Made by a program: the position numbers and the translations under genes. From a virus: a stretch of DNA of 64,000 nt. Location of the stretch: positions 1 to 64,000 of the IMG/VR virus record IMGVR_UViG_3300013093_000048, one strand, 5' to 3'. The notes below the pieces were generated by a model, which saw nothing but the letters and a program-made list of their open reading frames with translations, was not told the origin of the DNA and ran no database searches. The stretch's first letter is position 1; every line of letters starts with the position of its first letter. This document shows, in pieces, positions 1 through 64,000 of this stretch.

Positions 1-351
1 ACAAGTTACAGTAGTAATAGATTGAGTTCCTGATGCAATTTTTGATTGACCGCCAACACCACCAACAGTAACTGCAATAGTATTTCCAGAGGTTAAACCA
101 GTTAAATAAGAAATAGCAGAACCGCCAGCCCCACCACCACCACCAGCACCTAAACCATTACCAAGTCCGCCATTACCACCACCGCCAACTACTGTAATTT
201 TAAGTGCAGTAACTCCAGATGGAATAGTAAATGTTCCATTAGATGTGAAGGCTTGACCTGTCACACCAGCAGTGTATCCGCCAGTAAAAGCAGTAGTTTG
301 TACGGTAGCATCGTTAAATGTTATCGAAGTACCCGATTGTGTAATTGCCAT
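1..351 (-). CDS. Gly-rich tail fibre protein, partial (C-terminus outside window)
   Basis: The ATG is at 351-349, preceded on the minus strand by AGGAGC at good spacing, and the frame stays open for 117 codons to the window edge, so the C-terminus is missing. It starts MAITQSGTSITFNDATVQ, then a segment reading GTFTIPSGVTALKITVVGGG followed by a glycine-rich stretch (GGAGGGGGAGG). The same 'F-x-IP-x-G-V ... GGGGG' layout opens the 962-residue fibre at 1144-4032. Gly-rich modules of this kind are common in phage receptor-binding fibre tips, so a virion fibre role is inferred from composition and from four further fibre genes next door. Confidence 0.75.
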   Translation of the reverse strand, partial: MAITQSGTSITFNDATVQTTAFTGGYTAGVTGQAFTSNGTFTIPSGVTALKITVVGGGGNGGLGNGLGAGGGGGAGGSAISYLTGLTSGNTIAVTVGGVGGQSKIASGTQSITTVTC

Positions 352-369
352 TTATATTGCTCCTAAAAA

Positions 370-1134
370 TTAAGGTGTGCCGCCAGCAGTATGACTGCCA
401 AGTGTAATAAGGTTGCCAGAAGAATCTAACGAAGCTACGTTAGTACCATTATAGTTGAAATAAAGCTTTGTACCGCTTGGTGTTACAGACCAACCACCCG
501 AATTTGTAATATTCGTAGCGTTCGTAGCGTTCGTAGCGTTCGTAGCATTAGTGGCTGTTGTAGCCGTTGCTGCACTACCACCAATAGAAAGGCTTGCTGC
601 AGTGCCAGTTAAACCTGTACCTGCGCCAGCAAAAGAAGCCCCGGTTACGGCCCCAGTAACACCTAGAGTACCGCCGACTGTTTCATTCCCCGTAACGCTC
701 AAATTACCGCTAATAGCTTGGTTTCCGGTAAGCCCAGTAAGTCCAGAGTAAAAGTTAGTGCCATCACAATAAACAATAGTCGTTGTACCGTTAGGGACGC
801 TAATAAGTGAGCCAGAAGAACCACCAATAGTAACCGCATATCCACCAGTAGTTTGATTCGAGACAATATAGACTTTTACAACTAGCGGGGCAATAACCTG
901 ATATACACCAGAGTTTGTACCCTGCACAACAAGTACCATATTACGGGCTTCATCCAATACGCCGTTTAAGTTTGATAGCGTATAGTTGGCATTAGACATG
1001 GTAATAGTTTGTACACCAGCAATAGCTTGTTCTATTAAGGTCCAGTTAGTATTTGTAGTTGTGCCCCAAACACCAGATTGTTCCCCGCTACCAATTTCTT
1101 GAATTTTTAAACTAGTTGTGTATGACGATGCCAT
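370..1134 (-). CDS. Tail fibre protein with NAT-type repeats
   Basis: 254 residues, start supported by AAAGGAT upstream. The N-terminal half (to about residue 140) starts MASSYTTSLKIQEIGSGEQ and has a form seen in many phage fibre and virion-attachment proteins. It is followed by triplet-rich beta repeats (GTGLTGTAASLSIGG, then TATNATNATNATNATNITNS). The GTAASLSIGG module also occurs in the fibre at 4892-6238, so the two share or exchange modules. There is no C-terminal S74 chaperone here. Function as a fibre is inferred from composition and position. Confidence 0.75.
   Translation of the reverse strand: MASSYTTSLKIQEIGSGEQSGVWGTTTNTNWTLIEQAIAGVQTITMSNANYTLSNLNGVLDEARNMVLVVQGTNSGVYQVIAPLVVKVYIVSNQTTGGYAVTIGGSSGSLISVPNGTTTIVYCDGTNFYSGLTGLTGNQAISGNLSVTGNETVGGTLGVTGAVTGASFAGAGTGLTGTAASLSIGGSAATATTATNATNATNATNATNITNSGGWSVTPSGTKLYFNYNGTNVASLDSSGNLITLGSHTAGGTP
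500..550. repeat. 9-bp tandem repeat inside a fibre gene
   Basis: About four consecutive near-identical copies of ttcgtagcg (plus strand), coding for the NAT triplets of the 254-residue fibre. A 9-bp unit keeps the frame, so slipped-strand copy-number change would lengthen or shorten the fibre without breaking it. Confidence 0.7.
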
Positions 1135-1143
1135 TTTTATCCT

Positions 1144-4032
1144 TTATGGGTAGTTATTATTAATGGGTACCCAAACTATTGTTTGTCCATCATTGATACT
1201 TGTCCAAGCGCTTGCCTCAGTGTTATTAACCACCGCCCAATTTCCTGTTTGTCCATCGTTTATAGCATACCAGCCACGAGGGAATGGGTCGTCTAATAAT
1301 ACCAAATTTTCAGCTATCTGGCTAGTAAATGAAGCTATTACGACGGGGGAGTCATTTGGGTTGATGTTTTCGGCAACTGAGGTGTTAAAAATCTTAAGGG
1401 CGGTTTGGGCATCGGCAGCGGTTAGGGTTTCTGTAATGCTTGAGTATTGAGTACGAACTGCCAAACTAGAGTCAGCTGCGGTAATGGCTTCAGATAGGCT
1501 AGATACAAAACTAGCTAAAACTGACTCTAAATCGGCAACATTTGTGGCCTCAGAGACTACTACTTTAAAAGTCGCAGCAACCGTTGGGGTATCGGATGAA
1601 GTTAAACCTTCTAGAATTACAGTAGCAAATGTGGCTGCCCCAATAGATGAATCGGCTACCGTTAGAGCTTCTGTAATAGCTTTGTTATAAACCAAAGAAA
1701 CTGCTAATGAATCCGCCAAAGTAGCAGCCTCGGCAATAGCAACGGCAAAAGAAGCTAAACTAGCTGGGGAATCGGCAAAAGTAGAGGTTTCTGAAATAAC
1801 ACTAGCAAACTTGGCAACTACAGTTGGGGTATCGGCTGGGTTTAGGTTTTCTAATACCGAGCTTAAAAACGCAGCTGTAGTTGATGGAGTATCTGCCGAA
1901 GTAAGAACTTCTGATATTGCGCTGGCAAAAGCTGCTGTTGCCGCTGGGCTATCTGCTGTAGTAATAGCTTCTGTAATAGCAGCTACAAAAGGAACAATAG
2001 CTGCTAGGCTATCTGATATAGATAAAATTTGCTCTAGTACCGAAACTGCTAAAGTAATGGCTTGTGAATCGTTTGAAGTTAAAGCCTCAGTAATTGCGCT
2101 GGCAAATGTAGCCGTTACAGCAGAAGAGTCATTTGAAGTTAAAACTTCTGTAATAAAACTAGCAAAAGCTGCTGTTGCTGTAGGTGAATCTGCCGCAGCT
2201 ATGTTTTCTGTAATAGAAACAAGGAAAGCAAATAAAGACGACTCGGCTAAAACTATGTTTTCTGATACGCTAGTTGCATAAGTTATTTTTACTGTGGGGG
2301 AATCAGCAGCTGTTAAACCCTCAGAAACTAAAGAATTAAATATTTTTATTGCCGTAAAGGTATCACCAGAAGTTAAGACCTCAGTAATTAAACTAGCAAA
2401 AGCAGCTGTTACAGATGAAGAATCCGCTGAAGTTAGCGTCTCAGTAACTGCGCCTGTATAAGTAGTGCCACCAGTAGAAGTGTAAGTAAACACAATAATT
2501 CCTTGTGCTCCTAATGCTCTGCTACTACCGCCACCAGCACCATATAAACCACCGCCACCGCCAGATACACCAGTGCTATTTGTTCCTGCACCGCCACCGC
2601 CACCGCCAGAACCAGCAGTTGAAGAATCTGATGTTTGAGTCCAATAACTTCCTGTAGCTCCTGCACTTGGGTTATAAGTTGAGCTATAACCACCGCCACC
2701 GCCAGCACTTGAACCAGCGGTAGGATTACCAGCAGAACTGCTTGAAGTAGCTCCTGTGCCACCGCCAGATACTGTATTAAGTGGAAATATCTTTATTGCT
2801 GATGGAGTGCCATTTTGAGTAATCGTAAGCGAATTACCACTATTGTCTGTAAATGGGGTTGTAGAAGATTGGCAAGTCAATAAAGCTGTATTTGTAATTG
2901 CAGTTAATTGACTTGTAGGCGGTGTAAAGTTACTTGTATAAACTGCACTTCCATTTACTAACCTAAAATTAGAAATGTAGCCGGGCATAAACAAGCCAAA
3001 AGTTGAACTTTGTCTTGCCGCTATTGTATGAGTTGTTCCAGCATATAAAGCGGTGGATGCAATAGTAGAACTTACAATGGAATATCCATCTAAATAAACT
3101 TGTAAATTTGTCCCATTTTTTACTACAGCTAAATGAAACCAACTATTGACTGGAATATTTACACTACCTGTAGTATTTAATATATCTAAACTTGTTCCAT
3201 TGGAACTCATTTGGACTGCAATAGTTGAGGTATTATTGCTACTTGTTAATACCCTTAAAGCTGAAAAACCATTTGAACTATTACCACAAATTTGAAAAAA
3301 GTTAATTTGGTTTGTTATTGAAGTAACATAAAACCAACCTTCAACAGTAAAATTGTTTGAACCAAGTTGTAAAACTGAGTTATTAGCGATTGTTAAATAG
3401 TCAGTTGTTCCATTAAAACTACCGCTATAGTTTGTGCTAGTAGTTCCAGCTATGCCACCACCACCAGTTCCCCCAGTAGTTGTTGTTGAATACCCGCCAA
3501 AAGCCCCACCATTACCACCACCACCGCCACCACCTCTGCCAGTTGATGAAAAATTATATCCACCAGCACCGCCAGGACCAGATGGACCGCCAGCGCCACC
3601 ACCACCACCGCCAGAGTTATTTCCATTTCCTATACCACCAGCACCACCATCATATTTTGTTGTTCCTATAGAGCTTGAAGCAAGACCCGGGATAGCAGTA
3701 TTTCCATTACCACTTCCACCATTACCAGCCTTAGCTAATGCACCTTGAGATGTTGTTGATGGAGCAGAATTTGAAGAAGCATTAAACCAAGTTTGTCCAC
3801 CAGCACCGCCAGCACTACCACCAGCACCTACAGAAACATAAGCTGTACCATTTGCAACAATTCCTGTAACAGCAGTAGAAGCCGCATAAGCACCACCAGA
3901 ACCACCACCATTACTACTTCCATTATTACCGCCACCACCACCACCAATACATTCAACGGAAACTAATGAACCAAAGTCTGCTGGTATGGTGTATGTAGTA
4001 CCAGAGGTAATAAATACAGTTTTAACCGCCAT
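1144..4032 (-). CDS. Large tail fibre: Gly-rich head, LamG-like domain, 20 'SITE' repeats
   Basis: 962 residues in three parts. Residues 1-200 are glycine-rich after an opening TVFITSGTTYTIPADFG. Residues roughly 205-370 look like a laminin-G/concanavalin-like beta sandwich (SGSFNGTTDYLTIANN, FTVEGWFYVTS, WFHLAVVKNGTNLQVYLDG), a fold that often binds glycans. From about residue 520 run about 20 units of some 20 residues with consensus (I/V)(T/S)E-x-L-T-x-A-D-S-P-x3-A-x-F-x-S. The end carries two INDGQ-x2-W motifs (WYAINDGQTGNW, WTSINDGQTIVW). A receptor-binding or host-recognition fibre is likely. The 232-residue neighbour at 4194-4892 is a short paralogue of its C-terminal part. Confidence 0.8.
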   Translation of the reverse strand: MAVKTVFITSGTTYTIPADFGSLVSVECIGGGGGGNNGSSNGGGSGGAYAASTAVTGIVANGTAYVSVGAGGSAGGAGGQTWFNASSNSAPSTTSQGALAKAGNGGSGNGNTAIPGLASSSIGTTKYDGGAGGIGNGNNSGGGGGGAGGPSGPGGAGGYNFSSTGRGGGGGGGNGGAFGGYSTTTTGGTGGGGIAGTTSTNYSGSFNGTTDYLTIANNSVLQLGSNNFTVEGWFYVTSITNQINFFQICGNSSNGFSALRVLTSSNNTSTIAVQMSSNGTSLDILNTTGSVNIPVNSWFHLAVVKNGTNLQVYLDGYSIVSSTIASTALYAGTTHTIAARQSSTFGLFMPGYISNFRLVNGSAVYTSNFTPPTSQLTAITNTALLTCQSSTTPFTDNSGNSLTITQNGTPSAIKIFPLNTVSGGGTGATSSSSAGNPTAGSSAGGGGGYSSTYNPSAGATGSYWTQTSDSSTAGSGGGGGGAGTNSTGVSGGGGGLYGAGGGSSRALGAQGIIVFTYTSTGGTTYTGAVTETLTSADSSSVTAAFASLITEVLTSGDTFTAIKIFNSLVSEGLTAADSPTVKITYATSVSENIVLAESSLFAFLVSITENIAAADSPTATAAFASFITEVLTSNDSSAVTATFASAITEALTSNDSQAITLAVSVLEQILSISDSLAAIVPFVAAITEAITTADSPAATAAFASAISEVLTSADTPSTTAAFLSSVLENLNPADTPTVVAKFASVISETSTFADSPASLASFAVAIAEAATLADSLAVSLVYNKAITEALTVADSSIGAATFATVILEGLTSSDTPTVAATFKVVVSEATNVADLESVLASFVSSLSEAITAADSSLAVRTQYSSITETLTAADAQTALKIFNTSVAENINPNDSPVVIASFTSQIAENLVLLDDPFPRGWYAINDGQTGNWAVVNNTEASAWTSINDGQTIVWVPINNNYP

Positions 4033-4192
4033 TATCTACCACCATAGGAATCGGGCTAACTTGAGCTCCATCCCAATAATATCCATCAGGTATTTCTACC
4101 AATGTGCAACCGTCAGGCGCAAGGTCAGTTGGCTCGGCAACAATAGTGTTAACAAGTTGGTTATTAGAATCAATTACAGCGCAAATAGTCAT
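4022..4192 (-). CDS. Small protein between fibre genes (possible fibre assembly factor)
   Basis: 56 residues, MTICAVIDSNNQLVNTIVAE to the C-terminal VVDNGG. The ATG at 4192-4190 lies just inside the stop of the upstream fibre gene (4196-4194) and the stop overlaps the next fibre's start, so it is translationally sandwiched between the two paralogous fibres. It contains PDGYYWDG, a pattern seen in small tail-fibre-associated proteins. A chaperone or fibre-assembly role is inference only. Confidence 0.7.
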   Translation of the reverse strand: MTICAVIDSNNQLVNTIVAEPTDLAPDGCTLVEIPDGYYWDGAQVSPIPMVVDNGG

Positions 4193-4193
4193 A

Positions 4194-4892
4194 TCATTGC
4201 CTATTATCTATCAGTGTCCAGTTGGTAATCTGGGTGTCGTTAATTTTAATCCATGCGGCTGCTAATAATACATCAGAAGCGGTAATGGGTTCATTTTGAG
4301 ATTTTGCAAAAGTAGCTTTTACAGTTGGCACATCGGTTGGGTTTATATTTTCTAATATGGAACTATTAAATATTGTAATAGCTGTTTGAGCATCTGCTAC
4401 AGTCATTGCTTCTGATATAGACGTTACAAACGTAACAATTACCGATTCACTATCTGTTTCGGTTAAAACGCTTTCAATAATAGAAGCTACATAATATAGA
4501 CCAGCTGCAAGGCTATCTGCAGAAGTAACACCCTCGCTAATGTTTGCAAATGTAGTTTTTATGCTACTTAATGCATCTGCGTAGGTAACAGCTTCTGTTA
4601 TAGAACTACCAAGATTAGCTACAACTGTTGCATCTTGAGAAGAAACAAGTAATGTACTTGTTGACTGTCCGCCAAATCCAGCAGCACCCATAGCAAATCC
4701 AGAAAACATTGCAGGTAATGTAACTGACTGCAGGTTTATATTAAACCCTTCAATAATGCTTGCTGCAAATAAACCTGGTACTTGGATGTTTTCTGCAAGC
4801 GTTAATGTTTCTGTTATATCTACAGAATACGTCCCGTTTACAACTCCTAAACCAGCAAATGGGGCTTGAGCGAACCCAGCATAGCCAAACAT
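4194..4892 (-). CDS. Short paralogous fibre with 'SITE' repeats
   Basis: 232 residues. The N-terminus is MFGYAGFAQAPFAGLG; then about eight units of the same 20-residue repeat as the 962-residue fibre (SSITEAVTYADA, SISEAMTVADAQTA). The C-terminus ends IKINDTQITNWTLIDNRQ, matching the INDxQ-x2-W tail of the larger protein. The block VADAQTAITIFNSSILENIN has a near-identical counterpart in the large fibre, so the two arose by duplication. It has no LamG-like domain. Likely a structural or adhesive virion component. Confidence 0.75.
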   Translation of the reverse strand: MFGYAGFAQAPFAGLGVVNGTYSVDITETLTLAENIQVPGLFAASIIEGFNINLQSVTLPAMFSGFAMGAAGFGGQSTSTLLVSSQDATVVANLGSSITEAVTYADALSSIKTTFANISEGVTSADSLAAGLYYVASIIESVLTETDSESVIVTFVTSISEAMTVADAQTAITIFNSSILENINPTDVPTVKATFAKSQNEPITASDVLLAAAWIKINDTQITNWTLIDNRQ

Positions 4893-6238
4893 TATTTACT
4901 CCGCTTTAGCTCTTCTATTTCAGCCCGTAGTGCTTTAACTTCTTTAGCTAACTCAATAGCTGCCACTAATGCCGCATTTCCATAAGATACAGAAAGCATC
5001 CCTTTTTCATCGGCAATAACAGCTTCTGGTAAAACTTCCATTAATGATTGTGCTGATACACCAGCTTCACGCCACTCACAATTAATACGGTTATATGAAC
5101 CATGTTTTACTTTGGTTAAATCATCAAGGAAAGTATCTGGCAAATCACGCCAATTTTCTTTTAGCCGTTCGTCAGATGAAGATACGTGCGATGTAGCTGT
5201 TAAAGCCCCAGTAGAGGGGACATAGCTTAAAGAAGCGTTTGTGTTTGTACCTTGGTTAGTGCTTGTATTTGCACCCATAAATGTTGGGTAAAAAGTACTT
5301 GACGAAGTAGTTGTTGTGTTTGCTACGTTTGTAGCATTTGTAGCTGTGCCGGCGGTCAAACTTGAAGCCGTCCCTGTTAATCCTGTGCCTGGACCGCTAA
5401 ACTGGGTAGATGCCGTAATTGTTGTTCCGCTTACAGTGCCTACAGTAATGTTAGGTGACCCAGTTAAGTTAGATGCAAGGCCAGCCGTAAGGCTACTTGC
5501 TGTACCAGTTAAACCATTACCAGGACCAACAAATTGAGTAGAAGCGGTAATTGTCGTACCGTTAACTGTGCCAACAGTAATATTAGGTGTGCCAGTTAAA
5601 CCACCAGCAGTGCCAGCAGTTGTTGCTGATGTAGCTGTGGATGCAGTAGCTGCATTACCACCAATAGATAAAGAAGCTGCAGTACCAGTAAGGTTTGTTC
5701 CTGGACCACTAAAATAACCAGTCGCAGTAAAGTTAACGCCTGAATAAGAATTACCTGTATTTAAGGCATTAGCTGTAGTGGCTGTAGTTGCAGTTGTAGC
5801 TGTAGTTGCACTTGTAGCGCTTGTGGCTGTAGCAGCATTTCCGCCAATAGAAAGGCTTGCGGCAGTACCAGTAATATTAGTTCCAACAAAAGATGCTGGG
5901 GTTCCAAGACTTGTAGCATTACCAGAAGCATCTAAGTTAACGCTTCTACCTGATGGATAAGTAACAAATATAGTTACAGAACCAGAAAAAGTAACCGCTG
6001 TATTGGCGTTACTAGAAGCATAAATAGTAGTTCTAGTTAGTGTCGGACCCGTAGTTGAATATGTGCCAAGCCCTGTCTCCCAGTTACCAGCAGAGTCATA
6101 GGAGCTGTAATAGGTAGTGTTTCCATTACCTATGGTCGCAAAAGTTTGAAAGCCCGTAACAGAACCACTTAGGGTAAAGCTAACTGTTGTGTTAGCCGTA
6201 CCCGTCTGTTGGACTCTATCCGCTAAGATAAGAGCCAT
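4892..6238 (-). CDS. Tail fibre with C-terminal S74 intramolecular chaperone
   Basis: 448 residues. Residues 1-110 are a beta-rich N-terminal region (MALILADRVQQTGTANTT...). The middle is repeats of the GTAASLSIGGNAATAT and FVGPGNGLTGTASSL types. The last 100 residues begin SSDERLKENWRDLPDTFLDD and continue CEWREAGVSAQSLMEVLPEA and a terminal coiled coil. SSDERLKEN is the signature start of Peptidase_S74 domains, which trimerise the fibre and then cut themselves off at the Ser. The stop is adjacent to the start of the 232-residue fibre. A trimeric receptor-binding fibre is well supported. Confidence 0.9.
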   Translation of the reverse strand: MALILADRVQQTGTANTTVSFTLSGSVTGFQTFATIGNGNTTYYSSYDSAGNWETGLGTYSTTGPTLTRTTIYASSNANTAVTFSGSVTIFVTYPSGRSVNLDASGNATSLGTPASFVGTNITGTAASLSIGGNAATATSATSATTATTATTATTANALNTGNSYSGVNFTATGYFSGPGTNLTGTAASLSIGGNAATASTATSATTAGTAGGLTGTPNITVGTVNGTTITASTQFVGPGNGLTGTASSLTAGLASNLTGSPNITVGTVSGTTITASTQFSGPGTGLTGTASSLTAGTATNATNVANTTTTSSSTFYPTFMGANTSTNQGTNTNASLSYVPSTGALTATSHVSSSDERLKENWRDLPDTFLDDLTKVKHGSYNRINCEWREAGVSAQSLMEVLPEAVIADEKGMLSVSYGNAALVAAIELAKEVKALRAEIEELKRSK

Positions 6239-6250
6239 ATTAAGCTCCTA

Positions 6251-6868
6251 TTAGCTAGTAGCTGTTGTTGTATAAGTTACTGCTAAAGAGTCACCGTTGG
6301 CTACAGTTTTTGAACCACCAGTAAAGTTACCAGCAGAATACAAAGTACCTGTAGTTGTATCTTTAGTAGCAGATGCGCCAGAACCAGCATTAATAAAGCA
6401 ACCGTTAACTGTGCCAGAAGAAGTCATAGCAAAAGTGTTAGCTGCAGAAACTGTTTTAGTAGTTACGTTAGATGGGCTTGTACCAGACGAAGTAGCAGTA
6501 GACCAAGTAGGAGACTGGCGATTACCTGTGTAAGCTGGAGCGTTTGTACCACCAACTTCTGTCCAAGTATGTGAAGCCATAGTATCAGCAGCTGTGTAAG
6601 TAGCTGTACCACCAGCTAAACCTAAATAGTTAGCGCCAGCAGCTGTACCGCCGCCTGTGCCAGTTGCGCCAAAATAGTAGTTAAACAAATCTTGTTTACC
6701 TACAGCAGTAACTAAGTTAGGAGCAATATCTTCCCACTTTAAGTTGCCGTCTTTGTCGTAACATTTAACAGTATAGTAACCTTGGATACCGAATGTCTCA
6801 TCGGAGCTACCGCCTCTTGTAACGCTAGCAACACTAACGTCGCCAAAATTTGATTTTTCAATGCTCAT
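6251..6868 (-). CDS. Virion-associated protein, unknown
   Basis: 205 residues, beginning MSIEKSNFGDVSVASVTRGG. It contains YTVKCYDKDGNLKWEDIAPN, a motif I associate with conserved phage structural proteins, and a Thr/Ser/Gly-rich C-terminal half. It lies 13 bp upstream of the S74 fibre and next to the adaptor genes, so a distal tail or fibre-attachment role is plausible. No enzyme motif is seen. Confidence 0.7.
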   Translation of the reverse strand: MSIEKSNFGDVSVASVTRGGSSDETFGIQGYYTVKCYDKDGNLKWEDIAPNLVTAVGKQDLFNYYFGATGTGGGTAAGANYLGLAGGTATYTAADTMASHTWTEVGGTNAPAYTGNRQSPTWSTATSSGTSPSNVTTKTVSAANTFAMTSSGTVNGCFINAGSGASATKDTTTGTLYSAGNFTGGSKTVANGDSLAVTYTTTATS

Positions 6869-6869
6869 G

Positions 6870-7307
6870 TTAAGAAATCCTTAAAATAGAAGTTGTTGAT
6901 GTTGCCGTTGGAAAAGTAACAGTAAAAGTACCTGCTGCTGTATTTGTTTTATCTGAACCGAAATCCAACACTGCTACAGCCGCTCCAGTAGTGCCATTAT
7001 ATATTAAAGCACACCTAGCAGTAAAGGAAGCTGGGTTCCAAATTACGTTGGCAAAGTTAATATATGCCGTATTAGAGTTTGTATCCCCTACTGGGACTTG
7101 AGTAATTGTTAGTGTTTTACCACCTGCTGTATACCCAGTACCTGTAATTTCGTTGGTTGTACTGTACGTAGTGGTTGTGTTATTAAGGTTAGCGTTGCCT
7201 GTATATAGGGCAATTTTATATGTATATGGGGTGCCAACGGCAAAATTCTCTAACCCACTAAGCAGGTTGGTCTTAAATACAGTGGTTTGGCCTTGAACAA
7301 TACTCAT
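6870..7307 (-). CDS. Virion protein, unknown (beta-rich)
   Basis: 145 residues starting MSIVQGQTTVFKTNLLSGLE, with KIALYTGNANLNNTTTTYS and a C-terminal LDFGSDKTNTAAGTFTVTFP. The alternating pattern fits a small beta sandwich. It overlaps the stop of the neck gene upstream by a few bases and is followed directly by the 205-residue protein, so it is part of the neck/tail module. I do not recognise a named family. Confidence 0.7.
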   Translation of the reverse strand: MSIVQGQTTVFKTNLLSGLENFAVGTPYTYKIALYTGNANLNNTTTTYSTTNEITGTGYTAGGKTLTITQVPVGDTNSNTAYINFANVIWNPASFTARCALIYNGTTGAAVAVLDFGSDKTNTAAGTFTVTFPTATSTTSILRIS

Positions 7308-8245
7308 AACTTATTATAAGGCAGACTAGTCTGGCCTCTCCTATAGGCATCGTTACGCTCCAGACCATCTCCAAGGCGTTTAATTTGCGCAATAGCTTCT
7401 TGGTACTTATTTTCGTAATAGCCAACCAAATCCTGCTCGCCCTTCATAAACAGCATAGCTTCGCGCATAGCGCCATAGAATAGTACAGGGTCATAGTTAT
7501 CCCCAAGCCAACTAGTTCCAAGAGCATTCGATACTGTTGCTACATTAATAGAAAAGCCGCTACCAGTACTACCAAGGGAAGAACAAGAAAGAGTATCGCC
7601 CACGACATAAAAATTACCGCCAAACTTAAGGCTACAGGATGTGACAACTCCACCAACGATGACAATGTCTGCAGTAGCATTTGCTCCAGAACCTCCAGTT
7701 AAAGGTACGTTTTGATATACACCATTGGTATATAGCGAACCACCCGTAAGGGTATTTAGTGTAGTAATCTGACCTTGTACAATGGTCGGTGGGTAATAAA
7801 AATAATGCATCTCTACCGTATAGTTGTCATCAGGGGTAGGGGCTAAAATTAATGACAGAGCGTCCATATTGCCGTACTGATTACCAAATAAAGCGTAATA
7901 CCTAGGAACCCCGCCAGGAGTACCTTGATAGGTAGTGCCGTTAGAACTAACGGTTGGGTAGGCTTCCCGTAAAAAATTAACATCTTTATTAAGCAAATAA
8001 TTATAGTTACCAGATGAATCAATAACAGCAACAGAATAAGAAGACAAATAATCAGCTGGCAAAGATAGGTATTGATTACCAGAACTCACGGTACCTGTAA
8101 CATTCTTACGTAATGATGGGATTTGAACTGAGTTGTATATACGATCTTCAGCTTGCTGTAAAAAAACAGGAATAGACGCCACAAAAAGCGCTTCGGTGTT
8201 TTCGGCATATGCCTGAATGTTGTTATACAACGTTTCGTAGTTCAT
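7304..8245 (-). CDS. Putative head-tail adaptor / neck protein
   Basis: 313 residues, MNYETLYNNIQAYAENTEAL..., an alpha-helical opening (FLQQAEDRIYNSVQIPSLRK) followed by beta strands (YLSLPADYLSSYSVAVIDSS) and a helical C-terminus (GAMREAMLFMKGEQDLVGYY). This arrangement is typical of gateway/adaptor proteins of podoviruses that form the ring beneath the portal. A second protein of identical length and similar layout is at 9069-10010. The role is inferred from layout and position. Confidence 0.65.
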   Translation of the reverse strand: MNYETLYNNIQAYAENTEALFVASIPVFLQQAEDRIYNSVQIPSLRKNVTGTVSSGNQYLSLPADYLSSYSVAVIDSSGNYNYLLNKDVNFLREAYPTVSSNGTTYQGTPGGVPRYYALFGNQYGNMDALSLILAPTPDDNYTVEMHYFYYPPTIVQGQITTLNTLTGGSLYTNGVYQNVPLTGGSGANATADIVIVGGVVTSCSLKFGGNFYVVGDTLSCSSLGSTGSGFSINVATVSNALGTSWLGDNYDPVLFYGAMREAMLFMKGEQDLVGYYENKYQEAIAQIKRLGDGLERNDAYRRGQTSLPYNKL

Positions 8246-8257
8246 TAGGGTTTACCC

Positions 8258-8485
8258 TTAAGCCATTGGCCCACGTGACATTTTGCCTTTAGTCTGAGCT
8301 TTACCGCCGCGCATTTCAATACCAGAAGTCTTAGTAGGCTTGTAGTTATCTTTGCTGATATTTCCTAAAGAAATATTCATCTCGTCCATGTACTTAGAAC
8401 CGCGCTCTGTGGACATATCTGGAAGCTTCTCAAGAACGCCATGAGGCTGTGCGTATTTATTAGCAGGTTTATTATTAATCGCCAT
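8258..8485 (-). CDS. Small virion-module protein
   Basis: 75 residues. The C-terminus GGKAQTKGKMSRGPMA is Gly/Lys-rich and resembles the 'GGK' tails of the tiny proteins encoded at 10395-11891. No enzymatic motif. It is in the late operon between the two adaptor-like genes, which suggests a minor virion or assembly role. Confidence 0.65.
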   Translation of the reverse strand: MAINNKPANKYAQPHGVLEKLPDMSTERGSKYMDEMNISLGNISKDNYKPTKTSGIEMRGGKAQTKGKMSRGPMA

Positions 8486-8487
8486 GA

Positions 8488-8682
8488 TTATTTCCCATTC
8501 GCTTTTACTTTAGCCAAATTACGGCCCATAGACAACATGTCTTCATTGGTTTTACCGCCGGCTGGCCCTTTACCAACTTTTTTACCCATTTCAGTGCCAA
8601 CGCTAGAACCTGAGTCGCCTAAGTTCTTACCTTTTGTCTTGCCCTTTTGGTTAATACCCTGGGCGCCGCTTTTAAATGTCAT
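8488..8682 (-). CDS. Small Lys/Gly-rich protein
   Basis: 64 residues, very rich in Gly and Lys (QKGKTKGKNLGDSGSS, GKKVGKGPAGGK) and probably disordered. Located in the late operon with a 2-bp gap to the next gene. Function unknown; see the finding on the GGK-type protein cluster. Confidence 0.65.
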   Translation of the reverse strand: MTFKSGAQGINQKGKTKGKNLGDSGSSVGTEMGKKVGKGPAGGKTNEDMLSMGRNLAKVKANGK

Positions 8683-8691
8683 ATCCTACTC

Positions 8692-9069
8692 CTAGTTAAT
8701 TGTTACTGTTCCAACTTGCCCTTGCCCAACCAAATAATTTGGCGTTTCACCGTAATCATACCCTTGTCCTACAGGGTTCCAACCCCACTGGGTATCTCTA
8801 CTACCGCCAGCTTGATAACCATAGGCCGTCAAACCAGATTGAACATAACTTAAATCCCGTCTTGGTTCCCGCACTGCTTGTGGGTCATTGATAGGATACA
8901 TACCCAATTGTAACTGAGGTTGATCAGGGTCCCAACAGGTATTACAAACTTTTAGCTGATAAGGCTTTGTCTTTATTATTTCTGTACGAAGCTCAACCAA
9001 CTTATATCTAAACGCGCATCTATCACATTCGGCAATTGCATACTTACCAGAAGCAAACTTATTAGGCAT
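8692..9069 (-). CDS. Zinc-ribbon-like small virion-module protein
   Basis: 125 residues. Residues about 15-45 contain CDRCAFRYK...VCNTCWDP, i.e. two CxxC pairs about 28 residues apart, a four-Cys zinc-binding layout. The rest is Gly/Tyr-rich (GYQAGGSRDTQWGWNPVGQG). It shares its first bases with the stop of the neck protein at 9069. A structural zinc knuckle in a neck or tail-associated protein is the simplest reading. Confidence 0.7.
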   Translation of the reverse strand: MPNKFASGKYAIAECDRCAFRYKLVELRTEIIKTKPYQLKVCNTCWDPDQPQLQLGMYPINDPQAVREPRRDLSYVQSGLTAYGYQAGGSRDTQWGWNPVGQGYDYGETPNYLVGQGQVGTVTIN

Positions 9070-10010
9070 TAATAACCCCCAATAAACATCCTACGTGGCA
9101 CAAACCGAACTGGGGCTTTTTCTCTATCCTCGTCAGCTGCCAATTGAAACTGCTGCTCATATTCTGCTTTTAATGCTGCAATGCGATTGGGGTCAATGTT
9201 GTCAAGCTTAATAGACAGGTAGTACGCCAATCCTGCCACAAGGCAGTTAACAAACCTAAACGGAATATCCTGGATATTTACACCATTCCCAGCGTCTTGA
9301 ATACGGCGCAAACGCCAATACACAAATTGGTATGGTTGCGAACCATCTGGCGTAGGCCAGACTGATACCGCTGGTAGATTTTGAACATATGCTAATGCTC
9401 CTGTTGAATGAGCTGCTGCAGTTGTATTCGCTTGACCACGGGAGCAAAAACCAAGTTGATTTCCAGACACATAGCCATAAGCAATGATCTCATTGTCAAT
9501 TTGAATAAAACCGGCTGAGGCCAGGTTAGTTGTGCTGCTTAGCGTAATTGTGGTATCAGTTGCAGAAATGCCGCTAGCTAGTGTATATGTGCTGTTATTA
9601 GCCTGACCAGACATACGTTGAATCCAAACTTGAATTGGTCTGCCTTGAGCTAGTTTGTTTGGAATTGTGGCGTATGTAGAGACGCTTATGCGGCTGATAT
9701 TGATATCTGTTTGGTTAGACGCACTATTAGCCTGGGTGCGGATCTGGTGCTCTAAGAGGTCGATTGTATCTGTTGGTAGCGCGTATGTAGTCTGGCCTTG
9801 AACAAGGTTAATTGTCCCCTGCTCAATAGTCCACATATTAATGCCACGGTTAGCCCACTCTACAGTCAGTAAATTTAAAGAACGACGCGCAGTACGGAAG
9901 TCGTAACCAGTACGCAACTCTTTGCCGCAACGCTCAAACGCTTCCTCAACCAGATCGTTTAAATCTAGATTAAATAGCGTAGTGCCTGTAGTAAGTGGGG
10001 AAACGGCCAT
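9069..10010 (-). CDS. Putative head-tail adaptor / neck protein (second copy)
   Basis: 313 residues. It opens with LNDLVEEAFERCGKELRTGY and RSLNLLTVEWANRGINMW, a helical bundle typical of phage adaptors, then a beta insertion around residues 130-210, then helices (KLDNIDPNRIAALKAEYEQQ) and ends FVPRRMFIGGY. The C-terminal RMFIGGY-type end is common in short-tailed-phage adaptor proteins. Two adaptor-like genes suggest a stacked neck of portal, adaptor and tail-tube proteins. Confidence 0.7.
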   Translation of the reverse strand: MAVSPLTTGTTLFNLDLNDLVEEAFERCGKELRTGYDFRTARRSLNLLTVEWANRGINMWTIEQGTINLVQGQTTYALPTDTIDLLEHQIRTQANSASNQTDINISRISVSTYATIPNKLAQGRPIQVWIQRMSGQANNSTYTLASGISATDTTITLSSTTNLASAGFIQIDNEIIAYGYVSGNQLGFCSRGQANTTAAAHSTGALAYVQNLPAVSVWPTPDGSQPYQFVYWRLRRIQDAGNGVNIQDIPFRFVNCLVAGLAYYLSIKLDNIDPNRIAALKAEYEQQFQLAADEDREKAPVRFVPRRMFIGGY

Positions 10011-10219
10011 TACTTAGCTTTCTTAGTAGCAAGTTTTTTTACAGTCTTCTTCACTGCTGGAGCAGCTTTTTTTACTGTTGGTTTTTTACCAGCAGGACGT
10101 CCGCGCTTTTTCTTAGGCACAGGGAACGGCCAAGGTTCGATAGCAAGCTCCGCTTTTTCAAAAGTAACTTCTTCTTTTGGTTTGCTAAACAAACCGAGAA
10201 TCCAGTCAATTAATCTCAT
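10010..10219 (-). CDS. Lys/Ala-rich histone-H1-like small protein
   Basis: 69 residues. After a hydrophobic N-terminus (MRLIDWILGLFSKPKEEV) comes KKKRGRPAGKKPTVKKAAP and a Lys/Ala/Pro tail. KRGRPAGK is an AT-hook-like core and the tail is H1-like, so binding to DNA or to packaged DNA is plausible. The stop shares its first base with the ATG of the adaptor gene. Confidence 0.65.
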   Translation of the reverse strand: MRLIDWILGLFSKPKEEVTFEKAELAIEPWPFPVPKKKRGRPAGKKPTVKKAAPAVKKTVKKLATKKAK

Positions 10220-10395
10220 TTCTTCAAACCTTTCAAGGTTTCCGCAAGCCTAGCCCGCTTACCGATCTTGCCCGGTTTCTTTGCAGCTGCAGCTAGTTTG
10301 CTTGACGGAATCTTTTTGTCTTTAGCAACGCCCAATTCAGCCTTTAATGCGCCGGGTTTCTTAATTGCTTTTTGAATCCAGTTCTTAGTAGCCAT
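10216..10395 (-). CDS. Small basic protein
   Basis: 59 residues, MATKNWIQKAIKKPGALKAE through AETLKGLKK. The ATG is at 10395-10393 and the TGA overlaps the next ATG (ATGA at 10219-10216). Lys and Ala make up over 40 percent. MATKNWIQKAIKKPGAL is a pattern I associate with small proteins of other podoviruses. Part of the chain of tiny basic virion-module genes; function unknown. Confidence 0.7.
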   Translation of the reverse strand: MATKNWIQKAIKKPGALKAELGVAKDKKIPSSKLAAAAKKPGKIGKRARLAETLKGLKK

Positions 10396-10622
10396 TATTT
10401 CTTCTTTGCAGTTTTAGCTGATTTAATAAAGTCCGCTTTAGTAGGCGCACCTTTAGCTCCAACACTACGCATTTTTTCACCAGAGCCAGCTTCAATACGT
10501 GCTTGCTTTTTATGAATATTTGCATAAAGGCCGACTTTGCCGCCTTTTTTAAGGACGGCGGGTTTATTAGCTTTTGGCTCTTTGGCAGGGTTAATATCCC
10601 CCATGCCACGAGAAGCTCTCAT
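10395..10622 (-). CDS. Small basic protein with KKGGKV motif
   Basis: 75 residues: MRASRGMGDINPAKEPKANK, then VLKKGGKVGLYANIHKKQAR and a Lys-rich end. The KKGGKV motif recurs in the proteins at 10825-11454 and 11454-11891. Start and stop abut both neighbours, indicating translational coupling. MRASRGMGDI near the start is conserved-looking. Function unknown. Confidence 0.7.
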   Translation of the reverse strand: MRASRGMGDINPAKEPKANKPAVLKKGGKVGLYANIHKKQARIEAGSGEKMRSVGAKGAPTKADFIKSAKTAKKK

Positions 10623-10828
10623 TACTTTTTGCCCTTAGCCATGCCGCCACCACACATCTTAGCAACTGCTTCGTGATGTGCCATATGACCAGCTTTGTGC
10701 TCCGCAATCATTTCATGTTGACCTTTATGGCCAGCAGAGTGTTTCATCATAGCTACATCGTGAGCTTCAAATTGAGGAAATTTTTCCACATCTTTAGCCA
10801 TTGTCTTTGGTCCCATAACTTCTTTCAT
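10622..10828 (-). CDS. His/Met/Lys-rich small protein
   Basis: 68 residues from the ATG at 10828, chosen over an upstream ATG because it overlaps the preceding stop as ATGA and has AAGGAAAA in front. About eleven His and ten Met residues are present (HSAGHKGQHEMIAEHKAGHM, HHEAVAKMCGGGMAKGKK). This composition could bind metal or nucleic acid; nothing more can be said. Confidence 0.65.
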   Translation of the reverse strand: MKEVMGPKTMAKDVEKFPQFEAHDVAMMKHSAGHKGQHEMIAEHKAGHMAHHEAVAKMCGGGMAKGKK

Positions 10829-11454
10829 AGTACTTTTCCTTTTGTTAAACCACGTTGAGCAATACCACAACCACGAACTTTACCACCAGCTTTTAACGTG
10901 ATCTTAGTACCTTTACCGCCTTTATGTTCTTGAGCATCGTGCTCTTTGAACGCTTTCTTAATCATAGCGATGTCTTGCTTTTTATCAGCAGCCATTTCTT
11001 TACGGTCATCAGCCTTAGATTCTTTTTCCACTTTGCCACCTTTTTTGTAAGCGTTGCCCATTTGGTCCATACGACCTTCTTCCATGCCTTTACGCGCAGC
11101 GTCGCCGCGGGAACCGAATACTTCATAATCTTTTTTAGCTTCAGCAGCTTTACCTTTTGCTGCGTTATCAGCATAGTACTTTTTCTGTTGTTCTGGAGTC
11201 ATACCACCCTCTTTCATTCCAATGTATTTTGTTAACTCAGCCGCAGGAACGCCTTTAGACGAACCCAAAACTCTGCCGTGTCTAGTTACATCACGGTTAA
11301 TCATATTAACGCCACCTGCTGCAAACTTCTTGCCTTTATCTGCAGATAAAAACTCTTCACCCACAGACTGTTTCATGCCTACTTTTTTAGCAAACTGTGG
11401 GTTTTTTGCAACAGCCGCCATAAAGTTGTGTTGTTTTTTAGAGACACTTGGCAT
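10825..11454 (-). CDS. Lys-rich virion-module protein with paired GGKV motifs
   Basis: 209 residues. The N-terminus MPSVSKKQHNFMAAVAKNPQ (continuing FAKKVGMKQSVGEEF) is a conserved small phage motif also found as stand-alone proteins. The middle is charged and helical. Two GG motifs follow: AYKKGGKVEKES, and near the C-terminus LKAGGKVRGCGIAQRG. I recall the latter 'GGKVRGCG' end from several unrelated phage proteins. A virion or DNA-condensing role is a guess. Confidence 0.7.
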   Translation of the reverse strand: MPSVSKKQHNFMAAVAKNPQFAKKVGMKQSVGEEFLSADKGKKFAAGGVNMINRDVTRHGRVLGSSKGVPAAELTKYIGMKEGGMTPEQQKKYYADNAAKGKAAEAKKDYEVFGSRGDAARKGMEEGRMDQMGNAYKKGGKVEKESKADDRKEMAADKKQDIAMIKKAFKEHDAQEHKGGKGTKITLKAGGKVRGCGIAQRGLTKGKVL

Positions 11455-11891
11455 TATTTTTTACCATGCTTTGATATGCCATAACCACGAGTTGCCAATT
11501 TACCAGCAACTTTACCACCTTTTTTGTACAAATGAGGGCGATCTAAACCGCTTTTATCATTTGGCAATACGCCAGATGACCCGCTACCAGTACGAGCAAA
11601 TTTAGCTTTAGATGCTTTTACTTCATACGGCTCTAAAGAGTTCTTATCTGCGCGGTTGGGGCTTTCCATTTCATAATCAGCTAGCCTATTAGCGCTGCCG
11701 CCTTCAGGACGCGCTTGCTCACCAGCACGGGTAATTTTTGCACCAGGATATTGCGCTTCTAAACTTGCTTCGCCTTTACCTGCTGCTTTTGCTATAACAT
11801 TAGCGGCCTCTCCTTTAGCAGCATTCTCTCTAGCTAGGCCTTCTTTAAAAGAAATGCTAGGAGCTTTTTTAATTTCTTTTTCGTCACTCAT
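11454..11891 (-). CDS. Charged small protein with KKGGKV tail
   Basis: 145 residues, MSDEKEIKKAPSISFKEGLA..., low complexity and probably disordered, ending LYKKGGKVAGKLATRGYGIS then KHGKK. The terminal KKGGKV...RGYGI block parallels GGKVRGCGIAQRG in the previous protein, suggesting a shared C-terminal tag. Overlaps the upstream gene by four bases. Confidence 0.7.
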   Translation of the reverse strand: MSDEKEIKKAPSISFKEGLARENAAKGEAANVIAKAAGKGEASLEAQYPGAKITRAGEQARPEGGSANRLADYEMESPNRADKNSLEPYEVKASKAKFARTGSGSSGVLPNDKSGLDRPHLYKKGGKVAGKLATRGYGISKHGKK

Positions 11892-12148
11892 TTTACAAAT
11901 TTCTCAAAAAGTGCCACGATTAAACCACCAAACAATACAGCCACTACGTTAACTACAGTGTGCATAGTCTTTTTGCTAGCGCGATCGTCTGATAACAAAC
12001 GTTGAATTTCGGCTAGGCATTTCTTAACTTCTTCCATGTCTTGTACAAGTTTATCCATATCGGCCTGTAAATGCTTAATATCGTTAGCGTGTGTTGCCAG
12101 TTCTCTAGCAGTCACAATTTCCGGATCATTAATTTGCAGTTCCATCAT
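11888..12148 (-). CDS. Coiled-coil protein with C-terminal membrane anchor
   Basis: 86 residues from the ATG at 12148, which overlaps the TGA of the upstream gene (an in-frame ATG at 12160 would add four residues). Residues 10-60 are a heptad-like helix (HANDIKHLQADMDKLVQDME), and residues about 65-82 are hydrophobic (VVNVVAVLFGGLIVALF) ending in KFVK. Such tail-anchored coiled coils resemble bacteriophage hemolysin/XhlA or holin-like accessory proteins, but it lies far from the lysis genes, so a structural role is equally likely. Confidence 0.65.
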   Translation of the reverse strand: MMELQINDPEIVTARELATHANDIKHLQADMDKLVQDMEEVKKCLAEIQRLLSDDRASKKTMHTVVNVVAVLFGGLIVALFEKFVK

Positions 12149-12408
12149 TTTGATCCACAATTCCAGCGTTTTAAACTAGCTGCTTTTCTAGTTGGCCTAC
12201 CTTTTTCGTCTTTCATTGGGCCAGGCATACCAGACATTCTTGCACAAAACGATTTTTTACGAGGACCACCTTCAGGTTGCGGAGCTTTTAGATGAGACCC
12301 TGTAGCCGCATTATATTTCTTGCGACCTTTTTCAGTGAGACCAGCCCCTTTCGAGACTGGTAGTTTCTCACCACGACCCACTGCGAGAGATGGATTCTTT
12401 TTAGCCAT
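12145..12408 (-). CDS. Conserved small basic phage protein
   Basis: 87 residues from the ATG at 12408; a longer upstream reading would run through the 168-residue gene and is rejected. The sequence has GLTEKGRKKYNAATGSHLKA, PEGGPRKKSFCARMSGMPGP and a final LKRWNCGSK. This Cys/Arg/Lys-rich arrangement is one I recognise from many marine and freshwater phages, where it is of unknown function (possibly the DUF6321 group, not verified). It overlaps the next gene by ATGA. Confidence 0.75.
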   Translation of the reverse strand: MAKKNPSLAVGRGEKLPVSKGAGLTEKGRKKYNAATGSHLKAPQPEGGPRKKSFCARMSGMPGPMKDEKGRPTRKAASLKRWNCGSK

Positions 12409-12907
12409 ATTGAACTGTTTGGTAACTAATGTTAGTAACAACAATATATACACCTGTCTGTACCAAAATACCTTCACCGGAGAAAATAACTTGGAATGGC
12501 TGTACCGCAGTACCAGTGTTGTAGCTAGTAACCCACTTACCAGTTGAATAAATACATGCTGTACCACCAGCAATCGTGCCAGAGTTTAAATCCGTAATAG
12601 TAAATGTATTGGCGCCAGTAACAGTAACTACGTAGTTTCCAGCAACAGCTGAAACGCCAGACGCGGCGGCATAAGTAATACCGATATTTTGACCAGTAGT
12701 TAAACCGTGCCCTGTACTTGTTACTGTAACAGTTGTACCTGAACGAGCATATGTAACTGTTACCGGAGCTGTTGTTGTATCAAAAACGTCAATACTACCA
12801 GCGGTGCCATTGCCTTGATATATCAAGTTTTTAAGGCGAACGCGCCCAGAAACCATAAGGCCCGTGCCGCTACTGTGCGACGATTTTACATCAAATTGCA
12901 TTGTCAT
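12401..12907 (-). CDS. Virion protein, unknown (beta-rich)
   Basis: 168 residues. The core TVTYARSGTTVTVTSTGHGL, LTTGQNIGITYAAASG and GANTFTITDLNSG is a small beta domain typical of phage fibre or decoration proteins that bind ubiquitin-like or Ig-like neighbours. It has its own GGAGA ribosome-binding site downstream of a strong terminator, so it is separated from the 231-residue gene's transcript. Confidence 0.7.
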   Translation of the reverse strand: MTMQFDVKSSHSSGTGLMVSGRVRLKNLIYQGNGTAGSIDVFDTTTAPVTVTYARSGTTVTVTSTGHGLTTGQNIGITYAAASGVSAVAGNYVVTVTGANTFTITDLNSGTIAGGTACIYSTGKWVTSYNTGTAVQPFQVIFSGEGILVQTGVYIVVTNISYQTVQYG

Positions 12908-12925
12908 AATTAATCTCCTAAATTT

Positions 12926-12948
12926 TAAAAAGGGGTCCGAAGACCCCC
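12926..12948 (-). terminator. Intrinsic terminator with UUCG loop
   Basis: On the minus strand: GGGGTC-TTCG-GACCCC followed by TTTTTAAAA. A perfect 6-bp stem, stable UUCG tetraloop and U-run. It lies right after the stop of the 231-residue gene (12957) and before the next start (12907), so that gene has its own transcript end. Confidence 0.9.
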
Positions 12949-12956
12949 GGGATTAA

Positions 12957-13652
12957 TTAGTCAAAGTTACCATATGGGTAAGCAGTTGTAGAACCAATGT
13001 TGCCATCAGGTTGTGTGTAGTTAAGGTTAAAGTACATAGTGCCAGCAGAAATAGTTGTCATTGATGTACCAACCAAAGCCACAGTAAATACAACTTGTGA
13101 TAATGTTGCAGGCTGTTGAGGTTGAGTAATATCAGCTGTAGTAGCTTGTTGGTTAGCCAACTGAGTGCCTGTAAATGTAGCCAAAGACTGACGACCAACT
13201 GCAGGAGAGGTCAAAACAGCAGTATTAGCATACGCGGCAGTACCAGCGGCTGCTGTGTAACCGTTAGAAACCAATACTTGAACAGAAGTCAAAGTACCGG
13301 CAGCAACAGTTGGAACTACGCCGATATCAACAATAATATCAGTAATACGGCATCCAACTGGAACATAAGCAACAAAACCACGATAGATATTAGTTGCGCT
13401 ATCGGCAGGGATAGAAGCTGCTACAGGTGGGTATGTAGAGCTGGATGGGCTGTAAACAACCGCATTAGTGTTAGGGATATTGTTTGAACCTACAAATTGT
13501 TGCGATGCACCAGCATAACCAGCGGTAGCATTAGTAGTGTTTGTAAGAGTTAAAGCTGCGGATTGGTTTAAACGAGCGTAACCAACGTCACGCAAAGCGC
13601 CAAAACGGTTATCGCCCGATAGAATTGGGCCTTCAAAGGTAGAACGTGCCAT
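12957..13652 (-). CDS. Probable abundant virion protein (decoration or head fibre)
   Basis: 231 residues, MARSTFEGPILSGDNRFGAL then a beta-rich Ala/Thr/Val body (FVAYVPVGCRITDIIVDIGV, SQVVFTVALVGTSMTTISAG) ending YPYGNFD. MARSTFEGPILSG is a form I have seen in structural proteins downstream of phage capsids. The gene is bracketed by a candidate promoter in 13743-13771 and the strong terminator at 12926-12948. That independent transcription unit fits a protein needed in many copies. No enzymatic motif. Confidence 0.7.
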   Translation of the reverse strand: MARSTFEGPILSGDNRFGALRDVGYARLNQSAALTLTNTTNATAGYAGASQQFVGSNNIPNTNAVVYSPSSSTYPPVAASIPADSATNIYRGFVAYVPVGCRITDIIVDIGVVPTVAAGTLTSVQVLVSNGYTAAAGTAAYANTAVLTSPAVGRQSLATFTGTQLANQQATTADITQPQQPATLSQVVFTVALVGTSMTTISAGTMYFNLNYTQPDGNIGSTTAYPYGNFD

Positions 13653-13679
13653 AATAAGTTTTCCTTATGCAAAAGTTCA

Positions 13680-13723
13680 CTTATACCAATCGTTGCATCG
13701 TCTGCTGGGACAGTCCGGTATAA
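13680..13723. repeat. Inverted repeat in 5' leader of the 231-residue gene
   Basis: CTTATACC (13680-13687) and GGTATAAG (13716-13723) are 8-bp perfect inverted arms separated by 28 bases. In RNA read from the minus strand this forms a stem-loop about 30 bases before the start codon. It could stabilise the leader or control translation. Confidence 0.55.
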
Positions 13724-13742
13724 GCATTACCCAGTTGCTGTA

Positions 13743-13771
13743 AGTATACACTTTTTTTAATATTTGCAACA
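13743..13771 (-). promoter_or_regulatory. Candidate promoter for the 231-residue virion gene
   Basis: Minus-strand -10 TATACT (13748-13743) with TTGCAA 15 bp upstream or TGTTGC 17 bp upstream, giving a leader of about 85 bases. The intergenic gap (13653-13825) is divergent, so the plus-strand acetyltransferase gene must also be started nearby. A possible plus-strand signal is TTGCTG, 17 bp, TAATAT in 13733-13761. Confidence 0.4.
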
Positions 13772-13825
13772 TAATTTTTGGGTAAAATAAGTTAAATTCG
13801 ATAAATATTTGGGGGGCTATGGAAA

Positions 13826-14314
13826 ATGCAGTTTACAGTAAAAAAAGTAGATATAAGAAACCCCTCAATACAGAATCTGTTGCTCTATCTTCAGAAGCAG
13901 ATATTGCCAGCCGACCAACCATACGAACCGACTCGGGGTCATTGGTGGATAGCCTATGCAGAGAATGGGAAGCCCGTCGCTTTTGCGGGTCTGGTGCGCT
14001 CGACGAAATGGACAGATACAGGTTACTTATGTAGAGCTGGTGTGCTTGATGGTTTTACTGGGCATGCTCTACAGCTGCGATTAATTAAAGCTAGGTTGGC
14101 CCAAGCCAAACGCTTAGGGTGGAACTGGTGTATCACGGATACAACAAATAACCCAGCTTCAGCTAACTCCCTTATCAATGCAGGGTTTAAGATATACAAT
14201 CCTGCTAACAAGTGGTCCTTCCGTAACGCAATCTACTGGAAATATAAAGTTAACCAAGATGCCGTACAAAGACAAGAGCGTAAGAGTCGCCAAGCACAAG
14301 GAGTACAGCCGTGA
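13826..14314 (+). CDS. GNAT-family N-acetyltransferase-like protein
   Basis: 162 residues. The body shows HWWIAYAENGKPVAFAGLVR (strands with a donor-site region), GYLCRAGVLDGFTGHALQLR (the beta4-alpha3 region with acetyl-CoA contact) and NNPASANSLINAGFKIY, which is the classic GNAT C-terminal 'N-x2-S-x2-L...GF' signature. The start follows a GGGGGG purine block. The reaction would be acetyl transfer to an unknown amine, perhaps a host protein. It and the HNH gene are the only plus-strand genes within the late block, which suggests an inserted cassette. Confidence 0.75.
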   Translation: MQFTVKKVDIRNPSIQNLLLYLQKQILPADQPYEPTRGHWWIAYAENGKPVAFAGLVRSTKWTDTGYLCRAGVLDGFTGHALQLRLIKARLAQAKRLGWNWCITDTTNNPASANSLINAGFKIYNPANKWSFRNAIYWKYKVNQDAVQRQERKSRQAQGVQP

Positions 14315-14609
14315 ACATTACTTACGTAACAAAGAACGCTTACTAGTAGCAAATACAAAATACAAACAGAAAAAGTGGCAAGAGTGGAAAGACTATAAAT
14401 CAAGCCTATGCTGCGCGCAGTGTGGGTTCAGCCATATAGCCGCATTAGATTTTCACCACGAAGATCCGACTACAAAAGAATATGATGTTAACCGCCTAAT
14501 ATCAAATGGGCAGTTTAAGAAAGCAGAAGAAGAAATAAAAAAGTGTATAGTCCTATGCGCTAACTGCCACCGAATACACCACTACAATGAAAAAAACCCA
14601 GCCTTGTGA
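14259..14609 (+). CDS. HNH-type zinc-finger endonuclease-like protein
   Basis: 116 residues from the ATG at 14259, which overlaps the end of the acetyltransferase gene. The N-terminus is Lys/Arg-rich and helical. Then CAQCGF (zinc pair 1), ALDFHHEDPTTK (the HH/D catalytic strand), and CIVLCANCHRIHHY (zinc pair 2 with N and H). That is the HNH beta-beta-alpha-metal arrangement. Probably a free-standing nuclease; homing and packaging-associated roles are both possible. Confidence 0.8.
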   Translation: MPYKDKSVRVAKHKEYSREHYLRNKERLLVANTKYKQKKWQEWKDYKSSLCCAQCGFSHIAALDFHHEDPTTKEYDVNRLISNGQFKKAEEEIKKCIVLCANCHRIHHYNEKNPAL

Positions 14610-14621
14610 GCTGGGTTTTTT
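14591..14621. terminator. Bidirectional intrinsic terminator
   Basis: AAAAAACCCAGC-CTTGTGA-GCTGGGTTTTTT. The stem is flanked by an A-run on one side and a T-run on the other, so it can end transcription in both directions. It lies between the convergent HNH gene (+) and the capsid gene (-). Confidence 0.9.
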
Positions 14622-14637
14622 ATTAGGAACATTCCGA

Positions 14638-15549
14638 TTAGAATGAACCGCTTGAGCCCCAGACTCCGAGTGGGTCTGACCAGCCGAAGCTGTAACGCTC
14701 ACGAGACTTGTAACGAACGTTACCAGTATCGAAGTCACCATCCATAGAATTCTGGAGTGGTGTACGCTCAAACATTTTCAAGCCGTTTGGAACGTCGGTT
14801 AACAAGAACCATGCGTTTGTGTCGGTCAAGAAGTGGTTAACAGCGTAGCCTTCTGGGATTGTGCCATTGTTTTTCAATGCGTTGATATCGTTGTTGTTTG
14901 TACCAACACGGAGGTTAGTTTCCAACAGACGAGTAGCAACGAACATCAAAGCAGGTGGGATCACCAGTTTGCGTGGCTTAGCAGCGATCAAGAGACCGCG
15001 CTCATCAGTCCAGGCAGCGATTTGAATTGTTGCGGCTTCCAAAGAAGTCTCGTTCAAATCAACAGGGGTAGCAGCAGTATTGCTGTTTGTACCGCCGTTT
15101 ACCAATGGATGAGCTGTAGAGAACAATGCAACACCGTCGCCACCGAGGTAGCTAGAGCTGAAACCGTTATTCAATACAGAAGCACCTTTAACTTGCTTGG
15201 TGTAAGACATAGCGCGAGCCAATGCTTTGGTGTAACGAGCAGACAAAGAGTCATACAAGTTATCTTCAATCGCTTCTTCAGTGATTGAGAAGCCCAAAGC
15301 GATAGTTTCGTGTGAGTAGCGAGCTGTAAAAGCTTCTTGTGCATTATCGTAAGAAATTGCACCGCCTTCATTCTTAACCGGAGCGGCTGAGAAACCAGAC
15401 AGTTTTGTCTCTTCTTCAAATGAACGCTCAGAGGCTTCGATCTCATAAATCTCTTTATGCTCTTCGCCATAGCGCTTGTACTCTAAACCGAACAACGCGT
15501 TTAGTCCTGGGAGTAACTCTTTTAAGAGCTGTGAACGTGAAATAGCCAT
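14638..15549 (-). CDS. Major capsid protein (Mu gpT-like)
   Basis: 303 residues. MAISRSQLLKELLPGLNALF, EIEASERSFEEETKLSGF, QEAFTARYSHETIALGFSIT and the motif STAHPLVNGG are all familiar parts of Mu gpT-like capsid proteins (an HK97-fold subgroup); VRYKSRERYSFGWSDPLG is the typical C-terminal strand. The first residues match the family start, with GGAGC as a ribosome-binding site. The gene sits after scaffold and decoration genes as expected. The upstream gap is 15 bases; the bidirectional terminator is directly downstream, allowing a strong transcript end. Confidence 0.9.
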   Translation of the reverse strand: MAISRSQLLKELLPGLNALFGLEYKRYGEEHKEIYEIEASERSFEEETKLSGFSAAPVKNEGGAISYDNAQEAFTARYSHETIALGFSITEEAIEDNLYDSLSARYTKALARAMSYTKQVKGASVLNNGFSSSYLGGDGVALFSTAHPLVNGGTNSNTAATPVDLNETSLEAATIQIAAWTDERGLLIAAKPRKLVIPPALMFVATRLLETNLRVGTNNNDINALKNNGTIPEGYAVNHFLTDTNAWFLLTDVPNGLKMFERTPLQNSMDGDFDTGNVRYKSRERYSFGWSDPLGVWGSSGSF

Positions 15550-15564
15550 GTTATAGCTCCTTTA

Positions 15565-16221
15565 TTAGTTAGATGTACCAGCGGACTGATAGTACTGATG
15601 CACGCCAAAGTTCAACTTAACGATGCAATCGGTATATGCGTCACCGGGGTTAGAAGGGAAGTTGCCGCCGAATGTAGAGCTGGAGTTAACCAAATCAACA
15701 ATCTTAACAGCCAACGCGTTTGTGTTAGCAATAGTAGCTGACAATGCAACAACTGAGTTACCAGAAGTGCTATTACCAGTTGTAGAGCCTGTACCAGCAG
15801 TAAAGTTTGCCAAAGCAACTGTTTTGCCGATTGAGCCGTAGCCAACAGAACCCAAAGACTGTACTTGATACAGTTGATCTGGATCTTCAACAACGCGGAT
15901 GAAAATGTTGGTGTAACCAGCTGTCACAGCGTTTGCAGGTAAATACTCTGCATACAAAGGATAGCCAAGTTGCTGACCAGATAACTGGTAGCGAACGCCA
16001 ACGCAAACACCAGCAATACCAGCAGAGCTAGTTGTTGGGGTTGCAGCTACAACAGTTGGTTGTCCAGCAACGGACGCGCCTAATTGCACTAAGTCGCCAG
16101 TGTAAATTGGCGCAGTGTTGTTAGTAGTCAGTAAATACTCGCGGATTGTGCCGCCAGTGAAGGATTGACCACCAATCAGGCTAACAGGTTTTAGTCCATA
16201 AGGACTTGATACTGTAGACAT
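15565..16221 (-). CDS. Putative capsid decoration protein
   Basis: 218 residues, MSTVSSPYGLKPVSLIGGQS, with Ala/Gly/Thr-rich strands and a Thr-Gly-Ser loop (TGTGSTTGNSTSGNS). SPYGLKPV...GG is an opening I associate with capsid-vertex or decoration proteins that precede the MCP in phages with Mu gpT-like capsids. The start has AGGAGACC in front. Inferred from position between scaffold and capsid genes. Confidence 0.65.
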   Translation of the reverse strand: MSTVSSPYGLKPVSLIGGQSFTGGTIREYLLTTNNTAPIYTGDLVQLGASVAGQPTVVAATPTTSSAGIAGVCVGVRYQLSGQQLGYPLYAEYLPANAVTAGYTNIFIRVVEDPDQLYQVQSLGSVGYGSIGKTVALANFTAGTGSTTGNSTSGNSVVALSATIANTNALAVKIVDLVNSSSTFGGNFPSNPGDAYTDCIVKLNFGVHQYYQSAGTSN

Positions 16222-16242
16222 AAAGGTCTCCTAAAAAATTAA

Positions 16243-16695
16243 TTAACGTGTACCACTTCCGAAGCCGCCACCCTTACTTACTGTGCTTTTACGCTCACTA
16301 TATAAAGGCATACGTGCATCGTTATTACGCATGAAATGGTTATCAACCGAATCCATCTGATTTTGTGCTTGTGACTCGTAGTACTCTTTTTGTGCTGCGA
16401 GCTGCTCAGTTAAGATTTTGCACAAGATCAAACCACCGATCTCTACATTTCCGTTTGGATCGCCCACAATCATAAGTTCTGGATGATCCACTGCTTTAAC
16501 CGGTACCCAACCATCACGAAACTTTTGGGAAACGTTAGTTGGAACCGCTTGTCCTAATACCTCTTTAGCGACCCATCTGAAGCTATAACCAGGTTCTGGA
16601 GTAGGATCAGGGAGAGTTGCCGCTGGGCGGTAAACTGGACGGGTTGAAGCTTTTTCGCGATTCTCGAGATCGCGTGAGTTACGAGTATTAGCCAT
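16243..16695 (-). CDS. Head-module protein, unknown
   Basis: 150 residues. The beginning (residues 1-40) is a charged linker; then FRWVAKEVLGQAVPTNVSQK, FRDGWVPVKAVDHPELM and NVEIGGLILCKILTEQL; the end is Ser/Gly-rich. FRWV...GWVPV is conserved in phage head modules as far as I recall but has no known function. Overlaps the scaffold gene by a few bases. Confidence 0.65.
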   Translation of the reverse strand: MANTRNSRDLENREKASTRPVYRPAATLPDPTPEPGYSFRWVAKEVLGQAVPTNVSQKFRDGWVPVKAVDHPELMIVGDPNGNVEIGGLILCKILTEQLAAQKEYYESQAQNQMDSVDNHFMRNNDARMPLYSERKSTVSKGGGFGSGTR

Positions 16696-17659
16696 TACGG
16701 GCCTCCTGTTTTAAAAATTCCTTAGCATACAATTCACGTGGGATACCTAACTTGTCAGCGAGAGCCGCTTGGGTTGCTGTAAGTTTGATAGTTTTCTTTG
16801 CTCCCGTTGAACGGGTAGCAGAAGCCACGACTGTTGCCGGCTTTTTACTAGGTTCACCGGTTCTACGGCTAGCTGGTTCGTCATCCTGAAGCAAATCAGG
16901 GAACACAGACTTTAAGCGAGAATCAATTTTCTCGAAGTATTCTTCACTACGCGGATCGAAACCCGTGGCAACCAATTTTTGATGCAGGCCTAATGCAAAA
17001 GCCGTCATCTCTTCGTACCCAGGAGAACCGAACCACTGGTTTTTTGCTTGCCAGCGCAAGGTTTTTTCGTCGGGTTTGGGTACATCTGGAGCCGTATGTT
17101 GTATTTGTACATCATTTTCTTGAGCTTGTAAAGTACTTGGACGAAAATTTTTTGCTGCTTCAATTTTCATCTTAGCTTCAGTCAGCGCTTCTTGTGCTGC
17201 TAGAAGGGCTTCAGAATCGTACTCTTCGGACGCTTTTTTGAACTTATCACGTGCACTATTTAACTCGGCCTCAGCTTTTTCGCGCATCATTTCCTGATAG
17301 GAAGTCTCGCCAGACTGAACGTACTGCTTCAGTTTTTTGTTTTCTTCCAAGGCTTGTTGCGCTAAACGAATGGCTTCTTCACGTTCGCGTTGTGCTGCTT
17401 CTTTTGCACGGCGCTCGTCATGACGGGCATGGGTAAGCTCTTTAATACGGGATTGAACGCCTTTAGTGTAGCCTTCGATCTCTTCGTCAGAAGGATCTTC
17501 AACATTACGGTTTAAGGGCTGGGCCTTGCGGTCTTGTTCAGGGGTATCGTCTTCAACAACGATATCCGCCTCAATAACATCGCCTTCGGCAGTTACATCT
17601 AATTCGACATCCGGTTTTTTGTCGAAATCGTCTTGCTCATCCGGAAACTGATACGCCAT
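16688..17659 (-). CDS. Scaffolding protein
   Basis: 323 residues, strongly charged. Residues 1-60 are acidic (FPDEQDDFDKKPDVELDVTA), residues 65-190 are a long Ala/Glu/Arg coiled coil (ELTHARHDERRAKEAAQRER), followed by a linker and a basic C-terminus that ends EFLKQEARNG. A coiled-coil acidic body with a small basic end that contacts the capsid is the standard layout for podoviral scaffolds, and the gene lies between portal and capsid. No serine-protease motif was seen. Confidence 0.75.
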   Translation of the reverse strand: MAYQFPDEQDDFDKKPDVELDVTAEGDVIEADIVVEDDTPEQDRKAQPLNRNVEDPSDEEIEGYTKGVQSRIKELTHARHDERRAKEAAQREREEAIRLAQQALEENKKLKQYVQSGETSYQEMMREKAEAELNSARDKFKKASEEYDSEALLAAQEALTEAKMKIEAAKNFRPSTLQAQENDVQIQHTAPDVPKPDEKTLRWQAKNQWFGSPGYEEMTAFALGLHQKLVATGFDPRSEEYFEKIDSRLKSVFPDLLQDDEPASRRTGEPSKKPATVVASATRSTGAKKTIKLTATQAALADKLGIPRELYAKEFLKQEARNG

Positions 17660-17673
17660 ACTTGCTCCTTATT

Positions 17674-18126
17674 TTAAGCGCGGGTAATTCCGCGGGGGTC
17701 TTCGACAACTGCTTCTACTTGGTCATCGTAGATTACTCGAAACTCTTTTCCATAAATCATGATCCTGGTTCCCGTATAAGGACGAGTAATTACAAAATCG
17801 CCCTCTTTACACCAAGCACCTGTTGGAAATTTAGCCTCATCTTTGTATGCCAGATCGCCCATTTTTAAGACAAACAAGACTGGAGATGTTAATTCTTCAA
17901 CCTTTTTTGTTTCATCTGCCTTAATGATTCCGCTGTCGTATTGATCTGCAACCGTTACTAACGAGCACAAAATCCTCCAACCGCGGGGTTCTGGTAACTG
18001 CTTTGCCATCTGTGCCTGAACTTCTTCAGGTGTTGGCTCTGCTACTTCATTTACTGCTTCTAGCGAATGCAAACTGCCATCCGGTAATACTAGCCCTTGT
18101 GGGGGTAAAGCGATGGTGTCACTCAT
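17674..18126 (-). CDS. GroES-like co-chaperonin
   Basis: 150 residues. Residues 45-145 fit the Cpn10 fold: PRGWRILCSLVTVADQYDSG (strand 1 and the start of the mobile loop), LTSPVLFVLKMGDLAYKDEA (the 'G.V..vG' region), CKEGDFVITRPYTGTRIMIY (dome/roof), FRVIYDDQVEAVVEDP (final strands). The N-terminal 40 residues are an extra Pro/Glu-rich extension. Phage co-chaperonins (T4 gp31 type) help host GroEL fold large capsid proteins; its position between portal and scaffold fits. The mobile loop (IIKADETKKVEEL) lacks the usual hydrophobic tripeptide, so GroEL binding is not certain. Confidence 0.65.
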   Translation of the reverse strand: MSDTIALPPQGLVLPDGSLHSLEAVNEVAEPTPEEVQAQMAKQLPEPRGWRILCSLVTVADQYDSGIIKADETKKVEELTSPVLFVLKMGDLAYKDEAKFPTGAWCKEGDFVITRPYTGTRIMIYGKEFRVIYDDQVEAVVEDPRGITRA

Positions 18127-18328
18127 CGTTGTCTTCTTTCATGTGGTCAGCGAGGTCAAGTAAGTGGCGCTCTGCAAACGCTAGGCCTCGAATCACGCCG
18201 CAGAGCTCTTTGTATTGGTCAAAACTTGTGCACTGTCCGTTTGCCAAATCGTCAGTGTAGTTATTCATATCTGTGCGCAACTTATCACGCATTGCGGCTA
18301 TGAAATCAGCCGTGAGTAGGTCCATCAC
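18119..18328 (-). CDS. Small helical head-module protein
   Basis: 69 residues: MMDLLTADFIAAMRDKLRTD..., a short helical bundle with an acidic C-terminus (DHMKEDNDE). Overlaps portal by ATGA and the GroES-like gene by eight bases. I cannot assign a function. Confidence 0.7.
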   Translation of the reverse strand: MMDLLTADFIAAMRDKLRTDMNNYTDDLANGQCTSFDQYKELCGVIRGLAFAERHLLDLADHMKEDNDE

Positions 18329-20832
18329 TTGGTAGTATCTCCTTTAGGTTTTTGCTGCTGGGATAATAAGTCAGTAGCTGTATCTATTCTATGCTCATGA
18401 GCTTGCTGCGCTAATTGCGCCAACTGCAAAGCACCGGAAGTTAAAGTTTGACGTTTAGCGTTTTGGTGCTGCTGTTGCTGGTTGATAAAGTTAGTGGCCG
18501 TTGTAACGCCCGCTTGAACCTTCTTAGACTGCAGTTCCTGTGCTTTAAGCGCAAGTTCTTGAGCTCTAAACTGTTCATCAGCTTTGTCTTTAGCAACCTT
18601 GCGTTGCAACTCACCTTGTTTAACTTGCTGATCAATCAACTCAGCTTGCATTACTGGGTCTTGCGCATTTTGCTGGGCTTGCTGTTGGGCAGCCGTAGCT
18701 TGAGATTGAGCCAATACTTGAGGAGCTGCTTCCGCAATCAAACGAGAAAGTTGAACTTCCAAATCTGGTGATAGCTCTTCTTTTGGTGATGGGAGCGAAG
18801 CGCCCATTGCGTCTTCAATCTTCTGGCGGTATGCATAACCAACGTGCTCAGCAATATGAGCCTGCATTGCACCCATAATTACTTGAACTTGTGGGTTTTG
18901 GCCGATAAGCTGTTGAACAATCGGGTCTTGCATAGCCATCTGGTGGACCTTGATATGAGCTTCGTGATCCTGGAACATAAACGCTTTCATTGGCTTGCCT
19001 TTTAGTGCAGCCATATTTTCGCTTACAGGATCTTTCGGTTTTTGGTCATCATCAAGTGGAACTAGCTTGTCAGCATTCTTAATACCAAGCACGTCTAGCA
19101 TCTGACGGTGTAGTTCTGGTAAGTTGTAAATCTGTGGAGCTGACTGGGCTAACTGAATAACCGCTTGATACTGGACAACACGTTGAGACAGTGTGGCCGC
19201 GTTGGGGTCTGATACTGGTAGGATGTCTACGTGTTTGTAGTCAGCCCGCTTAACCTGCATGTCGCCATGCTCTGGCTCATAGTTGTACTCGTCGTCTGTG
19301 TAGTCACGGATAATACCCGCAAGCAATTTAAGTTCTTGACGCAGTGCGTAGTGTACGCGAGCCTGAACAGCTGACATAACCTTGAGAGTACGCTCCAAGA
19401 TAGCCAAAGTAGTACCAACAGGGGCGTTAGCCGACATGTCAGAGACCTGCATATCAGAAGTAGCCGCGAAGCGACGACCTTCTTCAATAATCTTATCCAT
19501 CAAACCAGCTAAAACAGCAGATGGTTCTTTGTACGGCAATGGCAGAATGTTATCGCGAATTGTTCCTGAACCAACATCTACGTCCCGGAATTCACCTGGA
19601 GCAATCGGAGTGTCATCTCCTTTGATACGTAACCCGCGAGACTTTAATCCGCCCGGCAGATTCGATAAGGTCCCTGCGTCAACGAGTTGGCGCAAGATGG
19701 AAGTGGCAGATTTAGCAAACCCACCAACAAGATGGAACAAACCGAAACCATAGGCGCCGTAACCAGGAATATACTGATAATGAACAAAGTGCTGTCTCTT
19801 AAGACGTAGCGGATCTTCTTCTTTCCAGTTTCTACGAATCGACAAAATCTGGTTTGTGCCGCGTACCATAGTGACAACATATGGGAGCGCAATGCCTGTT
19901 TCTTCTCCATCTTCGTCCTTATCTTCAAAACCTGGCAAATTTAAATCAACGTGCGCTTCGTATAACTCAAAGCGGTCGTCGTAAGTAGCTGTAAAGCCAG
20001 TCTCTTTATCTTTCTTTTCTTGAATCTCAGTGCGGAACTTCTGTGGCTCACCAAGCTCAACGTCCATGTAGAACCCAGCGCGTTGTAACTTAATGATGTC
20101 CTGTTTTGTTTTACGCATACGATGCGTAACACGGTGGCACGAAGCAATCTCACTCGCGCCGTAAGGCAACATAATATCTTCGGCTGGAATAAAAATTGAA
20201 ATCTGACGGCCGATGCTTGGGTCGTAGTACACTTTCTTAAACGCGGAACCGGCAGATGGCAAGTTCCACAACATGCGCTCATGCTCATTTCTGAACTCAG
20301 GCATCTTTTCTGTGAGCTGGTAATTCATATCCTGCTCAACACGCTGGGCCGCTTCCATTTTTTCGCGTGTCTCTTTACCAATAATCTGAGTACGCACTGG
20401 CCCCTTAGCAGGGAAAGTCTCCATAATTGTTTCTGACTGGAAACGTACAACAGCTTCTGTAATCATTGGGTGAAATACACCACAAGCACCATCCCATGGT
20501 TCTACGCGCTCTTCAAATTTCAAACCAAGCAGGGTAATACCGTCCTTATACATCTGCTCCCAGTCTTTTCTGGAAGTTAAGTCATTATCAATATCTTCTG
20601 TTAGTTCAGATGCAAGGGACTCTAGTGCGCCGCCATCAAGCTCTTCCGCTAAGTTAGCGTTAAACTCTTCGCTACCATCAACTTCATCCATCTTTTCGAT
20701 GTCAAGCTCAAAACCATCGCCAGCGATATGCACCGCTTCTGGATCTTCAATTTCAATCTCAATATCTGGCTCGTTCTGAGTCAGCGTCTCTAGGCCTTGC
20801 GGCGCTTGGTATAAACCTTTATCTACTGGCAT
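18325..20832 (-). CDS. Portal protein
   Basis: 835 residues. An acidic N-terminal 95 residues is followed by the portal core: RKDWEQMYKDGITLLGLKFE, PWDGACGVFHPMITEAVVRF, SAGSAFKKVYYDPSIGRQIS, FIPAEDIMLPYGASEI and RQHFVHYQYIPGYGAYGFGL. The last 170 residues are Gln/Ala-rich helices (IAEAAPQVLAQSQATAAQQQ) that would form the barrel or crown inside the capsid. The length is typical of podoviral portals. It lies two genes downstream of the large terminase as expected. The portal dodecamer is the DNA channel and packaging motor dock. Confidence 0.9.
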   Translation of the reverse strand: MPVDKGLYQAPQGLETLTQNEPDIEIEIEDPEAVHIAGDGFELDIEKMDEVDGSEEFNANLAEELDGGALESLASELTEDIDNDLTSRKDWEQMYKDGITLLGLKFEERVEPWDGACGVFHPMITEAVVRFQSETIMETFPAKGPVRTQIIGKETREKMEAAQRVEQDMNYQLTEKMPEFRNEHERMLWNLPSAGSAFKKVYYDPSIGRQISIFIPAEDIMLPYGASEIASCHRVTHRMRKTKQDIIKLQRAGFYMDVELGEPQKFRTEIQEKKDKETGFTATYDDRFELYEAHVDLNLPGFEDKDEDGEETGIALPYVVTMVRGTNQILSIRRNWKEEDPLRLKRQHFVHYQYIPGYGAYGFGLFHLVGGFAKSATSILRQLVDAGTLSNLPGGLKSRGLRIKGDDTPIAPGEFRDVDVGSGTIRDNILPLPYKEPSAVLAGLMDKIIEEGRRFAATSDMQVSDMSANAPVGTTLAILERTLKVMSAVQARVHYALRQELKLLAGIIRDYTDDEYNYEPEHGDMQVKRADYKHVDILPVSDPNAATLSQRVVQYQAVIQLAQSAPQIYNLPELHRQMLDVLGIKNADKLVPLDDDQKPKDPVSENMAALKGKPMKAFMFQDHEAHIKVHQMAMQDPIVQQLIGQNPQVQVIMGAMQAHIAEHVGYAYRQKIEDAMGASLPSPKEELSPDLEVQLSRLIAEAAPQVLAQSQATAAQQQAQQNAQDPVMQAELIDQQVKQGELQRKVAKDKADEQFRAQELALKAQELQSKKVQAGVTTATNFINQQQQHQNAKRQTLTSGALQLAQLAQQAHEHRIDTATDLLSQQQKPKGDTTK

Positions 20833-21062
20833 TTTAATTCCCTATCTATATTTCTAGCTTGATTTCTTTCAACTCTGCTTACGCAATGTGTTTCTAACTG
20901 AGCACGAGTTAACCCAAATTCGTTGCGTTCTAGCCACGCATTAACCCGTTCAGCGGTATGCTCTGCATGTTTTGAGTCGCGTTGTTGCTCGATTTTAACC
21001 TGACGCCAGATAGCGCGTGACATTTTTTTAACCTGCCACCAGGTTTTTAGCCATTTAAACAT
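20823..21062 (-). CDS. Small basic protein between terminase and portal
   Basis: 79 residues, MFKWLKTWWQVKKMSRAIWR..., very rich in Arg, Gln, Trp, and helical. Its start shares bases with the terminase stop and its end overlaps the portal start. No recognised family. A possible head-tail or packaging accessory role is only suggested by position. Confidence 0.7.
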   Translation of the reverse strand: MFKWLKTWWQVKKMSRAIWRQVKIEQQRDSKHAEHTAERVNAWLERNEFGLTRAQLETHCVSRVERNQARNIDRELKCQ

Positions 21063-22594
21063 TAGTAGTACGCCGCCTTTCGTCTGTACTTGTACTGCAA
21101 ATCATCTTTCTCGTCGGAGTCTAAACTAATGAATCCGCCCTGGCGGTAACGCAAAAGTGCCTGGGTTGTCGTATCCACATAGTCATCATGCTCGCCAACC
21201 GGGAATGCCGCCAATTCTTCTATTACGTCGCGGGCCCACCGCCTATCTGGAGCCCAGACTTTACCGCTGGAAAATAAATCAGATACCGCATTTAATCGAA
21301 CCATCTTGTCATTACCGCGCGATGGATTTGTCTCTTGGACTGGTATGCCCATCATCCTAAGTTCTTGAATTAGCGGGGCTCCTGAAGCCTTTTTCTCCAC
21401 AATGAACGCATCTGGTTGCCATTCTTTGTAGTGCTTTAGCGCGGTAGCTTTTAGTTCTGGGAACGCCATCCGGTCTTTAAATGCGTCGAGTAATATAAGG
21501 TTTGGGCTGTTCCCATCCTCTTCGTTGTACCAAACCCCCCACGTTGTGCACGCAGAGTAGTCAGACGTCGTCTTTGTTTCAAACGCCGTATCCCAGCTCT
21601 GAATTATGTATTCTACATGAGGAGGCTCATCTTTTTCCCACATCATCCAGTCTTTTCGCCCAATCACAGCACTCATGTCGCTAGTCGGGTTCTGCATGTA
21701 CTGGGCGTTCCAGTAACGGGGATCTAGTACTGCTTTTGTAGCTTTAAGCGTTTCAAGCGGCCACTGTTCTGGCCAAAGAGATTTTTCTTTGTCCGTATCC
21801 TCATTGAGGATGGCTGGTAGTTCTACGATTTCCCACGGTGTGGTGTGTGGGTTTTTTATGTTGTAGTCAATAATTCGCCCAGTGAGGTCAAGCAAAGACC
21901 AGCGAGTCATAATCACTATGATCGCACCCCCCGGCATTAAACGTTGCAGCGGACCAGTTTGAAACCAACTCCAGGCATTATCAAACGCTAGCCTGGAGTT
22001 TGCCTTCATATCCTGTTCAGAATGGGGGTCGTCAATAACAAACAGATCAGCGCCGCGTCCTGCCAGGGCTCCCCCCACACCAGCAGCATAATACTGGCCA
22101 CCAGCACCTGTACTCCACTTACCCGCTGCTTTTTGGTCGTCGGCGACGACTGTTCCTGGGAACACAGCTTTGTATTCATCCGAATCAATTAAGTTCCTCA
22201 CTCTCCGTCCAAAGTCTTCCGAGAGCCCCGCGGTATGCGTGGCCATAATGATTTTCTTCTCGGGGTACTGACCTAGAAAGTATGCCGGAAACAGATAGGA
22301 CGAAAACTCGGACTTGCCCATACGTGGTGCAATATTAATAATGACCCGTTTCTTTTTGCCCTCGACCACATCTTGGAAGATTTTAGCTAATTTGCGGTGC
22401 TGGGGCCCTATCTTAAAGCCTGGGTACACTGCTTTTGCAAACTCTAGGGGTTGATTCTGTGCACGATTGAGGTGCGTGCGATGTTCTTGTTCTTCTAAAT
22501 CTGCTAAAAACGCTAACTTTTCTTCCGTGCTCATGTCTTTTAGTGCTAGTTGCGCAGCAAGAGCCTCTTCTGGGGTTAGAAAGTCTAGTTTCAT
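21062..22594 (-). CDS. terL: Terminase large subunit
   Basis: 510 residues. ATPase: Walker A IAPRMGKSE (K94), Walker B LFVIDDP (184-190), a coupling motif around IIVIMTRWS (225-233). C-terminal RuvC-like nuclease: IIQSWDTAFETKTTSDYS with D335, DAFIVEKKASGAPLIQEL with its Glu, and HDDYVDTTTQALL with the final Asp. All catalytic positions appear intact. It cuts and translocates phage DNA into the prohead through the portal. The N-terminal Glu/Leu-rich 45 residues probably contact the small subunit. Confidence 0.95.
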   Translation of the reverse strand: MKLDFLTPEEALAAQLALKDMSTEEKLAFLADLEEQEHRTHLNRAQNQPLEFAKAVYPGFKIGPQHRKLAKIFQDVVEGKKKRVIINIAPRMGKSEFSSYLFPAYFLGQYPEKKIIMATHTAGLSEDFGRRVRNLIDSDEYKAVFPGTVVADDQKAAGKWSTGAGGQYYAAGVGGALAGRGADLFVIDDPHSEQDMKANSRLAFDNAWSWFQTGPLQRLMPGGAIIVIMTRWSLLDLTGRIIDYNIKNPHTTPWEIVELPAILNEDTDKEKSLWPEQWPLETLKATKAVLDPRYWNAQYMQNPTSDMSAVIGRKDWMMWEKDEPPHVEYIIQSWDTAFETKTTSDYSACTTWGVWYNEEDGNSPNLILLDAFKDRMAFPELKATALKHYKEWQPDAFIVEKKASGAPLIQELRMMGIPVQETNPSRGNDKMVRLNAVSDLFSSGKVWAPDRRWARDVIEELAAFPVGEHDDYVDTTTQALLRYRQGGFISLDSDEKDDLQYKYRRKAAYY

Positions 22595-23223
22595 TCGTCG
22601 TTATTGTTGTTTCTGGTGTACTCAGGAGCTATTACTTTCTCAACAACATCGAGCTCTTCTACTTCTACGACATCAACCTTGCCCATATAGCGGCTTAACT
22701 TTTCGCGGATTCGTTTTTCTAACTCTTCGTCGGATACTTCAGCTGATTTAACTTCCACCCGGTCTGTAAACAGCGCAACTTCAGTAACTTTACCTAGGAG
22801 CTCTAAGGCTTTTAGTCTTATCCTGGCATCCGGATGCTCAGTTTCTTTTACGATTTTGGCCACACTCATTGAGCGCAGCTCATTAGCCTGCTTTACAAAC
22901 TCCCACTGATAGCCGCTGACCATAGCCACGGCACTTACGATTTCTTCTGGGACCTGTAAATTGAGTAGTTGGTTCTTTGCGTCTGGGGAATTTGTAGCTA
23001 GGGCCGCAAATGCGTTGGCCACTTGTTGTTCTTGCGCGTTAGAGAGGATTTGTGCTTCTTCTTCCTCGTCGGCAAACTGGTTTAACCACTCGGCTGTTTG
23101 CTTTTGGGCGCCAAGGGTTTGGGGGGCAGTTAAGTCTTCTAATGGGGCAAAGTCTCCCGCACCCGGAGTAATCTCTGGGGTGAAGTCAGCAAAGTCGGCT
23201 GAAACTAAATGCTCTAAAAGCAA
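22591..23223 (-). CDS. Probable terminase small subunit (TTG start)
   Basis: 210 residues. A perfect AAGGAGGT sits seven bases before a TTG at 23223, so TTG is chosen. Helical and acidic, with a central block (VSAVAMVSGYQWEFVKQANE, DARIRLKALELLGKVTEVAL) that resembles the helical core and coiled coil of small terminases. The C-terminus EKRIREKLSRYMGKVDVVEV would contact TerL. Assignment rests on overlap with terL (ATGA) and helix pattern. Confidence 0.6.
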   Translation of the reverse strand: MLLEHLVSADFADFTPEITPGAGDFAPLEDLTAPQTLGAQKQTAEWLNQFADEEEEAQILSNAQEQQVANAFAALATNSPDAKNQLLNLQVPEEIVSAVAMVSGYQWEFVKQANELRSMSVAKIVKETEHPDARIRLKALELLGKVTEVALFTDRVEVKSAEVSDEELEKRIREKLSRYMGKVDVVEVEELDVVEKVIAPEYTRNNNNDE

Positions 23224-23340
23224 ACTAACTACCTCCTTGGTTGCGCTGGGGTGAGCGAATGTTGGCAGTATACAACAGTTTTATTTTTAGTGTATACTTC
23301 TTTTGCGTGTAGCTTTTCCTCCTTCGTTTGGGCTATACGT
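23224..23340 (-). promoter_or_regulatory. Leader of the terminase operon
   Basis: Minus-strand leader with a TATACT hexamer (23272-23267) and GTATAC at 23293-23298. No good -35 lies 17 bp before the hexamer. Further up is a second GAAGGAGG-like sequence (about 23312-23319) with no open frame behind it. Transcription may simply come from the tRNA or main leftward promoter. Confidence 0.35.
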
Positions 23341-23365
23341 GAAACTCCTTGATGTGATGGTTTGG

Positions 23366-23397
23366 CCCCCGGACTTAAAACGCCCGGGGGTTTTTTT
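23366..23397 (+). terminator. Strong intrinsic terminator read on the plus strand
   Basis: CCCCCGG-N11-CCGGGGG followed by seven T on the plus strand. On the minus strand the hairpin lacks a U-run, so leftward late transcription should pass. It would stop stray rightward transcription from the late block before the tRNA genes and control region. Confidence 0.8.
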
Positions 23398-23400
23398 ATG

Positions 23401-23485
23401 TGGTACTCCCCCTGAGATTCGAACTCAGATGCCTTTCGACACTGGTTTCTAAGACCAGCGCGTCTACCAATTCCGCCAAGGGAGC
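23401..23485 (-). tRNA. tRNA-Leu (anticodon UAG)
   Basis: 85 nt with CCA encoded. Acceptor GCTCCCT/GGGGAGT, anticodon stem CTGGT/ACCAG with loop CTTAGAA, class II variable arm (TGTCGAAAGGCA), T-arm with TTCGAAT. Discriminator A as expected for leucine. Confidence 0.93.
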
Positions 23486-23498
23486 AAAACAATTTAGG

Positions 23499-23570
23499 GG
23501 TGTCTGTTGAGATTTGAACTCAAACTACCTGCATCACAAACAGGGGTGCTCACCCTTACACTACAGACAC
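23499..23570 (-). tRNA. tRNA-His (anticodon GUG)
   Basis: 72 nt. Acceptor GTGTCTG/CAGACAC, D stem GTGT/GCAC, anticodon stem CCTGT/GCAGG with loop TTGTGAT, T-arm TTGAG/CTCAA with TTCAAAT, discriminator C73 (His identity). CCA is not fully encoded (CCT). The base at position -1 is T, not the G that pairs with C73 in normal bacterial tRNA-His. Confidence 0.88.
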
Positions 23571-23595
23571 ACTTAAAGTGTCTTTTAATGATTAT

Positions 23596-23673
23596 TGGTC
23601 TGGGTGGTGAGATTCGAACTCACAGCCTCTTCGTTCCAAACAAAGCCGTCTACCAGGTTGACATTACACCCAG
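23596..23673 (-). tRNA. tRNA-Pro (anticodon UGG)
   Basis: 78 nt with CCA encoded. Acceptor CTGGGTG/CACCCAG, anticodon stem CTTTG/CGAAG with loop TTTGGAA, T-arm GTGAG/CTCAC with TTCGAAT. The D stem fits best as TGTC/GACG, leaving one extra base after U8-A9, so the D-arm is slightly irregular. Confidence 0.85.
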
Positions 23674-23713
23674 AGAGAATCGGTCGCGGAAGAATAGTTT
23701 GTTTCATGCTGGA

Positions 23714-23722
23714 AGTATAACA
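23714..23722 (-). promoter_or_regulatory. Candidate extended -10 promoter for the tRNA cluster
   Basis: Minus-strand TGTTATACT is an extended -10 (TGn-TATACT) immediately after the terminator of the 42-residue gene, about 40 bases before tRNA-Pro. No clear -35. The form TGTTATAAT is also the early promoter's core at 24324-24332. Confidence 0.5.
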
Positions 23723-23724
23723 CA

Positions 23725-23747
23725 AAATAAAAAGGGGCCGAAGCCCC
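23725..23747 (-). terminator. Intrinsic terminator with UUCG loop
   Basis: Minus strand: GGGGC-TTCG-GCCCC then TTTTTATTTT. It ends the transcript of the 42-residue gene just upstream of the tRNAs. Same architecture as the terminator at 12926-12948. Confidence 0.9.
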
Positions 23748-23768
23748 TAGTGGTTTTCACCAACAACT

Positions 23769-23897
23769 TTATTTTACCAGCTGTTTAAGGCTAGAGATCA
23801 CGGCGTTGATCCAGAACTCGTTTACCTGCTTTACTTGCTCAGTTACTTCTTGGGCTTTGGCGTAGGCTTTGTCCCACTCTTTATAAAAATCAAACAT
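23769..23897 (-). CDS. 42-residue phasin-like small protein
   Basis: MFDFYKEWDKAYAKAQEVTE to SSLKQLVK, stop at 23771-23769. The ATG at 23897 has AAGGAAA eight bases ahead. It forms one amphipathic helix. The FYKEWDKAYAKAQEVTEQV style resembles the first helix of phasin-type granule-associated proteins of beta-proteobacteria, but phage helices of low complexity can look alike, so this is a hint only. It is transcribed alone: promoter at 23951-23979, terminator at 23725-23747. It is the first gene leftward from the control region. Confidence 0.75.
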   Translation of the reverse strand: MFDFYKEWDKAYAKAQEVTEQVKQVNEFWINAVISSLKQLVK

Positions 23898-23950
23898 GGT
23901 GTTTCCTTTCTTAGTTGTTTCCCATACTGTACGTTTCTGGGATTTTGTGT

Positions 23951-23979
23951 AGTATACGATACATTTTGTTGCAGTGCAA
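23951..23979 (-). promoter_or_regulatory. Leftward sigma70-type promoter
   Basis: Minus strand TTGCAC (23979-23974), 17-bp spacer, TATACT (23956-23951). The -35 lies inside the odd palindrome GTTGCA-G-TGCAAC (23968-23980), which could be an operator. It would start the 42-residue gene and, by read-through, the tRNA/late block. Confidence 0.6.
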
Positions 23980-23997
23980 CATTTGTCTGGGGCTTTT

Positions 23998-24050
23998 TTG
24001 TAAAGTTTTGGCGCGGGATTGTAAAGTTAAACTGCTGGGATTGTAAAGTT
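23998..24050 (+). repeat. Three iteron-like direct repeats
   Basis: TTGTAAAGTT occurs at 23998-24007, 24019-24028 and 24041-24050, with 21 and 22 bp between starts, i.e. two helical turns. The last two copies are embedded in a 14-bp identical block, GGGATTGTAAAGTT. Same-face spacing suggests cooperative binding of an initiator or regulator. Confidence 0.7.
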
Positions 24051-24055
24051 TTGTA

Positions 24056-24119
24056 GGTTCCTTTTTGGAACCTTTAGGTATCAATTGGGCGCGGGGTTTT
24101 ATACCTATGGGTATCAATT
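24056..24119. repeat. Palindrome and paired GGTATCAATT repeats in control region
   Basis: GGTTCC-TTTTT-GGAACC at 24056-24072, then GGTATCAATT at 24077-24086 and 24110-24119. The second copy is part of ATACC-tatg-GGTAT (24101-24114). These are extra candidate binding sites next to the iterons. Confidence 0.6.
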
Positions 24120-24120
24120 T

Positions 24121-24136
24121 CGCTAGCCGGCTAGCG
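24121..24136. repeat. 16-bp perfect palindrome
   Basis: CGCTAGCCGGCTAGCG is its own reverse complement over all 16 bases. It lies midway between the leftward and rightward promoters. Likely a dimer-binding operator or structural element; it is unlike the GGACAG family. Confidence 0.75.
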
Positions 24137-24323
24137 CAAAAAGTAAATAATTAGACACGTAACCCCTTGATTTTTATAGAAAATTTTACAAAATTTGACA
24201 TTTTTTAGCTGTGCGGCTAAGGAACAATGATCTAGTGACCATGTCACCACTCCCACCAAACGGCTGGATACCCCCCTAGTGGGGTCTAGCCTAGCCAAAC
24301 CGCCAAGCCACAAAGCCCCTGTA
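24137..24323. other. Remaining non-coding part of the control region
   Basis: No convincing gene on either strand. It holds an AT-rich stretch (about 24165-24207), ATTTTACAAAATTT as a partial inverted match to the iterons, GTGACCATGTCAC (a 6-bp-arm inverted repeat at about 24236-24248), and ACCCCCCTAGTGGGGT around 24268-24283. Together with 23898-24136 it makes a 500-bp divergent, repeat-rich region. Confidence 0.6.
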
Positions 24324-24332
24324 TGTTATAAT
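24324..24332 (+). promoter_or_regulatory. Rightward early promoter (extended -10)
   Basis: TGTTATAAT, a perfect extended -10. The region 17 bp upstream has no good -35, which extended -10 promoters tolerate. Predicted start is around 24339, so the GGACAG palindrome at 24341-24356 falls on the start and initial transcribed bases. Confidence 0.65.
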
Positions 24333-24340
24333 AGAGTCAT

Positions 24341-24356
24341 GGACAGGAAGCTGTCC
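24341..24356. repeat. GGACAG-N4-CTGTCC palindrome, copy 1
   Basis: GGACAG-GAAG-CTGTCC. Sits directly at the predicted start point of the early promoter, where a bound repressor would block initiation or escape. Confidence 0.85.
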
Positions 24357-24361
24357 TATCG

Positions 24362-24390
24362 AGCCAAGCCTAACCGCTTGGCTTTTCTTT
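24362..24390 (+). terminator. Terminator-like hairpin in the early leader (attenuator candidate)
   Basis: AGCCAAGC-CTAACC-GCTTGGCT followed by TTTCTTT. A perfect 8-bp stem and U-rich run lie between the early promoter and the first early gene, 25 bases before its start codon. Confidence 0.75.
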
Positions 24391-24414
24391 TATCTAAATC
24401 GAAGGAGCAATACT

Positions 24415-24837
24415 ATGTCTTACATCACAGCAACCAAAGGTAGCAACATCACTTATGACCAATTCGCTTTTGGCTTAGGTGTTCAGTCCCGTATCACGCT
24501 TGAGGAGTCAGAGGTATGGCACAAGCAATACATCAAGGAAGATACAGACGCACAGAAGGAATGGGCTCACGAGTGGAGATTGAACTACCTCATGGGGTTC
24601 TTGAAGATAGACCAAAAGCAAGCGGACAGAATCCTGTCCCAAACCCGTGATGAGAGAAAGCCCGATCATCAAAAGGCTTACAAGCGAGCCAACTCTCAGT
24701 TCGTGTATCACATCGTCAGACCTGTTGAGAAAGCCACAGCCTTTAAGCAAACCAAAGTATCACTTGACAAGGTTGTCGAGTTGTTCGAGCAGTTGAGTAA
24801 AGCCGAGCAAGCCAAGTTCATGCGTATCGTCAAGTAA
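24415..24837 (+). CDS. First early protein, unknown
   Basis: 140 residues, MSYITATKGSNITYDQFAFG..., helical and charged; ends SKAEQAKFMRIVK. The ATG follows GAAGGAG at ideal spacing. Residues about 70-75 (QADRILSQ) are coded by copy 2 of the GGACAG palindrome. First rightward gene after the promoter; such genes often subvert the host, but nothing in the sequence shows what it does. Confidence 0.75.
   Translation: MSYITATKGSNITYDQFAFGLGVQSRITLEESEVWHKQYIKEDTDAQKEWAHEWRLNYLMGFLKIDQKQADRILSQTRDERKPDHQKAYKRANSQFVYHIVRPVEKATAFKQTKVSLDKVVELFEQLSKAEQAKFMRIVK
24624..24639. repeat. GGACAG-N4-CTGTCC palindrome, copy 2 (inside gene)
   Basis: GGACAG-AATC-CTGTCC, in the coding sequence of the first early gene, reading as Asp-Arg-Ile-Leu-Ser. 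Confidence 0.85.
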
Positions 24838-24885
24838 GCGTGGCTTCTACGCAGTTTAATTTAATGTCAAACCACAGGAGTAATC

Positions 24886-25056
24886 ATGCACTTAACCAAA
24901 GCACAGCAGTTAGCCATGCGCCAAATGGTCAGGGAACAACGGGACAGGATTCTGTCCGACACCAAGCCTAGACCTGACTACCACAAGCCCATAACAATGG
25001 GCGAAGTCTTTATGACCTTTAACCGCAACACCTACAAACAGGGGAAATACGAATGA
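24886..25056 (+). CDS. Small early protein
   Basis: 56 residues, MHLTKAQQLAMRQMVREQRD to NRNTYKQGKYE. The ATG follows CAGGAG; the TGA overlaps the next ATG. It contains RDRILSDTK, coded by copy 3 of the palindrome and matching DRILSQT in the first early protein. Unknown function. Confidence 0.7.
   Translation: MHLTKAQQLAMRQMVREQRDRILSDTKPRPDYHKPITMGEVFMTFNRNTYKQGKYE
24942..24957. repeat. GGACAG-N4-CTGTCC palindrome, copy 3 (inside gene)
   Basis: GGACAG-GATT-CTGTCC within the 56-residue gene, in the same reading frame as copy 2 and again coding Asp-Arg-Ile-Leu-Ser. Confidence 0.85.
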
Positions 25057-25232
25057 AGCAAATCAAAGCAATCGTTAAGCAGTTCAACCATGAGCCTTTG
25101 GCAGAGGCTTTTATCTTAGAAGCAATAACCCGCTACGCCAATGATGTGTTAGCAGACGATAGTGATTGGGGCAACTCGATCATATCCAAGCAAGCATGGC
25201 AGGGCATAGCACAAGCAATCAAGGGGGACTAA
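25053..25232 (+). CDS. Small early protein
   Basis: 59 residues, MKQIKAIVKQFNHEPLAEAF to AWQGIAQAIKGD. Begins within the stop of the previous gene (ATGA). Helical; EAFILEAITRYANDVL and SIISKQAWQGIAQAI would form a small bundle. Unknown function. Confidence 0.7.
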   Translation: MKQIKAIVKQFNHEPLAEAFILEAITRYANDVLADDSDWGNSIISKQAWQGIAQAIKGD

Positions 25233-25234
25233 CC

Positions 25235-25378
25235 ATGTCAGCTATGAAAGACCTAGTGATGGACATAATCCATTTGTATAGAGAGGGCTATTCTGTATTT
25301 GGCATAGCCCAAACCCTTAACCTAAGCATGAAAGAAGTAAACGAAGTAGTCTGTAATTACATAACCCCAACCAACTAA
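25235..25378 (+). CDS. 47-residue helix-turn-helix protein
   Basis: MSAMKDLVMDIIHLYREGYS then VFGIAQTLNLSMKEVNEVVC. The ATG at 25235 follows AAGGGGG; a longer frame to 25166 lacks such a site. The 'hxxLYREGYSVFGIAQTLNLSMKEV' pattern is a typical helix-turn-helix (RNA-polymerase sigma-4/transposase class). A small DNA-binding regulator; it is a candidate reader of the GGACAG palindromes around it. Confidence 0.7.
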   Translation: MSAMKDLVMDIIHLYREGYSVFGIAQTLNLSMKEVNEVVCNYITPTN

Positions 25379-25388
25379 GGAGCATCAC

Positions 25389-25664
25389 ATGAAATCAATC
25401 CAATTACACCCAAACACCACATACCTCCAACTCATGGTATCAGGCAAAGCCACAGGCAATCGTTCTAATGTATGGGTCGTAGTCCGCAAGCGGAACGGTG
25501 AAGTAGGCGAGATTAAGTTCAAAGGCAATAAGCCCCACGACTTCACCTCTTTAGCAAGGGCTACGCAAGCCTATCGTAAGCTCGTTAAACAAGACGGGCA
25601 AGATAGTGGCTGGTGCATCATTACCTCAGATGAGTTAGCTCGTTCTAGCTTCGTTTGGCTTTGA
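25389..25664 (+). CDS. Early protein, unknown
   Basis: 91 residues, MKSIQLHPNTTYLQLMVSGK..., predicted beta-rich with VWVVVRKRNGEVGEIKFKGN and GWCIITSDELARSSFVWL. Good AAGGAG ribosome-binding site. I do not recognise the family. Confidence 0.7.
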   Translation: MKSIQLHPNTTYLQLMVSGKATGNRSNVWVVVRKRNGEVGEIKFKGNKPHDFTSLARATQAYRKLVKQDGQDSGWCIITSDELARSSFVWL

Positions 25665-25678
25665 TTAGAGGTATGTTT

Positions 25679-25696
25679 GGGACAGGTTTCTGTCCC
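25679..25696. repeat. GGACAG-N4-CTGTCC palindrome, copy 4
   Basis: GGGACAG-GTTT-CTGTCCC, the longest-armed copy (7 bp each side), intergenic just after the 91-residue gene. No U-run follows, so it is not a simple terminator. Confidence 0.85.
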
Positions 25697-26040
25697 GTTT
25701 ATCTAGGATATGCACGCTTATTGTGCATATGGTAATTGTCTAGTTTATTTAGCATGTGGACACTACCTTGACGCCCGCAACCCTTTATCCTATGTGCGTC
25801 TACCACATTCCCAACACACCTATATATATAAATACTAAATTCTAAATATATATATATAAGGGTAAATAAGTGGACTCTTTCTTTTGTGTCTTACTTTCTT
25901 AGTCCTTAAATTGCTGGAATTGCGTAGACATGTGTGATGGAAGTGGGACAACCCTGTATACTATAAGGCTCAAACACCTGACAACTACTGTGGACAACAT
26001 AGGTCTGCCAAGTGGACATTAGTATACTTTTATGGCTAAA
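25697..26040. other. Non-coding region with AT-rich tract and repeated GTGGAC
   Basis: No gene seen on either strand. It contains ATATGCAC-N7-GTGCATAT (25708-25730), an almost purely A/T tract at 25821-25858, and GTGGAC in the same orientation at about 25756, 25870, 25990 and 26012. TGTGGACAA (25989-25997) is one base off the reverse complement of a DnaA box. TATACT hexamers at 25957-25962 and 26023-26028 could be -10 elements. A second origin or early promoter region is possible. Confidence 0.5.
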
Positions 26041-26042
26041 CG

Positions 26043-26058
26043 GGACAGAAACCTGTCC
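26043..26058. repeat. GGACAG-N4-CTGTCC palindrome, copy 5
   Basis: GGACAG-AAAC-CTGTCC. It begins 15 bp downstream of the TATACT at 26023-26028, so it covers the early transcribed bases of a possible promoter, as copy 1 does at the main early promoter. Confidence 0.85.
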
Positions 26059-26075
26059 GAACATTGGAGAATCGT

Positions 26076-26669
26076 ATGAAAAAACTAACCAAACACGAAC
26101 AACTCACCTGCAAAAAATGCGGGGAAACTAAGGAGCGAAATGAATTTAAGCGGAGAATGACTGCCGAAGAATACAGCAAAGCCCTAAATAGGAGAGTAGA
26201 AACAGGAACTACGGTCATCAGCTCTTTGTGCAAATCGTGCCAACCAAAACGCAAGCCAAGAGCAAAGCTAACCCTCAAGCAACTACGCAACAAGATCACA
26301 AACAAACGCATAAACGAGAAGCTAGGAGAAGCCCTGATAGAGGAGAAACGCCAAGCAATCAACAAAACAAGATCCCGCCACATGAAAGAGAGATGGCAAA
26401 AAGAAAAGGGCAAGGAGAGAGCCGAGCTCAAGGCAAGCCTAGATAAAGAAGTAAACCGAGCCAAGAGCACCTACTCGGCATACAAAAGACGGACAGAAAC
26501 CTGCCCCATCAAGCAAACAAGACAGACCAAGTGGAACAGCGAACAAGAAAGACAAGATTTAATACAACAGCGCCTTGCTCACTTGGCGGTTTTGCAAGAG
26601 CAATATAGATTTACCCAACAAAAACGAAAGGAGAAGTTATACGAATACGACCAACGCAACAATAAGTAA
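26076..26669 (+). CDS. Basic zinc-finger-like protein
   Basis: 197 residues from the ATG at 26076 with GGAGA ahead (a TTG at 26064 is in frame but less likely). Residues 10-55 hold CKKCGETKERNEF...SSLCKSCQP, a Cys4 zinc ribbon. The rest is a very long Lys/Arg/Glu helix (EKRQAINKTRSRHMKERWQK). The zinc ribbon with a charged coil suggests nucleic-acid binding; similar proteins in phages are uncharacterised as far as I know. Confidence 0.75.
   Translation: MKKLTKHEQLTCKKCGETKERNEFKRRMTAEEYSKALNRRVETGTTVISSLCKSCQPKRKPRAKLTLKQLRNKITNKRINEKLGEALIEEKRQAINKTRSRHMKERWQKEKGKERAELKASLDKEVNRAKSTYSAYKRRTETCPIKQTRQTKWNSEQERQDLIQQRLAHLAVLQEQYRFTQQKRKEKLYEYDQRNNK
26491..26506. repeat. GGACAG palindrome, copy 6 (degenerate, inside gene)
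   Basis: GGACAG-AAAC-CTGCCC within the zinc-finger gene; one base differs from the consensus. Confidence 0.6.
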
Positions 26670-26698
26670 ACAACCACTAACAAACGAAAGGAAAAGTC

Positions 26699-27256
26699 AT
26701 GACCACAAGAACTCAAACTGTGGAAGAAATGATTGAGCAACTGCGGGGGGTAGTAGAAGAAAACGGGAGAATAGCAAGAGATGCACGCTTACCCGTATTT
26801 GACCAGCCAACATCTGAACTCAAAATCCCCAACGCATACCGAAGGCTACACCCACTTGACCCTGCCCAAGCAGTAAACAAGGAAGACTTGCGACCTGCAG
26901 GGGTAGAGATGAGCACCACTATCAAGTACATACTACGCAACGGCGATCAAGGTCAAAGTTTAGGTAGGAGTATGTGGTGGGGTGATAGACCGCACGAAGA
27001 CGGAACAATCGTGGCGTATAAGATTATCAAGCTGGAGAAAGGGTGGATTGATTGGGGTAATAGGTTTGATGCAGGAGAGAACCTCGACACCCAAGGCGGT
27101 ATACCCACAGGACTAAGCCCGACAACCCTCACTCAAGTATGGCTACGCGACTACAACGAACCACAACCCGACCACAGGCACGCATCATCTTGGGACTGGA
27201 ATATATCGGGTGAGGGTGGTGGCGACATCATGAAGTATCGGATTATTCGTAGGTAA
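26699..27256 (+). CDS. Early protein, unknown
   Basis: 185 residues, MTTRTQTVEEMIEQLRGVVE (helical), then a C-terminal beta region with PTGLSPTTLTQVWLRDYNEP and SSWDWNISGEGGGDIMKYRI. Strong AAAGGAAAAG site. It is directly upstream of the amidoligase cassette. No family recognised. Confidence 0.7.
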   Translation: MTTRTQTVEEMIEQLRGVVEENGRIARDARLPVFDQPTSELKIPNAYRRLHPLDPAQAVNKEDLRPAGVEMSTTIKYILRNGDQGQSLGRSMWWGDRPHEDGTIVAYKIIKLEKGWIDWGNRFDAGENLDTQGGIPTGLSPTTLTQVWLRDYNEPQPDHRHASSWDWNISGEGGGDIMKYRIIRR

Positions 27257-27271
27257 ACAAAAGGAGGCAGT

Positions 27272-27379
27272 ATGAATTACAACAGGTTTGAGTTGTATAG
27301 CCGTATAGCTTTATTGCTTTGCAGTATTTTTATAGTAGGTCAAGTAGTTCGTTATCTAGTAGTTCTGTTGTTTAAATGA
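27272..27379 (+). CDS. 35-residue membrane peptide
   Basis: MNYNRFELYSRIALLLCSIF, IVGQVVRYLVVLLFK. Perfect AAAGGAGG eight bases upstream of the ATG. One hydrophobic helix spans most of it. It lies just before the amidoligase gene. It could be a small inner-membrane peptide; possible partner of the downstream cassette, with no direct evidence. Confidence 0.6.
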   Translation: MNYNRFELYSRIALLLCSIFIVGQVVRYLVVLLFK

Positions 27380-27382
27380 ATG

Positions 27383-27398
27383 GGGCAGAATTCTGTCC
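27383..27398. repeat. GGACAG palindrome, copy 7 (degenerate)
   Basis: GGGCAG-AATT-CTGTCC, in the short gap between the 35-residue gene and the amidoligase gene, so it lies immediately upstream of the cassette. Confidence 0.65.
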
Positions 27399-27434
27399 CG
27401 TCAAACCATCACTTAAAACATAGGAGTTTATAGT

Positions 27435-28934
27435 ATGCCAACACCAACATACACATCAGCACAAATCAACGCAGTAGAAACACAATATAACCGAGCAAGA
27501 GATTCACAAAAGCCTCTGCTCACCGAGTTCTTCCGCTACAAGCTCGAGCATGTGCGCCGTCCAGAGTTATGGACAAGGGCTGAGTATCTATCCATCGCCA
27601 AGGGGCAACTCAAGCGCAATATGGAGAAAAGCATTCGATCGTATCGCACTTATATCGGTGGCTCTGAGAAACGCCACTACGAGAGTCTTATGAACCAGCG
27701 CCGTCACTTCTACGAGATCGGCAAGATGATAGCCGATTGCTTCCGCACCCAAGACGACAGCGAGCTAGTTAGTATCCTCAACGACAACACCACTATCAGG
27801 GACAAACTAGGTGCTGGTGAGTGGTGCGAGATACTCAATGATGTCGACAAATTTCCCAACGCACCCGACTATAACTACTGTTCTGACTGCGACTACATCG
27901 AGTGCGAGGACGATGGCACATGGGTATACAACGGCGATCGCTGGATTTGCTCAGATTGTCGTGACAATCACTATCGCTGGTCTGACTACCATGACTGCGT
28001 GGTGCACGAGGATGACGAAGAGCCTGATCAAGATGATGACGATGAGGATGAAGAAGATGTCGGTCCGATCGGTAGCTATCACAGTAGTAAGTCCAAGCTA
28101 GGGTTCATACCAACCAAATACTCTCTTAGAAAGACCCCTGTGTATATGGGCTTAGAGCTAGAGATGGAGATGTCTGACGGCGATGCCTCACGGCGTGAGC
28201 GTGCTGAGCACTTACTACAATCGGTCAAGGAATACAAAGACGATGCGACAGGTAAGACATATACCTATGCACTGCTCGAGCAAGACGGCTCACTTAATCA
28301 CGGCTTCGAGATGGTCACAGGCTATACGGGTCTTGATGTGCATGCCAAGCAACTAGCGTTCTTCAAGCAACCATTTGAGGGTATGAAGTCGCACGATACC
28401 AAGACTTGCGGTCTTCATGTGCATATCTGTAAGAAGGGTATGTCTATGTTCCATGCCGCTAAGTTAATCTTGTTCATGCACGACAGCCGTAATCAACGCC
28501 TGTTCAAAGCTATCGCACGCCGTGACTCTAGTAGATACAGCCAAGTCAAGAACAAGACGGCTGACTATTCATGGGTCAAGCACGCTAAGTCAGACGGTAT
28601 GCGTAGGCTCAACGAGGATCGCTATGAGTCAGTCAACTTCCAACCCGAACGCACAGTCGAGTTCCGCCTGTTCAAGGGCACGCTACGCTACGAGACCATC
28701 ATGGCTTGCTTGGAGTTTACTTATGCCTCATGGTTCTTTACTCGTGACACAGGGCAACAAGACTTAACCTCCGAGAACTTTATCAAGTTTATCTGCCAAC
28801 CCGACCAACGCAAGGACACCATCTATCTACGGTCATTCTTGCGGTCTAAGGGCTTCATGCTAGATAAACAAGCGGTGGTCAAGCCCAACCCACGCATTGA
28901 ACAAACCAAGCAACTTCACACAACCGAAGCATAA
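27435..28934 (+). CDS. Amidoligase-like enzyme with Cys cluster and acidic linker
   Basis: 499 residues. N-terminal helices (1-130), then a Cys cluster (C149, C152, C157, C172, C175: CSDCDYIEC...WICSDC) that looks zinc-binding, an acidic run (about 192-209, DDDDEDEEDVG), and an amidoligase_2-type domain from about 235. Motifs: GLELEMEM (239-246), LLEQDGSLNHGFEMVTG (280-296), TCGLHVHICK (324-333), TVEFRLFKGTL (407-417). These correspond to the acidic metal-binding pairs, the H-x-H and the R/E strand of the glutamine-synthetase-like carboxylate-amine ligases. The enzyme would activate a carboxylate with ATP and join it to an amine. It heads a cassette with a glutamine amidotransferase and an ATP-grasp protein. 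Substrate unknown. Palindrome copy 7 lies before its start and copy 8 right after its stop. Confidence 0.82.
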   Translation: MPTPTYTSAQINAVETQYNRARDSQKPLLTEFFRYKLEHVRRPELWTRAEYLSIAKGQLKRNMEKSIRSYRTYIGGSEKRHYESLMNQRRHFYEIGKMIADCFRTQDDSELVSILNDNTTIRDKLGAGEWCEILNDVDKFPNAPDYNYCSDCDYIECEDDGTWVYNGDRWICSDCRDNHYRWSDYHDCVVHEDDEEPDQDDDDEDEEDVGPIGSYHSSKSKLGFIPTKYSLRKTPVYMGLELEMEMSDGDASRRERAEHLLQSVKEYKDDATGKTYTYALLEQDGSLNHGFEMVTGYTGLDVHAKQLAFFKQPFEGMKSHDTKTCGLHVHICKKGMSMFHAAKLILFMHDSRNQRLFKAIARRDSSRYSQVKNKTADYSWVKHAKSDGMRRLNEDRYESVNFQPERTVEFRLFKGTLRYETIMACLEFTYASWFFTRDTGQQDLTSENFIKFICQPDQRKDTIYLRSFLRSKGFMLDKQAVVKPNPRIEQTKQLHTTEA

Positions 28935-28935
28935 C

Positions 28936-28951
28936 GGACAGAAACCTGTCC
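28936..28951. repeat. GGACAG-N4-CTGTCC palindrome, copy 8
   Basis: GGACAG-AAAC-CTGTCC, between the amidoligase and amidotransferase genes. Identical in its N4 to copy 5. It is the last copy seen; none was found in the remaining early region. Confidence 0.85.
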
Positions 28952-28991
28952 CAAGTAATACAAACAAACCAATCTAAATAAAGGAAATCAT

Positions 28992-30161
28992 ATGTGTTTA
29001 TTAGTCGTTCAACCAGCAACAGCCCCTTCATTAACTCAAGCATGGCTCGAGGATTTCTATGCGTCTAACTCTGACGGCGTTGGTATTATGCGTAGCGTAG
29101 AAGGGGAACTCCTGATAGAAAAAATATTACCCAAAAACGCACAGGAGTTTGTAGATTTCTATCGCAACCATATTGACGGACATGACTGCGCGTTCCACTT
29201 GCGTATGAAAACCCACGGCAATATCGACATGGAAAATTGCCACCCGTATGAGGTGTTCAACAAAGCCGAGCACGGTGTAGATGTATGGCTCATGCACAAC
29301 GGCATCTTGTCCACAGGTAATGCGGGCGACACAACCAAGTCAGATACATGGCACTACATCCGTGACTACTTGCGCCCTATGCTTGCCAACAACATTGACT
29401 TTATATTTACCGATGCGTTTGCTGACATCATTGGCGATCATATCGGCGGGTCTAATAAGTTCGTGCTCATGGATAGCAATGGTCGCACTCAGACTGTCAA
29501 TCAAGACGCTGGTGTATTTTGGGGCGGTCGTTGGTTATCTAATACTTATGCATGGTCTAGTCCGCTCAATGCATCTAAGACTTTCAAAGACGACCACGAC
29601 TTAGCCATTGACGAGATCGAGGCAGCACCATACAAGACATCGTATAAGTCTGCCAATAGTAGCTACAAGAAATGGTCTACGGGTTATATGACTGGATACG
29701 AGGCATACGATGACGAAGACTATTGGGAGAAGTATGACAGCAAGACTGGCACATGGGGTAAGCAAGCCCAGCAGTATGATCGCCCTGTGTATGTGCCCCC
29801 TGTCGGTGGCTTAGGTGATGACGATAGCGACTTCGTTGACGCAGAGTATTCAGTTGTTGGCGAAGATGGCGTTGCTCGCACCGAGGTATATGGTGTGTCG
29901 GCACAGGAAGCAGACGATGTAATGGAGGACTTGTTGTTAGAGATCGAGGCGCAGTTCGAGATCCAGCATATCAGCCGTGTGTCTGCGTATGAGTTCGTTG
30001 AGGAGTTCGGTATCGACAACTTCATGGAGGTGTCTTACATGGCGCTAGATGACATGATTGATAGCGGTTGGTATGAGCGTATCATCACAGACTTTGCGTT
30101 AGCACGCGAGGCATTCCCTTGGCTTGAGCGCACCAAGCCTGAGCGTTTAGCAATTAACTAA
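28992..30161 (+). CDS. Class II glutamine amidotransferase
   Basis: 389 residues. The start is fixed by AAAGGAAATCAT and by Cys2, which after Met removal becomes the N-terminal nucleophile of Ntn-type amidotransferases. Other family motifs: NSDGVGI (26-32), HLRMKTHG (69-76; the R and T/S-x-G position), CHPYEV (83-88), LMHNGIL (100-106), and KSDTWHY (116-122). All expected GATase II features are present. It hydrolyses glutamine and channels ammonia. The C-terminal half (about 190-389) is acidic and unfamiliar and may dock the ligases. It lies between the two ligases, so ammonia or glutamine-derived nitrogen is the likely input to amide formation. Confidence 0.85.
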   Translation: MCLLVVQPATAPSLTQAWLEDFYASNSDGVGIMRSVEGELLIEKILPKNAQEFVDFYRNHIDGHDCAFHLRMKTHGNIDMENCHPYEVFNKAEHGVDVWLMHNGILSTGNAGDTTKSDTWHYIRDYLRPMLANNIDFIFTDAFADIIGDHIGGSNKFVLMDSNGRTQTVNQDAGVFWGGRWLSNTYAWSSPLNASKTFKDDHDLAIDEIEAAPYKTSYKSANSSYKKWSTGYMTGYEAYDDEDYWEKYDSKTGTWGKQAQQYDRPVYVPPVGGLGDDDSDFVDAEYSVVGEDGVARTEVYGVSAQEADDVMEDLLLEIEAQFEIQHISRVSAYEFVEEFGIDNFMEVSYMALDDMIDSGWYERIITDFALAREAFPWLERTKPERLAIN

Positions 30162-30170
30162 GGAGGTAGT

Positions 30171-30377
30171 ATGGCTGTATTTTATGTAATAACTGCGGCA
30201 ACTCGTTTTGAATTTAAGCGGGTTGTTGCTGACACAAAAGAACGAGCAGAGAAAATTTCATACGAATCGCCTGATGGTTGGAAGTTTGCATATCAAAGCG
30301 ACAACTACGAACACTACGCTACATACACAAAGAAAGAAGCACTAGAAGGAGGGTGGTTAGATGAAGAAGTATCATGA
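30171..30377 (+). CDS. Small protein in the amide-ligase cassette
   Basis: 68 residues, MAVFYVITAATRFEFKRVVA... ending EGGWLDEEVS. Perfect AAGGAGGT site nine bases downstream of the amidotransferase stop, so it is in the same operon. A compact alpha/beta protein by pattern. It is a candidate carrier or substrate, on position alone. Its stop overlaps the start of the next gene. Confidence 0.7.
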   Translation: MAVFYVITAATRFEFKRVVADTKERAEKISYESPDGWKFAYQSDNYEHYATYTKKEALEGGWLDEEVS

Positions 30378-30678
30378 AGAACACATCAAGGTCGAAAGAC
30401 CTCACCTAAACATAGACGGCTCACTACAACGCATATATAAATTCCCTAATAACTATGGGGCTAGTATTGTGTGGGGTGGGGACTTAACATTCATGCGTGA
30501 CAACGCACATGCCCCTTATGAGCTAGCTGTCATTAGATTTATAGATGATGATGAATACTACTTAGACTATTCAACTGGGCTAACTACCGATGTATTCAGG
30601 CATCAAAACGAAGAGCAGATACGGGATCTGCTTAAGCAAATTAAAAACTTAGAAGAGGTGGCATATGGAATTGAGTGA
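30361..30678 (+). CDS. Small protein in the amide-ligase cassette
   Basis: 105 residues, MKKYHEEHIKVERPHLNIDG..., with YGASIVWGGDLTFMRDNAHA (beta-rich) and a C-terminal helix EEQIRDLLKQIKNLEEVAYG. Overlaps both neighbours. Looks like a small globular protein of unknown family; position suggests it acts with the ligases. Confidence 0.7.
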   Translation: MKKYHEEHIKVERPHLNIDGSLQRIYKFPNNYGASIVWGGDLTFMRDNAHAPYELAVIRFIDDDEYYLDYSTGLTTDVFRHQNEEQIRDLLKQIKNLEEVAYGIE

Positions 30679-30886
30679 ATTGTTTTTATTGGCATGGGCT
30701 TGCGTGGCTACAATTGCGGCGGGCTATTTTCATACTAACTTACGCAAGGCTATGAAAGGAGGAGTAATACTTTGCATGATCATTGAGTCTGTTGCAAAGG
30801 GCGAAGCTGAATTAAAGTTACACCCCGATGGGCGTATGTCTGTTGATATGGGTGATCACGAAGTTACATTAAGGGAGCACGAATAG
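30665..30886 (+). CDS. Small protein with hydrophobic N-terminus
   Basis: 73 residues. Residues 5-22 (ELFLLAWACVATIAAGYF) form a membrane helix or uncleaved signal; the rest, HTNLRKAMKGGVIL and ELKLHPDGRMSVDMGDHEVT, is hydrophilic. Directly precedes the ATP-grasp gene. Could tether the cassette product to the inner membrane; not shown by sequence. Confidence 0.65.
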   Translation: MELSELFLLAWACVATIAAGYFHTNLRKAMKGGVILCMIIESVAKGEAELKLHPDGRMSVDMGDHEVTLREHE

Positions 30887-30887
30887 T

Positions 30888-31661
30888 ATGACAAACACAT
30901 CAAGGGTAGCCATAGCCCCATACAAGCGGGGCAGTAGAAGTGCAAGGTTACTGCGTGATGCACTAACGCAAGAGCTGGGTCGCAATGTTTTATTCATTGC
31001 ACCTGAGAGGGTTAGCCATTGTAAGCCTAGCCGTATCGTTATTAACTGGGGTAGTAGTGTGGTTGATGGCGATGGGGCGTGTCGTATACTAAATCGTCCT
31101 GACGCAGTATTTATGGCGGCTAACAAACAGCACTCTCTATATGAATTTAGCACACACAGCATACCCCATCCCGAGTTCACAACGGACAAGGATATGGCTA
31201 GGTGCTGGCTGGACAATGGGCATAAGGTTATGTGTCGCACCCTTCTGTCTGCTCACTCAGGTCAGGGTATTGTTGTAGCCAAGCAACACGATCAGTTAGT
31301 AGACGCCCCGTTGTATACCAAATACATACGCAAACAAAAGGAGTTTAGAGTCCATGTATTTAATAGTAAAATTATTGACATACAAGAAAAGCGTAGGAGT
31401 TCTAGTGTTGCTGACCACCACCCTTATATTCGAAACCATGCAAACGGGTATGTCTTTTGTCGGGGTGATATCGAAGAACCTCATGATCTTAGGGGCGTGG
31501 CTACATCTGCCGTTAGTGCATTAGGTCTAGACTTCGGTGCAGTAGATGTTATATGGAATGAGGCACAGGATAAGTGCTATGTGTTAGAAGTAAATACAGC
31601 GTGCGGTCTAGAGGGTTCGACTGTTAACAAATATGTTAATGCAATTAAGGAGGTTGTATGA
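30888..31661 (+). CDS. ATP-grasp carboxylate-amine ligase (RimK-like)
   Basis: 257 residues. N-terminal domain 1-75; then MAANKQHSLYEF (ATP-grasp domain start with K80), HSGQGIVVAK (Gly-rich loop, 123-132), YIRKQKEFRVHVFNSKII (146-163; R154/V/H as in RimK-type enzymes), LGLDFGAVDVIWNE (212-225) and YVLEVNTACGLEGST (231-245; metal-binding E234 and N236). The set is complete, so it should be catalytically active: it makes an acyl-phosphate of a carboxylate and joins it to an amine. It is the third enzyme of the cassette with the amidoligase and amidotransferase. Confidence 0.85.
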   Translation: MTNTSRVAIAPYKRGSRSARLLRDALTQELGRNVLFIAPERVSHCKPSRIVINWGSSVVDGDGACRILNRPDAVFMAANKQHSLYEFSTHSIPHPEFTTDKDMARCWLDNGHKVMCRTLLSAHSGQGIVVAKQHDQLVDAPLYTKYIRKQKEFRVHVFNSKIIDIQEKRRSSSVADHHPYIRNHANGYVFCRGDIEEPHDLRGVATSAVSALGLDFGAVDVIWNEAQDKCYVLEVNTACGLEGSTVNKYVNAIKEVV

Positions 31662-31825
31662 ATGTGCTAGAAAAAAAGTTGTTTAATTGTTTGATTGAGT
31701 TACTAACCCAAGTTAGAGAGGATTGCCCGCAAGAGTATCGGACTAAACATTTAGAAACGGCTATATGGGACGCTAACGATTTAATTATTAACACGCAAGT
31801 AGAGGAAGGAATGCTAAAACTATGA
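31658..31825 (+). CDS. Small early protein
   Basis: 55 residues, MNVLEKKLFNCLIELLTQVR..., helical, overlapping the ATP-grasp stop by ATGA and the next gene by ATGA. Good AAGGAGG site inside the ATP-grasp end. DCPQEYRTKHLETAIWDAND. Unknown function; the coupling makes it a further possible member of the cassette. Confidence 0.7.
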   Translation: MNVLEKKLFNCLIELLTQVREDCPQEYRTKHLETAIWDANDLIINTQVEEGMLKL

Positions 31826-32130
31826 GCAAAACAATAACGAAGGTGCAAGTACGGTTTACATGGAATGACGGCAGAATAGAGGAGATAGACGAAAACCTAT
31901 TAACCGCCGACTCTGACCTAGGCTTGGAGTTGCAGAGTTACGCATTAGATTTTGAAGGACTGCGTAGCGATGACCAAGCCCTATATGACGAGGAATATGC
32001 CGATTGGCTACCTATACCCAAGGACTACGATACATACATGGCTAGCGGTATGGTTGACCCACTATGGGAAGCTGGGTTTATTGCAGGCAAGGTGCATGAG
32101 TTAACTAAGTTACATGAGGAGAAAGTATGA
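31822..32130 (+). CDS. Acidic early protein, unknown
   Basis: 102 residues, MSKTITKVQVRFTWNDGRIE, then an acidic middle and a helical end WEAGFIAGKVHELTKLHEEK. Net charge strongly negative. Overlaps neighbours by ATGA on both sides. No known family recognised. Confidence 0.7.
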   Translation: MSKTITKVQVRFTWNDGRIEEIDENLLTADSDLGLELQSYALDFEGLRSDDQALYDEEYADWLPIPKDYDTYMASGMVDPLWEAGFIAGKVHELTKLHEEKV

Positions 32131-32378
32131 AGTTATTTTGTAGATGCAACAAGATGGTAGATAAGATCAAAGCATTGGAAGATAGGATTCAAATGCTAGA
32201 AATTCACAATAAGTATTACACCGACGACCACCATAGTTTTTGGTCTGATGCTAAGTCTGTTCCTTTGTCTTCGGTGGTGCGTAAGATAGCCAATCACTTA
32301 GGTATGCTAGTGCATTACCAATACCCTAAAGGCGAGAGCTTTACAACCGAATTTGTAACCAAGGAGGAAACCAAATGA
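32127..32378 (+). CDS. Small early protein, unknown
   Basis: 83 residues; residues 1-28 carry CRCNKMVDKIKALEDRIQML, a short coiled coil, followed by a mixed region with HHSFWSDAKSVPLSSVVRKI. Overlaps the next start (ATGA). Unknown. Confidence 0.7.
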   Translation: MKLFCRCNKMVDKIKALEDRIQMLEIHNKYYTDDHHSFWSDAKSVPLSSVVRKIANHLGMLVHYQYPKGESFTTEFVTKEETK

Positions 32379-32638
32379 CAACATTCACAACAGAAGACCG
32401 CGAGGCGGTTATACAAGGGGCAACGGGTGCACAGTATCAGTTTATGGACACCAGCCCGCAAGCACAGGAAGTAACCCAAATCATTAACGGGGTGTGCTCC
32501 CAACTACAAGCTTTATCTACGGTCATCAATAAAATGAGAGCCGAACTGACTACGCTAAAACAATTAGCTGATGCATCAATCCTAGCAAGCCGACCACCAA
32601 CCCTACGCAAAAACGGAGAAGACGACTGTGGAAAATAG
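32375..32638 (+). CDS. Small early protein, unknown
   Basis: 87 residues; MTTFTTEDREAVIQGATGAQ and a helical middle (VTQIINGVCSQLQALSTVIN) that may coil. AAGGAGG site. Overlaps the following GTG-started gene by 11 bases. Unknown. Confidence 0.65.
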   Translation: MTTFTTEDREAVIQGATGAQYQFMDTSPQAQEVTQIINGVCSQLQALSTVINKMRAELTTLKQLADASILASRPPTLRKNGEDDCGK

Positions 32639-32846
32639 ATTAAGCCCACGCAGTAGAAAGAACAAGATCAATGAAGCCAATCAAAACTCTTTGTTTACAA
32701 CCATACCTCAAGCAGAAACATTGGAGGAGAAACGCGCCTTGGTATTAGAAGGTAACCCAAACCATTATTCTTTTGGCGAGATTAGGCGTGCATGGAAGCC
32801 TTGGTTAACTTATGAAGAGAACATGGCAGAGGAGTATTTAGGATGA
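32628..32846 (+). CDS. Small early protein, unknown (GTG start)
   Basis: 72 residues from GTG at 32628. ENRLSPRSRKNKINEANQNS is basic; the end NHYSFGEIRRAWKPWLTYEE is aromatic-rich. Overlaps its neighbours by short stretches. Unknown. Confidence 0.6.
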   Translation: MENRLSPRSRKNKINEANQNSLFTTIPQAETLEEKRALVLEGNPNHYSFGEIRRAWKPWLTYEENMAEEYLG

Positions 32847-33322
32847 ATGGCGATGATTATGTACTTGATGGCGATTTAGCTTTTAGTAATACTAAAGACG
32901 CTTTGAAGTTTTATCAAACTAAATATCGCCAGCAACAAGCTGAAATAGAGGCGTTGAAAAAAGAAGCCGCACTACAAAGGTTATCTGACTTTACGCAAGA
33001 AGCTGACAATGAACCAGTAGCGTGGATAGACCCTAGAGAATTGGATATGGCTGTATCTACCAGCGTAACAAAACATAAGCAATTTGATACTGATATTCCA
33101 CTCTACACCCATCCAGCAAAAGAACTAGATGAGCAGTTTAAAAAAGGTTTTGAAGCTGGTAAAGAAGAAGGTTGGAAAGCCCATAAATTTCACCATCCAG
33201 CAAAGACACTAACAGATGAGGAAATAAGAAATATTGCAAACGAAACCAACCTTGAAAGCGGAATAGCGCAATGGAAATACGATTTTGCTAGAGCAATACT
33301 AAGAAAGGCACAAGAGAAATGA
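32843..33322 (+). CDS. Early protein with 'PVAWI...YTHPAK...LTDEEI' pattern
   Basis: 159 residues. An N-terminal helix (YRQQQAEIEALKKEAALQRL), then NEPVAWIDPRELDMAVSTSV, IPLYTHPAKELDEQF and HHPAKTLTDEEIRNIANETN. The PVAW/YTHP/LTDEEI series is widespread in phage early proteins of proteobacteria and remains without function, as far as I recall. Coupled to both neighbours. Confidence 0.75.
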   Translation: MNGDDYVLDGDLAFSNTKDALKFYQTKYRQQQAEIEALKKEAALQRLSDFTQEADNEPVAWIDPRELDMAVSTSVTKHKQFDTDIPLYTHPAKELDEQFKKGFEAGKEEGWKAHKFHHPAKTLTDEEIRNIANETNLESGIAQWKYDFARAILRKAQEK

Positions 33323-33477
33323 AATTAACTACTGAAGAAATACACAATATTTATTTACATCAAGGTGGCGTAGCAGAAGGTTTAATAAGAGCAGGTGCTG
33401 ATGCTGATTTTCCTATGATGTTTGCAGAGGCATTGATAGAGATTTATGAAGCACGAAAGGCACAAGAGAATGGCTGA
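33319..33477 (+). CDS. Small early protein, unknown
   Basis: 52 residues, MKLTTEEIHNIYLHQGGVAE to EIYEARKAQENG. Overlaps the previous stop (ATGA). The C-terminal YEARKAQE resembles the ARAILRKAQEK end of its neighbour, a possible distant duplication. Unknown. Confidence 0.65.
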   Translation: MKLTTEEIHNIYLHQGGVAEGLIRAGADADFPMMFAEALIEIYEARKAQENG

Positions 33478-33655
33478 TATAACAATGTGCCGTGATGAGA
33501 CTTGCAAGAAGCGTGAAAGGTGCTATCGCTTTACTGCTAGAGCAACACCCGAGTACCAATCTTACTTTGTGGATAGTCCACGCCAAGGTAAAGAATGTAA
33601 ATACTTTAGCGATAACGAAGATAAAACTAAACGATTAAGAAAGAACTGCGAATGA
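33470..33655 (+). CDS. Small Cys-rich protein
   Basis: 61 residues from the ATG at 33470. MCRDETCKKRERCYRFTARA and QGKECKYF give four Cys (C-x4/5-C-x5-C...C) in a zinc-knuckle-like or iron-sulphur-like arrangement. Seen in other phages by my recollection, function unknown. Overlaps both neighbours. Confidence 0.7.
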   Translation: MADITMCRDETCKKRERCYRFTARATPEYQSYFVDSPRQGKECKYFSDNEDKTKRLRKNCE

Positions 33656-33849
33656 ACAAACAAAGGATCAACGAGCTCGGCTCGGAAATAAAAAGGGTGC
33701 AGGTTGAGATAACGGAAAAGGCAATGAAAGGTAGAGACTACTCCGAAGAACAAACCCAATTCAACTCAAGCCTGCTCCAACTAATCAACCTATCTCTAGA
33801 CTCAGACGACACCATGGAAAAACTGTTTAAGCTACTCGAAAGGAAGTAG
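33652..33849 (+). CDS. Small helical early protein
   Basis: 65 residues, MNKQRINELGSEIKRVQVEI..., a long amphipathic helix then a second (FNSSLLQLINLSLDSDDTME). Could be a two-helix coiled coil. The gap after it (33850-33925) is AT-rich and may contain a promoter for the next gene (TTAAGT, 17 bp, TAATAA, weak). Confidence 0.65.
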   Translation: MNKQRINELGSEIKRVQVEITEKAMKGRDYSEEQTQFNSSLLQLINLSLDSDDTMEKLFKLLERK

Positions 33850-33925
33850 CGTAAAAACAACATAAGAAAGTTAAGTAAAAAACTGTAGTAAAATAATAAC
33901 GGCAACTAACAAACAAGGAGTTTAT

Positions 33926-34504
33926 ATGCCAGATATGCAAACTGAAGTAAAAAAAGTCTTAACCAAATGGACAACACCAGAGCTAAGACTAGAAGAAAAA
34001 ACTGTTATTACAGAAAAAGAAAAGTCATTTAGTGAACAGGTCTACGACTTTATTAAGACCAATCCAAAATGCTCTATGCCTAGTATCCGTAAGGCTTTTA
34101 ACATCACCAACAAAGACGACGCGTCTATCGCCTCAACACTCAAGACATTATACGACCGCAAGCTAATTGGGCGTGTAGCAATCGACAATCCTGAGTTTAA
34201 AGGCTACGGTAGACGGGTTATCTTCGTGTATTGGGCGGTTGCTAACACCTACGAGCTACAAATTAAAGGCTTGTATAGCAAGAAGAAAAAGAATGTGAAC
34301 ATCGTTGCTAAGAAACAGCAGAGTATATCTAAAGGCGTGCCTGAAACAAACGGACATATCACTCGGCAAACACCTGCGGCACCCGCTACTCATACTAGCA
34401 AGACCAAGTTCAATGCTGAGGAGTTCGTTAGTAGCCTAAACATCTATGACGCTCGCCATGTGTATCAGCTACTTGATATTGTGTTCGGTAAGCAAGGGAA
34501 GTAA
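33926..34504 (+). CDS. Winged-helix DNA-binding protein
   Basis: 192 residues. Residues 37-110 read FSEQVYDFIKTNPKCSMPSI, FNITNKDDASIASTLKTLYD and a basic wing (RKLIGRVAIDNPEFKGYGRR), a typical winged helix. The linker is Lys- and Thr-rich, and the C-terminus (FNAEEFVSSLNIYDARHVYQ) is a small helical domain. AAGGAG site and its own leader make it a likely regulator or replication accessory factor. Confidence 0.7.
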   Translation: MPDMQTEVKKVLTKWTTPELRLEEKTVITEKEKSFSEQVYDFIKTNPKCSMPSIRKAFNITNKDDASIASTLKTLYDRKLIGRVAIDNPEFKGYGRRVIFVYWAVANTYELQIKGLYSKKKKNVNIVAKKQQSISKGVPETNGHITRQTPAAPATHTSKTKFNAEEFVSSLNIYDARHVYQLLDIVFGKQGK

Positions 34505-34797
34505 TGAGCATATTTGACGCACAGTATATCCGTGATAATGCTGGGCTAAGTTGGGGGGAAGACTATGTGCTGGGCTTGATTGACAGCACTTCCCCAACTA
34601 TTTACAGTCGCATTGCCGCCTTGGTTAATAAACAAAAGGCGGTTACTTCAGCATCCGCCAACAAGTATCTTAAGTCTTTGGTTGAAAAAGGTTTGGTTTT
34701 AAGAACAGCAGACAAGAAAGACATGCGCTTAATCCATTACACTCTTACAGCAAAAGGAGAAAAAATGATAAAGGAATTAAAAAATGCAGTTAAGTGA
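34504..34797 (+). CDS. MarR-like winged-helix regulator
   Basis: 97 residues. Residues 15-97: DYVLGLIDSTSPTIYSRIAA, ASANKYLKSLVEKGLVLR and TADKKDMRLIHYTLTAKGEK: helix, recognition helix and wing with the D-x-R-x3-Y-x-LT-x-K-G pattern of MarR-type proteins. Starts TAATG-coupled to the upstream winged-helix gene, so the two may work together. Confidence 0.75.
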   Translation: MSIFDAQYIRDNAGLSWGEDYVLGLIDSTSPTIYSRIAALVNKQKAVTSASANKYLKSLVEKGLVLRTADKKDMRLIHYTLTAKGEKMIKELKNAVK

Positions 34798-34981
34798 ACT
34801 TGAGATGCTCAAGATAATGAAAGAAAATGCGGCACTATGTAACCTCGAAGCTGAGGTTATCGTTGCATTAAAAGCCTATTATTACAACGAGCAGGAGATT
34901 CTACAAAACCAGCTCAACCACATAGCCATTTGTCTACAACGCATAGATGAAGTAAGGAAACGCAATGCGGAATTGCAATGA
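34784..34981 (+). CDS. Small early protein, unknown
   Basis: 65 residues, MQLSELEMLKIMKENAALCN..., helical, coupled by overlap to the regulator and to the VRR-NUC gene. Unknown. Confidence 0.65.
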   Translation: MQLSELEMLKIMKENAALCNLEAEVIVALKAYYYNEQEILQNQLNHIAICLQRIDEVRKRNAELQ

Positions 34982-35283
34982 CACCCGAAGCCAAAGTAAA
35001 GAAGAAAGTTGTCAATGTTCTTAAGAATTTTGGGGCGTATTATTTCTACCCTGTTACTGGAGGCTTTGGGCGTAGTGGTGTACCTGATATTGTGGGCTGT
35101 TACTTTGGTCAGTTTATTGCTATCGAATGTAAAGCGGGTAATAACAAACCAACTCCTTTACAAGAAGCACAAATGGCGCAAATAAGAACGGCTAAAGGTC
35201 GCACGCTTGTAGTAAACGAAGACAACATATACGATGTCACCGACGCTCTACTAGAAATAAAGGCTCTCTATGGATCAGAATGA
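34978..35283 (+). CDS. VRR-NUC-domain nuclease
   Basis: 101 residues, the full length of a stand-alone VRR-NUC domain. Motifs: MTPEAKVKKKVVNVLKNFGA (helix), FGRSGVPDIVGCYFGQFIAI-ECKAG (the G-x-PD...E-x-K PD-(D/E)XK active site), then PTPLQEAQMAQIRTAKGRTL. The catalytic D, E and K are present. A small structure-specific or Holliday-type nuclease used in replication or recombination. Confidence 0.88.
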   Translation: MTPEAKVKKKVVNVLKNFGAYYFYPVTGGFGRSGVPDIVGCYFGQFIAIECKAGNNKPTPLQEAQMAQIRTAKGRTLVVNEDNIYDVTDALLEIKALYGSE

Positions 35284-35497
35284 AACATTTAAAGCAGTAG
35301 AAAGTATTTTAAAAGACTGCATGGATGAAGAGTCTAATGCCTGTGCTATTGTGGTTGGCTATGACTACGAGACGCAGATGGTTAGGATTTATGGAATTAA
35401 CATTGAAGAATGGGAAGTCCCTGATCTGTTACACGATGCGGCAGTAACTACTGGCTATTATGTTGACCAACATATGGCAAACCGAACTCTTAATTAA
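35270..35497 (+). CDS. Small early protein, unknown
   Basis: 75 residues, acidic, with IVVGYDYETQMVRIYGINIE (beta strands) and an alpha C-terminus. Overlaps the VRR-NUC gene by 14 bases. Unknown; many phages carry a similar small protein near replication genes. Confidence 0.65.
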   Translation: MDQNETFKAVESILKDCMDEESNACAIVVGYDYETQMVRIYGINIEEWEVPDLLHDAAVTTGYYVDQHMANRTLN

Positions 35498-35505
35498 GGA
35501 CAGCT

Positions 35506-35703
35506 ATGGATACTGGGATGACGCTAGAAGAAATTGCAATTGCATTGGGTGTAACTAGAGAACGAGTAAGGCAAATCGAAAAGAAAGCTTTATATAAAAT
35601 ACAAAAGGAACTGCGTAATCGAGGTATCACAAAGTACTCTGACATAAGCATTGAACAAGTAGTATCAGAAGTAATACGAAGCGGGTCACGACCCAAAGAA
35701 TAA
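35506..35703 (+). CDS. Sigma-70 region 4-like DNA-binding protein
   Basis: 65 residues. MTLEEIAIALGVTRERVRQI-EKKALYKIQKEL is nearly the consensus of sigma-70 region 4.2 (TLEEVG..F.VTRERIRQIEAKALRKL). Regions 2 and 3 are absent, so it is a stand-alone region 4. It could bind the -35 element or the beta-flap and redirect host RNA polymerase. AAGGA site and own start. Confidence 0.85.
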   Translation: MDTGMTLEEIAIALGVTRERVRQIEKKALYKIQKELRNRGITKYSDISIEQVVSEVIRSGSRPKE

Positions 35704-35717
35704 CCAAAGGAGGATGT

Positions 35718-35891
35718 ATGAGTAATAACCACAAGAAAGTAATCGAAGAAAACAAATCAGACCCGATCAAATGGGCACAACCACGAACACCTAACCCACA
35801 TACTGTATACAAACCAACGGCGCACCCGCGCGAACGCGATTTAGAAACCTATCGAAATACCCCAAGCTTGGTAACTGGAGGTCGTGTATGA
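35718..35891 (+). CDS. Small hydrophilic early protein
   Basis: 57 residues, MSNNHKKVIEENKSDPIKWA... with many Pro, Arg and His. AAAGGAGG site; ATGA overlap with the next gene. Possibly disordered. Unknown. Confidence 0.65.
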   Translation: MSNNHKKVIEENKSDPIKWAQPRTPNPHTVYKPTAHPRERDLETYRNTPSLVTGGRV

Positions 35892-36091
35892 GAGTTCCAT
35901 ACGATACAGGCAAAGTTAAAATCGGCAGTAACTACAACCCCGACCTGCGCCCAGCTATTGATGCTGATATGGAGCTATTACAAACGGCATTCATAGGGGA
36001 CATACCAGCCATTAAACGCCAGCGAGCGGCATGGGCTATTTATATTAGTACGGTCATCTTAATCGTATTCGGCGTATTTTTATTTAACTAA
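35888..36091 (+). CDS. Small protein with C-terminal membrane helix
   Basis: 67 residues; the last 20 (RAAWAIYISTVILIVFGVFL) are a membrane helix. The N-terminal 45 residues are soluble (YDTGKVKIGSNYNPDLRPAI). A tail-anchored protein upstream of the polymerase gene. Unknown role; similar small proteins occur near replication genes in other phages. Confidence 0.65.
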   Translation: MRVPYDTGKVKIGSNYNPDLRPAIDADMELLQTAFIGDIPAIKRQRAAWAIYISTVILIVFGVFLFN

Positions 36092-36099
36092 GGAAACAA

Positions 36100-38088
36100 A
36101 TGTCAAGCAAACCATTCGACCGCATACTGGTCGTGGATTTTGAAACAAGATGGGACAGGGCTAATTACACCCTTTCCAAAATGACTACGGAGGAATACAT
36201 ACGCGATGATAGATTTAAAGCGTTTGGTATTGGCTGGAAAGAATACGGTGGCGAACAGATGCATTGGGTCACTCACGATAATCTGCCTTCATGGGTGGAT
36301 GACATTGATTGGAGTAGGACGGCGGTGCTTGCGCACAATGCCCAGTTTGATGTGGCGATTCTGTCGTGGATTTATGGGGCGCGTCCTGCTTTTATTTTTG
36401 ACTCTCTATCTATGGCTCGCGCTCTTAGGGGCGTCGAAGTCGGGAACAGCCTCGCAAAGCTTGCAGAATACTACGAGCTCCCACCAAAAGGCAACGCAGT
36501 CTACTCTACCGACGGCTTGGAAGAGCTACCGCTAAACATAGAAGAAGAGCTTGCGGAATACTGTCTTCATGATGTTTACTTATGTGAAGCGGTATTTAAT
36601 TGTTTGAACGAAGAACTAGAAGGGGGATTCCCAAAGGGTGAGCTAAAGCTTATTGACCTCACACTAAAGATGTTCATCAACCCTGTTCTTGAACTTGATA
36701 AGGAGATGTTAGATGAAGCCATTGCTGATGAGCGTGCCAAGCGCGAAGCGATCCTTGAAAAAGTTAACGTTGATGAAACGGCGTTGGCTAGTAACGATCA
36801 GTTTGCTGAAGTGCTTGTATCATTGGGGGTATCCCCACCAAGAAAAATTAGCAAAACTACTGGTAAAGAAACTTACGCGTTCGCTAAAACAGACGCCCTC
36901 TTCCAAGCGTTGCTTAATTCAAACAATGAGGACATATCGCTTATATGCGAAGCGCGCCTTAAAGTTAAGTCGACACTTGAGCGCACACGAGCGCAGAGGT
37001 TCGTGGATATTTCAGAACGAGGTACGCTACCTGTCCCGCTCAATTACTACGGAGCCCACACGGGTCGTTGGTCTGCGTCAAAGGGTTCGGGGCTTAATCT
37101 TCAGAACCTCAAGCGGGGCTCTTTCTTACGCAAAGCTATTCAAGCTCCGAAAGGTTATACCCTCGTGGTCTGCGATCTATCCCAAATCGAACCTCGCGTT
37201 CTCGCGTATCTCGCGGACTATGATGCCCTCCTTGGTATCTTCTCCTCGGGTAAGGATGCGTATGCGGCGTTCGGTGCGCAGATGTTCGGTATCCCGAACC
37301 TCACAAAAGAATCGCACCCTGATCTTCGCCAGTCAGCTAAGTCAGCTCTCTTAGGTTGTGGCTATGGTATGGGTTGGGCTAGCTTTGCGGCTCAGTTATT
37401 GACTGGATTCCTTGGCGCTCCACCTACTATGTACGATAAAGCATTCGCTAAACAGCTTGGTGTTACTGGGCAGGACATCGAAAACTTTATTGGTTGGGAA
37501 AAGAACCTTGAGAAGATGGCAGAGATACCGCACACCTGCACAAAGGATGAGCTACTGATTCATTGTGTATCAGCCAAAAAGATTATTGATATCTACCGCA
37601 ACACATCGCAGGATGTTGTTGCTTTTTGGCAGTTGTGTAATGACTCTATCCTATCGTGCTTATCTAGGGGTAATGAATTTGAGTATAAGTGCATTAAGTT
37701 TAGGAAAGAGGGTATTGAACTACCTAATGGCTTGGCTATCCGTTACCCCAACCTTGAAGGACACTCTGATAACAAGGGTAGAATCCAATGGCAGTATGGG
37801 GGCGACGACAAGAACAAACCTAAGCGGTTATATGGTGGTAAAATTGTAGAAAATATTGTGCAAGCAGTAGCACGATGTGTTATGACGGATGGTATGTTAC
37901 GAATACAAAAGAAGTATCCGTGTGTATTAACCGTGCATGATGAAGTTGTAGTACTAGTCCCCGAGTCAGAAGCCGAAGAAGCTGAAACTTGGGTACACGC
38001 GCAGATGGTAGCAGATCCTAAATATATGTCAGGAATTCCTCTTGACGCTGAGACTGGCTGTGCCAAACGATATGGAGAAGCGAAGTGA
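36100..38088 (+). CDS. DNA polymerase, family A with 3'-5' exonuclease
   Basis: 662 residues. Exonuclease: VVDFETRW (D13, E15), AHNAQFDVAILSW and YCLHDVYLCEAVF (Y-x3-D). Polymerase: motif A VCDLSQIEPRVLAYL (D359), motif B RQSAKSALLGCGYGMG (R410), motif C TVHDEVVVL (H613-D614-E615). All catalytic residues present. There is no 5'-3' exonuclease domain, as expected for phage pol A. It replicates phage DNA. AAGGAAA site; coupled to the next gene by GTGA. Confidence 0.96.
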   Translation: MSSKPFDRILVVDFETRWDRANYTLSKMTTEEYIRDDRFKAFGIGWKEYGGEQMHWVTHDNLPSWVDDIDWSRTAVLAHNAQFDVAILSWIYGARPAFIFDSLSMARALRGVEVGNSLAKLAEYYELPPKGNAVYSTDGLEELPLNIEEELAEYCLHDVYLCEAVFNCLNEELEGGFPKGELKLIDLTLKMFINPVLELDKEMLDEAIADERAKREAILEKVNVDETALASNDQFAEVLVSLGVSPPRKISKTTGKETYAFAKTDALFQALLNSNNEDISLICEARLKVKSTLERTRAQRFVDISERGTLPVPLNYYGAHTGRWSASKGSGLNLQNLKRGSFLRKAIQAPKGYTLVVCDLSQIEPRVLAYLADYDALLGIFSSGKDAYAAFGAQMFGIPNLTKESHPDLRQSAKSALLGCGYGMGWASFAAQLLTGFLGAPPTMYDKAFAKQLGVTGQDIENFIGWEKNLEKMAEIPHTCTKDELLIHCVSAKKIIDIYRNTSQDVVAFWQLCNDSILSCLSRGNEFEYKCIKFRKEGIELPNGLAIRYPNLEGHSDNKGRIQWQYGGDDKNKPKRLYGGKIVENIVQAVARCVMTDGMLRIQKKYPCVLTVHDEVVVLVPESEAEEAETWVHAQMVADPKYMSGIPLDAETGCAKRYGEAK

Positions 38089-38381
38089 CCAATAAATATG
38101 CAACACCAACAGCAATAACAATCGGTAAGCGCAAGATCAAAGTAGAGTTGTGCGATCAAGTGTTTGTCGGTACTGAAGAATGCCGCGGCGCATTTGATTA
38201 TGAAGCAGGTCGTATTGCCGTCGCTAAACAAGCGGCAACGCGTCAGCATAATACTTTATGGCATGAGATTGTTCATGCTATTTTGTACGACATGGGTGAG
38301 TCCAAGCTTAACCACCGCGAGTCATTCGTTAGTGGGTTTGCCGACCGCCTTGAACAAGCCATACGAACAGCGAAATTCTAA
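38085..38381 (+). CDS. Small zincin-like metalloprotease-fold protein (GTG start)
   Basis: 98 residues, GTG start overlapping the polymerase stop. Contains TLWHEIVHAILYDMG, a canonical HExxH zinc motif, within a minimal ImmA/IrrE- or SprT-like core (beta region AFDYEAGRIAVAKQAATRQH before, helix SFVSGFADRLEQAI after). The third zinc ligand is not obvious. Possible peptidase, or a catalytically silent copy. Confidence 0.75.
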   Translation: MTNKYATPTAITIGKRKIKVELCDQVFVGTEECRGAFDYEAGRIAVAKQAATRQHNTLWHEIVHAILYDMGESKLNHRESFVSGFADRLEQAIRTAKF

Positions 38382-39049
38382 TGACACCAATTAAGTGGAG
38401 CCATTCAGGGCTCAAAGATTACGAAGGATGCGCACGTCGTTACCATGAAGTCAAGGTACTTAAAAACTACCCCTTCACCGATACCGTCCACACTATCTAT
38501 GGTAAACAGGTACATGAATCAGCAGAGTTTTATATCAGGGACGGTAAGCAATTACCCCCTGAGCATGAGTTCATGAAGCCTATCTTGGATAGCCTGCTTA
38601 AGAAAGAAGGGCGTAAGCTTGCCGAGTATGAGATGGGGGTTAGGGAAGACCTATCCCCTTGTGACTTCAAGGCAGATGATGTTTGGGTACGCGGTATTGC
38701 CGATCTACTTATCATTGATGACGATGGCTTAAAGGCTTGGGTCATTGACTATAAGACAGGCAATGACAAGTACCCCGACAAAGACCAGCTAATTTTAATG
38801 TCTTTGATGGTGTTTGCCCACTTCCCCCACATACGGCAGGTTAATTCAGCCCTGTTATTTGTGGTAAAAGGTAGCGCAGTTAAGCACAAAATGACCCTAG
38901 ACGAGGTAGAATTTCATTGGTGGAGGTATAGAGAACGGGTTGCCAAGCTCGCCGCTAGCCACTCCAATGATGTTTGGAATCCGAATAGCACCCCGTTATG
39001 TGGTTGGTGCGCAGTAAAGTCGTGCGAGTTTAACACTAAAAGAAGATAG
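38381..39049 (+). CDS. RecB/Cas4-like PD-(D/E)XK exonuclease
   Basis: 222 residues. WSHSGLKDYEGCARRYHEVK (first Cys plus the RecB-family 'S.L..Y..C...Y' opening), QVHESAEFY (an H/E motif), VRGIADLLI-IDDDGLKAWVIDYKTG (G-x-D...D-x-K) and a C-terminal PLCGWCAVKSCEF with three Cys. One early Cys plus three late Cys is the AddB/Cas4 iron-sulphur pattern. A recombination or end-processing exonuclease; TAATG-coupled to the previous gene. Confidence 0.88.
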   Translation: MTPIKWSHSGLKDYEGCARRYHEVKVLKNYPFTDTVHTIYGKQVHESAEFYIRDGKQLPPEHEFMKPILDSLLKKEGRKLAEYEMGVREDLSPCDFKADDVWVRGIADLLIIDDDGLKAWVIDYKTGNDKYPDKDQLILMSLMVFAHFPHIRQVNSALLFVVKGSAVKHKMTLDEVEFHWWRYRERVAKLAASHSNDVWNPNSTPLCGWCAVKSCEFNTKRR

Positions 39050-39057
39050 GAAATAAT

Positions 39058-39546
39058 ATGCCGCGTTGGGCGACTCCTCAAACTTTCAAACGAAAAAACT
39101 GCGCCGTGTGTAAGACAGAGTTTTTGCCTAGATCGGGGGTGCATAAGTTTTGTTCTACGTCTTGTAAAGGCAAGTGGAAGTACATAACTGGAACAGAAAG
39201 TACAGAAAACCAGTACAACAAGATAAGTGGTAATTGGAGAAGGTACGCCTCTAGACTTTTGTACTACGGAGGTCGAAAAAGGGATGCACTTAGCGTCGAG
39301 ATTGTGCTTGCGCAACTAGAAAAACAAAATTTTAAATGCGCGCTTACAGGCAGAGATTTGACCTGCTATCTAGAAAAAGGAAAAGTAACAAAAACTAACG
39401 CATCTATTGATAGAATAGTTGCTGGCGGAAGTTATACGGCGGATAATATACAGCTAGTATGTAGAGCAGTAAATGGTTTTAGAAGTAATACCTCAGTTGA
39501 GGAGTTCATTGATTGGTGCAAAGCGGTAGCGGAGCACAATAGATAA
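39058..39546 (+). CDS. HNH-like endonuclease with N-terminal zinc finger
   Basis: 162 residues. Residues 13-40 show CAVCKTEFLPRSGVHKFC and STSCKGKWKY, a Cys4 finger. The C-terminal half has CALTGRDLTCYLE and NASIDRIVAGGSYTADNIQL with CRAVNGFRSN, the HNH-like strand (D-R, N, with reduced H). AAGGAAATAAT site. Probably a homing- or restriction-type nuclease. Confidence 0.72.
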   Translation: MPRWATPQTFKRKNCAVCKTEFLPRSGVHKFCSTSCKGKWKYITGTESTENQYNKISGNWRRYASRLLYYGGRKRDALSVEIVLAQLEKQNFKCALTGRDLTCYLEKGKVTKTNASIDRIVAGGSYTADNIQLVCRAVNGFRSNTSVEEFIDWCKAVAEHNR

Positions 39547-39555
39547 GGAGTAGTT

Positions 39556-39813
39556 ATGGTTTACAAAAGAGATTTTCGTGCCGAGTACCTAGCGTACGAC
39601 GGCACAGAAAAAGTAAAAAAGAAACGCGCCCAACGCAATAAAGCAAGACGTATGCTTGAGCGGGAAGGTGTAGTTAGTAAAGGTGACGGCAAGGATGTAG
39701 ATCATACCAAGCCGTTGAGTAAAGGCGGTAAGACGGTGCGAAGCAACCTCAGAGCAAAGAGTGCTAGCGCCAATAGAAGTTTTCCAAGAAAGTCAGATGG
39801 CTCTATCAAATAA
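39556..39813 (+). CDS. Small HNH-family protein
   Basis: 85 residues. RDFRAEYLAYDGTEKVKKKR, KARRMLEREGVVSKGDGKDV and DVDHTKPLSKGGKTVRSNLR fit the common phage HNH-like protein (D-x-DH, S-x-L-R). Adjacent to another HNH gene. Usually annotated as an HNH endonuclease, but the catalytic set is minimal, so activity is uncertain. Confidence 0.75.
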   Translation: MVYKRDFRAEYLAYDGTEKVKKKRAQRNKARRMLEREGVVSKGDGKDVDHTKPLSKGGKTVRSNLRAKSASANRSFPRKSDGSIK

Positions 39814-39822
39814 GGAGGAATG

Positions 39823-40272
39823 ATGCCAAACGAAGGAGCGGGAACAGAATATAGCTGGTTCTCAGATGATACGGTATTAGTAGTTAAAGAAAAAGACGGT
39901 TCATTTACTGCAACACCATTAGAAGGTATTGGTGATGTTAATAGTACTGTTAAAGGTTCGGGTGCTAGATATAACAGCAACAAACCTAACATGAGTTTGA
40001 TACCCTTGTGGACTTTAGAAGATGAAGCTAGGGTGTGGGACTACGGCACTAAAAAATACAATGCATGGAACTGGGCTAAAGGAATGCCTTGGTCTGTGCC
40101 TTATGCTTGTGCTATGCGACACTTAGCTGCGTGGCAACGCGGAGAAGAGATAGATCCTGAGTCAGGTCAACCGCACTTAGCACATGTGATGTGTAATATC
40201 CGCATGCTAACTTTGTATGCAAAAACATACCCCGAGGGGGACGACCGCCCACCAAAGGAGTACATGGAATGA
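39823..40272 (+). CDS. dATP/dGTP diphosphohydrolase-like (MazG-type) protein
   Basis: 149 residues from the second of two consecutive ATGs, which has better spacing from AAGGAGG. The core (residues 50-148): GARYNSNKPNMSLIPLWTLE, EDEARVWDYGTKKYNAWNWA, PYACAMRHLAAWQRGEEIDP, GQPHLAHVMCNIRMLTLYAK. That is the N-terminal domain of phage dATP/dGTP diphosphohydrolases as I remember it (all-alpha NTP-pyrophosphatase superfamily, E-x2-H-x7-N-like metal sites). It would trim the dNTP pool. Neither PurZ nor DatZ was found in this window. Confidence 0.7.
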   Translation: MPNEGAGTEYSWFSDDTVLVVKEKDGSFTATPLEGIGDVNSTVKGSGARYNSNKPNMSLIPLWTLEDEARVWDYGTKKYNAWNWAKGMPWSVPYACAMRHLAAWQRGEEIDPESGQPHLAHVMCNIRMLTLYAKTYPEGDDRPPKEYME

Positions 40273-40388
40273 GCTTTGAAATCGTGCAGCATGATGGCAT
40301 GAAAGTTATTCAATGGTTCTTTAATACAGATGAGCTTATTAAAGCAATGCTTAATAACCCGAAGGACAGGTACTGGAGAATAGGGTGA
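40269..40388 (+). CDS. 39-residue early protein
   Basis: MSFEIVQHDGMKVIQWFFNT to PKDRYWRIG. Begins in the stop of the previous gene (ATGA) and ends overlapping the next start. Compact and probably real, function unknown. Confidence 0.6.
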   Translation: MSFEIVQHDGMKVIQWFFNTDELIKAMLNNPKDRYWRIG

Positions 40389-40612
40389 AGCACGACGTAC
40401 CAACCAACATAGTAGATAGTGGAGCAAGTGATATGAGAGATGGCGGTAAAGGCGACACACCTCGCCCATTAGGTGTACCCATGGAAACGTTTGATAGAAA
40501 CTTTGAAGCAATCTTTGGGAAGAAAAAACAAACAACATTAAAAGATTACATCGACCAAAAAGAAGAGAGAAACGAAGATGGAAATAATAGAGAACAAGGC
40601 TCTAGTATTTAG
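40385..40612 (+). CDS. Small conserved early protein (GTG start)
   Basis: 75 residues from GTG at 40385 overlapping the previous stop. MRDGGKGDTPRPLGVPMETF then DRNFEAIFGKKK is a motif I have seen in many phages of proteobacteria; function unknown. Overlaps the helicase gene by 35 bases. Confidence 0.7.
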   Translation: MKHDVPTNIVDSGASDMRDGGKGDTPRPLGVPMETFDRNFEAIFGKKKQTTLKDYIDQKEERNEDGNNREQGSSI

Positions 40613-42140
40613 GACACGCGACCCCGATAAGTACAGCATTATTCCCCGCAGTAAAGTAGTTGGAGAAAATAATGGTGTCTACGAGATGGCAGTGTTTTGG
40701 GGTTTAGAAGAAGTAAGAGTATTAAGAAACTTAGGAGTAAAAGATTTAGCATCACCGATAACGGCACGTTATGAATGGCCGGGTCGACACAAACCTTTTG
40801 CACACCAAATTGAAACAGCTTCTTTCCTAACGCTTAATCCCAAAGCGTTTGTATTTAATGACCCAGGGACTGGTAAGACGCTGAGCGCTTTATGGGCAGC
40901 AGACTACTTAATGCGGCTAAAGAAAGTAAGACGTTGTTTAATTTTGTGCCCGTTGTCAATCATGCATGACGCTTGGATGAGTGGTATATCTAATAGCGTT
41001 ATTCACAGGTCTGCAATTGTGGCGCACCATTCTCAAGCTAGTCGGCGTATCGAGATGGTTCAGGGTGACTATGAGTTTGTGATTGTTAACTACGACGGAT
41101 TAAATTTAATCGCTGAAGAAGTTGCACGCGATGGGCGGTTTGACTTGGTCATAGTAGACGAAGCTAACGCTTATAAAAACTCATCAACTAAACGATGGAA
41201 GTCGCTTAACAAAATCGTTCGTCCTGATTCACTACTATGGATGATGACTGGTACTCCTTCAGCTCAGTCCCCTATTGATGCGTATGGTTTAGCTAAGCTG
41301 GTTAATCCGACTGGCGTTCCTAAGTTTGCCACTGCATGGCGTGACAAGGTGATGAAGAAGCTCACGCAGTTTAAGTGGGTTCCTAAGAGCGGTGCGGCTG
41401 AGGCTGTATTTGCGGCATTGCAACCAGCCATTAGGTTTACTAAAGAAGAGTGTACCGACTTACCGCCTGTGCTTACTGAGACTCGCGAGATACCACTAAC
41501 ACCCCAGCAGGTCAAGTACTATAAGCTTCTCAAGGAGCGCATGGTTATGCAGGCTTCGGGTGAAACAATCACGGCAGTTAATGCCGCGGCTGGCGTATCT
41601 AAGTTGCTACAAATTTCAGCAGGTGCCGCATATACGGATGCCCATGAGGTTGTTGAATTTGATTGCGCCCCACGACTAAACGTCCTGCTAGAAGTGTTGC
41701 AAGAAACCAACAGAAAAGTTATTATTTTTGCACCATTTAGGCACAGCATTGAAACCATCCACGAGTTCCTCCTCAAGCACAATGTGGGCGCAGAGGTTAT
41801 TCATGGCGATGTGTCGGTTAATAAGCGTACCGATATCTTTAAGCGGTTTCAAACAGAACCAAACCCGCGTATACTAGTAGTTCAACCTCAATCAGCATCT
41901 CATGGGGTTACGCTTACAGCCGCGGATACGGTAGTATTTTATGGTCCCGTTATGTCTGTAGAGACTTACCTACAGTGCATTGCTAGAGCAGATCGTATTG
42001 GACAGACAGGTACGAATGTTACTGTGATACACTTACAAGGTAGCGATATAGAAAAGCGGATGTTTGCGCAACTAGAGAAGCGTGTAGAAGGTCACGACAT
42101 TCTGCTCAATCTGTATAAGGAGGAGATTGGCGAAAAATAA
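40578..42140 (+). CDS. SNF2/DEAD-like superfamily 2 helicase
   Basis: 520 residues. Motif I NDPGTGKTLSALW, Ia CLILCPLSIMHDAW, motif II VIVDEANAYKN (DEAN), motif III MMTGTPSAQSPIDAYG, motif IV KVIIFAPFRHSIETI, V ILVVQPQSASHGVTLTAAD, VI QCIARADRIGQTGTNVTVIH. All motifs are of the SNF2 type. The protein is short, so it lacks accessory domains. Likely drives replication or recombination, as in T7-like/T4 UvsW-like proteins. Ends at a promoter-bearing gap. Confidence 0.93.
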   Translation: MEIIENKALVFRTRDPDKYSIIPRSKVVGENNGVYEMAVFWGLEEVRVLRNLGVKDLASPITARYEWPGRHKPFAHQIETASFLTLNPKAFVFNDPGTGKTLSALWAADYLMRLKKVRRCLILCPLSIMHDAWMSGISNSVIHRSAIVAHHSQASRRIEMVQGDYEFVIVNYDGLNLIAEEVARDGRFDLVIVDEANAYKNSSTKRWKSLNKIVRPDSLLWMMTGTPSAQSPIDAYGLAKLVNPTGVPKFATAWRDKVMKKLTQFKWVPKSGAAEAVFAALQPAIRFTKEECTDLPPVLTETREIPLTPQQVKYYKLLKERMVMQASGETITAVNAAAGVSKLLQISAGAAYTDAHEVVEFDCAPRLNVLLEVLQETNRKVIIFAPFRHSIETIHEFLLKHNVGAEVIHGDVSVNKRTDIFKRFQTEPNPRILVVQPQSASHGVTLTAADTVVFYGPVMSVETYLQCIARADRIGQTGTNVTVIHLQGSDIEKRMFAQLEKRVEGHDILLNLYKEEIGEK

Positions 42141-42154
42141 AACCCTGTATTGGG

Positions 42155-42183
42155 TTGTACAACTGTCTGCATTGATGTATAAT
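42155..42183 (+). promoter_or_regulatory. Candidate promoter before the ssDNA-binding/primase genes
   Basis: TTGTAC (42155-42160), exactly 17 bp, TATAAT (42178-42183). This is a second rightward promoter inside the early block; it would boost the 42203-47413 unit. Confidence 0.65.
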
Positions 42184-42202
42184 TATTGACAAAGGAGGAA
42201 GT

Positions 42203-42607
42203 ATGTCAGACGAAGCAATTCCGCTAGACAAGCTAGCAAAAATATATCGCAAGATATACGCAAAGACTAACGAGCTAACCACGCAGTATGAAACACAGCT
42301 CGAAGAACTTAAAGCACAACAGGAAGAAATCAAGAATGCCATGAAGGATCAGATGGTGGCACTTGGTCTTCAGTCTGTAAAAACAGATGAAGGCACAATC
42401 ATCCTGTCACAGAAAACACGCTATTACACAGATGACTGGGATTCATTCAAGACGTTTGTGGTAGAGAACGATGCGCTCGATTTGTTTGAGAAGCGCATTG
42501 CTCAGAAAAATATGGCGATGTTCTTAGAGGAAAACCCTGGCGTTGTACCTATGGGGTTAAACTCTATGTCCGAAGTTTCAGTATCAGTACGTAAACCAAC
42601 CAAATAA
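42203..42607 (+). CDS. Coiled-coil early protein, unknown
   Basis: 134 residues. Residues 10-55 form a coiled coil (YAKTNELTTQYETQLEELKA), then a beta-rich domain (SVKTDEGTIILSQKTRYYTD, SMSEVSVSVRKPTK). AAGGAGG site seven bases after the promoter's start region. Related proteins appear next to SSB genes in other phages, so a replication role is plausible. Unknown. Confidence 0.7.
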   Translation: MSDEAIPLDKLAKIYRKIYAKTNELTTQYETQLEELKAQQEEIKNAMKDQMVALGLQSVKTDEGTIILSQKTRYYTDDWDSFKTFVVENDALDLFEKRIAQKNMAMFLEENPGVVPMGLNSMSEVSVSVRKPTK

Positions 42608-42617
42608 GGAGAAGTAA

Positions 42618-42842
42618 ATGAATGCACCACTAACACCCGAAGAGCAAGCCGTACAACAAGCGGCTCGGAATATTATGCTCGAACTTGACCTACGCAGAAT
42701 GGCATTAGATACCGCCGCAAAAAGCATGTACGAAGGTAGCGCCTTTGAGGTTACAGAAACAGCAGCAGTATTCTTACAATTTTTACAAACAGGTGCGGCA
42801 GTTGCCAAACCAACTAGTACAGGAGCAGTAACAAATGAGTAA
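42618..42842 (+). CDS. Small early protein, unknown
   Basis: 74 residues, MNAPLTPEEQAVQQAARNIM... helical and Ala-rich, with ETAAVFLQFLQTGAAVAKPT. Overlaps the following gene by eight bases. Possible accessory of the ssDNA-binding protein. Confidence 0.65.
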   Translation: MNAPLTPEEQAVQQAARNIMLELDLRRMALDTAAKSMYEGSAFEVTETAAVFLQFLQTGAAVAKPTSTGAVTNE

Positions 42843-43725
42843 AGAACTCACAGCATTTAACCCCTCACAACTTCCATCATTTGCTAAAAATGTAGAACTG
42901 TCTGACCTCGCCAAGAGTTTGGCTGGTGGTGGCGGTGGTGGTAACGGCAAGCGTATTTCCATTAAAGGCGGTGTATTCCGTTTATTAGCGGGTAGCGAAG
43001 AAGTAGCTTCGATTGATGATCGCCATCTTGATGTAGTTGTTGTTCAAGCTGCACCTAAGATCAGCCGTACATTTTATGCGGGCACATACGAAGAAGGCGC
43101 TAGCAAAGGACCTGAGTGCTGGTCAGCAGATGGTGAAACACCTGATAGTTCAGTTAAAGAACCACAAGCTAGCAACTGCGCATCATGCCCACAGAATGCC
43201 GCTGGGTCTGGTCAAGGTAATTCACGCGCATGCCGTTTCAGTCAGCGCTTAGCAGTTGTATTGGCTAACGATGTAGGCGGCGATATTATGCAGTTAACTC
43301 TATCTGCCACATCAATCTTCGGTAAAGAAGAAGGTGACAAGCGTCCGCTACAGGCGTATGCTAGATTCCTAGCCGCTCAAAGCATCAGCCCTGAGACTGT
43401 TGTTACTCGTTTGCGTTTCGACACTAAAGCTGCTGTGCCTAAGTTATTTTTCCAACCAATGCGCTGGTTATCCGAAGACGAGTATGAAACAGTTAAGGAA
43501 AAGAGCGAGTCTACTGAAGCTAAGCAAGCAGTTGTTATGAGCTTTGGTAGCGGTATCGGTAAGAAAGCAAAAGCAGCTCCAGCATTAGCGGCGCCAAAGG
43601 AAGAAGCCGAGTCATTCGATGAGCCTGAGAAGCGTAAGGTAACCCCTAAACCATCAGCGGTTCCAAAGAAAAAGACTGGCGACTTAGCTTCTGTTGTTGA
43701 TGAGTGGGATACTGACGATGAGTAA
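42835..43725 (+). CDS. Probable single-stranded DNA-binding protein
   Basis: 296 residues. N-terminal linker with Gly run (LAGGGGGGNGKRISIKG), a beta core (KGGVFRLLAGSEEV) containing four Cys arranged as C-W ... NCASCPQNA ... ACRFSQRL that look zinc-binding, an OB-like section (LAVVLANDVGGDIMQLTLSA), a Lys/Ala/Pro linker, and an acidic C-terminal tip VVDEWDTDDE. A zinc-bearing body with an acidic tail is the T4 gp32 / T7 gp2.5 logic. It lies between a coiled-coil protein and the primase. Inferred, not proven. Confidence 0.6.
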   Translation: MSKELTAFNPSQLPSFAKNVELSDLAKSLAGGGGGGNGKRISIKGGVFRLLAGSEEVASIDDRHLDVVVVQAAPKISRTFYAGTYEEGASKGPECWSADGETPDSSVKEPQASNCASCPQNAAGSGQGNSRACRFSQRLAVVLANDVGGDIMQLTLSATSIFGKEEGDKRPLQAYARFLAAQSISPETVVTRLRFDTKAAVPKLFFQPMRWLSEDEYETVKEKSESTEAKQAVVMSFGSGIGKKAKAAPALAAPKEEAESFDEPEKRKVTPKPSAVPKKKTGDLASVVDEWDTDDE

Positions 43726-43867
43726 GCTTGCTCTAGCCCTAGGGCTATTCTTGGCGGCATCCATTGTTTATGCTGGATGTATGACAAACACTAATATGCA
43801 AACAGGACGAATCTGTACTATTTGCTGTGATGGGTCTGGTAACTGTTTTACGACCTGTTCAGGATAA
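43718..43867 (+). CDS. Small exported Cys-rich peptide or lipoprotein
   Basis: 49 residues. MSKLALALGLFLAASIVYAG is a clear signal peptide, followed by C21 in a lipobox-like YAGC and five more Cys (33, 36, 37, 43, 47) in TICCDGSGNCFTTCSG. It starts inside the last codons of the ssDNA-binding gene in another frame, so it would be translationally coupled. It would act in the periplasm or outer leaflet, possibly with disulphides. Confidence 0.7.
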   Translation: MSKLALALGLFLAASIVYAGCMTNTNMQTGRICTICCDGSGNCFTTCSG

Positions 43868-43957
43868 AGTTTAGGGGAGGCTGACACTATTCAGCTCAAG
43901 TACTCGAGGACGAACGACTAAAAAGACTGTCTCCCCACCCACAACAAAGAAAAGAAA
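43868..43957 (+). other. Gap with long-range inverted repeat
   Basis: GGGGAG (from about 43874) and CTCCCC (about 43932) flank roughly 50 bases. This could fold as one stem in the mRNA before the HTH gene. No promoter seen. Confidence 0.4.
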
Positions 43958-44224
43958 ATGGCTTACTCAGAAACAATACGACAGTCCACCGCCAAGGCGG
44001 AAAAGACCCTAGGCAATCAGCTAGGTCGATGGGCTATTAAATTGAATTTTCCTGTGATTCAGATTTCGCAGTACACAGGAGCAACAAGACAGACGGTTTA
44101 TAACTGGTTCTCAGGAACCGAAGTTACTCCATCATATAGAACAAGCGTAACCAATCTGTTGCGCATATTACAAACAAGCAGCACCGTTGAAGAGGCAATG
44201 AAAAAATGCAATCAGAAAAAATAA
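43958..44224 (+). CDS. Helix-turn-helix regulator
   Basis: 88 residues. Residues 20-70: LGRWAIKLNFPVIQISQYTG then ATRQTVYNWFSGTEVTPSYR, a Cro/CI-like HTH with the recognition helix ATRQTVYNWF, and a final helix. A small DNA-binding protein. It may control early-to-late switching. It is the last HTH-type gene before the primase. Confidence 0.8.
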   Translation: MAYSETIRQSTAKAEKTLGNQLGRWAIKLNFPVIQISQYTGATRQTVYNWFSGTEVTPSYRTSVTNLLRILQTSSTVEEAMKKCNQKK

Positions 44225-44361
44225 ACGAAGCAGTGATTTCCCCACAAGCATTAACCGATAAAGAACTGATTAGCTTTGCAGAACGCTACCTTGATACTGG
44301 CATGCCGTTAAGTTTTCAGAAGGAACTTTTAAAAAGATTCGACAGACGCATTAACGGTTAA
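44206..44361 (+). CDS. Small early protein, unknown
   Basis: 51 residues, MQSEKINEAVISPQALTDKE... to LLKRFDRRING. Overlaps the HTH gene by 19 bases. Helical; function unknown. Confidence 0.65.
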   Translation: MQSEKINEAVISPQALTDKELISFAERYLDTGMPLSFQKELLKRFDRRING

Positions 44362-44376
44362 CCCAAGGAGCATCAT

Positions 44377-47235
44377 ATGAAGTCGCAGGAATTCCTAGCG
44401 ACTGTGCTTCCGTCTTCGGGTAAGTATTGCGCCTGCGAACTAAGCACAGCAAAAAAAGAACACGTATTTGTTGATACGATTGATGAACTGTATAGCAACG
44501 CTGCACACTTTAGCGGTGAAGGGCTTAATGCTTTTTATGCGCTAGCATCATTTAACACAAGCGGCAAGCGTTTAGCTACAAACGCAGTAAAAATAAAATC
44601 TTTATTCTTGGATATTGATTGCGGAGAAGGAAAGGATTATCCTAATAAACAGGCGGCAGCAGCGGCACTGGGGACATTTTTGTCTGAAACTTCGTTAGAT
44701 AGCCTCGGAACCCCATACGTCGTATCTAGTGGCGGTGGACTGCACGTATACTGGCCGTTCACAGAAGAAGTAGATATAGCTACATGGAAACCAGTAGCAG
44801 AGAACCTCAAGCGCTTATGTAAGAAAGAGGGCTTGAATATTGACGCTATGGTTACTGGCGATGCCGCTCGGGTATTACGCGTTCCTGATACACAGAACTA
44901 CAAGCAAGAAAAGCCACGGGCTGTATCTATTAAGGTGGTTGGTACAACCTTTGAGTTTGAGGCATTAGCTACGGTCATCAAAGAAAAAGTCGGGGAAGAT
45001 TCCCATGAGCTGCTTCCAAAATTTGACCTTCCTGGAAAACGTCCAGACTTAAAAGGCACGGCATCAAACGTCAAGATGGTAGAGAACAGTATTACGTTTT
45101 TCAAAAATCTTGCACCTAAATGTAAGCAGATTAATCATTACATAGAACACGCTAAAGATGACGGCATGGAACCTTTGTGGCGGGGTATCCTCAGCATAGC
45201 TAAGTACTGCGAAGATGGTGAGGAAGAAGGTCAAGCTTTATCCGCCATGCATCCCTACGATATGGATCGCCACAACACCAAGTGGAACCAAATCAAAGGA
45301 CCATACAGTTGCTTGAAGCTTGACGAGGCAAATCCAGGGGTCTGTAAAGGTTGCCCACACTTTGGAAAGATTACTAATCCGCTAGCTTTAGGTCGTGAGA
45401 TCAAGGTCGATAACAAGCCAAAAGAAATCATTGTTGAAACTAAAGCGGCTACTGATACTAAACCAGCCGAGCAGATAATGATTACGCGCCCAATTCCGCC
45501 ACGCGGATTTAGCTATGGGGCAAATGGCGGGATATTTATCGACAAGGTAGTTGAGGAAGAAGGTGGCGAGAAGGTTAAGAAGCAGGTAATGATTTTGCCT
45601 TACGACTTGTTCGTTGTTGACATCCTAAATAACGGCGATGAGCATCTTATCCACATGGTAGTATGCCGCCCAAACGGTACTTCGGATATCATCATGCCGC
45701 AAAAATCGGCAGTAAGTAAGGACGAAACGGTAAAGATGCTAGCTAGCCACAATATTATTGCGGTATACGGCAAGGGCAACGACGTTCACTTATATGAGTA
45801 CATCCGCGGTTGTGTGGAATATGCCAGCTCTAACAAGGTAGCGGTTAAGGTTCCTCATAGTTGTGGTTGGCAAGAAGACAACTCATTTGTGTATGACAGC
45901 ACTATCTTCTCCCCTGATGGCAAGGAGCTTTATGTTCCAACCCCAGGAATGGCTAACGTCAACTACGCTACTAAACCAATGGGCACCATTGAGGAATGGA
46001 AGAAAGTCCTTAATATGTACATTGCCAAGGAGCTATGGGAGATTGTAACCATGGGTATGGTAGGTCCTGCTTCGATTCTGATGCACTTCTCGGGCTTTAG
46101 GGGCGTTGTTTATCACCTTGGGTCTTCGGGCTCAGGTCGTGGTAAGTCGCTTGCCCTAGCCCTTGCAGCTAGTTTTTGGGGTCATCCAGAGCTCTACAGG
46201 GTTACGCAATCGACTTCAGCAGTAGCTGCACAGCAAAGACAGGGTCTATTAAACAGCCTACCGCTTGTAATGGACGAGATTACCAACAAGAACCGCGAGT
46301 CATTTGAGTGGCTGCCCCAGTTCTTACTAGACTTAACTCAGGGTAAGGGCAAGGAGCGCATGGAACAAGGCGCCAATAAGGAGCGGTTAAATACTACTGT
46401 GTGGAACTTGATGGTGTTGTTTTCAAGCAACACTCACATTTATGACTTCTTATCAGGGGGGCGTAAGCACACATCCCAAGCTGAGATGCTTCGTATGTTA
46501 GAAGTTAAACCAGCCAAGGAAGTTCAATGGGCATCCTCAACTGAGAGCAGTACGGTAGATATTCTGAAATCAAATTACGGTGTCGTAGGTCGTGAATTGA
46601 TTCGCTGGATTGTCCGCAATAGAGAAACAGCGGTACAGGTGTACAACGAGACCCGCGAGAAATTAAAAGCGGAATTTAATTCATCAGATGACGAGCGTTA
46701 TTGGACTGCTGGTAATGCCGCCATCGTAGCTATAGTGATCCTTATGGGTAAAAAATACGCAAACATTATTGATGTACCTATCCGTCCAATTATTGAGACG
46801 CTTCGTGGAATGGTTAACGAGGCTAGAGCGGCTGTGCGAGGCAATCGCCGTACCGCTGAGGATGTTCTTAACGCTTACACCCGTGAGTGCTACGGTAAGT
46901 TTGTGGTTGTTAAAGCCATTGACGGAATTACCAAAGCTACCCTAGGTGGGCATAACGAGATTGACCAGTCGCTAACTAGGTCGGATGTGGCTGGAAGGGT
47001 TGAGCATGAGATGACCCCAGGGCATGTTGACTACTACATTGAAGAACAGCTTCTTAAACAGCATTGTTCTACTATGAGTTACGGTTACTCCGACTTAAAG
47101 AAAGAGCTCGAATCATTGCCTAATTACAAGATTGGGTACATGCGCAAAGATATGCTGGCTAAGACTAGAGGTCCGTCAATGCGAGTTAACGTAATTAGAA
47201 TCACACGCCCATTGGTGATAAGTGAGGAAGATTAA
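44377..47235 (+). CDS. Primase-helicase: AEP-like primase fused to DUF927-type P-loop ATPase
   Basis: 952 residues. N-terminal primase: FLDIDCGEG with D79 and D81, then SSGGGLHVYWPF (H123) and RVLRVPDTQNYKQ, the metal and nucleotide motifs of archaeo-eukaryotic-type primases. Middle: a Cys-bearing segment (CLKLDEANPGVCKGCPHFGK). C-terminal ATPase: LGSSGSGRGKS (Walker A, K590), LPLVMDEITNKN (Walker B, D633/E634), and a sensor-like FSSNTHIYDF. The second half matches DUF927-type helicases by pattern. It would make primers and unwind DNA at the phage fork. Confidence 0.85.
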   Translation: MKSQEFLATVLPSSGKYCACELSTAKKEHVFVDTIDELYSNAAHFSGEGLNAFYALASFNTSGKRLATNAVKIKSLFLDIDCGEGKDYPNKQAAAAALGTFLSETSLDSLGTPYVVSSGGGLHVYWPFTEEVDIATWKPVAENLKRLCKKEGLNIDAMVTGDAARVLRVPDTQNYKQEKPRAVSIKVVGTTFEFEALATVIKEKVGEDSHELLPKFDLPGKRPDLKGTASNVKMVENSITFFKNLAPKCKQINHYIEHAKDDGMEPLWRGILSIAKYCEDGEEEGQALSAMHPYDMDRHNTKWNQIKGPYSCLKLDEANPGVCKGCPHFGKITNPLALGREIKVDNKPKEIIVETKAATDTKPAEQIMITRPIPPRGFSYGANGGIFIDKVVEEEGGEKVKKQVMILPYDLFVVDILNNGDEHLIHMVVCRPNGTSDIIMPQKSAVSKDETVKMLASHNIIAVYGKGNDVHLYEYIRGCVEYASSNKVAVKVPHSCGWQEDNSFVYDSTIFSPDGKELYVPTPGMANVNYATKPMGTIEEWKKVLNMYIAKELWEIVTMGMVGPASILMHFSGFRGVVYHLGSSGSGRGKSLALALAASFWGHPELYRVTQSTSAVAAQQRQGLLNSLPLVMDEITNKNRESFEWLPQFLLDLTQGKGKERMEQGANKERLNTTVWNLMVLFSSNTHIYDFLSGGRKHTSQAEMLRMLEVKPAKEVQWASSTESSTVDILKSNYGVVGRELIRWIVRNRETAVQVYNETREKLKAEFNSSDDERYWTAGNAAIVAIVILMGKKYANIIDVPIRPIIETLRGMVNEARAAVRGNRRTAEDVLNAYTRECYGKFVVVKAIDGITKATLGGHNEIDQSLTRSDVAGRVEHEMTPGHVDYYIEEQLLKQHCSTMSYGYSDLKKELESLPNYKIGYMRKDMLAKTRGPSMRVNVIRITRPLVISEED

Positions 47236-47413
47236 GGTGCACTATCCGTGGTTAGAAGTCCCCGCTAAAGGGGGCTTCTTTGTTCCCACATTGAAGTTTG
47301 AGGAGGTAAGGGTAAACGGTTTAAAAGCCGCCCTTTACCACCGAGTACAAGCCAAGGCAGAGATAGGGCGCAAGAACGGCAAGATAGGCGTGTGGTTTAC
47401 TCGCCTACGCTAG
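47222..47413 (+). CDS. Small protein at the end of the early operon
   Basis: 63 residues if GTG at 47222 is used, 58 if GTG at 47237 is used (better spaced from GAGGAAG). HYPWLEVPAKGGFFVPTLKF then EVRVNGLKAALYHRVQAKAE and IGVWFTRLR is protein-like. Its stop overlaps the stop of the minus-strand giant gene, tail to tail. Unknown function. Confidence 0.6.
   Translation: MRKIKVHYPWLEVPAKGGFFVPTLKFEEVRVNGLKAALYHRVQAKAEIGRKNGKIGVWFTRLR
47255..47284 (+). terminator. Terminator-like hairpin within the last early gene
   Basis: GAAGTCCCC-GCTAAA-GGGGGCTTC followed by TTTGTT: a nine-pair stem with one G-U. It lies just after the primase stop and inside the small gene's coding sequence. It would reduce read-through into the opposing late genes. 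Confidence 0.65.
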
Positions 47414-50400
47414 CCCTAAAGTCTTTTGCTAAATCAATCTTATCTTGTTTAACGAGGTCTAGTTCTTTTCTCTTTTGCGCTGGTGTCAGAGTTCTGTCGC
47501 CCCGTACTTCACGCTCACGTTTATTTAGTTCGCCCATTTGCTGTTTAAATGCACCCGCTGCAGATGTAGCATCAATCTCTCTAGAATACTTTTGATAAAA
47601 CTTATCAGCTTTATCTGGATCTTCTGCTTCAAGACCTGTGTACGTATTATGTAGCTGCTCAATATTAACCATAGAATTGTAGGCTTTATTAATTAGACCT
47701 GCACCATCCGATGGTTGGAAAAAGCCGCCAAGTACAGGCAATTCATGCGCTGTCATCTCTGGGCCTGCGGTACTACGTAATACTGGATTGAACATAGACA
47801 TCAAGGCAATACCAAGACTGCTTGTATAGCTTTGGATAAAGTGGTCTAACTGAACTGGAGAAACACCTAAGTACTGGCCAACAAGTTTTGATACTTCAGT
47901 CGTATTAGCGTGAGAACGGTATCCCGCTTGTTGGGTTTTATCACGAGTACTTTCAATAGGGGATAGGCTATACAAATCTGTGTTTGTCAACGCTTCAACT
48001 ACAGGCTTAACACCTTGCGGCAAAAATGCTGTAGATACACCTGGAATGTTTCCAATTACTTGTTTAGCAAACGCAGGTAATACGTCTTTTGTTTTAGCGT
48101 CTGTTGCGGCTAAGTTGTATACAGCTTCAGGAAGCGCCTTAAAGATTACGCCAGATTCAAATGGAATTGGTACGCGAACTGGATCTTTTGCGCCAGGAAT
48201 TGGAATAAACCAATAGTTAAGTTTGTCTTCATCAGTAGCATTTTTGTACGCTGTATTATTTTGCATAAGGGCTGTGTACAGCAAAGACATACCAGCTACT
48301 ACCGCACCTCGCTTAAGCAATGTGTTCTTAACATTAAGCTTATCTTCAAACAAAGACTTGCCCAAACCAGCGCGCGCCAATGTGTTAAGACCTTGAATCT
48401 GTGCGTTAAAGAAAGGAATCATGACGCTAAGTGCCCGCACGCTAGGTGAGTAGCCGTGCTTGGTAAAGTTTTGGGATTCTAGCGTAGCTAAGGAAGCCTC
48501 CATTGGAGTCATACCTTTTTTAATGAAACCGTTATAGAGAGTTAAACGGGCTGACTCATCAGCTACAATAGCCAGTCTATCTGCTTTAGCCCAAAGTTTT
48601 TCCCACCCTGATTGACCACGAGCAATTTGCTGTGAGATAGTGCGCATGTCAGACATAGTACCAGCGTACACATGGCCGCCAATAATTCCTTGTTCTTGGA
48701 GCATACGAACCTCAGGAGAAGAACCTTCCCAACTCTTTTTAATGTTTCCGATAACGTCCACGATTGGGCGTACATCAGCGCCAGTTTTTATCCAGCTATC
48801 AATAGATTCTTTAAATGCTACACGAGCTGAGTATGCTGGGAATCTAGTTACGGCTTTACGCAATAGATTAGCTGGGCCTTGTAAGAAACTAATAGCAGAC
48901 GGAAGAGTCATTGAAACACCTTCCATACCACGAACAATCATATCGCCCGGAATGTCACCAAATAAAGACTCAGACTGACGGCTAATTTCTGCTCGGTCAC
49001 GAAGCTTCTTATACTCTTCAGTATTGGCCTTACCTTCTTTACGCATTTTATCAAGGCGGTCTTCAAGCTGGGTAGACAAGCCTGAAGTTTGGATTACGGC
49101 ATGTTTCTCTTCGCCTTTATCGTAAAAACGAACTGTACTAGGAGAAGCAGGGCCGTTGCCATCGTGTACTTCAGCAATACCAAGAGTGCGAAGGGTGTGT
49201 GCTGTATTTTTTGTAGCTACGTTACTCATAGCCATGTCAGTCAGCATGTAGGTATTTTGGAGAGAGCTTACTTCAAAGTTAATGATTGACTTATCGCCAC
49301 CAAGCAGTTCTTTTAAATACTGTTGGTTTTTAATATCGCCAATACGAATGTGGTTTTCTTCATCCCACACAGAACCGTCTGCCCGCTCACGATAGTAAGG
49401 TACATAATCACCCTGCTTTAGCTTATCAACTAGCTCTTTAGAAAGGCGCCCAGTTTGAACAGCAAGATCCAATAACCCATTGTTATATTCACGATACATC
49501 TTACGGGCTTCTTGGAAATGTGGGTTAGAACGGCCAAATTTTAGTATTTCATCTAGTTGCTTTTGGGTAACTTTACCAGCCAAGTTTAATTTTTCTAAAC
49601 CGTCTGGAGTAGATGCCGCACGTTCAGCCGCTAAGTACAAGCCAAATTGTTCATTGGCAGCTTCCGCATTACCAATTTCTAAAGCGGCTTTCCCTATTGT
49701 TTCAAAAATATCTTTAAGCCCCGATTTTTTAGCGCTCTTATACTGATACTCGCCGTACTCATTCTTTTCTAACTTAACCGGACCGTGCGTAGCTATTTCA
49801 GAAACCATGTTATTGCGCTGGTCATATAAACGGTTATACGACATCATCTGTACAGCTTGTAGCTTGTCGCTCATATTGCGAGCTATGTATTCTAAACCAG
49901 CAAAACGGTCAACAAAACGGTGCATCAAACTTGCACCAAGAACACCACCTTTAATTCTGTCGGTAAAAGGTTTTTCTTGGGCAATAGTATCTTTGGCGTA
50001 TGTTTGTAGCGCTGGATCAAAACTAGCTTTATACACAGGCTTGCTAGCAAAAGACACTTCTCCGTTTTCTAGTCTGGAGGCAATAGGCCGCGAAGCATCA
50101 AAGTCTTTTCTAGCATCACGAAGCAATTTGTAAATATCGGAAGTACTGATATCTAAATCCAAGCCCATCTTGCGCAATCCTGCACGAACCAAACCAACCA
50201 TAGCTTTAATAAACTCATTGGCTTTTTCAACAAAACTCTTAGACGGCCTTGCTTCTTCAGTATAGGCTATCATTTCCTTAACGGCAGCTGTCATAGCTTC
50301 CGCTTCAGTTTTACCAGAATTAATTGCAGCAGCATGGGCGCGTTCAACTTCTTCACTAACGCCTAATTTTTCAGCAAGACCGAACACTCCGCCTTCTTGC

Positions 50401-53400
50401 TTAGCCACTTTATTAACTAGAGCTTTAACACCCTCGTCACCAAGCACGCCTTCAACACCTAAGTGGCCGGTAATCTCGTGGGCCATGGTTTTCTTAAGGT
50501 CAGTTGCATCAGCATGGTTCTTAGTAATAACAAAGACTGTTCCGTCTGGCAGAACACCACCGCGAACTTCATCTGGGTTATGCCCTGTAGCTTCAATAAT
50601 TGAGCGCAATGTAGGCGTGGCTTCTTTAACTACCAGTAAACGTAGGCCTTTTGGCTTAGCTACTTTATTAATAATAGACTTAGCTTCTGCGTGGTCAATA
50701 CCTTCTCCGCCATGCGCTTTATCTGTACGAGCTTCCCAGTCATTAGAATTTAGACCGCTAAATAGATCACCAAAATCTTTTGCATCTAATCCAGAACGGC
50801 TTAACTCATCAGACTTATCAACACCTTCAAAAAGTTTTTCAACGGCTTCTTCATTTTTAGCGCGTTGTTCTGGCGTAAGTTCTTTCTTGGTGCCCCGTTC
50901 AAACATTTTTACAGGATGTACTGTACGTGCAGCAGGTCCTTTAGCTCTTTCAGACTGTTTAGGCTCAACTTCAACTTTAGCTACAAGGTTTTCTTTTCTG
51001 TCTTTAAGAACTGCTATTTCATTCTTGTACTTAGTTACTGCTTCTTCAGCAGTCAAAGGCTTGGCTTTAGTAGCTTTAAGTTTATCTGTTATCTCTTGGC
51101 CTTGAGCTACTAATTTTTCACGAACAGTAGGTATGCGTTTGTCCGCTTTTTCAAATTTATCTTTTAGCCTATTACGTTCTTGCGCTAATTGACGACGTTT
51201 TTCACCAGCTTCTTTTTTAGCTTCAGCCAAGCGTTCAGCTTTTGCTTCTGGTGTATTTACGTTCTTAATTTTTTCTTCAAGTGTTTTAATTTGAGAATCA
51301 ATCTCGGCTTTTTGTTTCTTGACCCGTTCCTCAGCACCTTGTAAATTAGCTTCAGCAATAGCTTCATTGCGCGCTTTTCTACGCTTAGCGTAGTCAATAT
51401 CTTTTTCGCGTTGTTTTTCAAGGGAAAGTCTATCTGACGCAGTTTTTTCTTCTACAGTTTGAGTCGGTTTAACTGCCTCTTTGATTGCAGCTTCTTTTTC
51501 TTCAATGTCAGCTTTAATCTTATCGCGGTTTTTACCTTTAGCTGTTTTAAGTTTAGCTTGTAAATCAGCCAACTCCCCACGCAAATTGACCACATTACCA
51601 GACACTTTAGTACCAGGAAGTCCAAGGCCCTCTAACAAACGCTGGTCATTTTCACGAGTTTGTTTGGCGTTATCTTCTATAGACTTTAATAGCTCAGCTT
51701 CTTGAACACGAATATTGGTTTTAGCTTGAGCAATTTGTCGTTCTAGCTGAGCCTGAGGTGTTTTTTCATATTGGCGCTCTAGCCCGCGCAATATAGCCCG
51801 CTCAGTATTAATACTGGCTTCTTTAAGTTTGCGAGAGCGAGCGTGAAGCGCGTCAATCTCATCAAGACGTGTTTTTAATTCTTTATTTACTGCTTTAATT
51901 TGTTTGTCGAGTTCAAACTTAGCTTCGCTATAGTGGCGTGATTTACCTTCTTCTTTTTCCCGTTTGGCCGTAAGTTTTTCTAAACTCTTAGTAACTTTGC
52001 TACGAGCATTCCACAGACCAGTAGCTTCTTCGTTAATGTTCTTAATTAACTTATCCGCATTTGCCACGTCTTCAATAAATGATTTCTGGATTTCAATTTG
52101 TTTGCGTAGCTCAGCTGTAGACTCTGTTGTTGTTTCCAGTTTTTCAGCGGCGCGCTTTTCAGCCGCAACTTTAGTTTCTGCAACACGTTTTTCTAGCGCA
52201 TCTAATTCTGCTGCAGCTTTTTCTTTTGCCGCTTTAAGTTTTTTACCCTGCGCTTCTACAAGGCGCATGAAGTTAGCTGTTGTAGCTCTTACTGTAGCAA
52301 TAGGTTCTAACTTAGCAGCAGGCTGTTTTTCTTTAGCCTTTTCTAGCTCTTTCATTAGCTCAATGCCTTTAGCTTGAGCAGCAAACGCACGTTTTAAATC
52401 TGGAAGCTTCTTAGCATTCTCTTCAGCAATAATTGCTTTTTGTTCTTCGATCGCACTTTCAATGCGCTCAATGTTAGCCGCCTGAACTTTCTCTTGGTTT
52501 TCTTTTCCAAATAGTTCTTGCTGATCAATCGGATACTGCTTTTCTTTTTCAGCCTTAGCACGAGCAGCTAATTCTTCAGCGGTAGCCAGGTTACCAATAT
52601 TTGATACGTCAGGCGCTTTGGCTTTGCGGTCTTCCTCAGCCATACGCTGCGCTTCTTCTGTGCGCAACTCTTTAACCAGTTTGCCAATCTTCTCTTGTGC
52701 TTTAGCAATTTTAGCTTGGTCAGGATTCTCACTACTGCGTTCTTCAGCAATAATGCTTTCTTGGTATTTAATTTCAGCTGAACGCTCATCTGCACCGTTA
52801 AACTGTTTTCTAAGTTCTGGTTTGTAGGCAGTAATTGGGTTCTTAATAGCTACAGCATCGTGCGTTACATTTGCAATATGCTCTGCGATAACCGCTTGTG
52901 CGGCTTCTGGAGATGCAATCTCCCCTGTAGCTAGGCGCTTCATATCGCCTACAGCTTCCATGAACTGGGCTTTAACTTCTTTTACCTGTTGTTCATTTAG
53001 CGGCAAGCTACCCGCAGCCTGGCGGTGTGTTGCTACTTCATCCATTAAAGAGTCAGAAAAAGCTTTTTCAGCTTTTAACATTCTGTTTTCTAATACGCTC
53101 TTAGTTACTTTTGCACGTTTAGTTTGGCCGCCAATATACTCTCGGTTAGCCAAAGCATTTAAAGAATCTAAAAAAGTTTCTAAGTGCCCACGTTGTTCAC
53201 GGCGCACGCCATTAAGAAGCTCATGGTATTTACGAATTCTTTCTGGAATTTGCTTGCCAACTGGAAGGTCAATATCTTTATCTAAATTCTGAATACGTTC
53301 AGCCAGATTACGCATCTGGCCAATAACTTCCATAACTTCGCCACGGTTTGCACCAGCTTGGTTACGTTTTCCGCGAGCCATATCTAACTTGCGTTTTAGT

Positions 53401-55697
53401 CCCATTAGAGCGCCACGTAATGTAAGGTTATCCCCAACATGGCGTTTTAATGTAGCTAATCTACCCATTACTTCTGGGCGCATTTCACTTGTAGGGAAAG
53501 CGTTTGCTATCGCTGCTGTTGTTTGTTTGCTTGCACCTTCGCTTAAATTTTGAGCATTAAGGGCATCTTGGCGTCTCTTGATATCCGCCAGTAATTGGTC
53601 ACGTTCAACTTGTACTGCTGCAAGTTTTTGTCCTGCAGGGGTAAGCTCACCATCTTTTTCCAGCGCTTGCTTTTTACCAGCAGCGGCTTTCATCTGGTCA
53701 TCTAAGGCCTTAGCGCGATTCTCCATATCACGGATTTCACGGGCTTCAGTTATAGGATCGACTCTATTAATTGCCTGTTCTTTAGAAGGCTCTGCCTCTG
53801 TTCTAGCTTTTGGCTTAGCAGCTTCTACTGCCGCAGCACTTTGCTCCAACAGTTTTTTAAGCTGAATGGCGCCTTGAATATCATTGCTGCTATTGGCTTT
53901 TTGGAACAAATCTTCCAACATGCTATGACGTTGAACAGTTTGGTCGTAGTTTGCTTGTTGTGCTTTCTGGGCAGCAATATCTTCTTCGGTAGCAGGGGCA
54001 GTTTCTTCTCCCAAGTACTTTTTCTGTGTAAGTTCTTCAGCCTGTTTAGCTGCGCTAGCGGCTTGGTCTTCTTTTGCACCAGCTTCAAAATCAAAGGTGC
54101 CTTGAGTTTCTTTAACACCACCAAGCTCGTCCAGTTTTTTCTGAGCAGTTTCAATTTTAGCGGTAAGAGCATCTAACCGTTCTTTGTCAAACTGCCCATT
54201 AGTAAAGTTAAGACTTTGGAATTCAGATTTAGCGGTTTTAATTTGCTTTTCTAAAGCAGCGCGTTGTTGTACGTCTGTCTTTTCTGCAGGCCCAAGAGCT
54301 TCCAACTGTTTATTAGTTGTTTCTAAAATACCAGATAACTGAGCGTGCCTAGCAGATAAATCTTTATATTTAGCAATATCGCCTTTTTCAATCGCAGTAT
54401 TTAAATGGCCTTCCACTGTTTCAATTGTTTGCTTAAGAGCTGGGATGCTATTTTCTAGCATCTGTCTGTGGCTTGCCATTTCATCGGCAGCTTGTTCTTT
54501 TTCTGCTACTGTACGCTGGTCACGAGAAACACCGCTAACTCCTGGCTGTTCTTGCTCAGGAACTTCCATACCAAGTAAATCACCAGTCTGGCGTTGAGAC
54601 TGTTCAAACTGTAACTGTTGTTGTCTGTCAGCTAAACGTATGGCTTCAGCTTCATCAAGCGCTTGTTGTTTCTTACGTTCTGTTTCTGCAAATTGTGCTG
54701 CACCGGCTTCGATAGCTTTTGTTTCAGCTTTACGTTTTGGAAGACCGTGCAATGCCCCAAATATAGGAGACAATTCTGCCGCGCCTATGGCGCTTTCTTT
54801 ATAAGACTGCAATGCTTCAGGGCTTAGTAAGTCTTCTCCAGCTGCAGCACGACGAGCAGCTTCAGTACCAACCATCATGCCAGTACCAGCAATGGCGTTA
54901 GAGCCTGTTTCTGTTAAGAAGTTTCTTGTAGTTCCGCTAAGCTTAGATAAGGCGTCAGTTTTACTTAATGTACCAGCAGCTACTTGTTCACCTAGAGTAG
55001 CGGCTTCTTTACCTAAAATACCGCGAACAGCCTTAGGGATAGCACCCATGCCAGGCAAACCAAATCCGGCAAAGGTAGCTTGAAGAAGACCCGCCGCAAC
55101 TGCTTTAGGAAGATCCTCAGGTTTACCTTTTTCTTTTTGGTACTCTAAGTTTTCACCAATTTCAGCAGGCAAATCAGAAACGGATGTAGCAAGAGCTTGA
55201 GCAGCTGCACGACCAGTTAATCCAGCAACTAAAGAAGCGCCAGCAACTTCAGGAGCAGCTACAGCTGCAAGAGCTCCAGCACCAGCACCAATGGCGGTAG
55301 GTGCAGCATAACGACCAACAATACCACCAACTGGTTCGCTAACATATTTACGAAATGCGGCCCCTGCTCCTGGCAGTAACCCTTCTTTCATAGCCGCGCC
55401 TACATCTTCTGACGTAGTAGGAATAAAACTATCTTGAGCGCCTTTGGCTTTATCTTGTTCAGCCCAGGCTTTGAGCGTGTCACTATTTAATAAAGAACCG
55501 AGGCCTGCTTCTGTAGCTACCTTAGCTTGATTCCAACCTTGACTTACTGCAGAGCCAAAACCTTGACGTTCTTCACGTTCAGCCTTGGATAGAAAAGCTT
55601 CTGGAAATGCTTGCTGGGCTTTTGCATACGCTTCATGGGGTTCCATTCCTTTAGGGACTTCAAGATAAGAGCCGTTCGGTAGCTGTACGTATGCCAT
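47397..55697 (-). CDS. Giant 2766-residue virion protein (candidate ejection protein)
   Basis: The opening is YVQLPNGSYLEVPKGMEPHE. Residues about 120-230 are hydrophobic Ala/Gly-rich segments (AAPTAIGAGAGALAAVAAPE). A very long Lys/Glu/Ala coiled coil runs from about 330 to 1600. A protease-like domain with MAHEITGHLG (H1740-E1741-x2-G-H1745) follows at 1640-1850. The final 900 residues are globular (PSAISFLQGPANLLRKAVTR, EYKKLRDRAEISRQSESLFG). A polyvalent ejection/internal virion protein is the closest match: size, coiled coil and peptidase-like block. HExxGH is not the canonical HExxH. It is the last gene of the late transcript. Confidence 0.75.
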   Translation of the reverse strand: MAYVQLPNGSYLEVPKGMEPHEAYAKAQQAFPEAFLSKAEREERQGFGSAVSQGWNQAKVATEAGLGSLLNSDTLKAWAEQDKAKGAQDSFIPTTSEDVGAAMKEGLLPGAGAAFRKYVSEPVGGIVGRYAAPTAIGAGAGALAAVAAPEVAGASLVAGLTGRAAAQALATSVSDLPAEIGENLEYQKEKGKPEDLPKAVAAGLLQATFAGFGLPGMGAIPKAVRGILGKEAATLGEQVAAGTLSKTDALSKLSGTTRNFLTETGSNAIAGTGMMVGTEAARRAAAGEDLLSPEALQSYKESAIGAAELSPIFGALHGLPKRKAETKAIEAGAAQFAETERKKQQALDEAEAIRLADRQQQLQFEQSQRQTGDLLGMEVPEQEQPGVSGVSRDQRTVAEKEQAADEMASHRQMLENSIPALKQTIETVEGHLNTAIEKGDIAKYKDLSARHAQLSGILETTNKQLEALGPAEKTDVQQRAALEKQIKTAKSEFQSLNFTNGQFDKERLDALTAKIETAQKKLDELGGVKETQGTFDFEAGAKEDQAASAAKQAEELTQKKYLGEETAPATEEDIAAQKAQQANYDQTVQRHSMLEDLFQKANSSNDIQGAIQLKKLLEQSAAAVEAAKPKARTEAEPSKEQAINRVDPITEAREIRDMENRAKALDDQMKAAAGKKQALEKDGELTPAGQKLAAVQVERDQLLADIKRRQDALNAQNLSEGASKQTTAAIANAFPTSEMRPEVMGRLATLKRHVGDNLTLRGALMGLKRKLDMARGKRNQAGANRGEVMEVIGQMRNLAERIQNLDKDIDLPVGKQIPERIRKYHELLNGVRREQRGHLETFLDSLNALANREYIGGQTKRAKVTKSVLENRMLKAEKAFSDSLMDEVATHRQAAGSLPLNEQQVKEVKAQFMEAVGDMKRLATGEIASPEAAQAVIAEHIANVTHDAVAIKNPITAYKPELRKQFNGADERSAEIKYQESIIAEERSSENPDQAKIAKAQEKIGKLVKELRTEEAQRMAEEDRKAKAPDVSNIGNLATAEELAARAKAEKEKQYPIDQQELFGKENQEKVQAANIERIESAIEEQKAIIAEENAKKLPDLKRAFAAQAKGIELMKELEKAKEKQPAAKLEPIATVRATTANFMRLVEAQGKKLKAAKEKAAAELDALEKRVAETKVAAEKRAAEKLETTTESTAELRKQIEIQKSFIEDVANADKLIKNINEEATGLWNARSKVTKSLEKLTAKREKEEGKSRHYSEAKFELDKQIKAVNKELKTRLDEIDALHARSRKLKEASINTERAILRGLERQYEKTPQAQLERQIAQAKTNIRVQEAELLKSIEDNAKQTRENDQRLLEGLGLPGTKVSGNVVNLRGELADLQAKLKTAKGKNRDKIKADIEEKEAAIKEAVKPTQTVEEKTASDRLSLEKQREKDIDYAKRRKARNEAIAEANLQGAEERVKKQKAEIDSQIKTLEEKIKNVNTPEAKAERLAEAKKEAGEKRRQLAQERNRLKDKFEKADKRIPTVREKLVAQGQEITDKLKATKAKPLTAEEAVTKYKNEIAVLKDRKENLVAKVEVEPKQSERAKGPAARTVHPVKMFERGTKKELTPEQRAKNEEAVEKLFEGVDKSDELSRSGLDAKDFGDLFSGLNSNDWEARTDKAHGGEGIDHAEAKSIINKVAKPKGLRLLVVKEATPTLRSIIEATGHNPDEVRGGVLPDGTVFVITKNHADATDLKKTMAHEITGHLGVEGVLGDEGVKALVNKVAKQEGGVFGLAEKLGVSEEVERAHAAAINSGKTEAEAMTAAVKEMIAYTEEARPSKSFVEKANEFIKAMVGLVRAGLRKMGLDLDISTSDIYKLLRDARKDFDASRPIASRLENGEVSFASKPVYKASFDPALQTYAKDTIAQEKPFTDRIKGGVLGASLMHRFVDRFAGLEYIARNMSDKLQAVQMMSYNRLYDQRNNMVSEIATHGPVKLEKNEYGEYQYKSAKKSGLKDIFETIGKAALEIGNAEAANEQFGLYLAAERAASTPDGLEKLNLAGKVTQKQLDEILKFGRSNPHFQEARKMYREYNNGLLDLAVQTGRLSKELVDKLKQGDYVPYYRERADGSVWDEENHIRIGDIKNQQYLKELLGGDKSIINFEVSSLQNTYMLTDMAMSNVATKNTAHTLRTLGIAEVHDGNGPASPSTVRFYDKGEEKHAVIQTSGLSTQLEDRLDKMRKEGKANTEEYKKLRDRAEISRQSESLFGDIPGDMIVRGMEGVSMTLPSAISFLQGPANLLRKAVTRFPAYSARVAFKESIDSWIKTGADVRPIVDVIGNIKKSWEGSSPEVRMLQEQGIIGGHVYAGTMSDMRTISQQIARGQSGWEKLWAKADRLAIVADESARLTLYNGFIKKGMTPMEASLATLESQNFTKHGYSPSVRALSVMIPFFNAQIQGLNTLARAGLGKSLFEDKLNVKNTLLKRGAVVAGMSLLYTALMQNNTAYKNATDEDKLNYWFIPIPGAKDPVRVPIPFESGVIFKALPEAVYNLAATDAKTKDVLPAFAKQVIGNIPGVSTAFLPQGVKPVVEALTNTDLYSLSPIESTRDKTQQAGYRSHANTTEVSKLVGQYLGVSPVQLDHFIQSYTSSLGIALMSMFNPVLRSTAGPEMTAHELPVLGGFFQPSDGAGLINKAYNSMVNIEQLHNTYTGLEAEDPDKADKFYQKYSREIDATSAAGAFKQQMGELNKREREVRGDRTLTPAQKRKELDLVKQDKIDLAKDFRASVGE

Positions 55698-55746
55698 ATG
55701 TTCTTCACAAAATGTGTTAAATTAAATTTTAAACTCCAAGCAGGCG

Positions 55747-57171
55747 TTAGCTTGGTAACTGCAGGGTTGGTGCGCCTTGTGGTATTGTACCAGTAACGGT
55801 TAACGGTGGTACGCCTGTATTCATATACTGACGGTATTTTAAAGCGTCTGTAACCCCCAAAGCAGCTAGCTGGCGTTTCATAGCCGGATCTTTAATAGCG
55901 TTAAAGTCTTTTGCTGCCTGGTCTAAACTAAGCTCATTAGCATTTTTACCTTTACCGCTAGCGGCATAGCTAGCCATAGCTCCGTAATACGGCGCCATCA
56001 TAGCGTTCTTTTCATGCTCAACTGCCAATGATCCAGTCTTGTACATAAGATCAGTATTAGCCTGTTCGTACTTAATAGCCGCTTCAATATTACCTTGGGC
56101 ACGAAGTTCTGCCGCTTTAGCTTTATTAAACTGAAATTGCTCACGGTTGTTATCAAGCTCACGAACTACTTTGTAGCTATTTTGTAGCGATGGCAATCCT
56201 GCTTCAAGGCCTTCACCGCCAGCAGCACCAAGTGGCCCTACGTGCTGCATAATTCTTGCTCCCATAGACATTAGCATACCGCTTAAACCTTGGTTTTTAG
56301 CTTCAGCAATCTTATCAGCGTGCTGTTTATCCGTATCACCTAAACCAGCAAAAGGGTCTGGGCGGTTCATAAAATCTTTGTAAGCAGCTGCAATTCCTGA
56401 ATCTTGCATTGGATTAGGCTGCGCTGGAGCTGGAGCTTGTCCCGGCTTTTTAATTGGGTTATTGGCATTTTTTGCGTTAATAACCGCTTGCTCTTCAGGT
56501 GTAATAGTGCCAGCAGGGGCAACGCCAGCCGCTAAGTCGGCTTGGGTAGGCGTAGAGTTTATTGTTGGAGGTAAATTAGGCTGCGATGGAGCAGGCGCTG
56601 GTAAAGTGCCTTTAGGGATATTACCTGTCATTGCAGCTTGCGCATCGGCCGGGTTAGTTTGTGCAGCAATTTGAGACCAAGGTTTATTTTGTTCTTGGAG
56701 CCAACTACCAACAGAACCAGGAATGCTTTTAATTTTATCCAATAGTGCTTGGTCAAACTTGCGACCAGACGGTATAGATTTATTCTCGTATGTATTTGGA
56801 TCAATATCACCTTCTGGAGAAGGAACCAACCCCGTATCTTTAAACGCAACAATACCACCACCAGCCATCATCTTTTCTTCGCCCATGCCTTGCATATTTT
56901 CTGCGGGGAGGGCAGCTAAGCCAGCATGCTCTGCGTATTCCGCTGGTAAATCTTTAGCTAGCATCTGGTCTTTAACTGTAGGCTGTTTAGCGCCTTGTTG
57001 TGCTTGTTGACCTTGGGCAGCTTGGTGTAACTTGTCGCGTTGTTGTTTAGCCGCCATTGCAACGGCCATAGGCAAAGACTGATCTTTACCCTGCATAATA
57101 GCCAAAAGACGTTGATCAGGGAAGATGCGCGGATCAAGCGCCATCTTATACATTTGGTCCATACCGAGCAT
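55747..57171 (-). CDS. Gln/Ala-rich virion protein
   Basis: 474 residues, MLGMDQMYKMALDPRIFPDQ..., then a Gln/Ala-rich helix (QQRDKLHQAAQGQQAQQGAK), a hydrophobic loop MMAGGGIVAFKDTGLVP, a Pro/Ala-rich spacer and a helical C-terminal domain (NREQFQFNKAKAAELRAQGN). The GGGIVAF motif resembles the GG tags of other virion proteins in this window. Adjacent to the giant gene, so it may be another internal virion or ejection component. Confidence 0.7.
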   Translation of the reverse strand: MLGMDQMYKMALDPRIFPDQRLLAIMQGKDQSLPMAVAMAAKQQRDKLHQAAQGQQAQQGAKQPTVKDQMLAKDLPAEYAEHAGLAALPAENMQGMGEEKMMAGGGIVAFKDTGLVPSPEGDIDPNTYENKSIPSGRKFDQALLDKIKSIPGSVGSWLQEQNKPWSQIAAQTNPADAQAAMTGNIPKGTLPAPAPSQPNLPPTINSTPTQADLAAGVAPAGTITPEEQAVINAKNANNPIKKPGQAPAPAQPNPMQDSGIAAAYKDFMNRPDPFAGLGDTDKQHADKIAEAKNQGLSGMLMSMGARIMQHVGPLGAAGGEGLEAGLPSLQNSYKVVRELDNNREQFQFNKAKAAELRAQGNIEAAIKYEQANTDLMYKTGSLAVEHEKNAMMAPYYGAMASYAASGKGKNANELSLDQAAKDFNAIKDPAMKRQLAALGVTDALKYRQYMNTGVPPLTVTGTIPQGAPTLQLPS

Positions 57172-58517
57172 TATGCAGCCCTCCCAACTAAATCATAATT
57201 AACGGCTTTGTATCCGTTGTCCATAATAAATACCGCTTCAGGAATAATCTGCTCAACTTCTTGTGCCATATAACCAATAAACTTACCATGGCCGCACAGC
57301 TCGTGATCCTTAAACTCTGGTTTGTATTCAAATTCGTAAATACCCAAACCGTTGTCAGCTTTCCATAACAACACAATATTTTCTTTCAGGTTAATATCTG
57401 AACCAGCTGCAGCGCCACCACCAAATGCATTGTATGCGCCAAGTCCTGCAATGCCCAAACCAGTAACTTGATTTAGTGTGCTAGGCGCTGCTTGATATGT
57501 AGCAGTAGTTGTTTGCTGCGTCGGTAAACCGCGCAACATAGAATTCATAAACGAAAGCTGTTGTTCTGGGTACTGCTGGGCAGTAGCGTAATTCTGAATA
57601 GCTTGGTTAAGAATATTTTGTTGTTGTGTTTGCTGTTGCTGACCGGCTTGGCTCTGCGTTGCAATAACATTTTGCTGCGCACCTAATTGCTGACCACCAA
57701 TTCCAGCCAGCTGATTACCCATAGCACCGTATTGACCCAGGCCTTGCATAGCGGCTTGTTGTCCAGCTAAACCTTGAGCGGAAACTGTATTCATCTGGTT
57801 CTGCGCAGCGCCATATGCATTTTGATATGCATTTCCTACCAATTGGTTCTGTGCCAACATTTGGTTTTGTTGATTTAAACCCTGCATTAATGCATTACGT
57901 GAACCGCCGAAAGCTCCAGCTTGGGTAGCAGCACCTTGTTGAGAAGCACCTTGCATACCATACTGCTGATTTAAAAGTTGCATTGATGGCGCTAACGCAT
58001 TCTGGATGTACGGATTCATGTACGAACCAACTGCATTTGGGTTTGTTGATGCTTGTGCTAGGTTACTGCCTGTTTGTGCTTCTTGCCCAGCTAAACCTAA
58101 AGAACCTAGACCAGCCATACCAGTCATCTGAGTTGCTGCGCCGTACTGACCCGGTACTTGTAAGTTAGCAGCTTGCTGTTGAGCTGCTTGCTGCATTGGA
58201 GAAAAACCAGCGACATAGTCTGCTGGATTTGAACTATATGGTACGTACGGTTTAACGCCAGTAATATCTACTTGACCTGTGTCAGGATTTGTTTGTGTAT
58301 TAAATAACTGTTGCTGAGTAGCGCCAAGCATCGTCTCCGCATAAGGTTGCAGATAGTCAGGGATGTTTGTGTTTTGAACAGTAGTTTGCGTAGGAGCAGC
58401 TGGAGCTGGCGCAGATGAACCGCCACCTTCAAGAGTCATACCACCAGCACCAAAACCACGACCCATGCGTGGCGAGAAAGCCTTTTCAGGCAACATTGAA
58501 TCTAGTGTATATCTCAT
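57171..58517 (-). CDS. Gln-rich virion protein with C-terminal S74 chaperone
   Basis: 448 residues. The core is Gln/Gly/Asn-rich helices (NQQNQMLAQNQLVGNAYQNA). The end is SDINLKENIVLLWKADNGLG, then FIGYMAQEVEQIIPEAVFIM, which is a Peptidase_S74 domain (catalytic Ser before DINLKEN). Unlike the beta-repeat fibre at 4892-6238, this chaperone is attached to a helical Gln-rich body, an unusual setting. Probably a trimeric tail or needle protein. Confidence 0.75.
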   Translation of the reverse strand: MRYTLDSMLPEKAFSPRMGRGFGAGGMTLEGGGSSAPAPAAPTQTTVQNTNIPDYLQPYAETMLGATQQQLFNTQTNPDTGQVDITGVKPYVPYSSNPADYVAGFSPMQQAAQQQAANLQVPGQYGAATQMTGMAGLGSLGLAGQEAQTGSNLAQASTNPNAVGSYMNPYIQNALAPSMQLLNQQYGMQGASQQGAATQAGAFGGSRNALMQGLNQQNQMLAQNQLVGNAYQNAYGAAQNQMNTVSAQGLAGQQAAMQGLGQYGAMGNQLAGIGGQQLGAQQNVIATQSQAGQQQQTQQQNILNQAIQNYATAQQYPEQQLSFMNSMLRGLPTQQTTTATYQAAPSTLNQVTGLGIAGLGAYNAFGGGAAAGSDINLKENIVLLWKADNGLGIYEFEYKPEFKDHELCGHGKFIGYMAQEVEQIIPEAVFIMDNGYKAVNYDLVGRAA

Positions 58518-58927
58518 ATTTTTGTCTCTACAATTCTGTAACGCTCTTCAAATCCATAACGGCTCCACAACCGGGCTATTGCTTCTCTTGCTGCACCCTG
58601 TATTTTAGTGGCACCATTAGCCTTTAGTAAATCTTTAAACTGCTTAAATGTATCTTGGTTAGAAATTAACCGACCACCAATAAATGTAACAAAAGCCACA
58701 CGATCATTAGGATAATTACTAAAGCTAATCGTGGCCGCTCCTTTAATCGAACCATCTTCAGTTGATGCCACCACCAAAAGCCATTGGCCCGACGCAAGGT
58801 AAACTCTGACTTGATCCAGCGTGTAATCATCACCACCATATTGCACAGCATCTGCAATATACTTTTCAACCAAAGGCCAAGCTTGATTAACATATTGAAT
58901 AGGAACATGGCGAATTAAGAGGCTCAT
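58514..58927 (-). CDS. GNAT-family acetyltransferase-like protein
   Basis: 137 residues. QWLLVVASTEDGSIKGAATI, RVAFVTFIGGRLISNQDTFK, GATKIQGAAREAIARLWSRY and GFEERYRIVE show the GNAT strand order and the terminal GF motif. The acetyl-CoA loop (GGRLIS) is weak. It lies within the tail module, in the same ATGA chain as the S74 and 489-residue genes. It might acetylate a virion or host protein. Confidence 0.7.
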   Translation of the reverse strand: MSLLIRHVPIQYVNQAWPLVEKYIADAVQYGGDDYTLDQVRVYLASGQWLLVVASTEDGSIKGAATISFSNYPNDRVAFVTFIGGRLISNQDTFKQFKDLLKANGATKIQGAAREAIARLWSRYGFEERYRIVETKI

Positions 58928-60393
58928 GCTGGCATGTACTTGTCAGCTGTAATTGCAGGAGCTTGTTTAGCTTTACCAGTTCTGGCCTTTCTTACTTTGT
59001 CCATCATAGCGTATAGTTTTTTAGCACCAGCGTCAGAAGAGCCATTCCCAAGATGAGAGACAACATCCGCAGGCACAACAAACTCGTTGTCAGCCAACCT
59101 CGCTGGTTGTTTACCGCTAATAGTAGCAGGGATGCTATCAGACATACCATCGCCAGGACCTTTAAGCATACGTCCGCCATCAGAGTAACCTCCCAAATTA
59201 GCAATACCTCCACCAGCATAGTTTGCGTTAGGGGTGCCGCGTAGTTTATTCAAAGCCAACATAGCATTATAGTCACCGCTTTGGGCTTTGGAAGCCACCG
59301 CTGTTGGGTCTGACTGGTACTGGCTTTTGTAGTTATCAATGGCGTCGCGCGCATTCATCAAGTCTATTAAAGCATCTTTACCAGTACCGCCTGCAGCCAT
59401 ATTAGCGGTCATCTCACCCGTTAGTGGATTTGTTTTAGGCTCGTATAAAGCGGCTGTCTGTTGCGCCGAAGTTGGCATTTGTGTTGGAGTAGCGTAAGCT
59501 GGACTTACTTGTTGGCTTTGGGGATACATCCCACCGCCCATAAAATCAATAGGCTCAGAATTTGGGTCCATTAAACCACCGCTGGCGTAGCCAGGCGGAC
59601 GTGCATATCCACTATAGTCAGCTTGGTATAGGGGGTTTGGGGGCTGTACCACATCAGGGCGGTAGTTAGCTGGATCATAATGGAACTTAGCTAGATTGCC
59701 ACCAGTGTAAGGAGTAGCTGCGGCTGCTGTACCACCATATCTCTTATTATCTTGAGCCATTAAAGCGCTCAAACCTAAACCACCTAAAGCAGCTTTAGTG
59801 CCAAAACCCATAGGAGCAGTGCCAGTACCAGCGGCACCAAGTACTGAATTTGCTGGGACGCTATTAAAAGCACCAGAGTAGGCTTGACCATATGTAGCTG
59901 CTTGCTCGGCCGTCATCGTACCGTTTGCTACCGCTTGGCTAATCATTTGAGGGGTGGCTGTTCCAAGCTCCACACCAGAAGAAACTGGCAACGAAGCTCC
60001 AGAATTTAATAATGCATTTGAACCTGCTTGCACACCAGTCGTATCAGCAGCAGCTACAGTAGGAGAAACAGCCGCGCCAGAAGTTGATAGGGCTGTAGGA
60101 GCGCCAGCAGCTAAGTCACCAGCCCCCTGATAGAGACCTCCATAACCAAGGGAAGCGCCACCAATACCGCCCATAAGGGCATTCTGCATTACGTTCTGGC
60201 CGGTCAAGGCTGCTACACCACCACCGGTTAACGCTCCAATACCAGCTCCTGTAACCGCAGCAGCGCCAGTAGCGCCAAGTTCTTCAGTCAACATAGGCGC
60301 AGCAGCGCCGTCAGTCATAACTGTAGCGGCCAAAGCCGCAGCTATTGGTAAATAGCTTTCAAAACCACCACCGCTTGATCCGCCGCCTGCCAT
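58924..60393 (-). CDS. Gly/Ala-rich virion protein with 'GPGDGMSD' C-terminal block
   Basis: 489 residues. Hydrophobic Gly/Ala-rich N-terminal 200 residues (AATVMTDGAAAPMLTEELGA; TGAGIGALTGGGVAALTG) with membrane-active character. C-terminal 100 residues: GGIANLGGYSDGGRML-KGPGDGMSDSIPATI-SGKQPARLADNEFVVPADVV, a block widely conserved in phage virion proteins as I recall. Likely a tail/needle-associated or ejection protein. Confidence 0.75.
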   Translation of the reverse strand: MAGGGSSGGGFESYLPIAAALAATVMTDGAAAPMLTEELGATGAAAVTGAGIGALTGGGVAALTGQNVMQNALMGGIGGASLGYGGLYQGAGDLAAGAPTALSTSGAAVSPTVAAADTTGVQAGSNALLNSGASLPVSSGVELGTATPQMISQAVANGTMTAEQAATYGQAYSGAFNSVPANSVLGAAGTGTAPMGFGTKAALGGLGLSALMAQDNKRYGGTAAAATPYTGGNLAKFHYDPANYRPDVVQPPNPLYQADYSGYARPPGYASGGLMDPNSEPIDFMGGGMYPQSQQVSPAYATPTQMPTSAQQTAALYEPKTNPLTGEMTANMAAGGTGKDALIDLMNARDAIDNYKSQYQSDPTAVASKAQSGDYNAMLALNKLRGTPNANYAGGGIANLGGYSDGGRMLKGPGDGMSDSIPATISGKQPARLADNEFVVPADVVSHLGNGSSDAGAKKLYAMMDKVRKARTGKAKQAPAITADKYMPA

Positions 60394-60426
60394 ATATTAT
60401 CCTTTACTTTTTCCTGATTTTAACAT

Positions 60427-60729
60427 TTAAACGGTTGCTCCGGAAGCATTTACCCATTTAGTTCCTGCCCACCAGATAGGAATACCTAGCGTAGTATCAA
60501 AAAACTGCTGTCCAATTAACTGCTTTACTGTAGGGCGCTGAGTAGTAGTACCGTAGTCTGGGGTAGCCAAAGCCTGAGAAAAGTTGTTTAACAGCGTAAA
60601 ATACAGCCGCAGGGCGTTGTTCATTTGGTCTTGATACTGCTGGCTATAGTCTGCCGGGGCAATAAGTAAGTTAGGTGGCGCAGGGATTAACGGCGCGCCA
60701 TTATAGTTTTGGTATGCAGGAATAGTCAT
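60427..60729 (-). CDS. Small tail-module protein
   Basis: 100 residues, YNGAPLIPAPPNLLIAPADY (Pro-rich start), a helix (QYQDQMNNALRLYFTLLNNF), and FDTTLGIPIWWAGTKWVNAS at the end. 'FDTTLG(I/K)PIWW.G..WV.A.G' is typical of phage fibre-foot proteins, so a tail or fibre attachment role is inferred. One-base overlap with the upstream 701-residue gene. Confidence 0.75.
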   Translation of the reverse strand: MTIPAYQNYNGAPLIPAPPNLLIAPADYSQQYQDQMNNALRLYFTLLNNFSQALATPDYGTTTQRPTVKQLIGQQFFDTTLGIPIWWAGTKWVNASGATV

Positions 60730-62834
60730 TATCTTCTTCCGTCTGGGCGAATATCAATACGTGGGCTACCCAACTGCCAAGCCACACCAACACCAGTAGA
60801 CTCTATTCTGAAGCTCATCTGCCTGCCGCGTAAGCGTGTGTAAACCTGACCATCAAACTGCTGAATGGTGTATTCCGGTACGGTAGTGTAGTTTTGCGCA
60901 GATTGTACCTGTGGGTTGTCCGCTTGCCCATAAGGTGTACCAGAGTTTTCACGAGGCTTTACGGTCATCGTAACGCTTGGCTGGTTTGTAGTAGACCCGT
61001 TAAAGTTTACGTCAGGTAATATGCGCCATACAAAACCAAAGTTATGCCCATCGCCGATATCAAAATCAGAAGACTGCACATAAGCATCAATCGGTAAAGT
61101 AGCAGTTGTTGATAAATCATCGCATCCAACTTCATGATTTAAAAGTCGGCTGTTATAATCTGCAGCAATAGGGAATTGCTCGATACCCGTTTGTATCCAC
61201 GCAGTGCGCCCCATAGTTCCATAGTACCAAACGCGGTCTAAGTAGTTATAGATTACATACTTGTCTACTGAAGTTCCGCCACTAGATTGGCTTACATAAA
61301 ACCACCATATCTCATTAAACGCTTCATTGGCACCTGTAAAAACTTGGTACGCTTGGTCTTGGTTAATATCAGCAAAAATGTATTGACGCAGTGAGCAAGG
61401 TAAAACCTCAACACGCCCAGAGTACATATAGAAACGGTCTCGACCCATCCAGTAGGTCACATTATTAACAGTAACAGCAGCGTTAGGCGAGATGATAGAT
61501 ATATTGTCCATCAAAACTTGAAAGCCCCAAACATAAGGAGCTCCTAAATACTGCATAGAGTACAAGCAAGAATCAGTCCAAACTAGAATCTCTTGGCGGG
61601 TTGCATGGGCAGTCATAATATATGAGCCGTTTGTAAGTAAGTATTCGCCCGATTGATTAGTTAGCTGTGGTATCCATTGATACGCATTACCTTGATCTGA
61701 CCACCGTACAAGCATTGGATCAAAAGAAGTACTAGCGTTATTAGGTATGTATGAGTTGGCGCCAAAAGCAATCACATACTCTTGGATAGCTGAAGTAATT
61801 ACTTGGTAAGTCGCAGTGGGAACATATGAACCGGCATAAGAAAAACTATAAGTACCTGAACTTGCGCCAGTAGTAGTTGTTGTAATCGGTACAGTAGTAG
61901 AGCCAGTAATATATGAAGAAGCTACGGCAGTTCCAGCAGGTAGATTAGTACCTGTAATTTTCATATATGGGAATATATTTGGGGCTGCTGCTGAAGATAC
62001 TGTAATAGAAGTTACACCGTTAGTAAAAGTAGAGTTATCTGTCAAAGCAGTTGTACTATTTGCTAGACTACTTAAATACTGCGCGCGAGTACTCACCCCA
62101 TTAGAGTTTTGCCAATAGAAAATAGGACCGCCACGAGGGGCAATTACAAGGTCAGCACCATAATTATCATTAGACCAAAGGCGAAGCTGCTGCCCAATAC
62201 CAGCAGAATAGCTAGACCCCCAAGTGCCACGACTCCAAGGACCTGCGCCCCAACCCGTGCCGATTGTATAAACCGTATTTCCTGTTGGGTACTCATATTG
62301 AGCAGTAACTGTACCGCCCCCAGTAGCAGTAGATGAAGCGTTTGATGCGGCCGTAATTGTATAAGTAGTTCCAGACGTAACTGTCTGTACTTGGTAATCC
62401 CCAGCAATCGTTAATCCACCTACAGCCGTAGCCCCAGAAAAGTAAACAAAATCGCCTACATTCGGGTTATATGAGCCGTCTGTTACAGTAACAGTGGCTG
62501 AACCCGAAGTAGTACCAAAAGGGTTTGTTAGCGTATCTGTTTGAACAATAGGCGTGATGTCATTATAGACACCGCCGTAATAAATATAGTACTTGGTATT
62601 TGTGCCTAAGCCTATATAAACATTACCTATACCAGCATCTCCACTTGCCCAGACCCATAAAGAACGACACACGCCATTAAATTGGCTGTTAGTAATCTGT
62701 TGCCAGCCACCGATTTTTTCTGGAAAGCCTGAACGAAAACGTACTTTATCCCCGTCATACCAGCCGCCTTCGTTGCTGTAGTCAGTACCTTCACGGTTAA
62801 GACCGGGTCTAAATTGTAGTTTTTGTAATGGCAT
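60729..62834 (-). CDS. Large tail/neck protein (P22 gp10-like stabilization type)
   Basis: 701 residues. MPLQKLQFRPGLNREGTDYS, NEGGWYDGDKVRFRSGFPEK is the usual opening of phage stabilization proteins that seal the packaged head. Large beta-propeller-like body with repeated aromatic strands (GRDRFYMYSGRVEVLPCSLR, FNEIWWFYVSQSSGGTSVDK). The central Thr/Ser-rich region (residues 270-320) is an inserted Ig-like or low-complexity domain. Ends GSPRIDIRPDGRR. A tail hub or head-closure role fits. Confidence 0.75.
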   Translation of the reverse strand: MPLQKLQFRPGLNREGTDYSNEGGWYDGDKVRFRSGFPEKIGGWQQITNSQFNGVCRSLWVWASGDAGIGNVYIGLGTNTKYYIYYGGVYNDITPIVQTDTLTNPFGTTSGSATVTVTDGSYNPNVGDFVYFSGATAVGGLTIAGDYQVQTVTSGTTYTITAASNASSTATGGGTVTAQYEYPTGNTVYTIGTGWGAGPWSRGTWGSSYSAGIGQQLRLWSNDNYGADLVIAPRGGPIFYWQNSNGVSTRAQYLSSLANSTTALTDNSTFTNGVTSITVSSAAAPNIFPYMKITGTNLPAGTAVASSYITGSTTVPITTTTTGASSGTYSFSYAGSYVPTATYQVITSAIQEYVIAFGANSYIPNNASTSFDPMLVRWSDQGNAYQWIPQLTNQSGEYLLTNGSYIMTAHATRQEILVWTDSCLYSMQYLGAPYVWGFQVLMDNISIISPNAAVTVNNVTYWMGRDRFYMYSGRVEVLPCSLRQYIFADINQDQAYQVFTGANEAFNEIWWFYVSQSSGGTSVDKYVIYNYLDRVWYYGTMGRTAWIQTGIEQFPIAADYNSRLLNHEVGCDDLSTTATLPIDAYVQSSDFDIGDGHNFGFVWRILPDVNFNGSTTNQPSVTMTVKPRENSGTPYGQADNPQVQSAQNYTTVPEYTIQQFDGQVYTRLRGRQMSFRIESTGVGVAWQLGSPRIDIRPDGRR

Positions 62835-62837
62835 GGT

Positions 62838-63431
62838 TTACCCTAATACGGATATGGCTTTGGCAATTTTAGCTTTGCGGTCATCAAGTCCTAGTAAACC
62901 GCCATTAATACGCTTAGTCATTGTATCGTAATCCTTGCTATCAGCCAAGGCATTTAGGCCCTTCTTATTCCAAAACCAAGCCGCACTCAAAGCCGCATAT
63001 CTAGGATCAACCAAAAGCTGTGGTTGATTAATAAGGTCAGCGCCAATAGCTTCTCCACATCGCTCATATAAATCACGCCCAGTTAATTGTATACAGCCTC
63101 TTCCGTGAAACTTGAACCCATCCCCATCTTCTTTATTGCCAAGGTCGGCCCTGCCGCCATATACTTTATTAGCTAGCTTTTCTGGGTTGTTAGCATAAGG
63201 AGTGGCTGCGTCAAGTGTTGGAAAACGGCTAGGCCAAACCGCCATAAGCCTAGAAGCAGAATAGTTAAGCCCTTCTTCTAACTTAGTAAAGTTGTTTGAT
63301 TCATGAGCGCACTGACCTACAAAGAAAGCCTGACGCACAGGGGTACTAATATCGTATTTCTGAAACGCCTCATTTAGCGGTTCAAGCCATTTTTGGTCTA
63401 TGCCAAGCGCCTGTAGTTGGGAGCTATTCAT
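62838..63431 (-). CDS. Endolysin, GH19 chitinase-like lysozyme
   Basis: 197 residues, the length of a stand-alone GH19 domain. Motifs: FVGQCAHESNNFTKLEEGLN with the catalytic Glu in AHES; YGGRADLGNKEDGDGFKFHG and GRGCIQLTGRDLYERCGEAI (the typical GH19 'G.GFK..GRG..QLTGR.NY' block), and RYAALSAAWFWNKKGLNALA. It cuts peptidoglycan. No signal peptide, so it needs the holin. The start overlaps the Rz stop by ATGA. Confidence 0.94.
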   Translation of the reverse strand: MNSSQLQALGIDQKWLEPLNEAFQKYDISTPVRQAFFVGQCAHESNNFTKLEEGLNYSASRLMAVWPSRFPTLDAATPYANNPEKLANKVYGGRADLGNKEDGDGFKFHGRGCIQLTGRDLYERCGEAIGADLINQPQLLVDPRYAALSAAWFWNKKGLNALADSKDYDTMTKRINGGLLGLDDRKAKIAKAISVLG

Positions 63432-63859
63432 TTAATCAACCCGTTTTCTGTAGCCCATTCCTGCCAAAGATTTACTTGGAGGGTTGTCTCAGAGCATTGT
63501 TCAACAAGTACTGGGTAGGCGGTTGCTGCATCAGTTCCTTTGGGGGTTGGGGAAATGCCGGACATTGGACTGCTACTGGGGTTGAGCTGCATCCTGCCAT
63601 AATAATTGCGCAAAGCAGCAAGCTTACCTTCGTATTCATTTTGTATTCCTTGGTTAATCATTTGGTGTTCTTGTTCGACTGCTTGGTTGTGTTCTTCTTG
63701 CGCTTTGGCGGCGGCTTCGACTCTCGCCTTGTATTCCACGTATCTATTATTACCGATATGGAAACCGCAAAAGAAAATACCAGCGCAAATACCGACAGCC
63801 AGTCCAACTTTGATGTAATTAGCATATGTAGAAAAACCCGCAGTAATTAAGGACCACAT
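63428..63859 (-). CDS. Rz: i-spanin (Rz-like)
   Basis: 143 residues. One N-terminal membrane helix (VGLAVGICAGIFFCGFHIG, residues 18-36), then a coiled coil (YKARVEAAAKAQEEHNQAVE) and a C-terminal domain. This is the inner-membrane spanin layout. The start shares TAATG with the holin-like gene. An o-spanin gene is nested in a different frame. Confidence 0.85.
   Translation of the reverse strand: MWSLITAGFSTYANYIKVGLAVGICAGIFFCGFHIGNNRYVEYKARVEAAAKAQEEHNQAVEQEHQMINQGIQNEYEGKLAALRNYYGRMQLNPSSSPMSGISPTPKGTDAATAYPVLVEQCSETTLQVNLWQEWATENGLIK
63472..63639 (-). CDS. Rz1: o-spanin (Rz1-like) nested in Rz
   Basis: 55 residues, MNTKVSLLLCAIIMAGCSST, with lipobox M-A-G-C17, then Pro-rich PAFPQPPKELMQQPPTQ. 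Wholly inside Rz in the other forward frame, preceded by CAAGGAATACAAA. An outer-membrane lipoprotein that meets Rz to fuse the membranes. Confidence 0.88.
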   Translation of the reverse strand: MNTKVSLLLCAIIMAGCSSTPVAVQCPAFPQPPKELMQQPPTQYLLNNALRQPSK

Positions 63860-64000
63860 TATTCCCCACCCGGTTCTGTTTTAGATTTCATCATTACACT
63901 AGCGCCGCTAGCTCCAGACACAATACCAAGCGCTTCTGCTAATTCACGTAGATTAACCGAGCCATGCATTACTTCATATCCAGCCATAAAAATAACAGCA
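63859..64000 (-). CDS. Probable holin, partial (N-terminus outside window)
   Basis: The C-terminal 47 codons, ...AVIFMAGYEVMHGSVNLREL to MMKSKTEPGGE. A hydrophobic stretch begins at the window edge, and the charged tail follows. The stop overlaps the Rz start as TAATG. Position directly upstream of Rz, Rz1 and endolysin suggests a holin; no sequence signature proves this. Confidence 0.5.
   Translation of the reverse strand, partial: AVIFMAGYEVMHGSVNLRELAEALGIVSGASGASVMMKSKTEPGGE

Follow-up and report, generated by a model that had tools for sequence, protein, structure and literature searches.

A dispersed palindrome array and a candidate first-gene regulator in the early region of an uncultured podovirus-like phage

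The early region of the virus analysed here carries an array of eight 16-bp palindromes. Comparison with related genomes establishes the array, its conservation, a paired swap in its half-sites and the link between this swap and residues 79 and 90 of the first early gene product. From these comparisons, we consider it reasonably probable, though well short of certain, that this gene (gene 1) encodes an autoregulatory DNA-binding protein, which we infer to bind the dispersed operator array and, by repression, to shut off early transcription. The window, i.e. the whole stretch of DNA that was analysed, comprises bases 1 to 64000 of a 64,362-base virus record. Its phage looks like a podovirus, judging from its portal, terminase and ejection-type proteins, and its terminase has 49-51% identity to Pelagibacter phage HTVC027P, phage 023Pt_psg01 and DSL-LC04.

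The sequence-only reading of this DNA had described an extended -10 promoter, an operator-like palindrome and a terminator ahead of the first early gene, and all three are found there. The palindrome is strongly supported as operator-like and belongs to a whole array, seven copies of which had been overlooked, including three inside coding sequence. With up to two mismatches, GGACAG-N4-CTGTCC occurs eight times in the 64-kb window, always between 24341 and 28951; 1.61 copies are expected, and none of 100 shuffles reaches eight. The control pattern, namely the palindrome read backwards, had no match in the window. Once three mismatches are allowed, the number of copies ceases to stand out (19 vs 15.7).

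One of the eight sites covers the expected start point, three lie within genes and four between genes (positions are given without strand). S1 (GGACAGGAAGCTGTCC, 24341-24356), the copy at that start point, follows the -10 with a spacing of 8 nt. S2 (24624-24639) is inside the first early gene, where it encodes DRILS, as does S3 (24942-24957) inside ORF 24886-25056. S4 (25680-25695) begins 16 bp past ORF 25389-25664, and S5 (26043-26058) is found ahead of ORF 26076-26669, which itself contains S6 (26491-26506, one mismatch, encoding RTETCP). S7 (27383-27398, one mismatch) precedes ORF 27435-28934, and S8 (28936-28951) separates the latter from ORF 28992-30161. Directly behind S4 and S5 (25680-26058), the sequence modules of different relatives change, as if the sites marked recombination joints.

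The extended -10 of the early promoter (TGTTATAAT, 24324-24332, plus strand) was read in the sequence and has no good -35. A generic promoter scan of positions 20000-30000 missed it and returned fewer sites than shuffled sequences did (8 vs 12.9); the promoter call thus rests on conservation. TATA.T is unchanged across 16 aligned leaders, and the spacing between the -10 and the palindrome is 8 nt in all 17 pattern-matching S1 sites. Upstream of the promoter, at 23990-24060, a TTGTAAAGTT motif is present three times, twice as GGGATTGTAAAGTT, and these copies resemble -35/-10 hexamers on the minus strand. Genes for tRNA-Leu, tRNA-His and tRNA-Pro (23401-23673, minus strand) are located just to the left of the early promoter region.

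Between S1 and gene 1, the leader harbours an intrinsic terminator (24361-24393, plus strand), which is a candidate attenuator. Its stem (24361-24384) reads AGCCAAGC-CTAACC-GCTTGGCT, with eight perfect pairs and a ninth as G.T, and is followed by a T-rich tail. The RNA from 24330 to 24400 has a folding energy of -24.3 kcal/mol (z -3.94), and none of 200 shuffles is as stable. Among 15 distinct leaders, the stem is paired in 105/105 cells, and one of the seven aligned stem pairs changes on both sides, in three leaders. Both the number of paired cells and the covariation score are above those of shuffles (2/500 reach each), while the tally of pairs altered on both sides does not exceed them (198/500 reach that value). 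The terminator persists in L012, L015 and L029, in which a different hairpin replaces the S1 palindrome. Its conservation by compensatory changes, which extends to leaders lacking the palindrome, marks the terminator as an independent, conserved leader feature and makes attenuation of transcription plausible.

Relatives were collected as 20 loci from a gene-1 protein search and 11 picked from a motif scan. The exact-motif scan yielded 60 stretches, many of them unrelated and with a single copy. GGAYAG-type sites are present in 31/31 relative records, with one to 11 per record and the fewest in short contigs, and their slots are common to the relatives. The arms of the 16-bp inverted repeat are invariant except at positions 3/14 and 4/13. 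At positions 4/13, the 112 distinct sites comprise 73 C-G, 38 T-A, one T-G and no C-A combinations, and the T-type GGATAG-N4-CTATCC is the main site type in 9/33 records. Thus, both halves change jointly, in places with 80/80 flanking bases identical. Between L029 and L111, whose backbones are near-identical (42 mismatches in 1468 aligned bases), the three shared palindromes hold six mismatches, all of them at positions 4/13. Site pairs of opposite types with at least 72/80 identical flanking bases form twelve groups, most of which pair a C-type with a T-type genome; the exceptions involve L111, which is matched in addition with L033, L051 and L078, T-type genomes that keep a C-type S5. Distinct sites agree with the type of their genome in 71/72 cases for C-type genomes and 36/43 for T-type genomes, the other sites of the latter being six C-type and one mixed.

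S1 is intact in 11 of the 18 relatives displayed, and therefore promoter-proximal binding is not universal; its variation argues against S1 acting as a simple promoter operator in every relative. In L007, L018 and L050, which are C-type genomes, S1 has an imperfect GGATAG-like form, GGATAGAACATCTATTC. In L012, L015, L029 and L067, its place is taken by a different hairpin beginning with ATAGAGGTATCG, possibly an older 5' RNA element. L180 and L196 also carry a similar motif in their leaders.

To find alignment columns that distinguish C-type from T-type genomes, ten protein families were compared. The product of gene 1 (24415-24837, plus strand, 140 aa), the proposed palindrome-binding autoregulator, is the only one with clean columns following the swap. 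Leaving out three C-type records without gene 1, residue 79 is Asp in 21/21 C-type genomes and Thr (six) or Gly (three) in the nine T-type genomes, and residue 90 is Lys in 21/21 C-type and Met in 9/9 T-type genomes. Among the nine other families, only that of ORF 27435 gave a separating column, which is ragged, with mixed residues and 4 vs 14 rows. Four of the 16 gene-1 haplotypes can be labelled in 1820 ways; at least two separating columns arise in 22 of them and a strict one-residue swap in four, and both counts include the true labelling. The gene-1 tree (24 rows) requires about three changes of site type and rejects a common clade of all T-types only by a narrow margin (AU p 0.045); its one starred independent pair is too few for a sign test. 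Gene 1 adjoins S1 and S2, and hence linkage contributes to the association between residues and sites.

The AlphaFold model of the gene-1 protein, built from 24 sequences, is all-helical with a mean pLDDT of 80.1, and pLDDT is 91-95 in a block over residues 51-100. It includes a helix-turn-helix-like unit (H67-75/H83-101), with residue 79 in the turn and residue 90 in the long second helix. A fold search of the PDB with this model gave no match at E below 0.001, and the best Z in another comparison was 4.5. No convincing match was found in the BFVD, the best being an uncharacterised phage protein (E 3.3e-3). PDB sequence matches to pentatricopeptide proteins (E down to 8e-6) span 20 residues and pass no stretch threshold, and they were attributed to chance.

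The early protein that is still found by tblastn in distant relatives is a basic CxxC...CxxC protein (26076-26669, plus strand). It was rejected as the binder: none of its columns tracks the site type, and 17 of the 23 arrays found with the best 80 of 596 terminase matches (see below) have no profile match to it. Its homologue in L136 shows weak matches to HNH/endonuclease VII, and the protein of the window shows none. Further along the early operon (27435-31661) are amidoligase-like and RimK/S6 glutaminyl-transferase-like genes, together with a class-II glutamine amidotransferase-like gene that is a weak match below the cut-off. Elsewhere in the window, a 2766-aa ORF (47397-55697, minus strand) has PHROG matches (E up to 0.001) in its C-terminal part only, to two families of unknown function.

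The palindromes look like sites on double-stranded DNA, since they occur in both orientations and at coding as well as intergenic positions, with pairing confined to the arms. The inner positions leave most sites asymmetric (A..C or G..T), and relative to transcription the 111 distinct sites are divided 48 vs 48 between the two orientations, the other 15 being symmetric or otherwise. Pairing stops at the six arm positions: the flanks 0/17 are mostly C..C (32) or G..G (29), with Watson-Crick pairs in 22/111 sites. At positions 3/14, A.C (eight) is about as frequent as G.U (six). The 28 distinct coding sites always use TCC for Ser (28/28, vs 1/34 nearby), and their synonymous bases switch jointly, GAC occurring with CTG (20/20) and GAT with CTA (8/8). 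At S6, the peptide encoded by ORF 26076 changes along with the DNA, being RTETCP in the window and RIETYP in the aligned GGATAG genomes.

These features bear on the other half of what had been proposed for the leader, attenuation or phage-directed antitermination of the early operon. The conserved stem keeps attenuation plausible, while the equal orientations, the mixture of coding and intergenic sites and the lack of pairing beyond the arms speak against antitermination. Unlike lambda N/boxB, whose hairpin is on the transcribed strand only, the sites are equally frequent in both orientations and flank pairing is not kept; on these grounds, boxB- or put-like RNA antitermination was rejected. 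More generally, the early transcript could fold at the palindromes into hairpins to which a phage protein binds, leading to boxB-like antitermination or to mRNA processing. The leader does fold into two hairpins, joint changes at 4/13 would suit base pairing as well, and several leaders have a different hairpin at S1; nevertheless, we consider such an RNA signal improbable. Because of the two-way orientation, the loops in the RNA would be of two unrelated kinds (AAAC and GUUU), the flanks mostly fail to pair, and A.C mismatches match G.U pairs in frequency at 3/14. Rfam searches of positions 23000-30000 at gathering scores detected only the three tRNAs.

Two other explanations give the sites different roles. 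The gene-1 protein might bind the array without repressing, and instead activate, organise the DNA, mark a replication region or separate sibling genomes. We regard this as unlikely but worth keeping in mind: three sites are in genes and several are between genes with no obvious promoter, and S1 is not intact in 7/18 relatives, but wherever S1 matches the pattern it lies 8 nt behind the -10 (17/17), where a bound dimer should block initiation. Also against it, none of 13 records has a ParB_N match. By the same search, of records that may be incomplete, a ParB-parS partition system was rejected (matches in 10/14 controls). The remaining explanation, plain leader attenuation with palindromes serving as module-joining linkers in recombination, would account for the terminator in all 15 distinct aligned leaders and for the modules that change right behind S4 and S5. 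It appears very improbable to us, as linkers explain neither a paired half-site swap that tracks gene-1 residues nor in-gene sites with fixed codons.

For the preferred reading, an autoregulatory gene-1 protein with dispersed operators, the steps that we infer (use of the host polymerase, binding, dimerisation, repression, roadblocking and superinfection exclusion) would run as follows. Host RNA polymerase would start at the extended -10 promoter and pass S1, and the leader terminator would then probably trim transcription. Read-through would lead to expression of gene 1 and the downstream operon. The gene-1 protein would bind the eight operators as a dimer, on double-stranded DNA. As it accumulates, it would cover S1 at the start point and thereby block initiation, and on S2-S8 it would block the elongating polymerase, so that the early region would be turned off. 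Silencing would extend to a related phage that enters the same cell with sites of the same type.

By analogy with known regulators, such a system is Cro-like in position and stoperator-like in layout. In lambda and Mu, Cro and Ner are products of an early gene immediately downstream of the early promoter; they turn this promoter down, acting at a few clustered operators. Gene 1 is likewise directly behind an operator-bearing early promoter, with S1 intact in 11/18 relatives, but the sites here continue through several genes. Compared with the helix-turn-helix of Cro and Ner, the gene-1 model has an HTH-like helix pair with no significant PDB match. The repressor of phiC31, a temperate phage, binds conserved inverted repeats (CIRs), which are palindromic operators dispersed through the early region. 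The array resembles the CIRs by site layout, palindromic operators being spread over the early region.

Of the documented systems found, stoperators of Cluster A mycobacteriophages such as L5 and Bxb1 are the closest. As described in the passages cited, many sites are located within and downstream of the early promoter, and their sequence varies between relatives in step with the regulator; they are 20-30 asymmetric 13-mers distributed genome-wide, oriented with transcription and bound by a monomer, in temperate phages (PMC6550527, PMC9283540). As in L5-type phages, many sites here are at or beyond the early promoter, and motif and candidate regulator diverge together. In contrast with the asymmetric 13-bp sites of those descriptions, the window array consists of 16-bp inverted repeats, eight in 4.6 kb, and instead of following transcription the distinct sites are equally divided in orientation (48 vs 48 of 111). 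Also unlike these temperate phages, no integrase was found in 13 records, which may be incomplete, and the candidate regulator family has no recognised relative in the searches made. In the Nostoc cyanophages A-1 and N-1, motifs that recur many times, with logos built from 43 and 21 sequences, were considered possible stoperators; they are mostly intergenic, inconsistently oriented and asymmetric, and no specific regulator is named in the passage concerned (PMC4916379). These freshwater phages share with the present ones many repeated motifs without consistent orientation; unlike those asymmetric motifs, the sites here are palindromic and have a candidate regulator. No description of arrays of this kind was found in the open-access literature searched, including PMC9599517 and PMC10611076 by word search.

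In the 13 records, which are linear and may be incomplete, no match was found for integrase (PF00589), resolvase (PF00239), transposase (PF00665) or ParB_N (PF02195), the last of which was matched in 10/14 control genomes. RNA_pol (PF00940) also had no match in the 13 records, but no control genome matched either, making this search uninformative. In the GTDB genome set, 160 stretches fit the gene-1 pattern and none was confirmed as a gene-1 relative. Together, the missing matches for the four families and the lack of a confirmed gene-1 relative in the GTDB set suggest that these phages are not temperate, with the proviso that the records may be incomplete.

A profile of the CxxC protein led to more distant relatives, which have other repeated palindromes, such as AACTSGCAGACA-N3-TGTCTGCSAGTT, TGTGGACA-N3-TGTCCACA and TGGGAG-N5-CTCCCA; these relatives, in which the CxxC protein is kept, were thus found with that protein. 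In L120-L136, which have AACTSGCAGACA sites, the second array site comes right after the stop codon of gene 1 and has a T run behind it (e.g. L120, 5954), so that this site may double as an intrinsic terminator. The best 80 of 596 terminase matches provided a further set of 43 loci with >2.5 kb upstream. Among these loci from the best 80 of 596, a palindrome of the region's own recurs four or more times in 23 early regions and fewer than four times in 20; four copies are reached in none of 860 shuffles and in none of the 27 late regions examined from these loci. Their motifs amount to 20 strings, or about 18 after merging registers, some being one-base variants. In this same set (best 80 of 596), gene-1 relatives were found by profile in 10/43 loci, and profile matches to gene 1 and to the CxxC protein accompany only eight and six of the 23 arrays, respectively. 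The first 50 kb each of HTVC027P and DSL-LC04 have no array with at least three copies of 6-bp arms.

As read from the leaders, the first site closely precedes the initial start codon in 7/25 arrays (L157, L165, L168, L180, L185, L186 and L196). The first genes of the distant array phages show weak homology to gene 1 (hhalign probability 64, E 6.4e-5, 20 C-terminal columns), and the models of both families end in a two-helix hairpin. The model of the distant first-gene family had no fold match in the PDB. A C-terminal motif was discarded as a general mark of first genes, the strict pattern being present in 3/25 arrays.

Operator arrays that evolve with their regulator and define immunity groups are documented, in the passages cited, for temperate actinophages (PMC6550527, PMC9283540). 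Here, the same logic would operate in environmental podoviruses in which no integrase was detected; their protein family is a different one, their sites are symmetric, and their motifs turn over extensively. Tentatively, and with less confidence than for gene 1 itself, we propose that a large podovirus clade, uncultured and apparently non-lysogenic, may use immunity-type regulation without lysogeny. A fast-evolving DNA-binding protein encoded by the first gene would act on dispersed operators, with about 18 motifs among 43 early regions (from the best 80 of 596 terminase matches) and specificity switching via about two residues, for early shut-off and for transcription-level exclusion of co-infecting phages of the same type. 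As a natural data set, these phages allow the co-evolution of regulator and operator to be followed, even between near-identical backbones with differences at paired operator bases, and they make it testable whether lytic phages exclude each other through transcriptional silencing.
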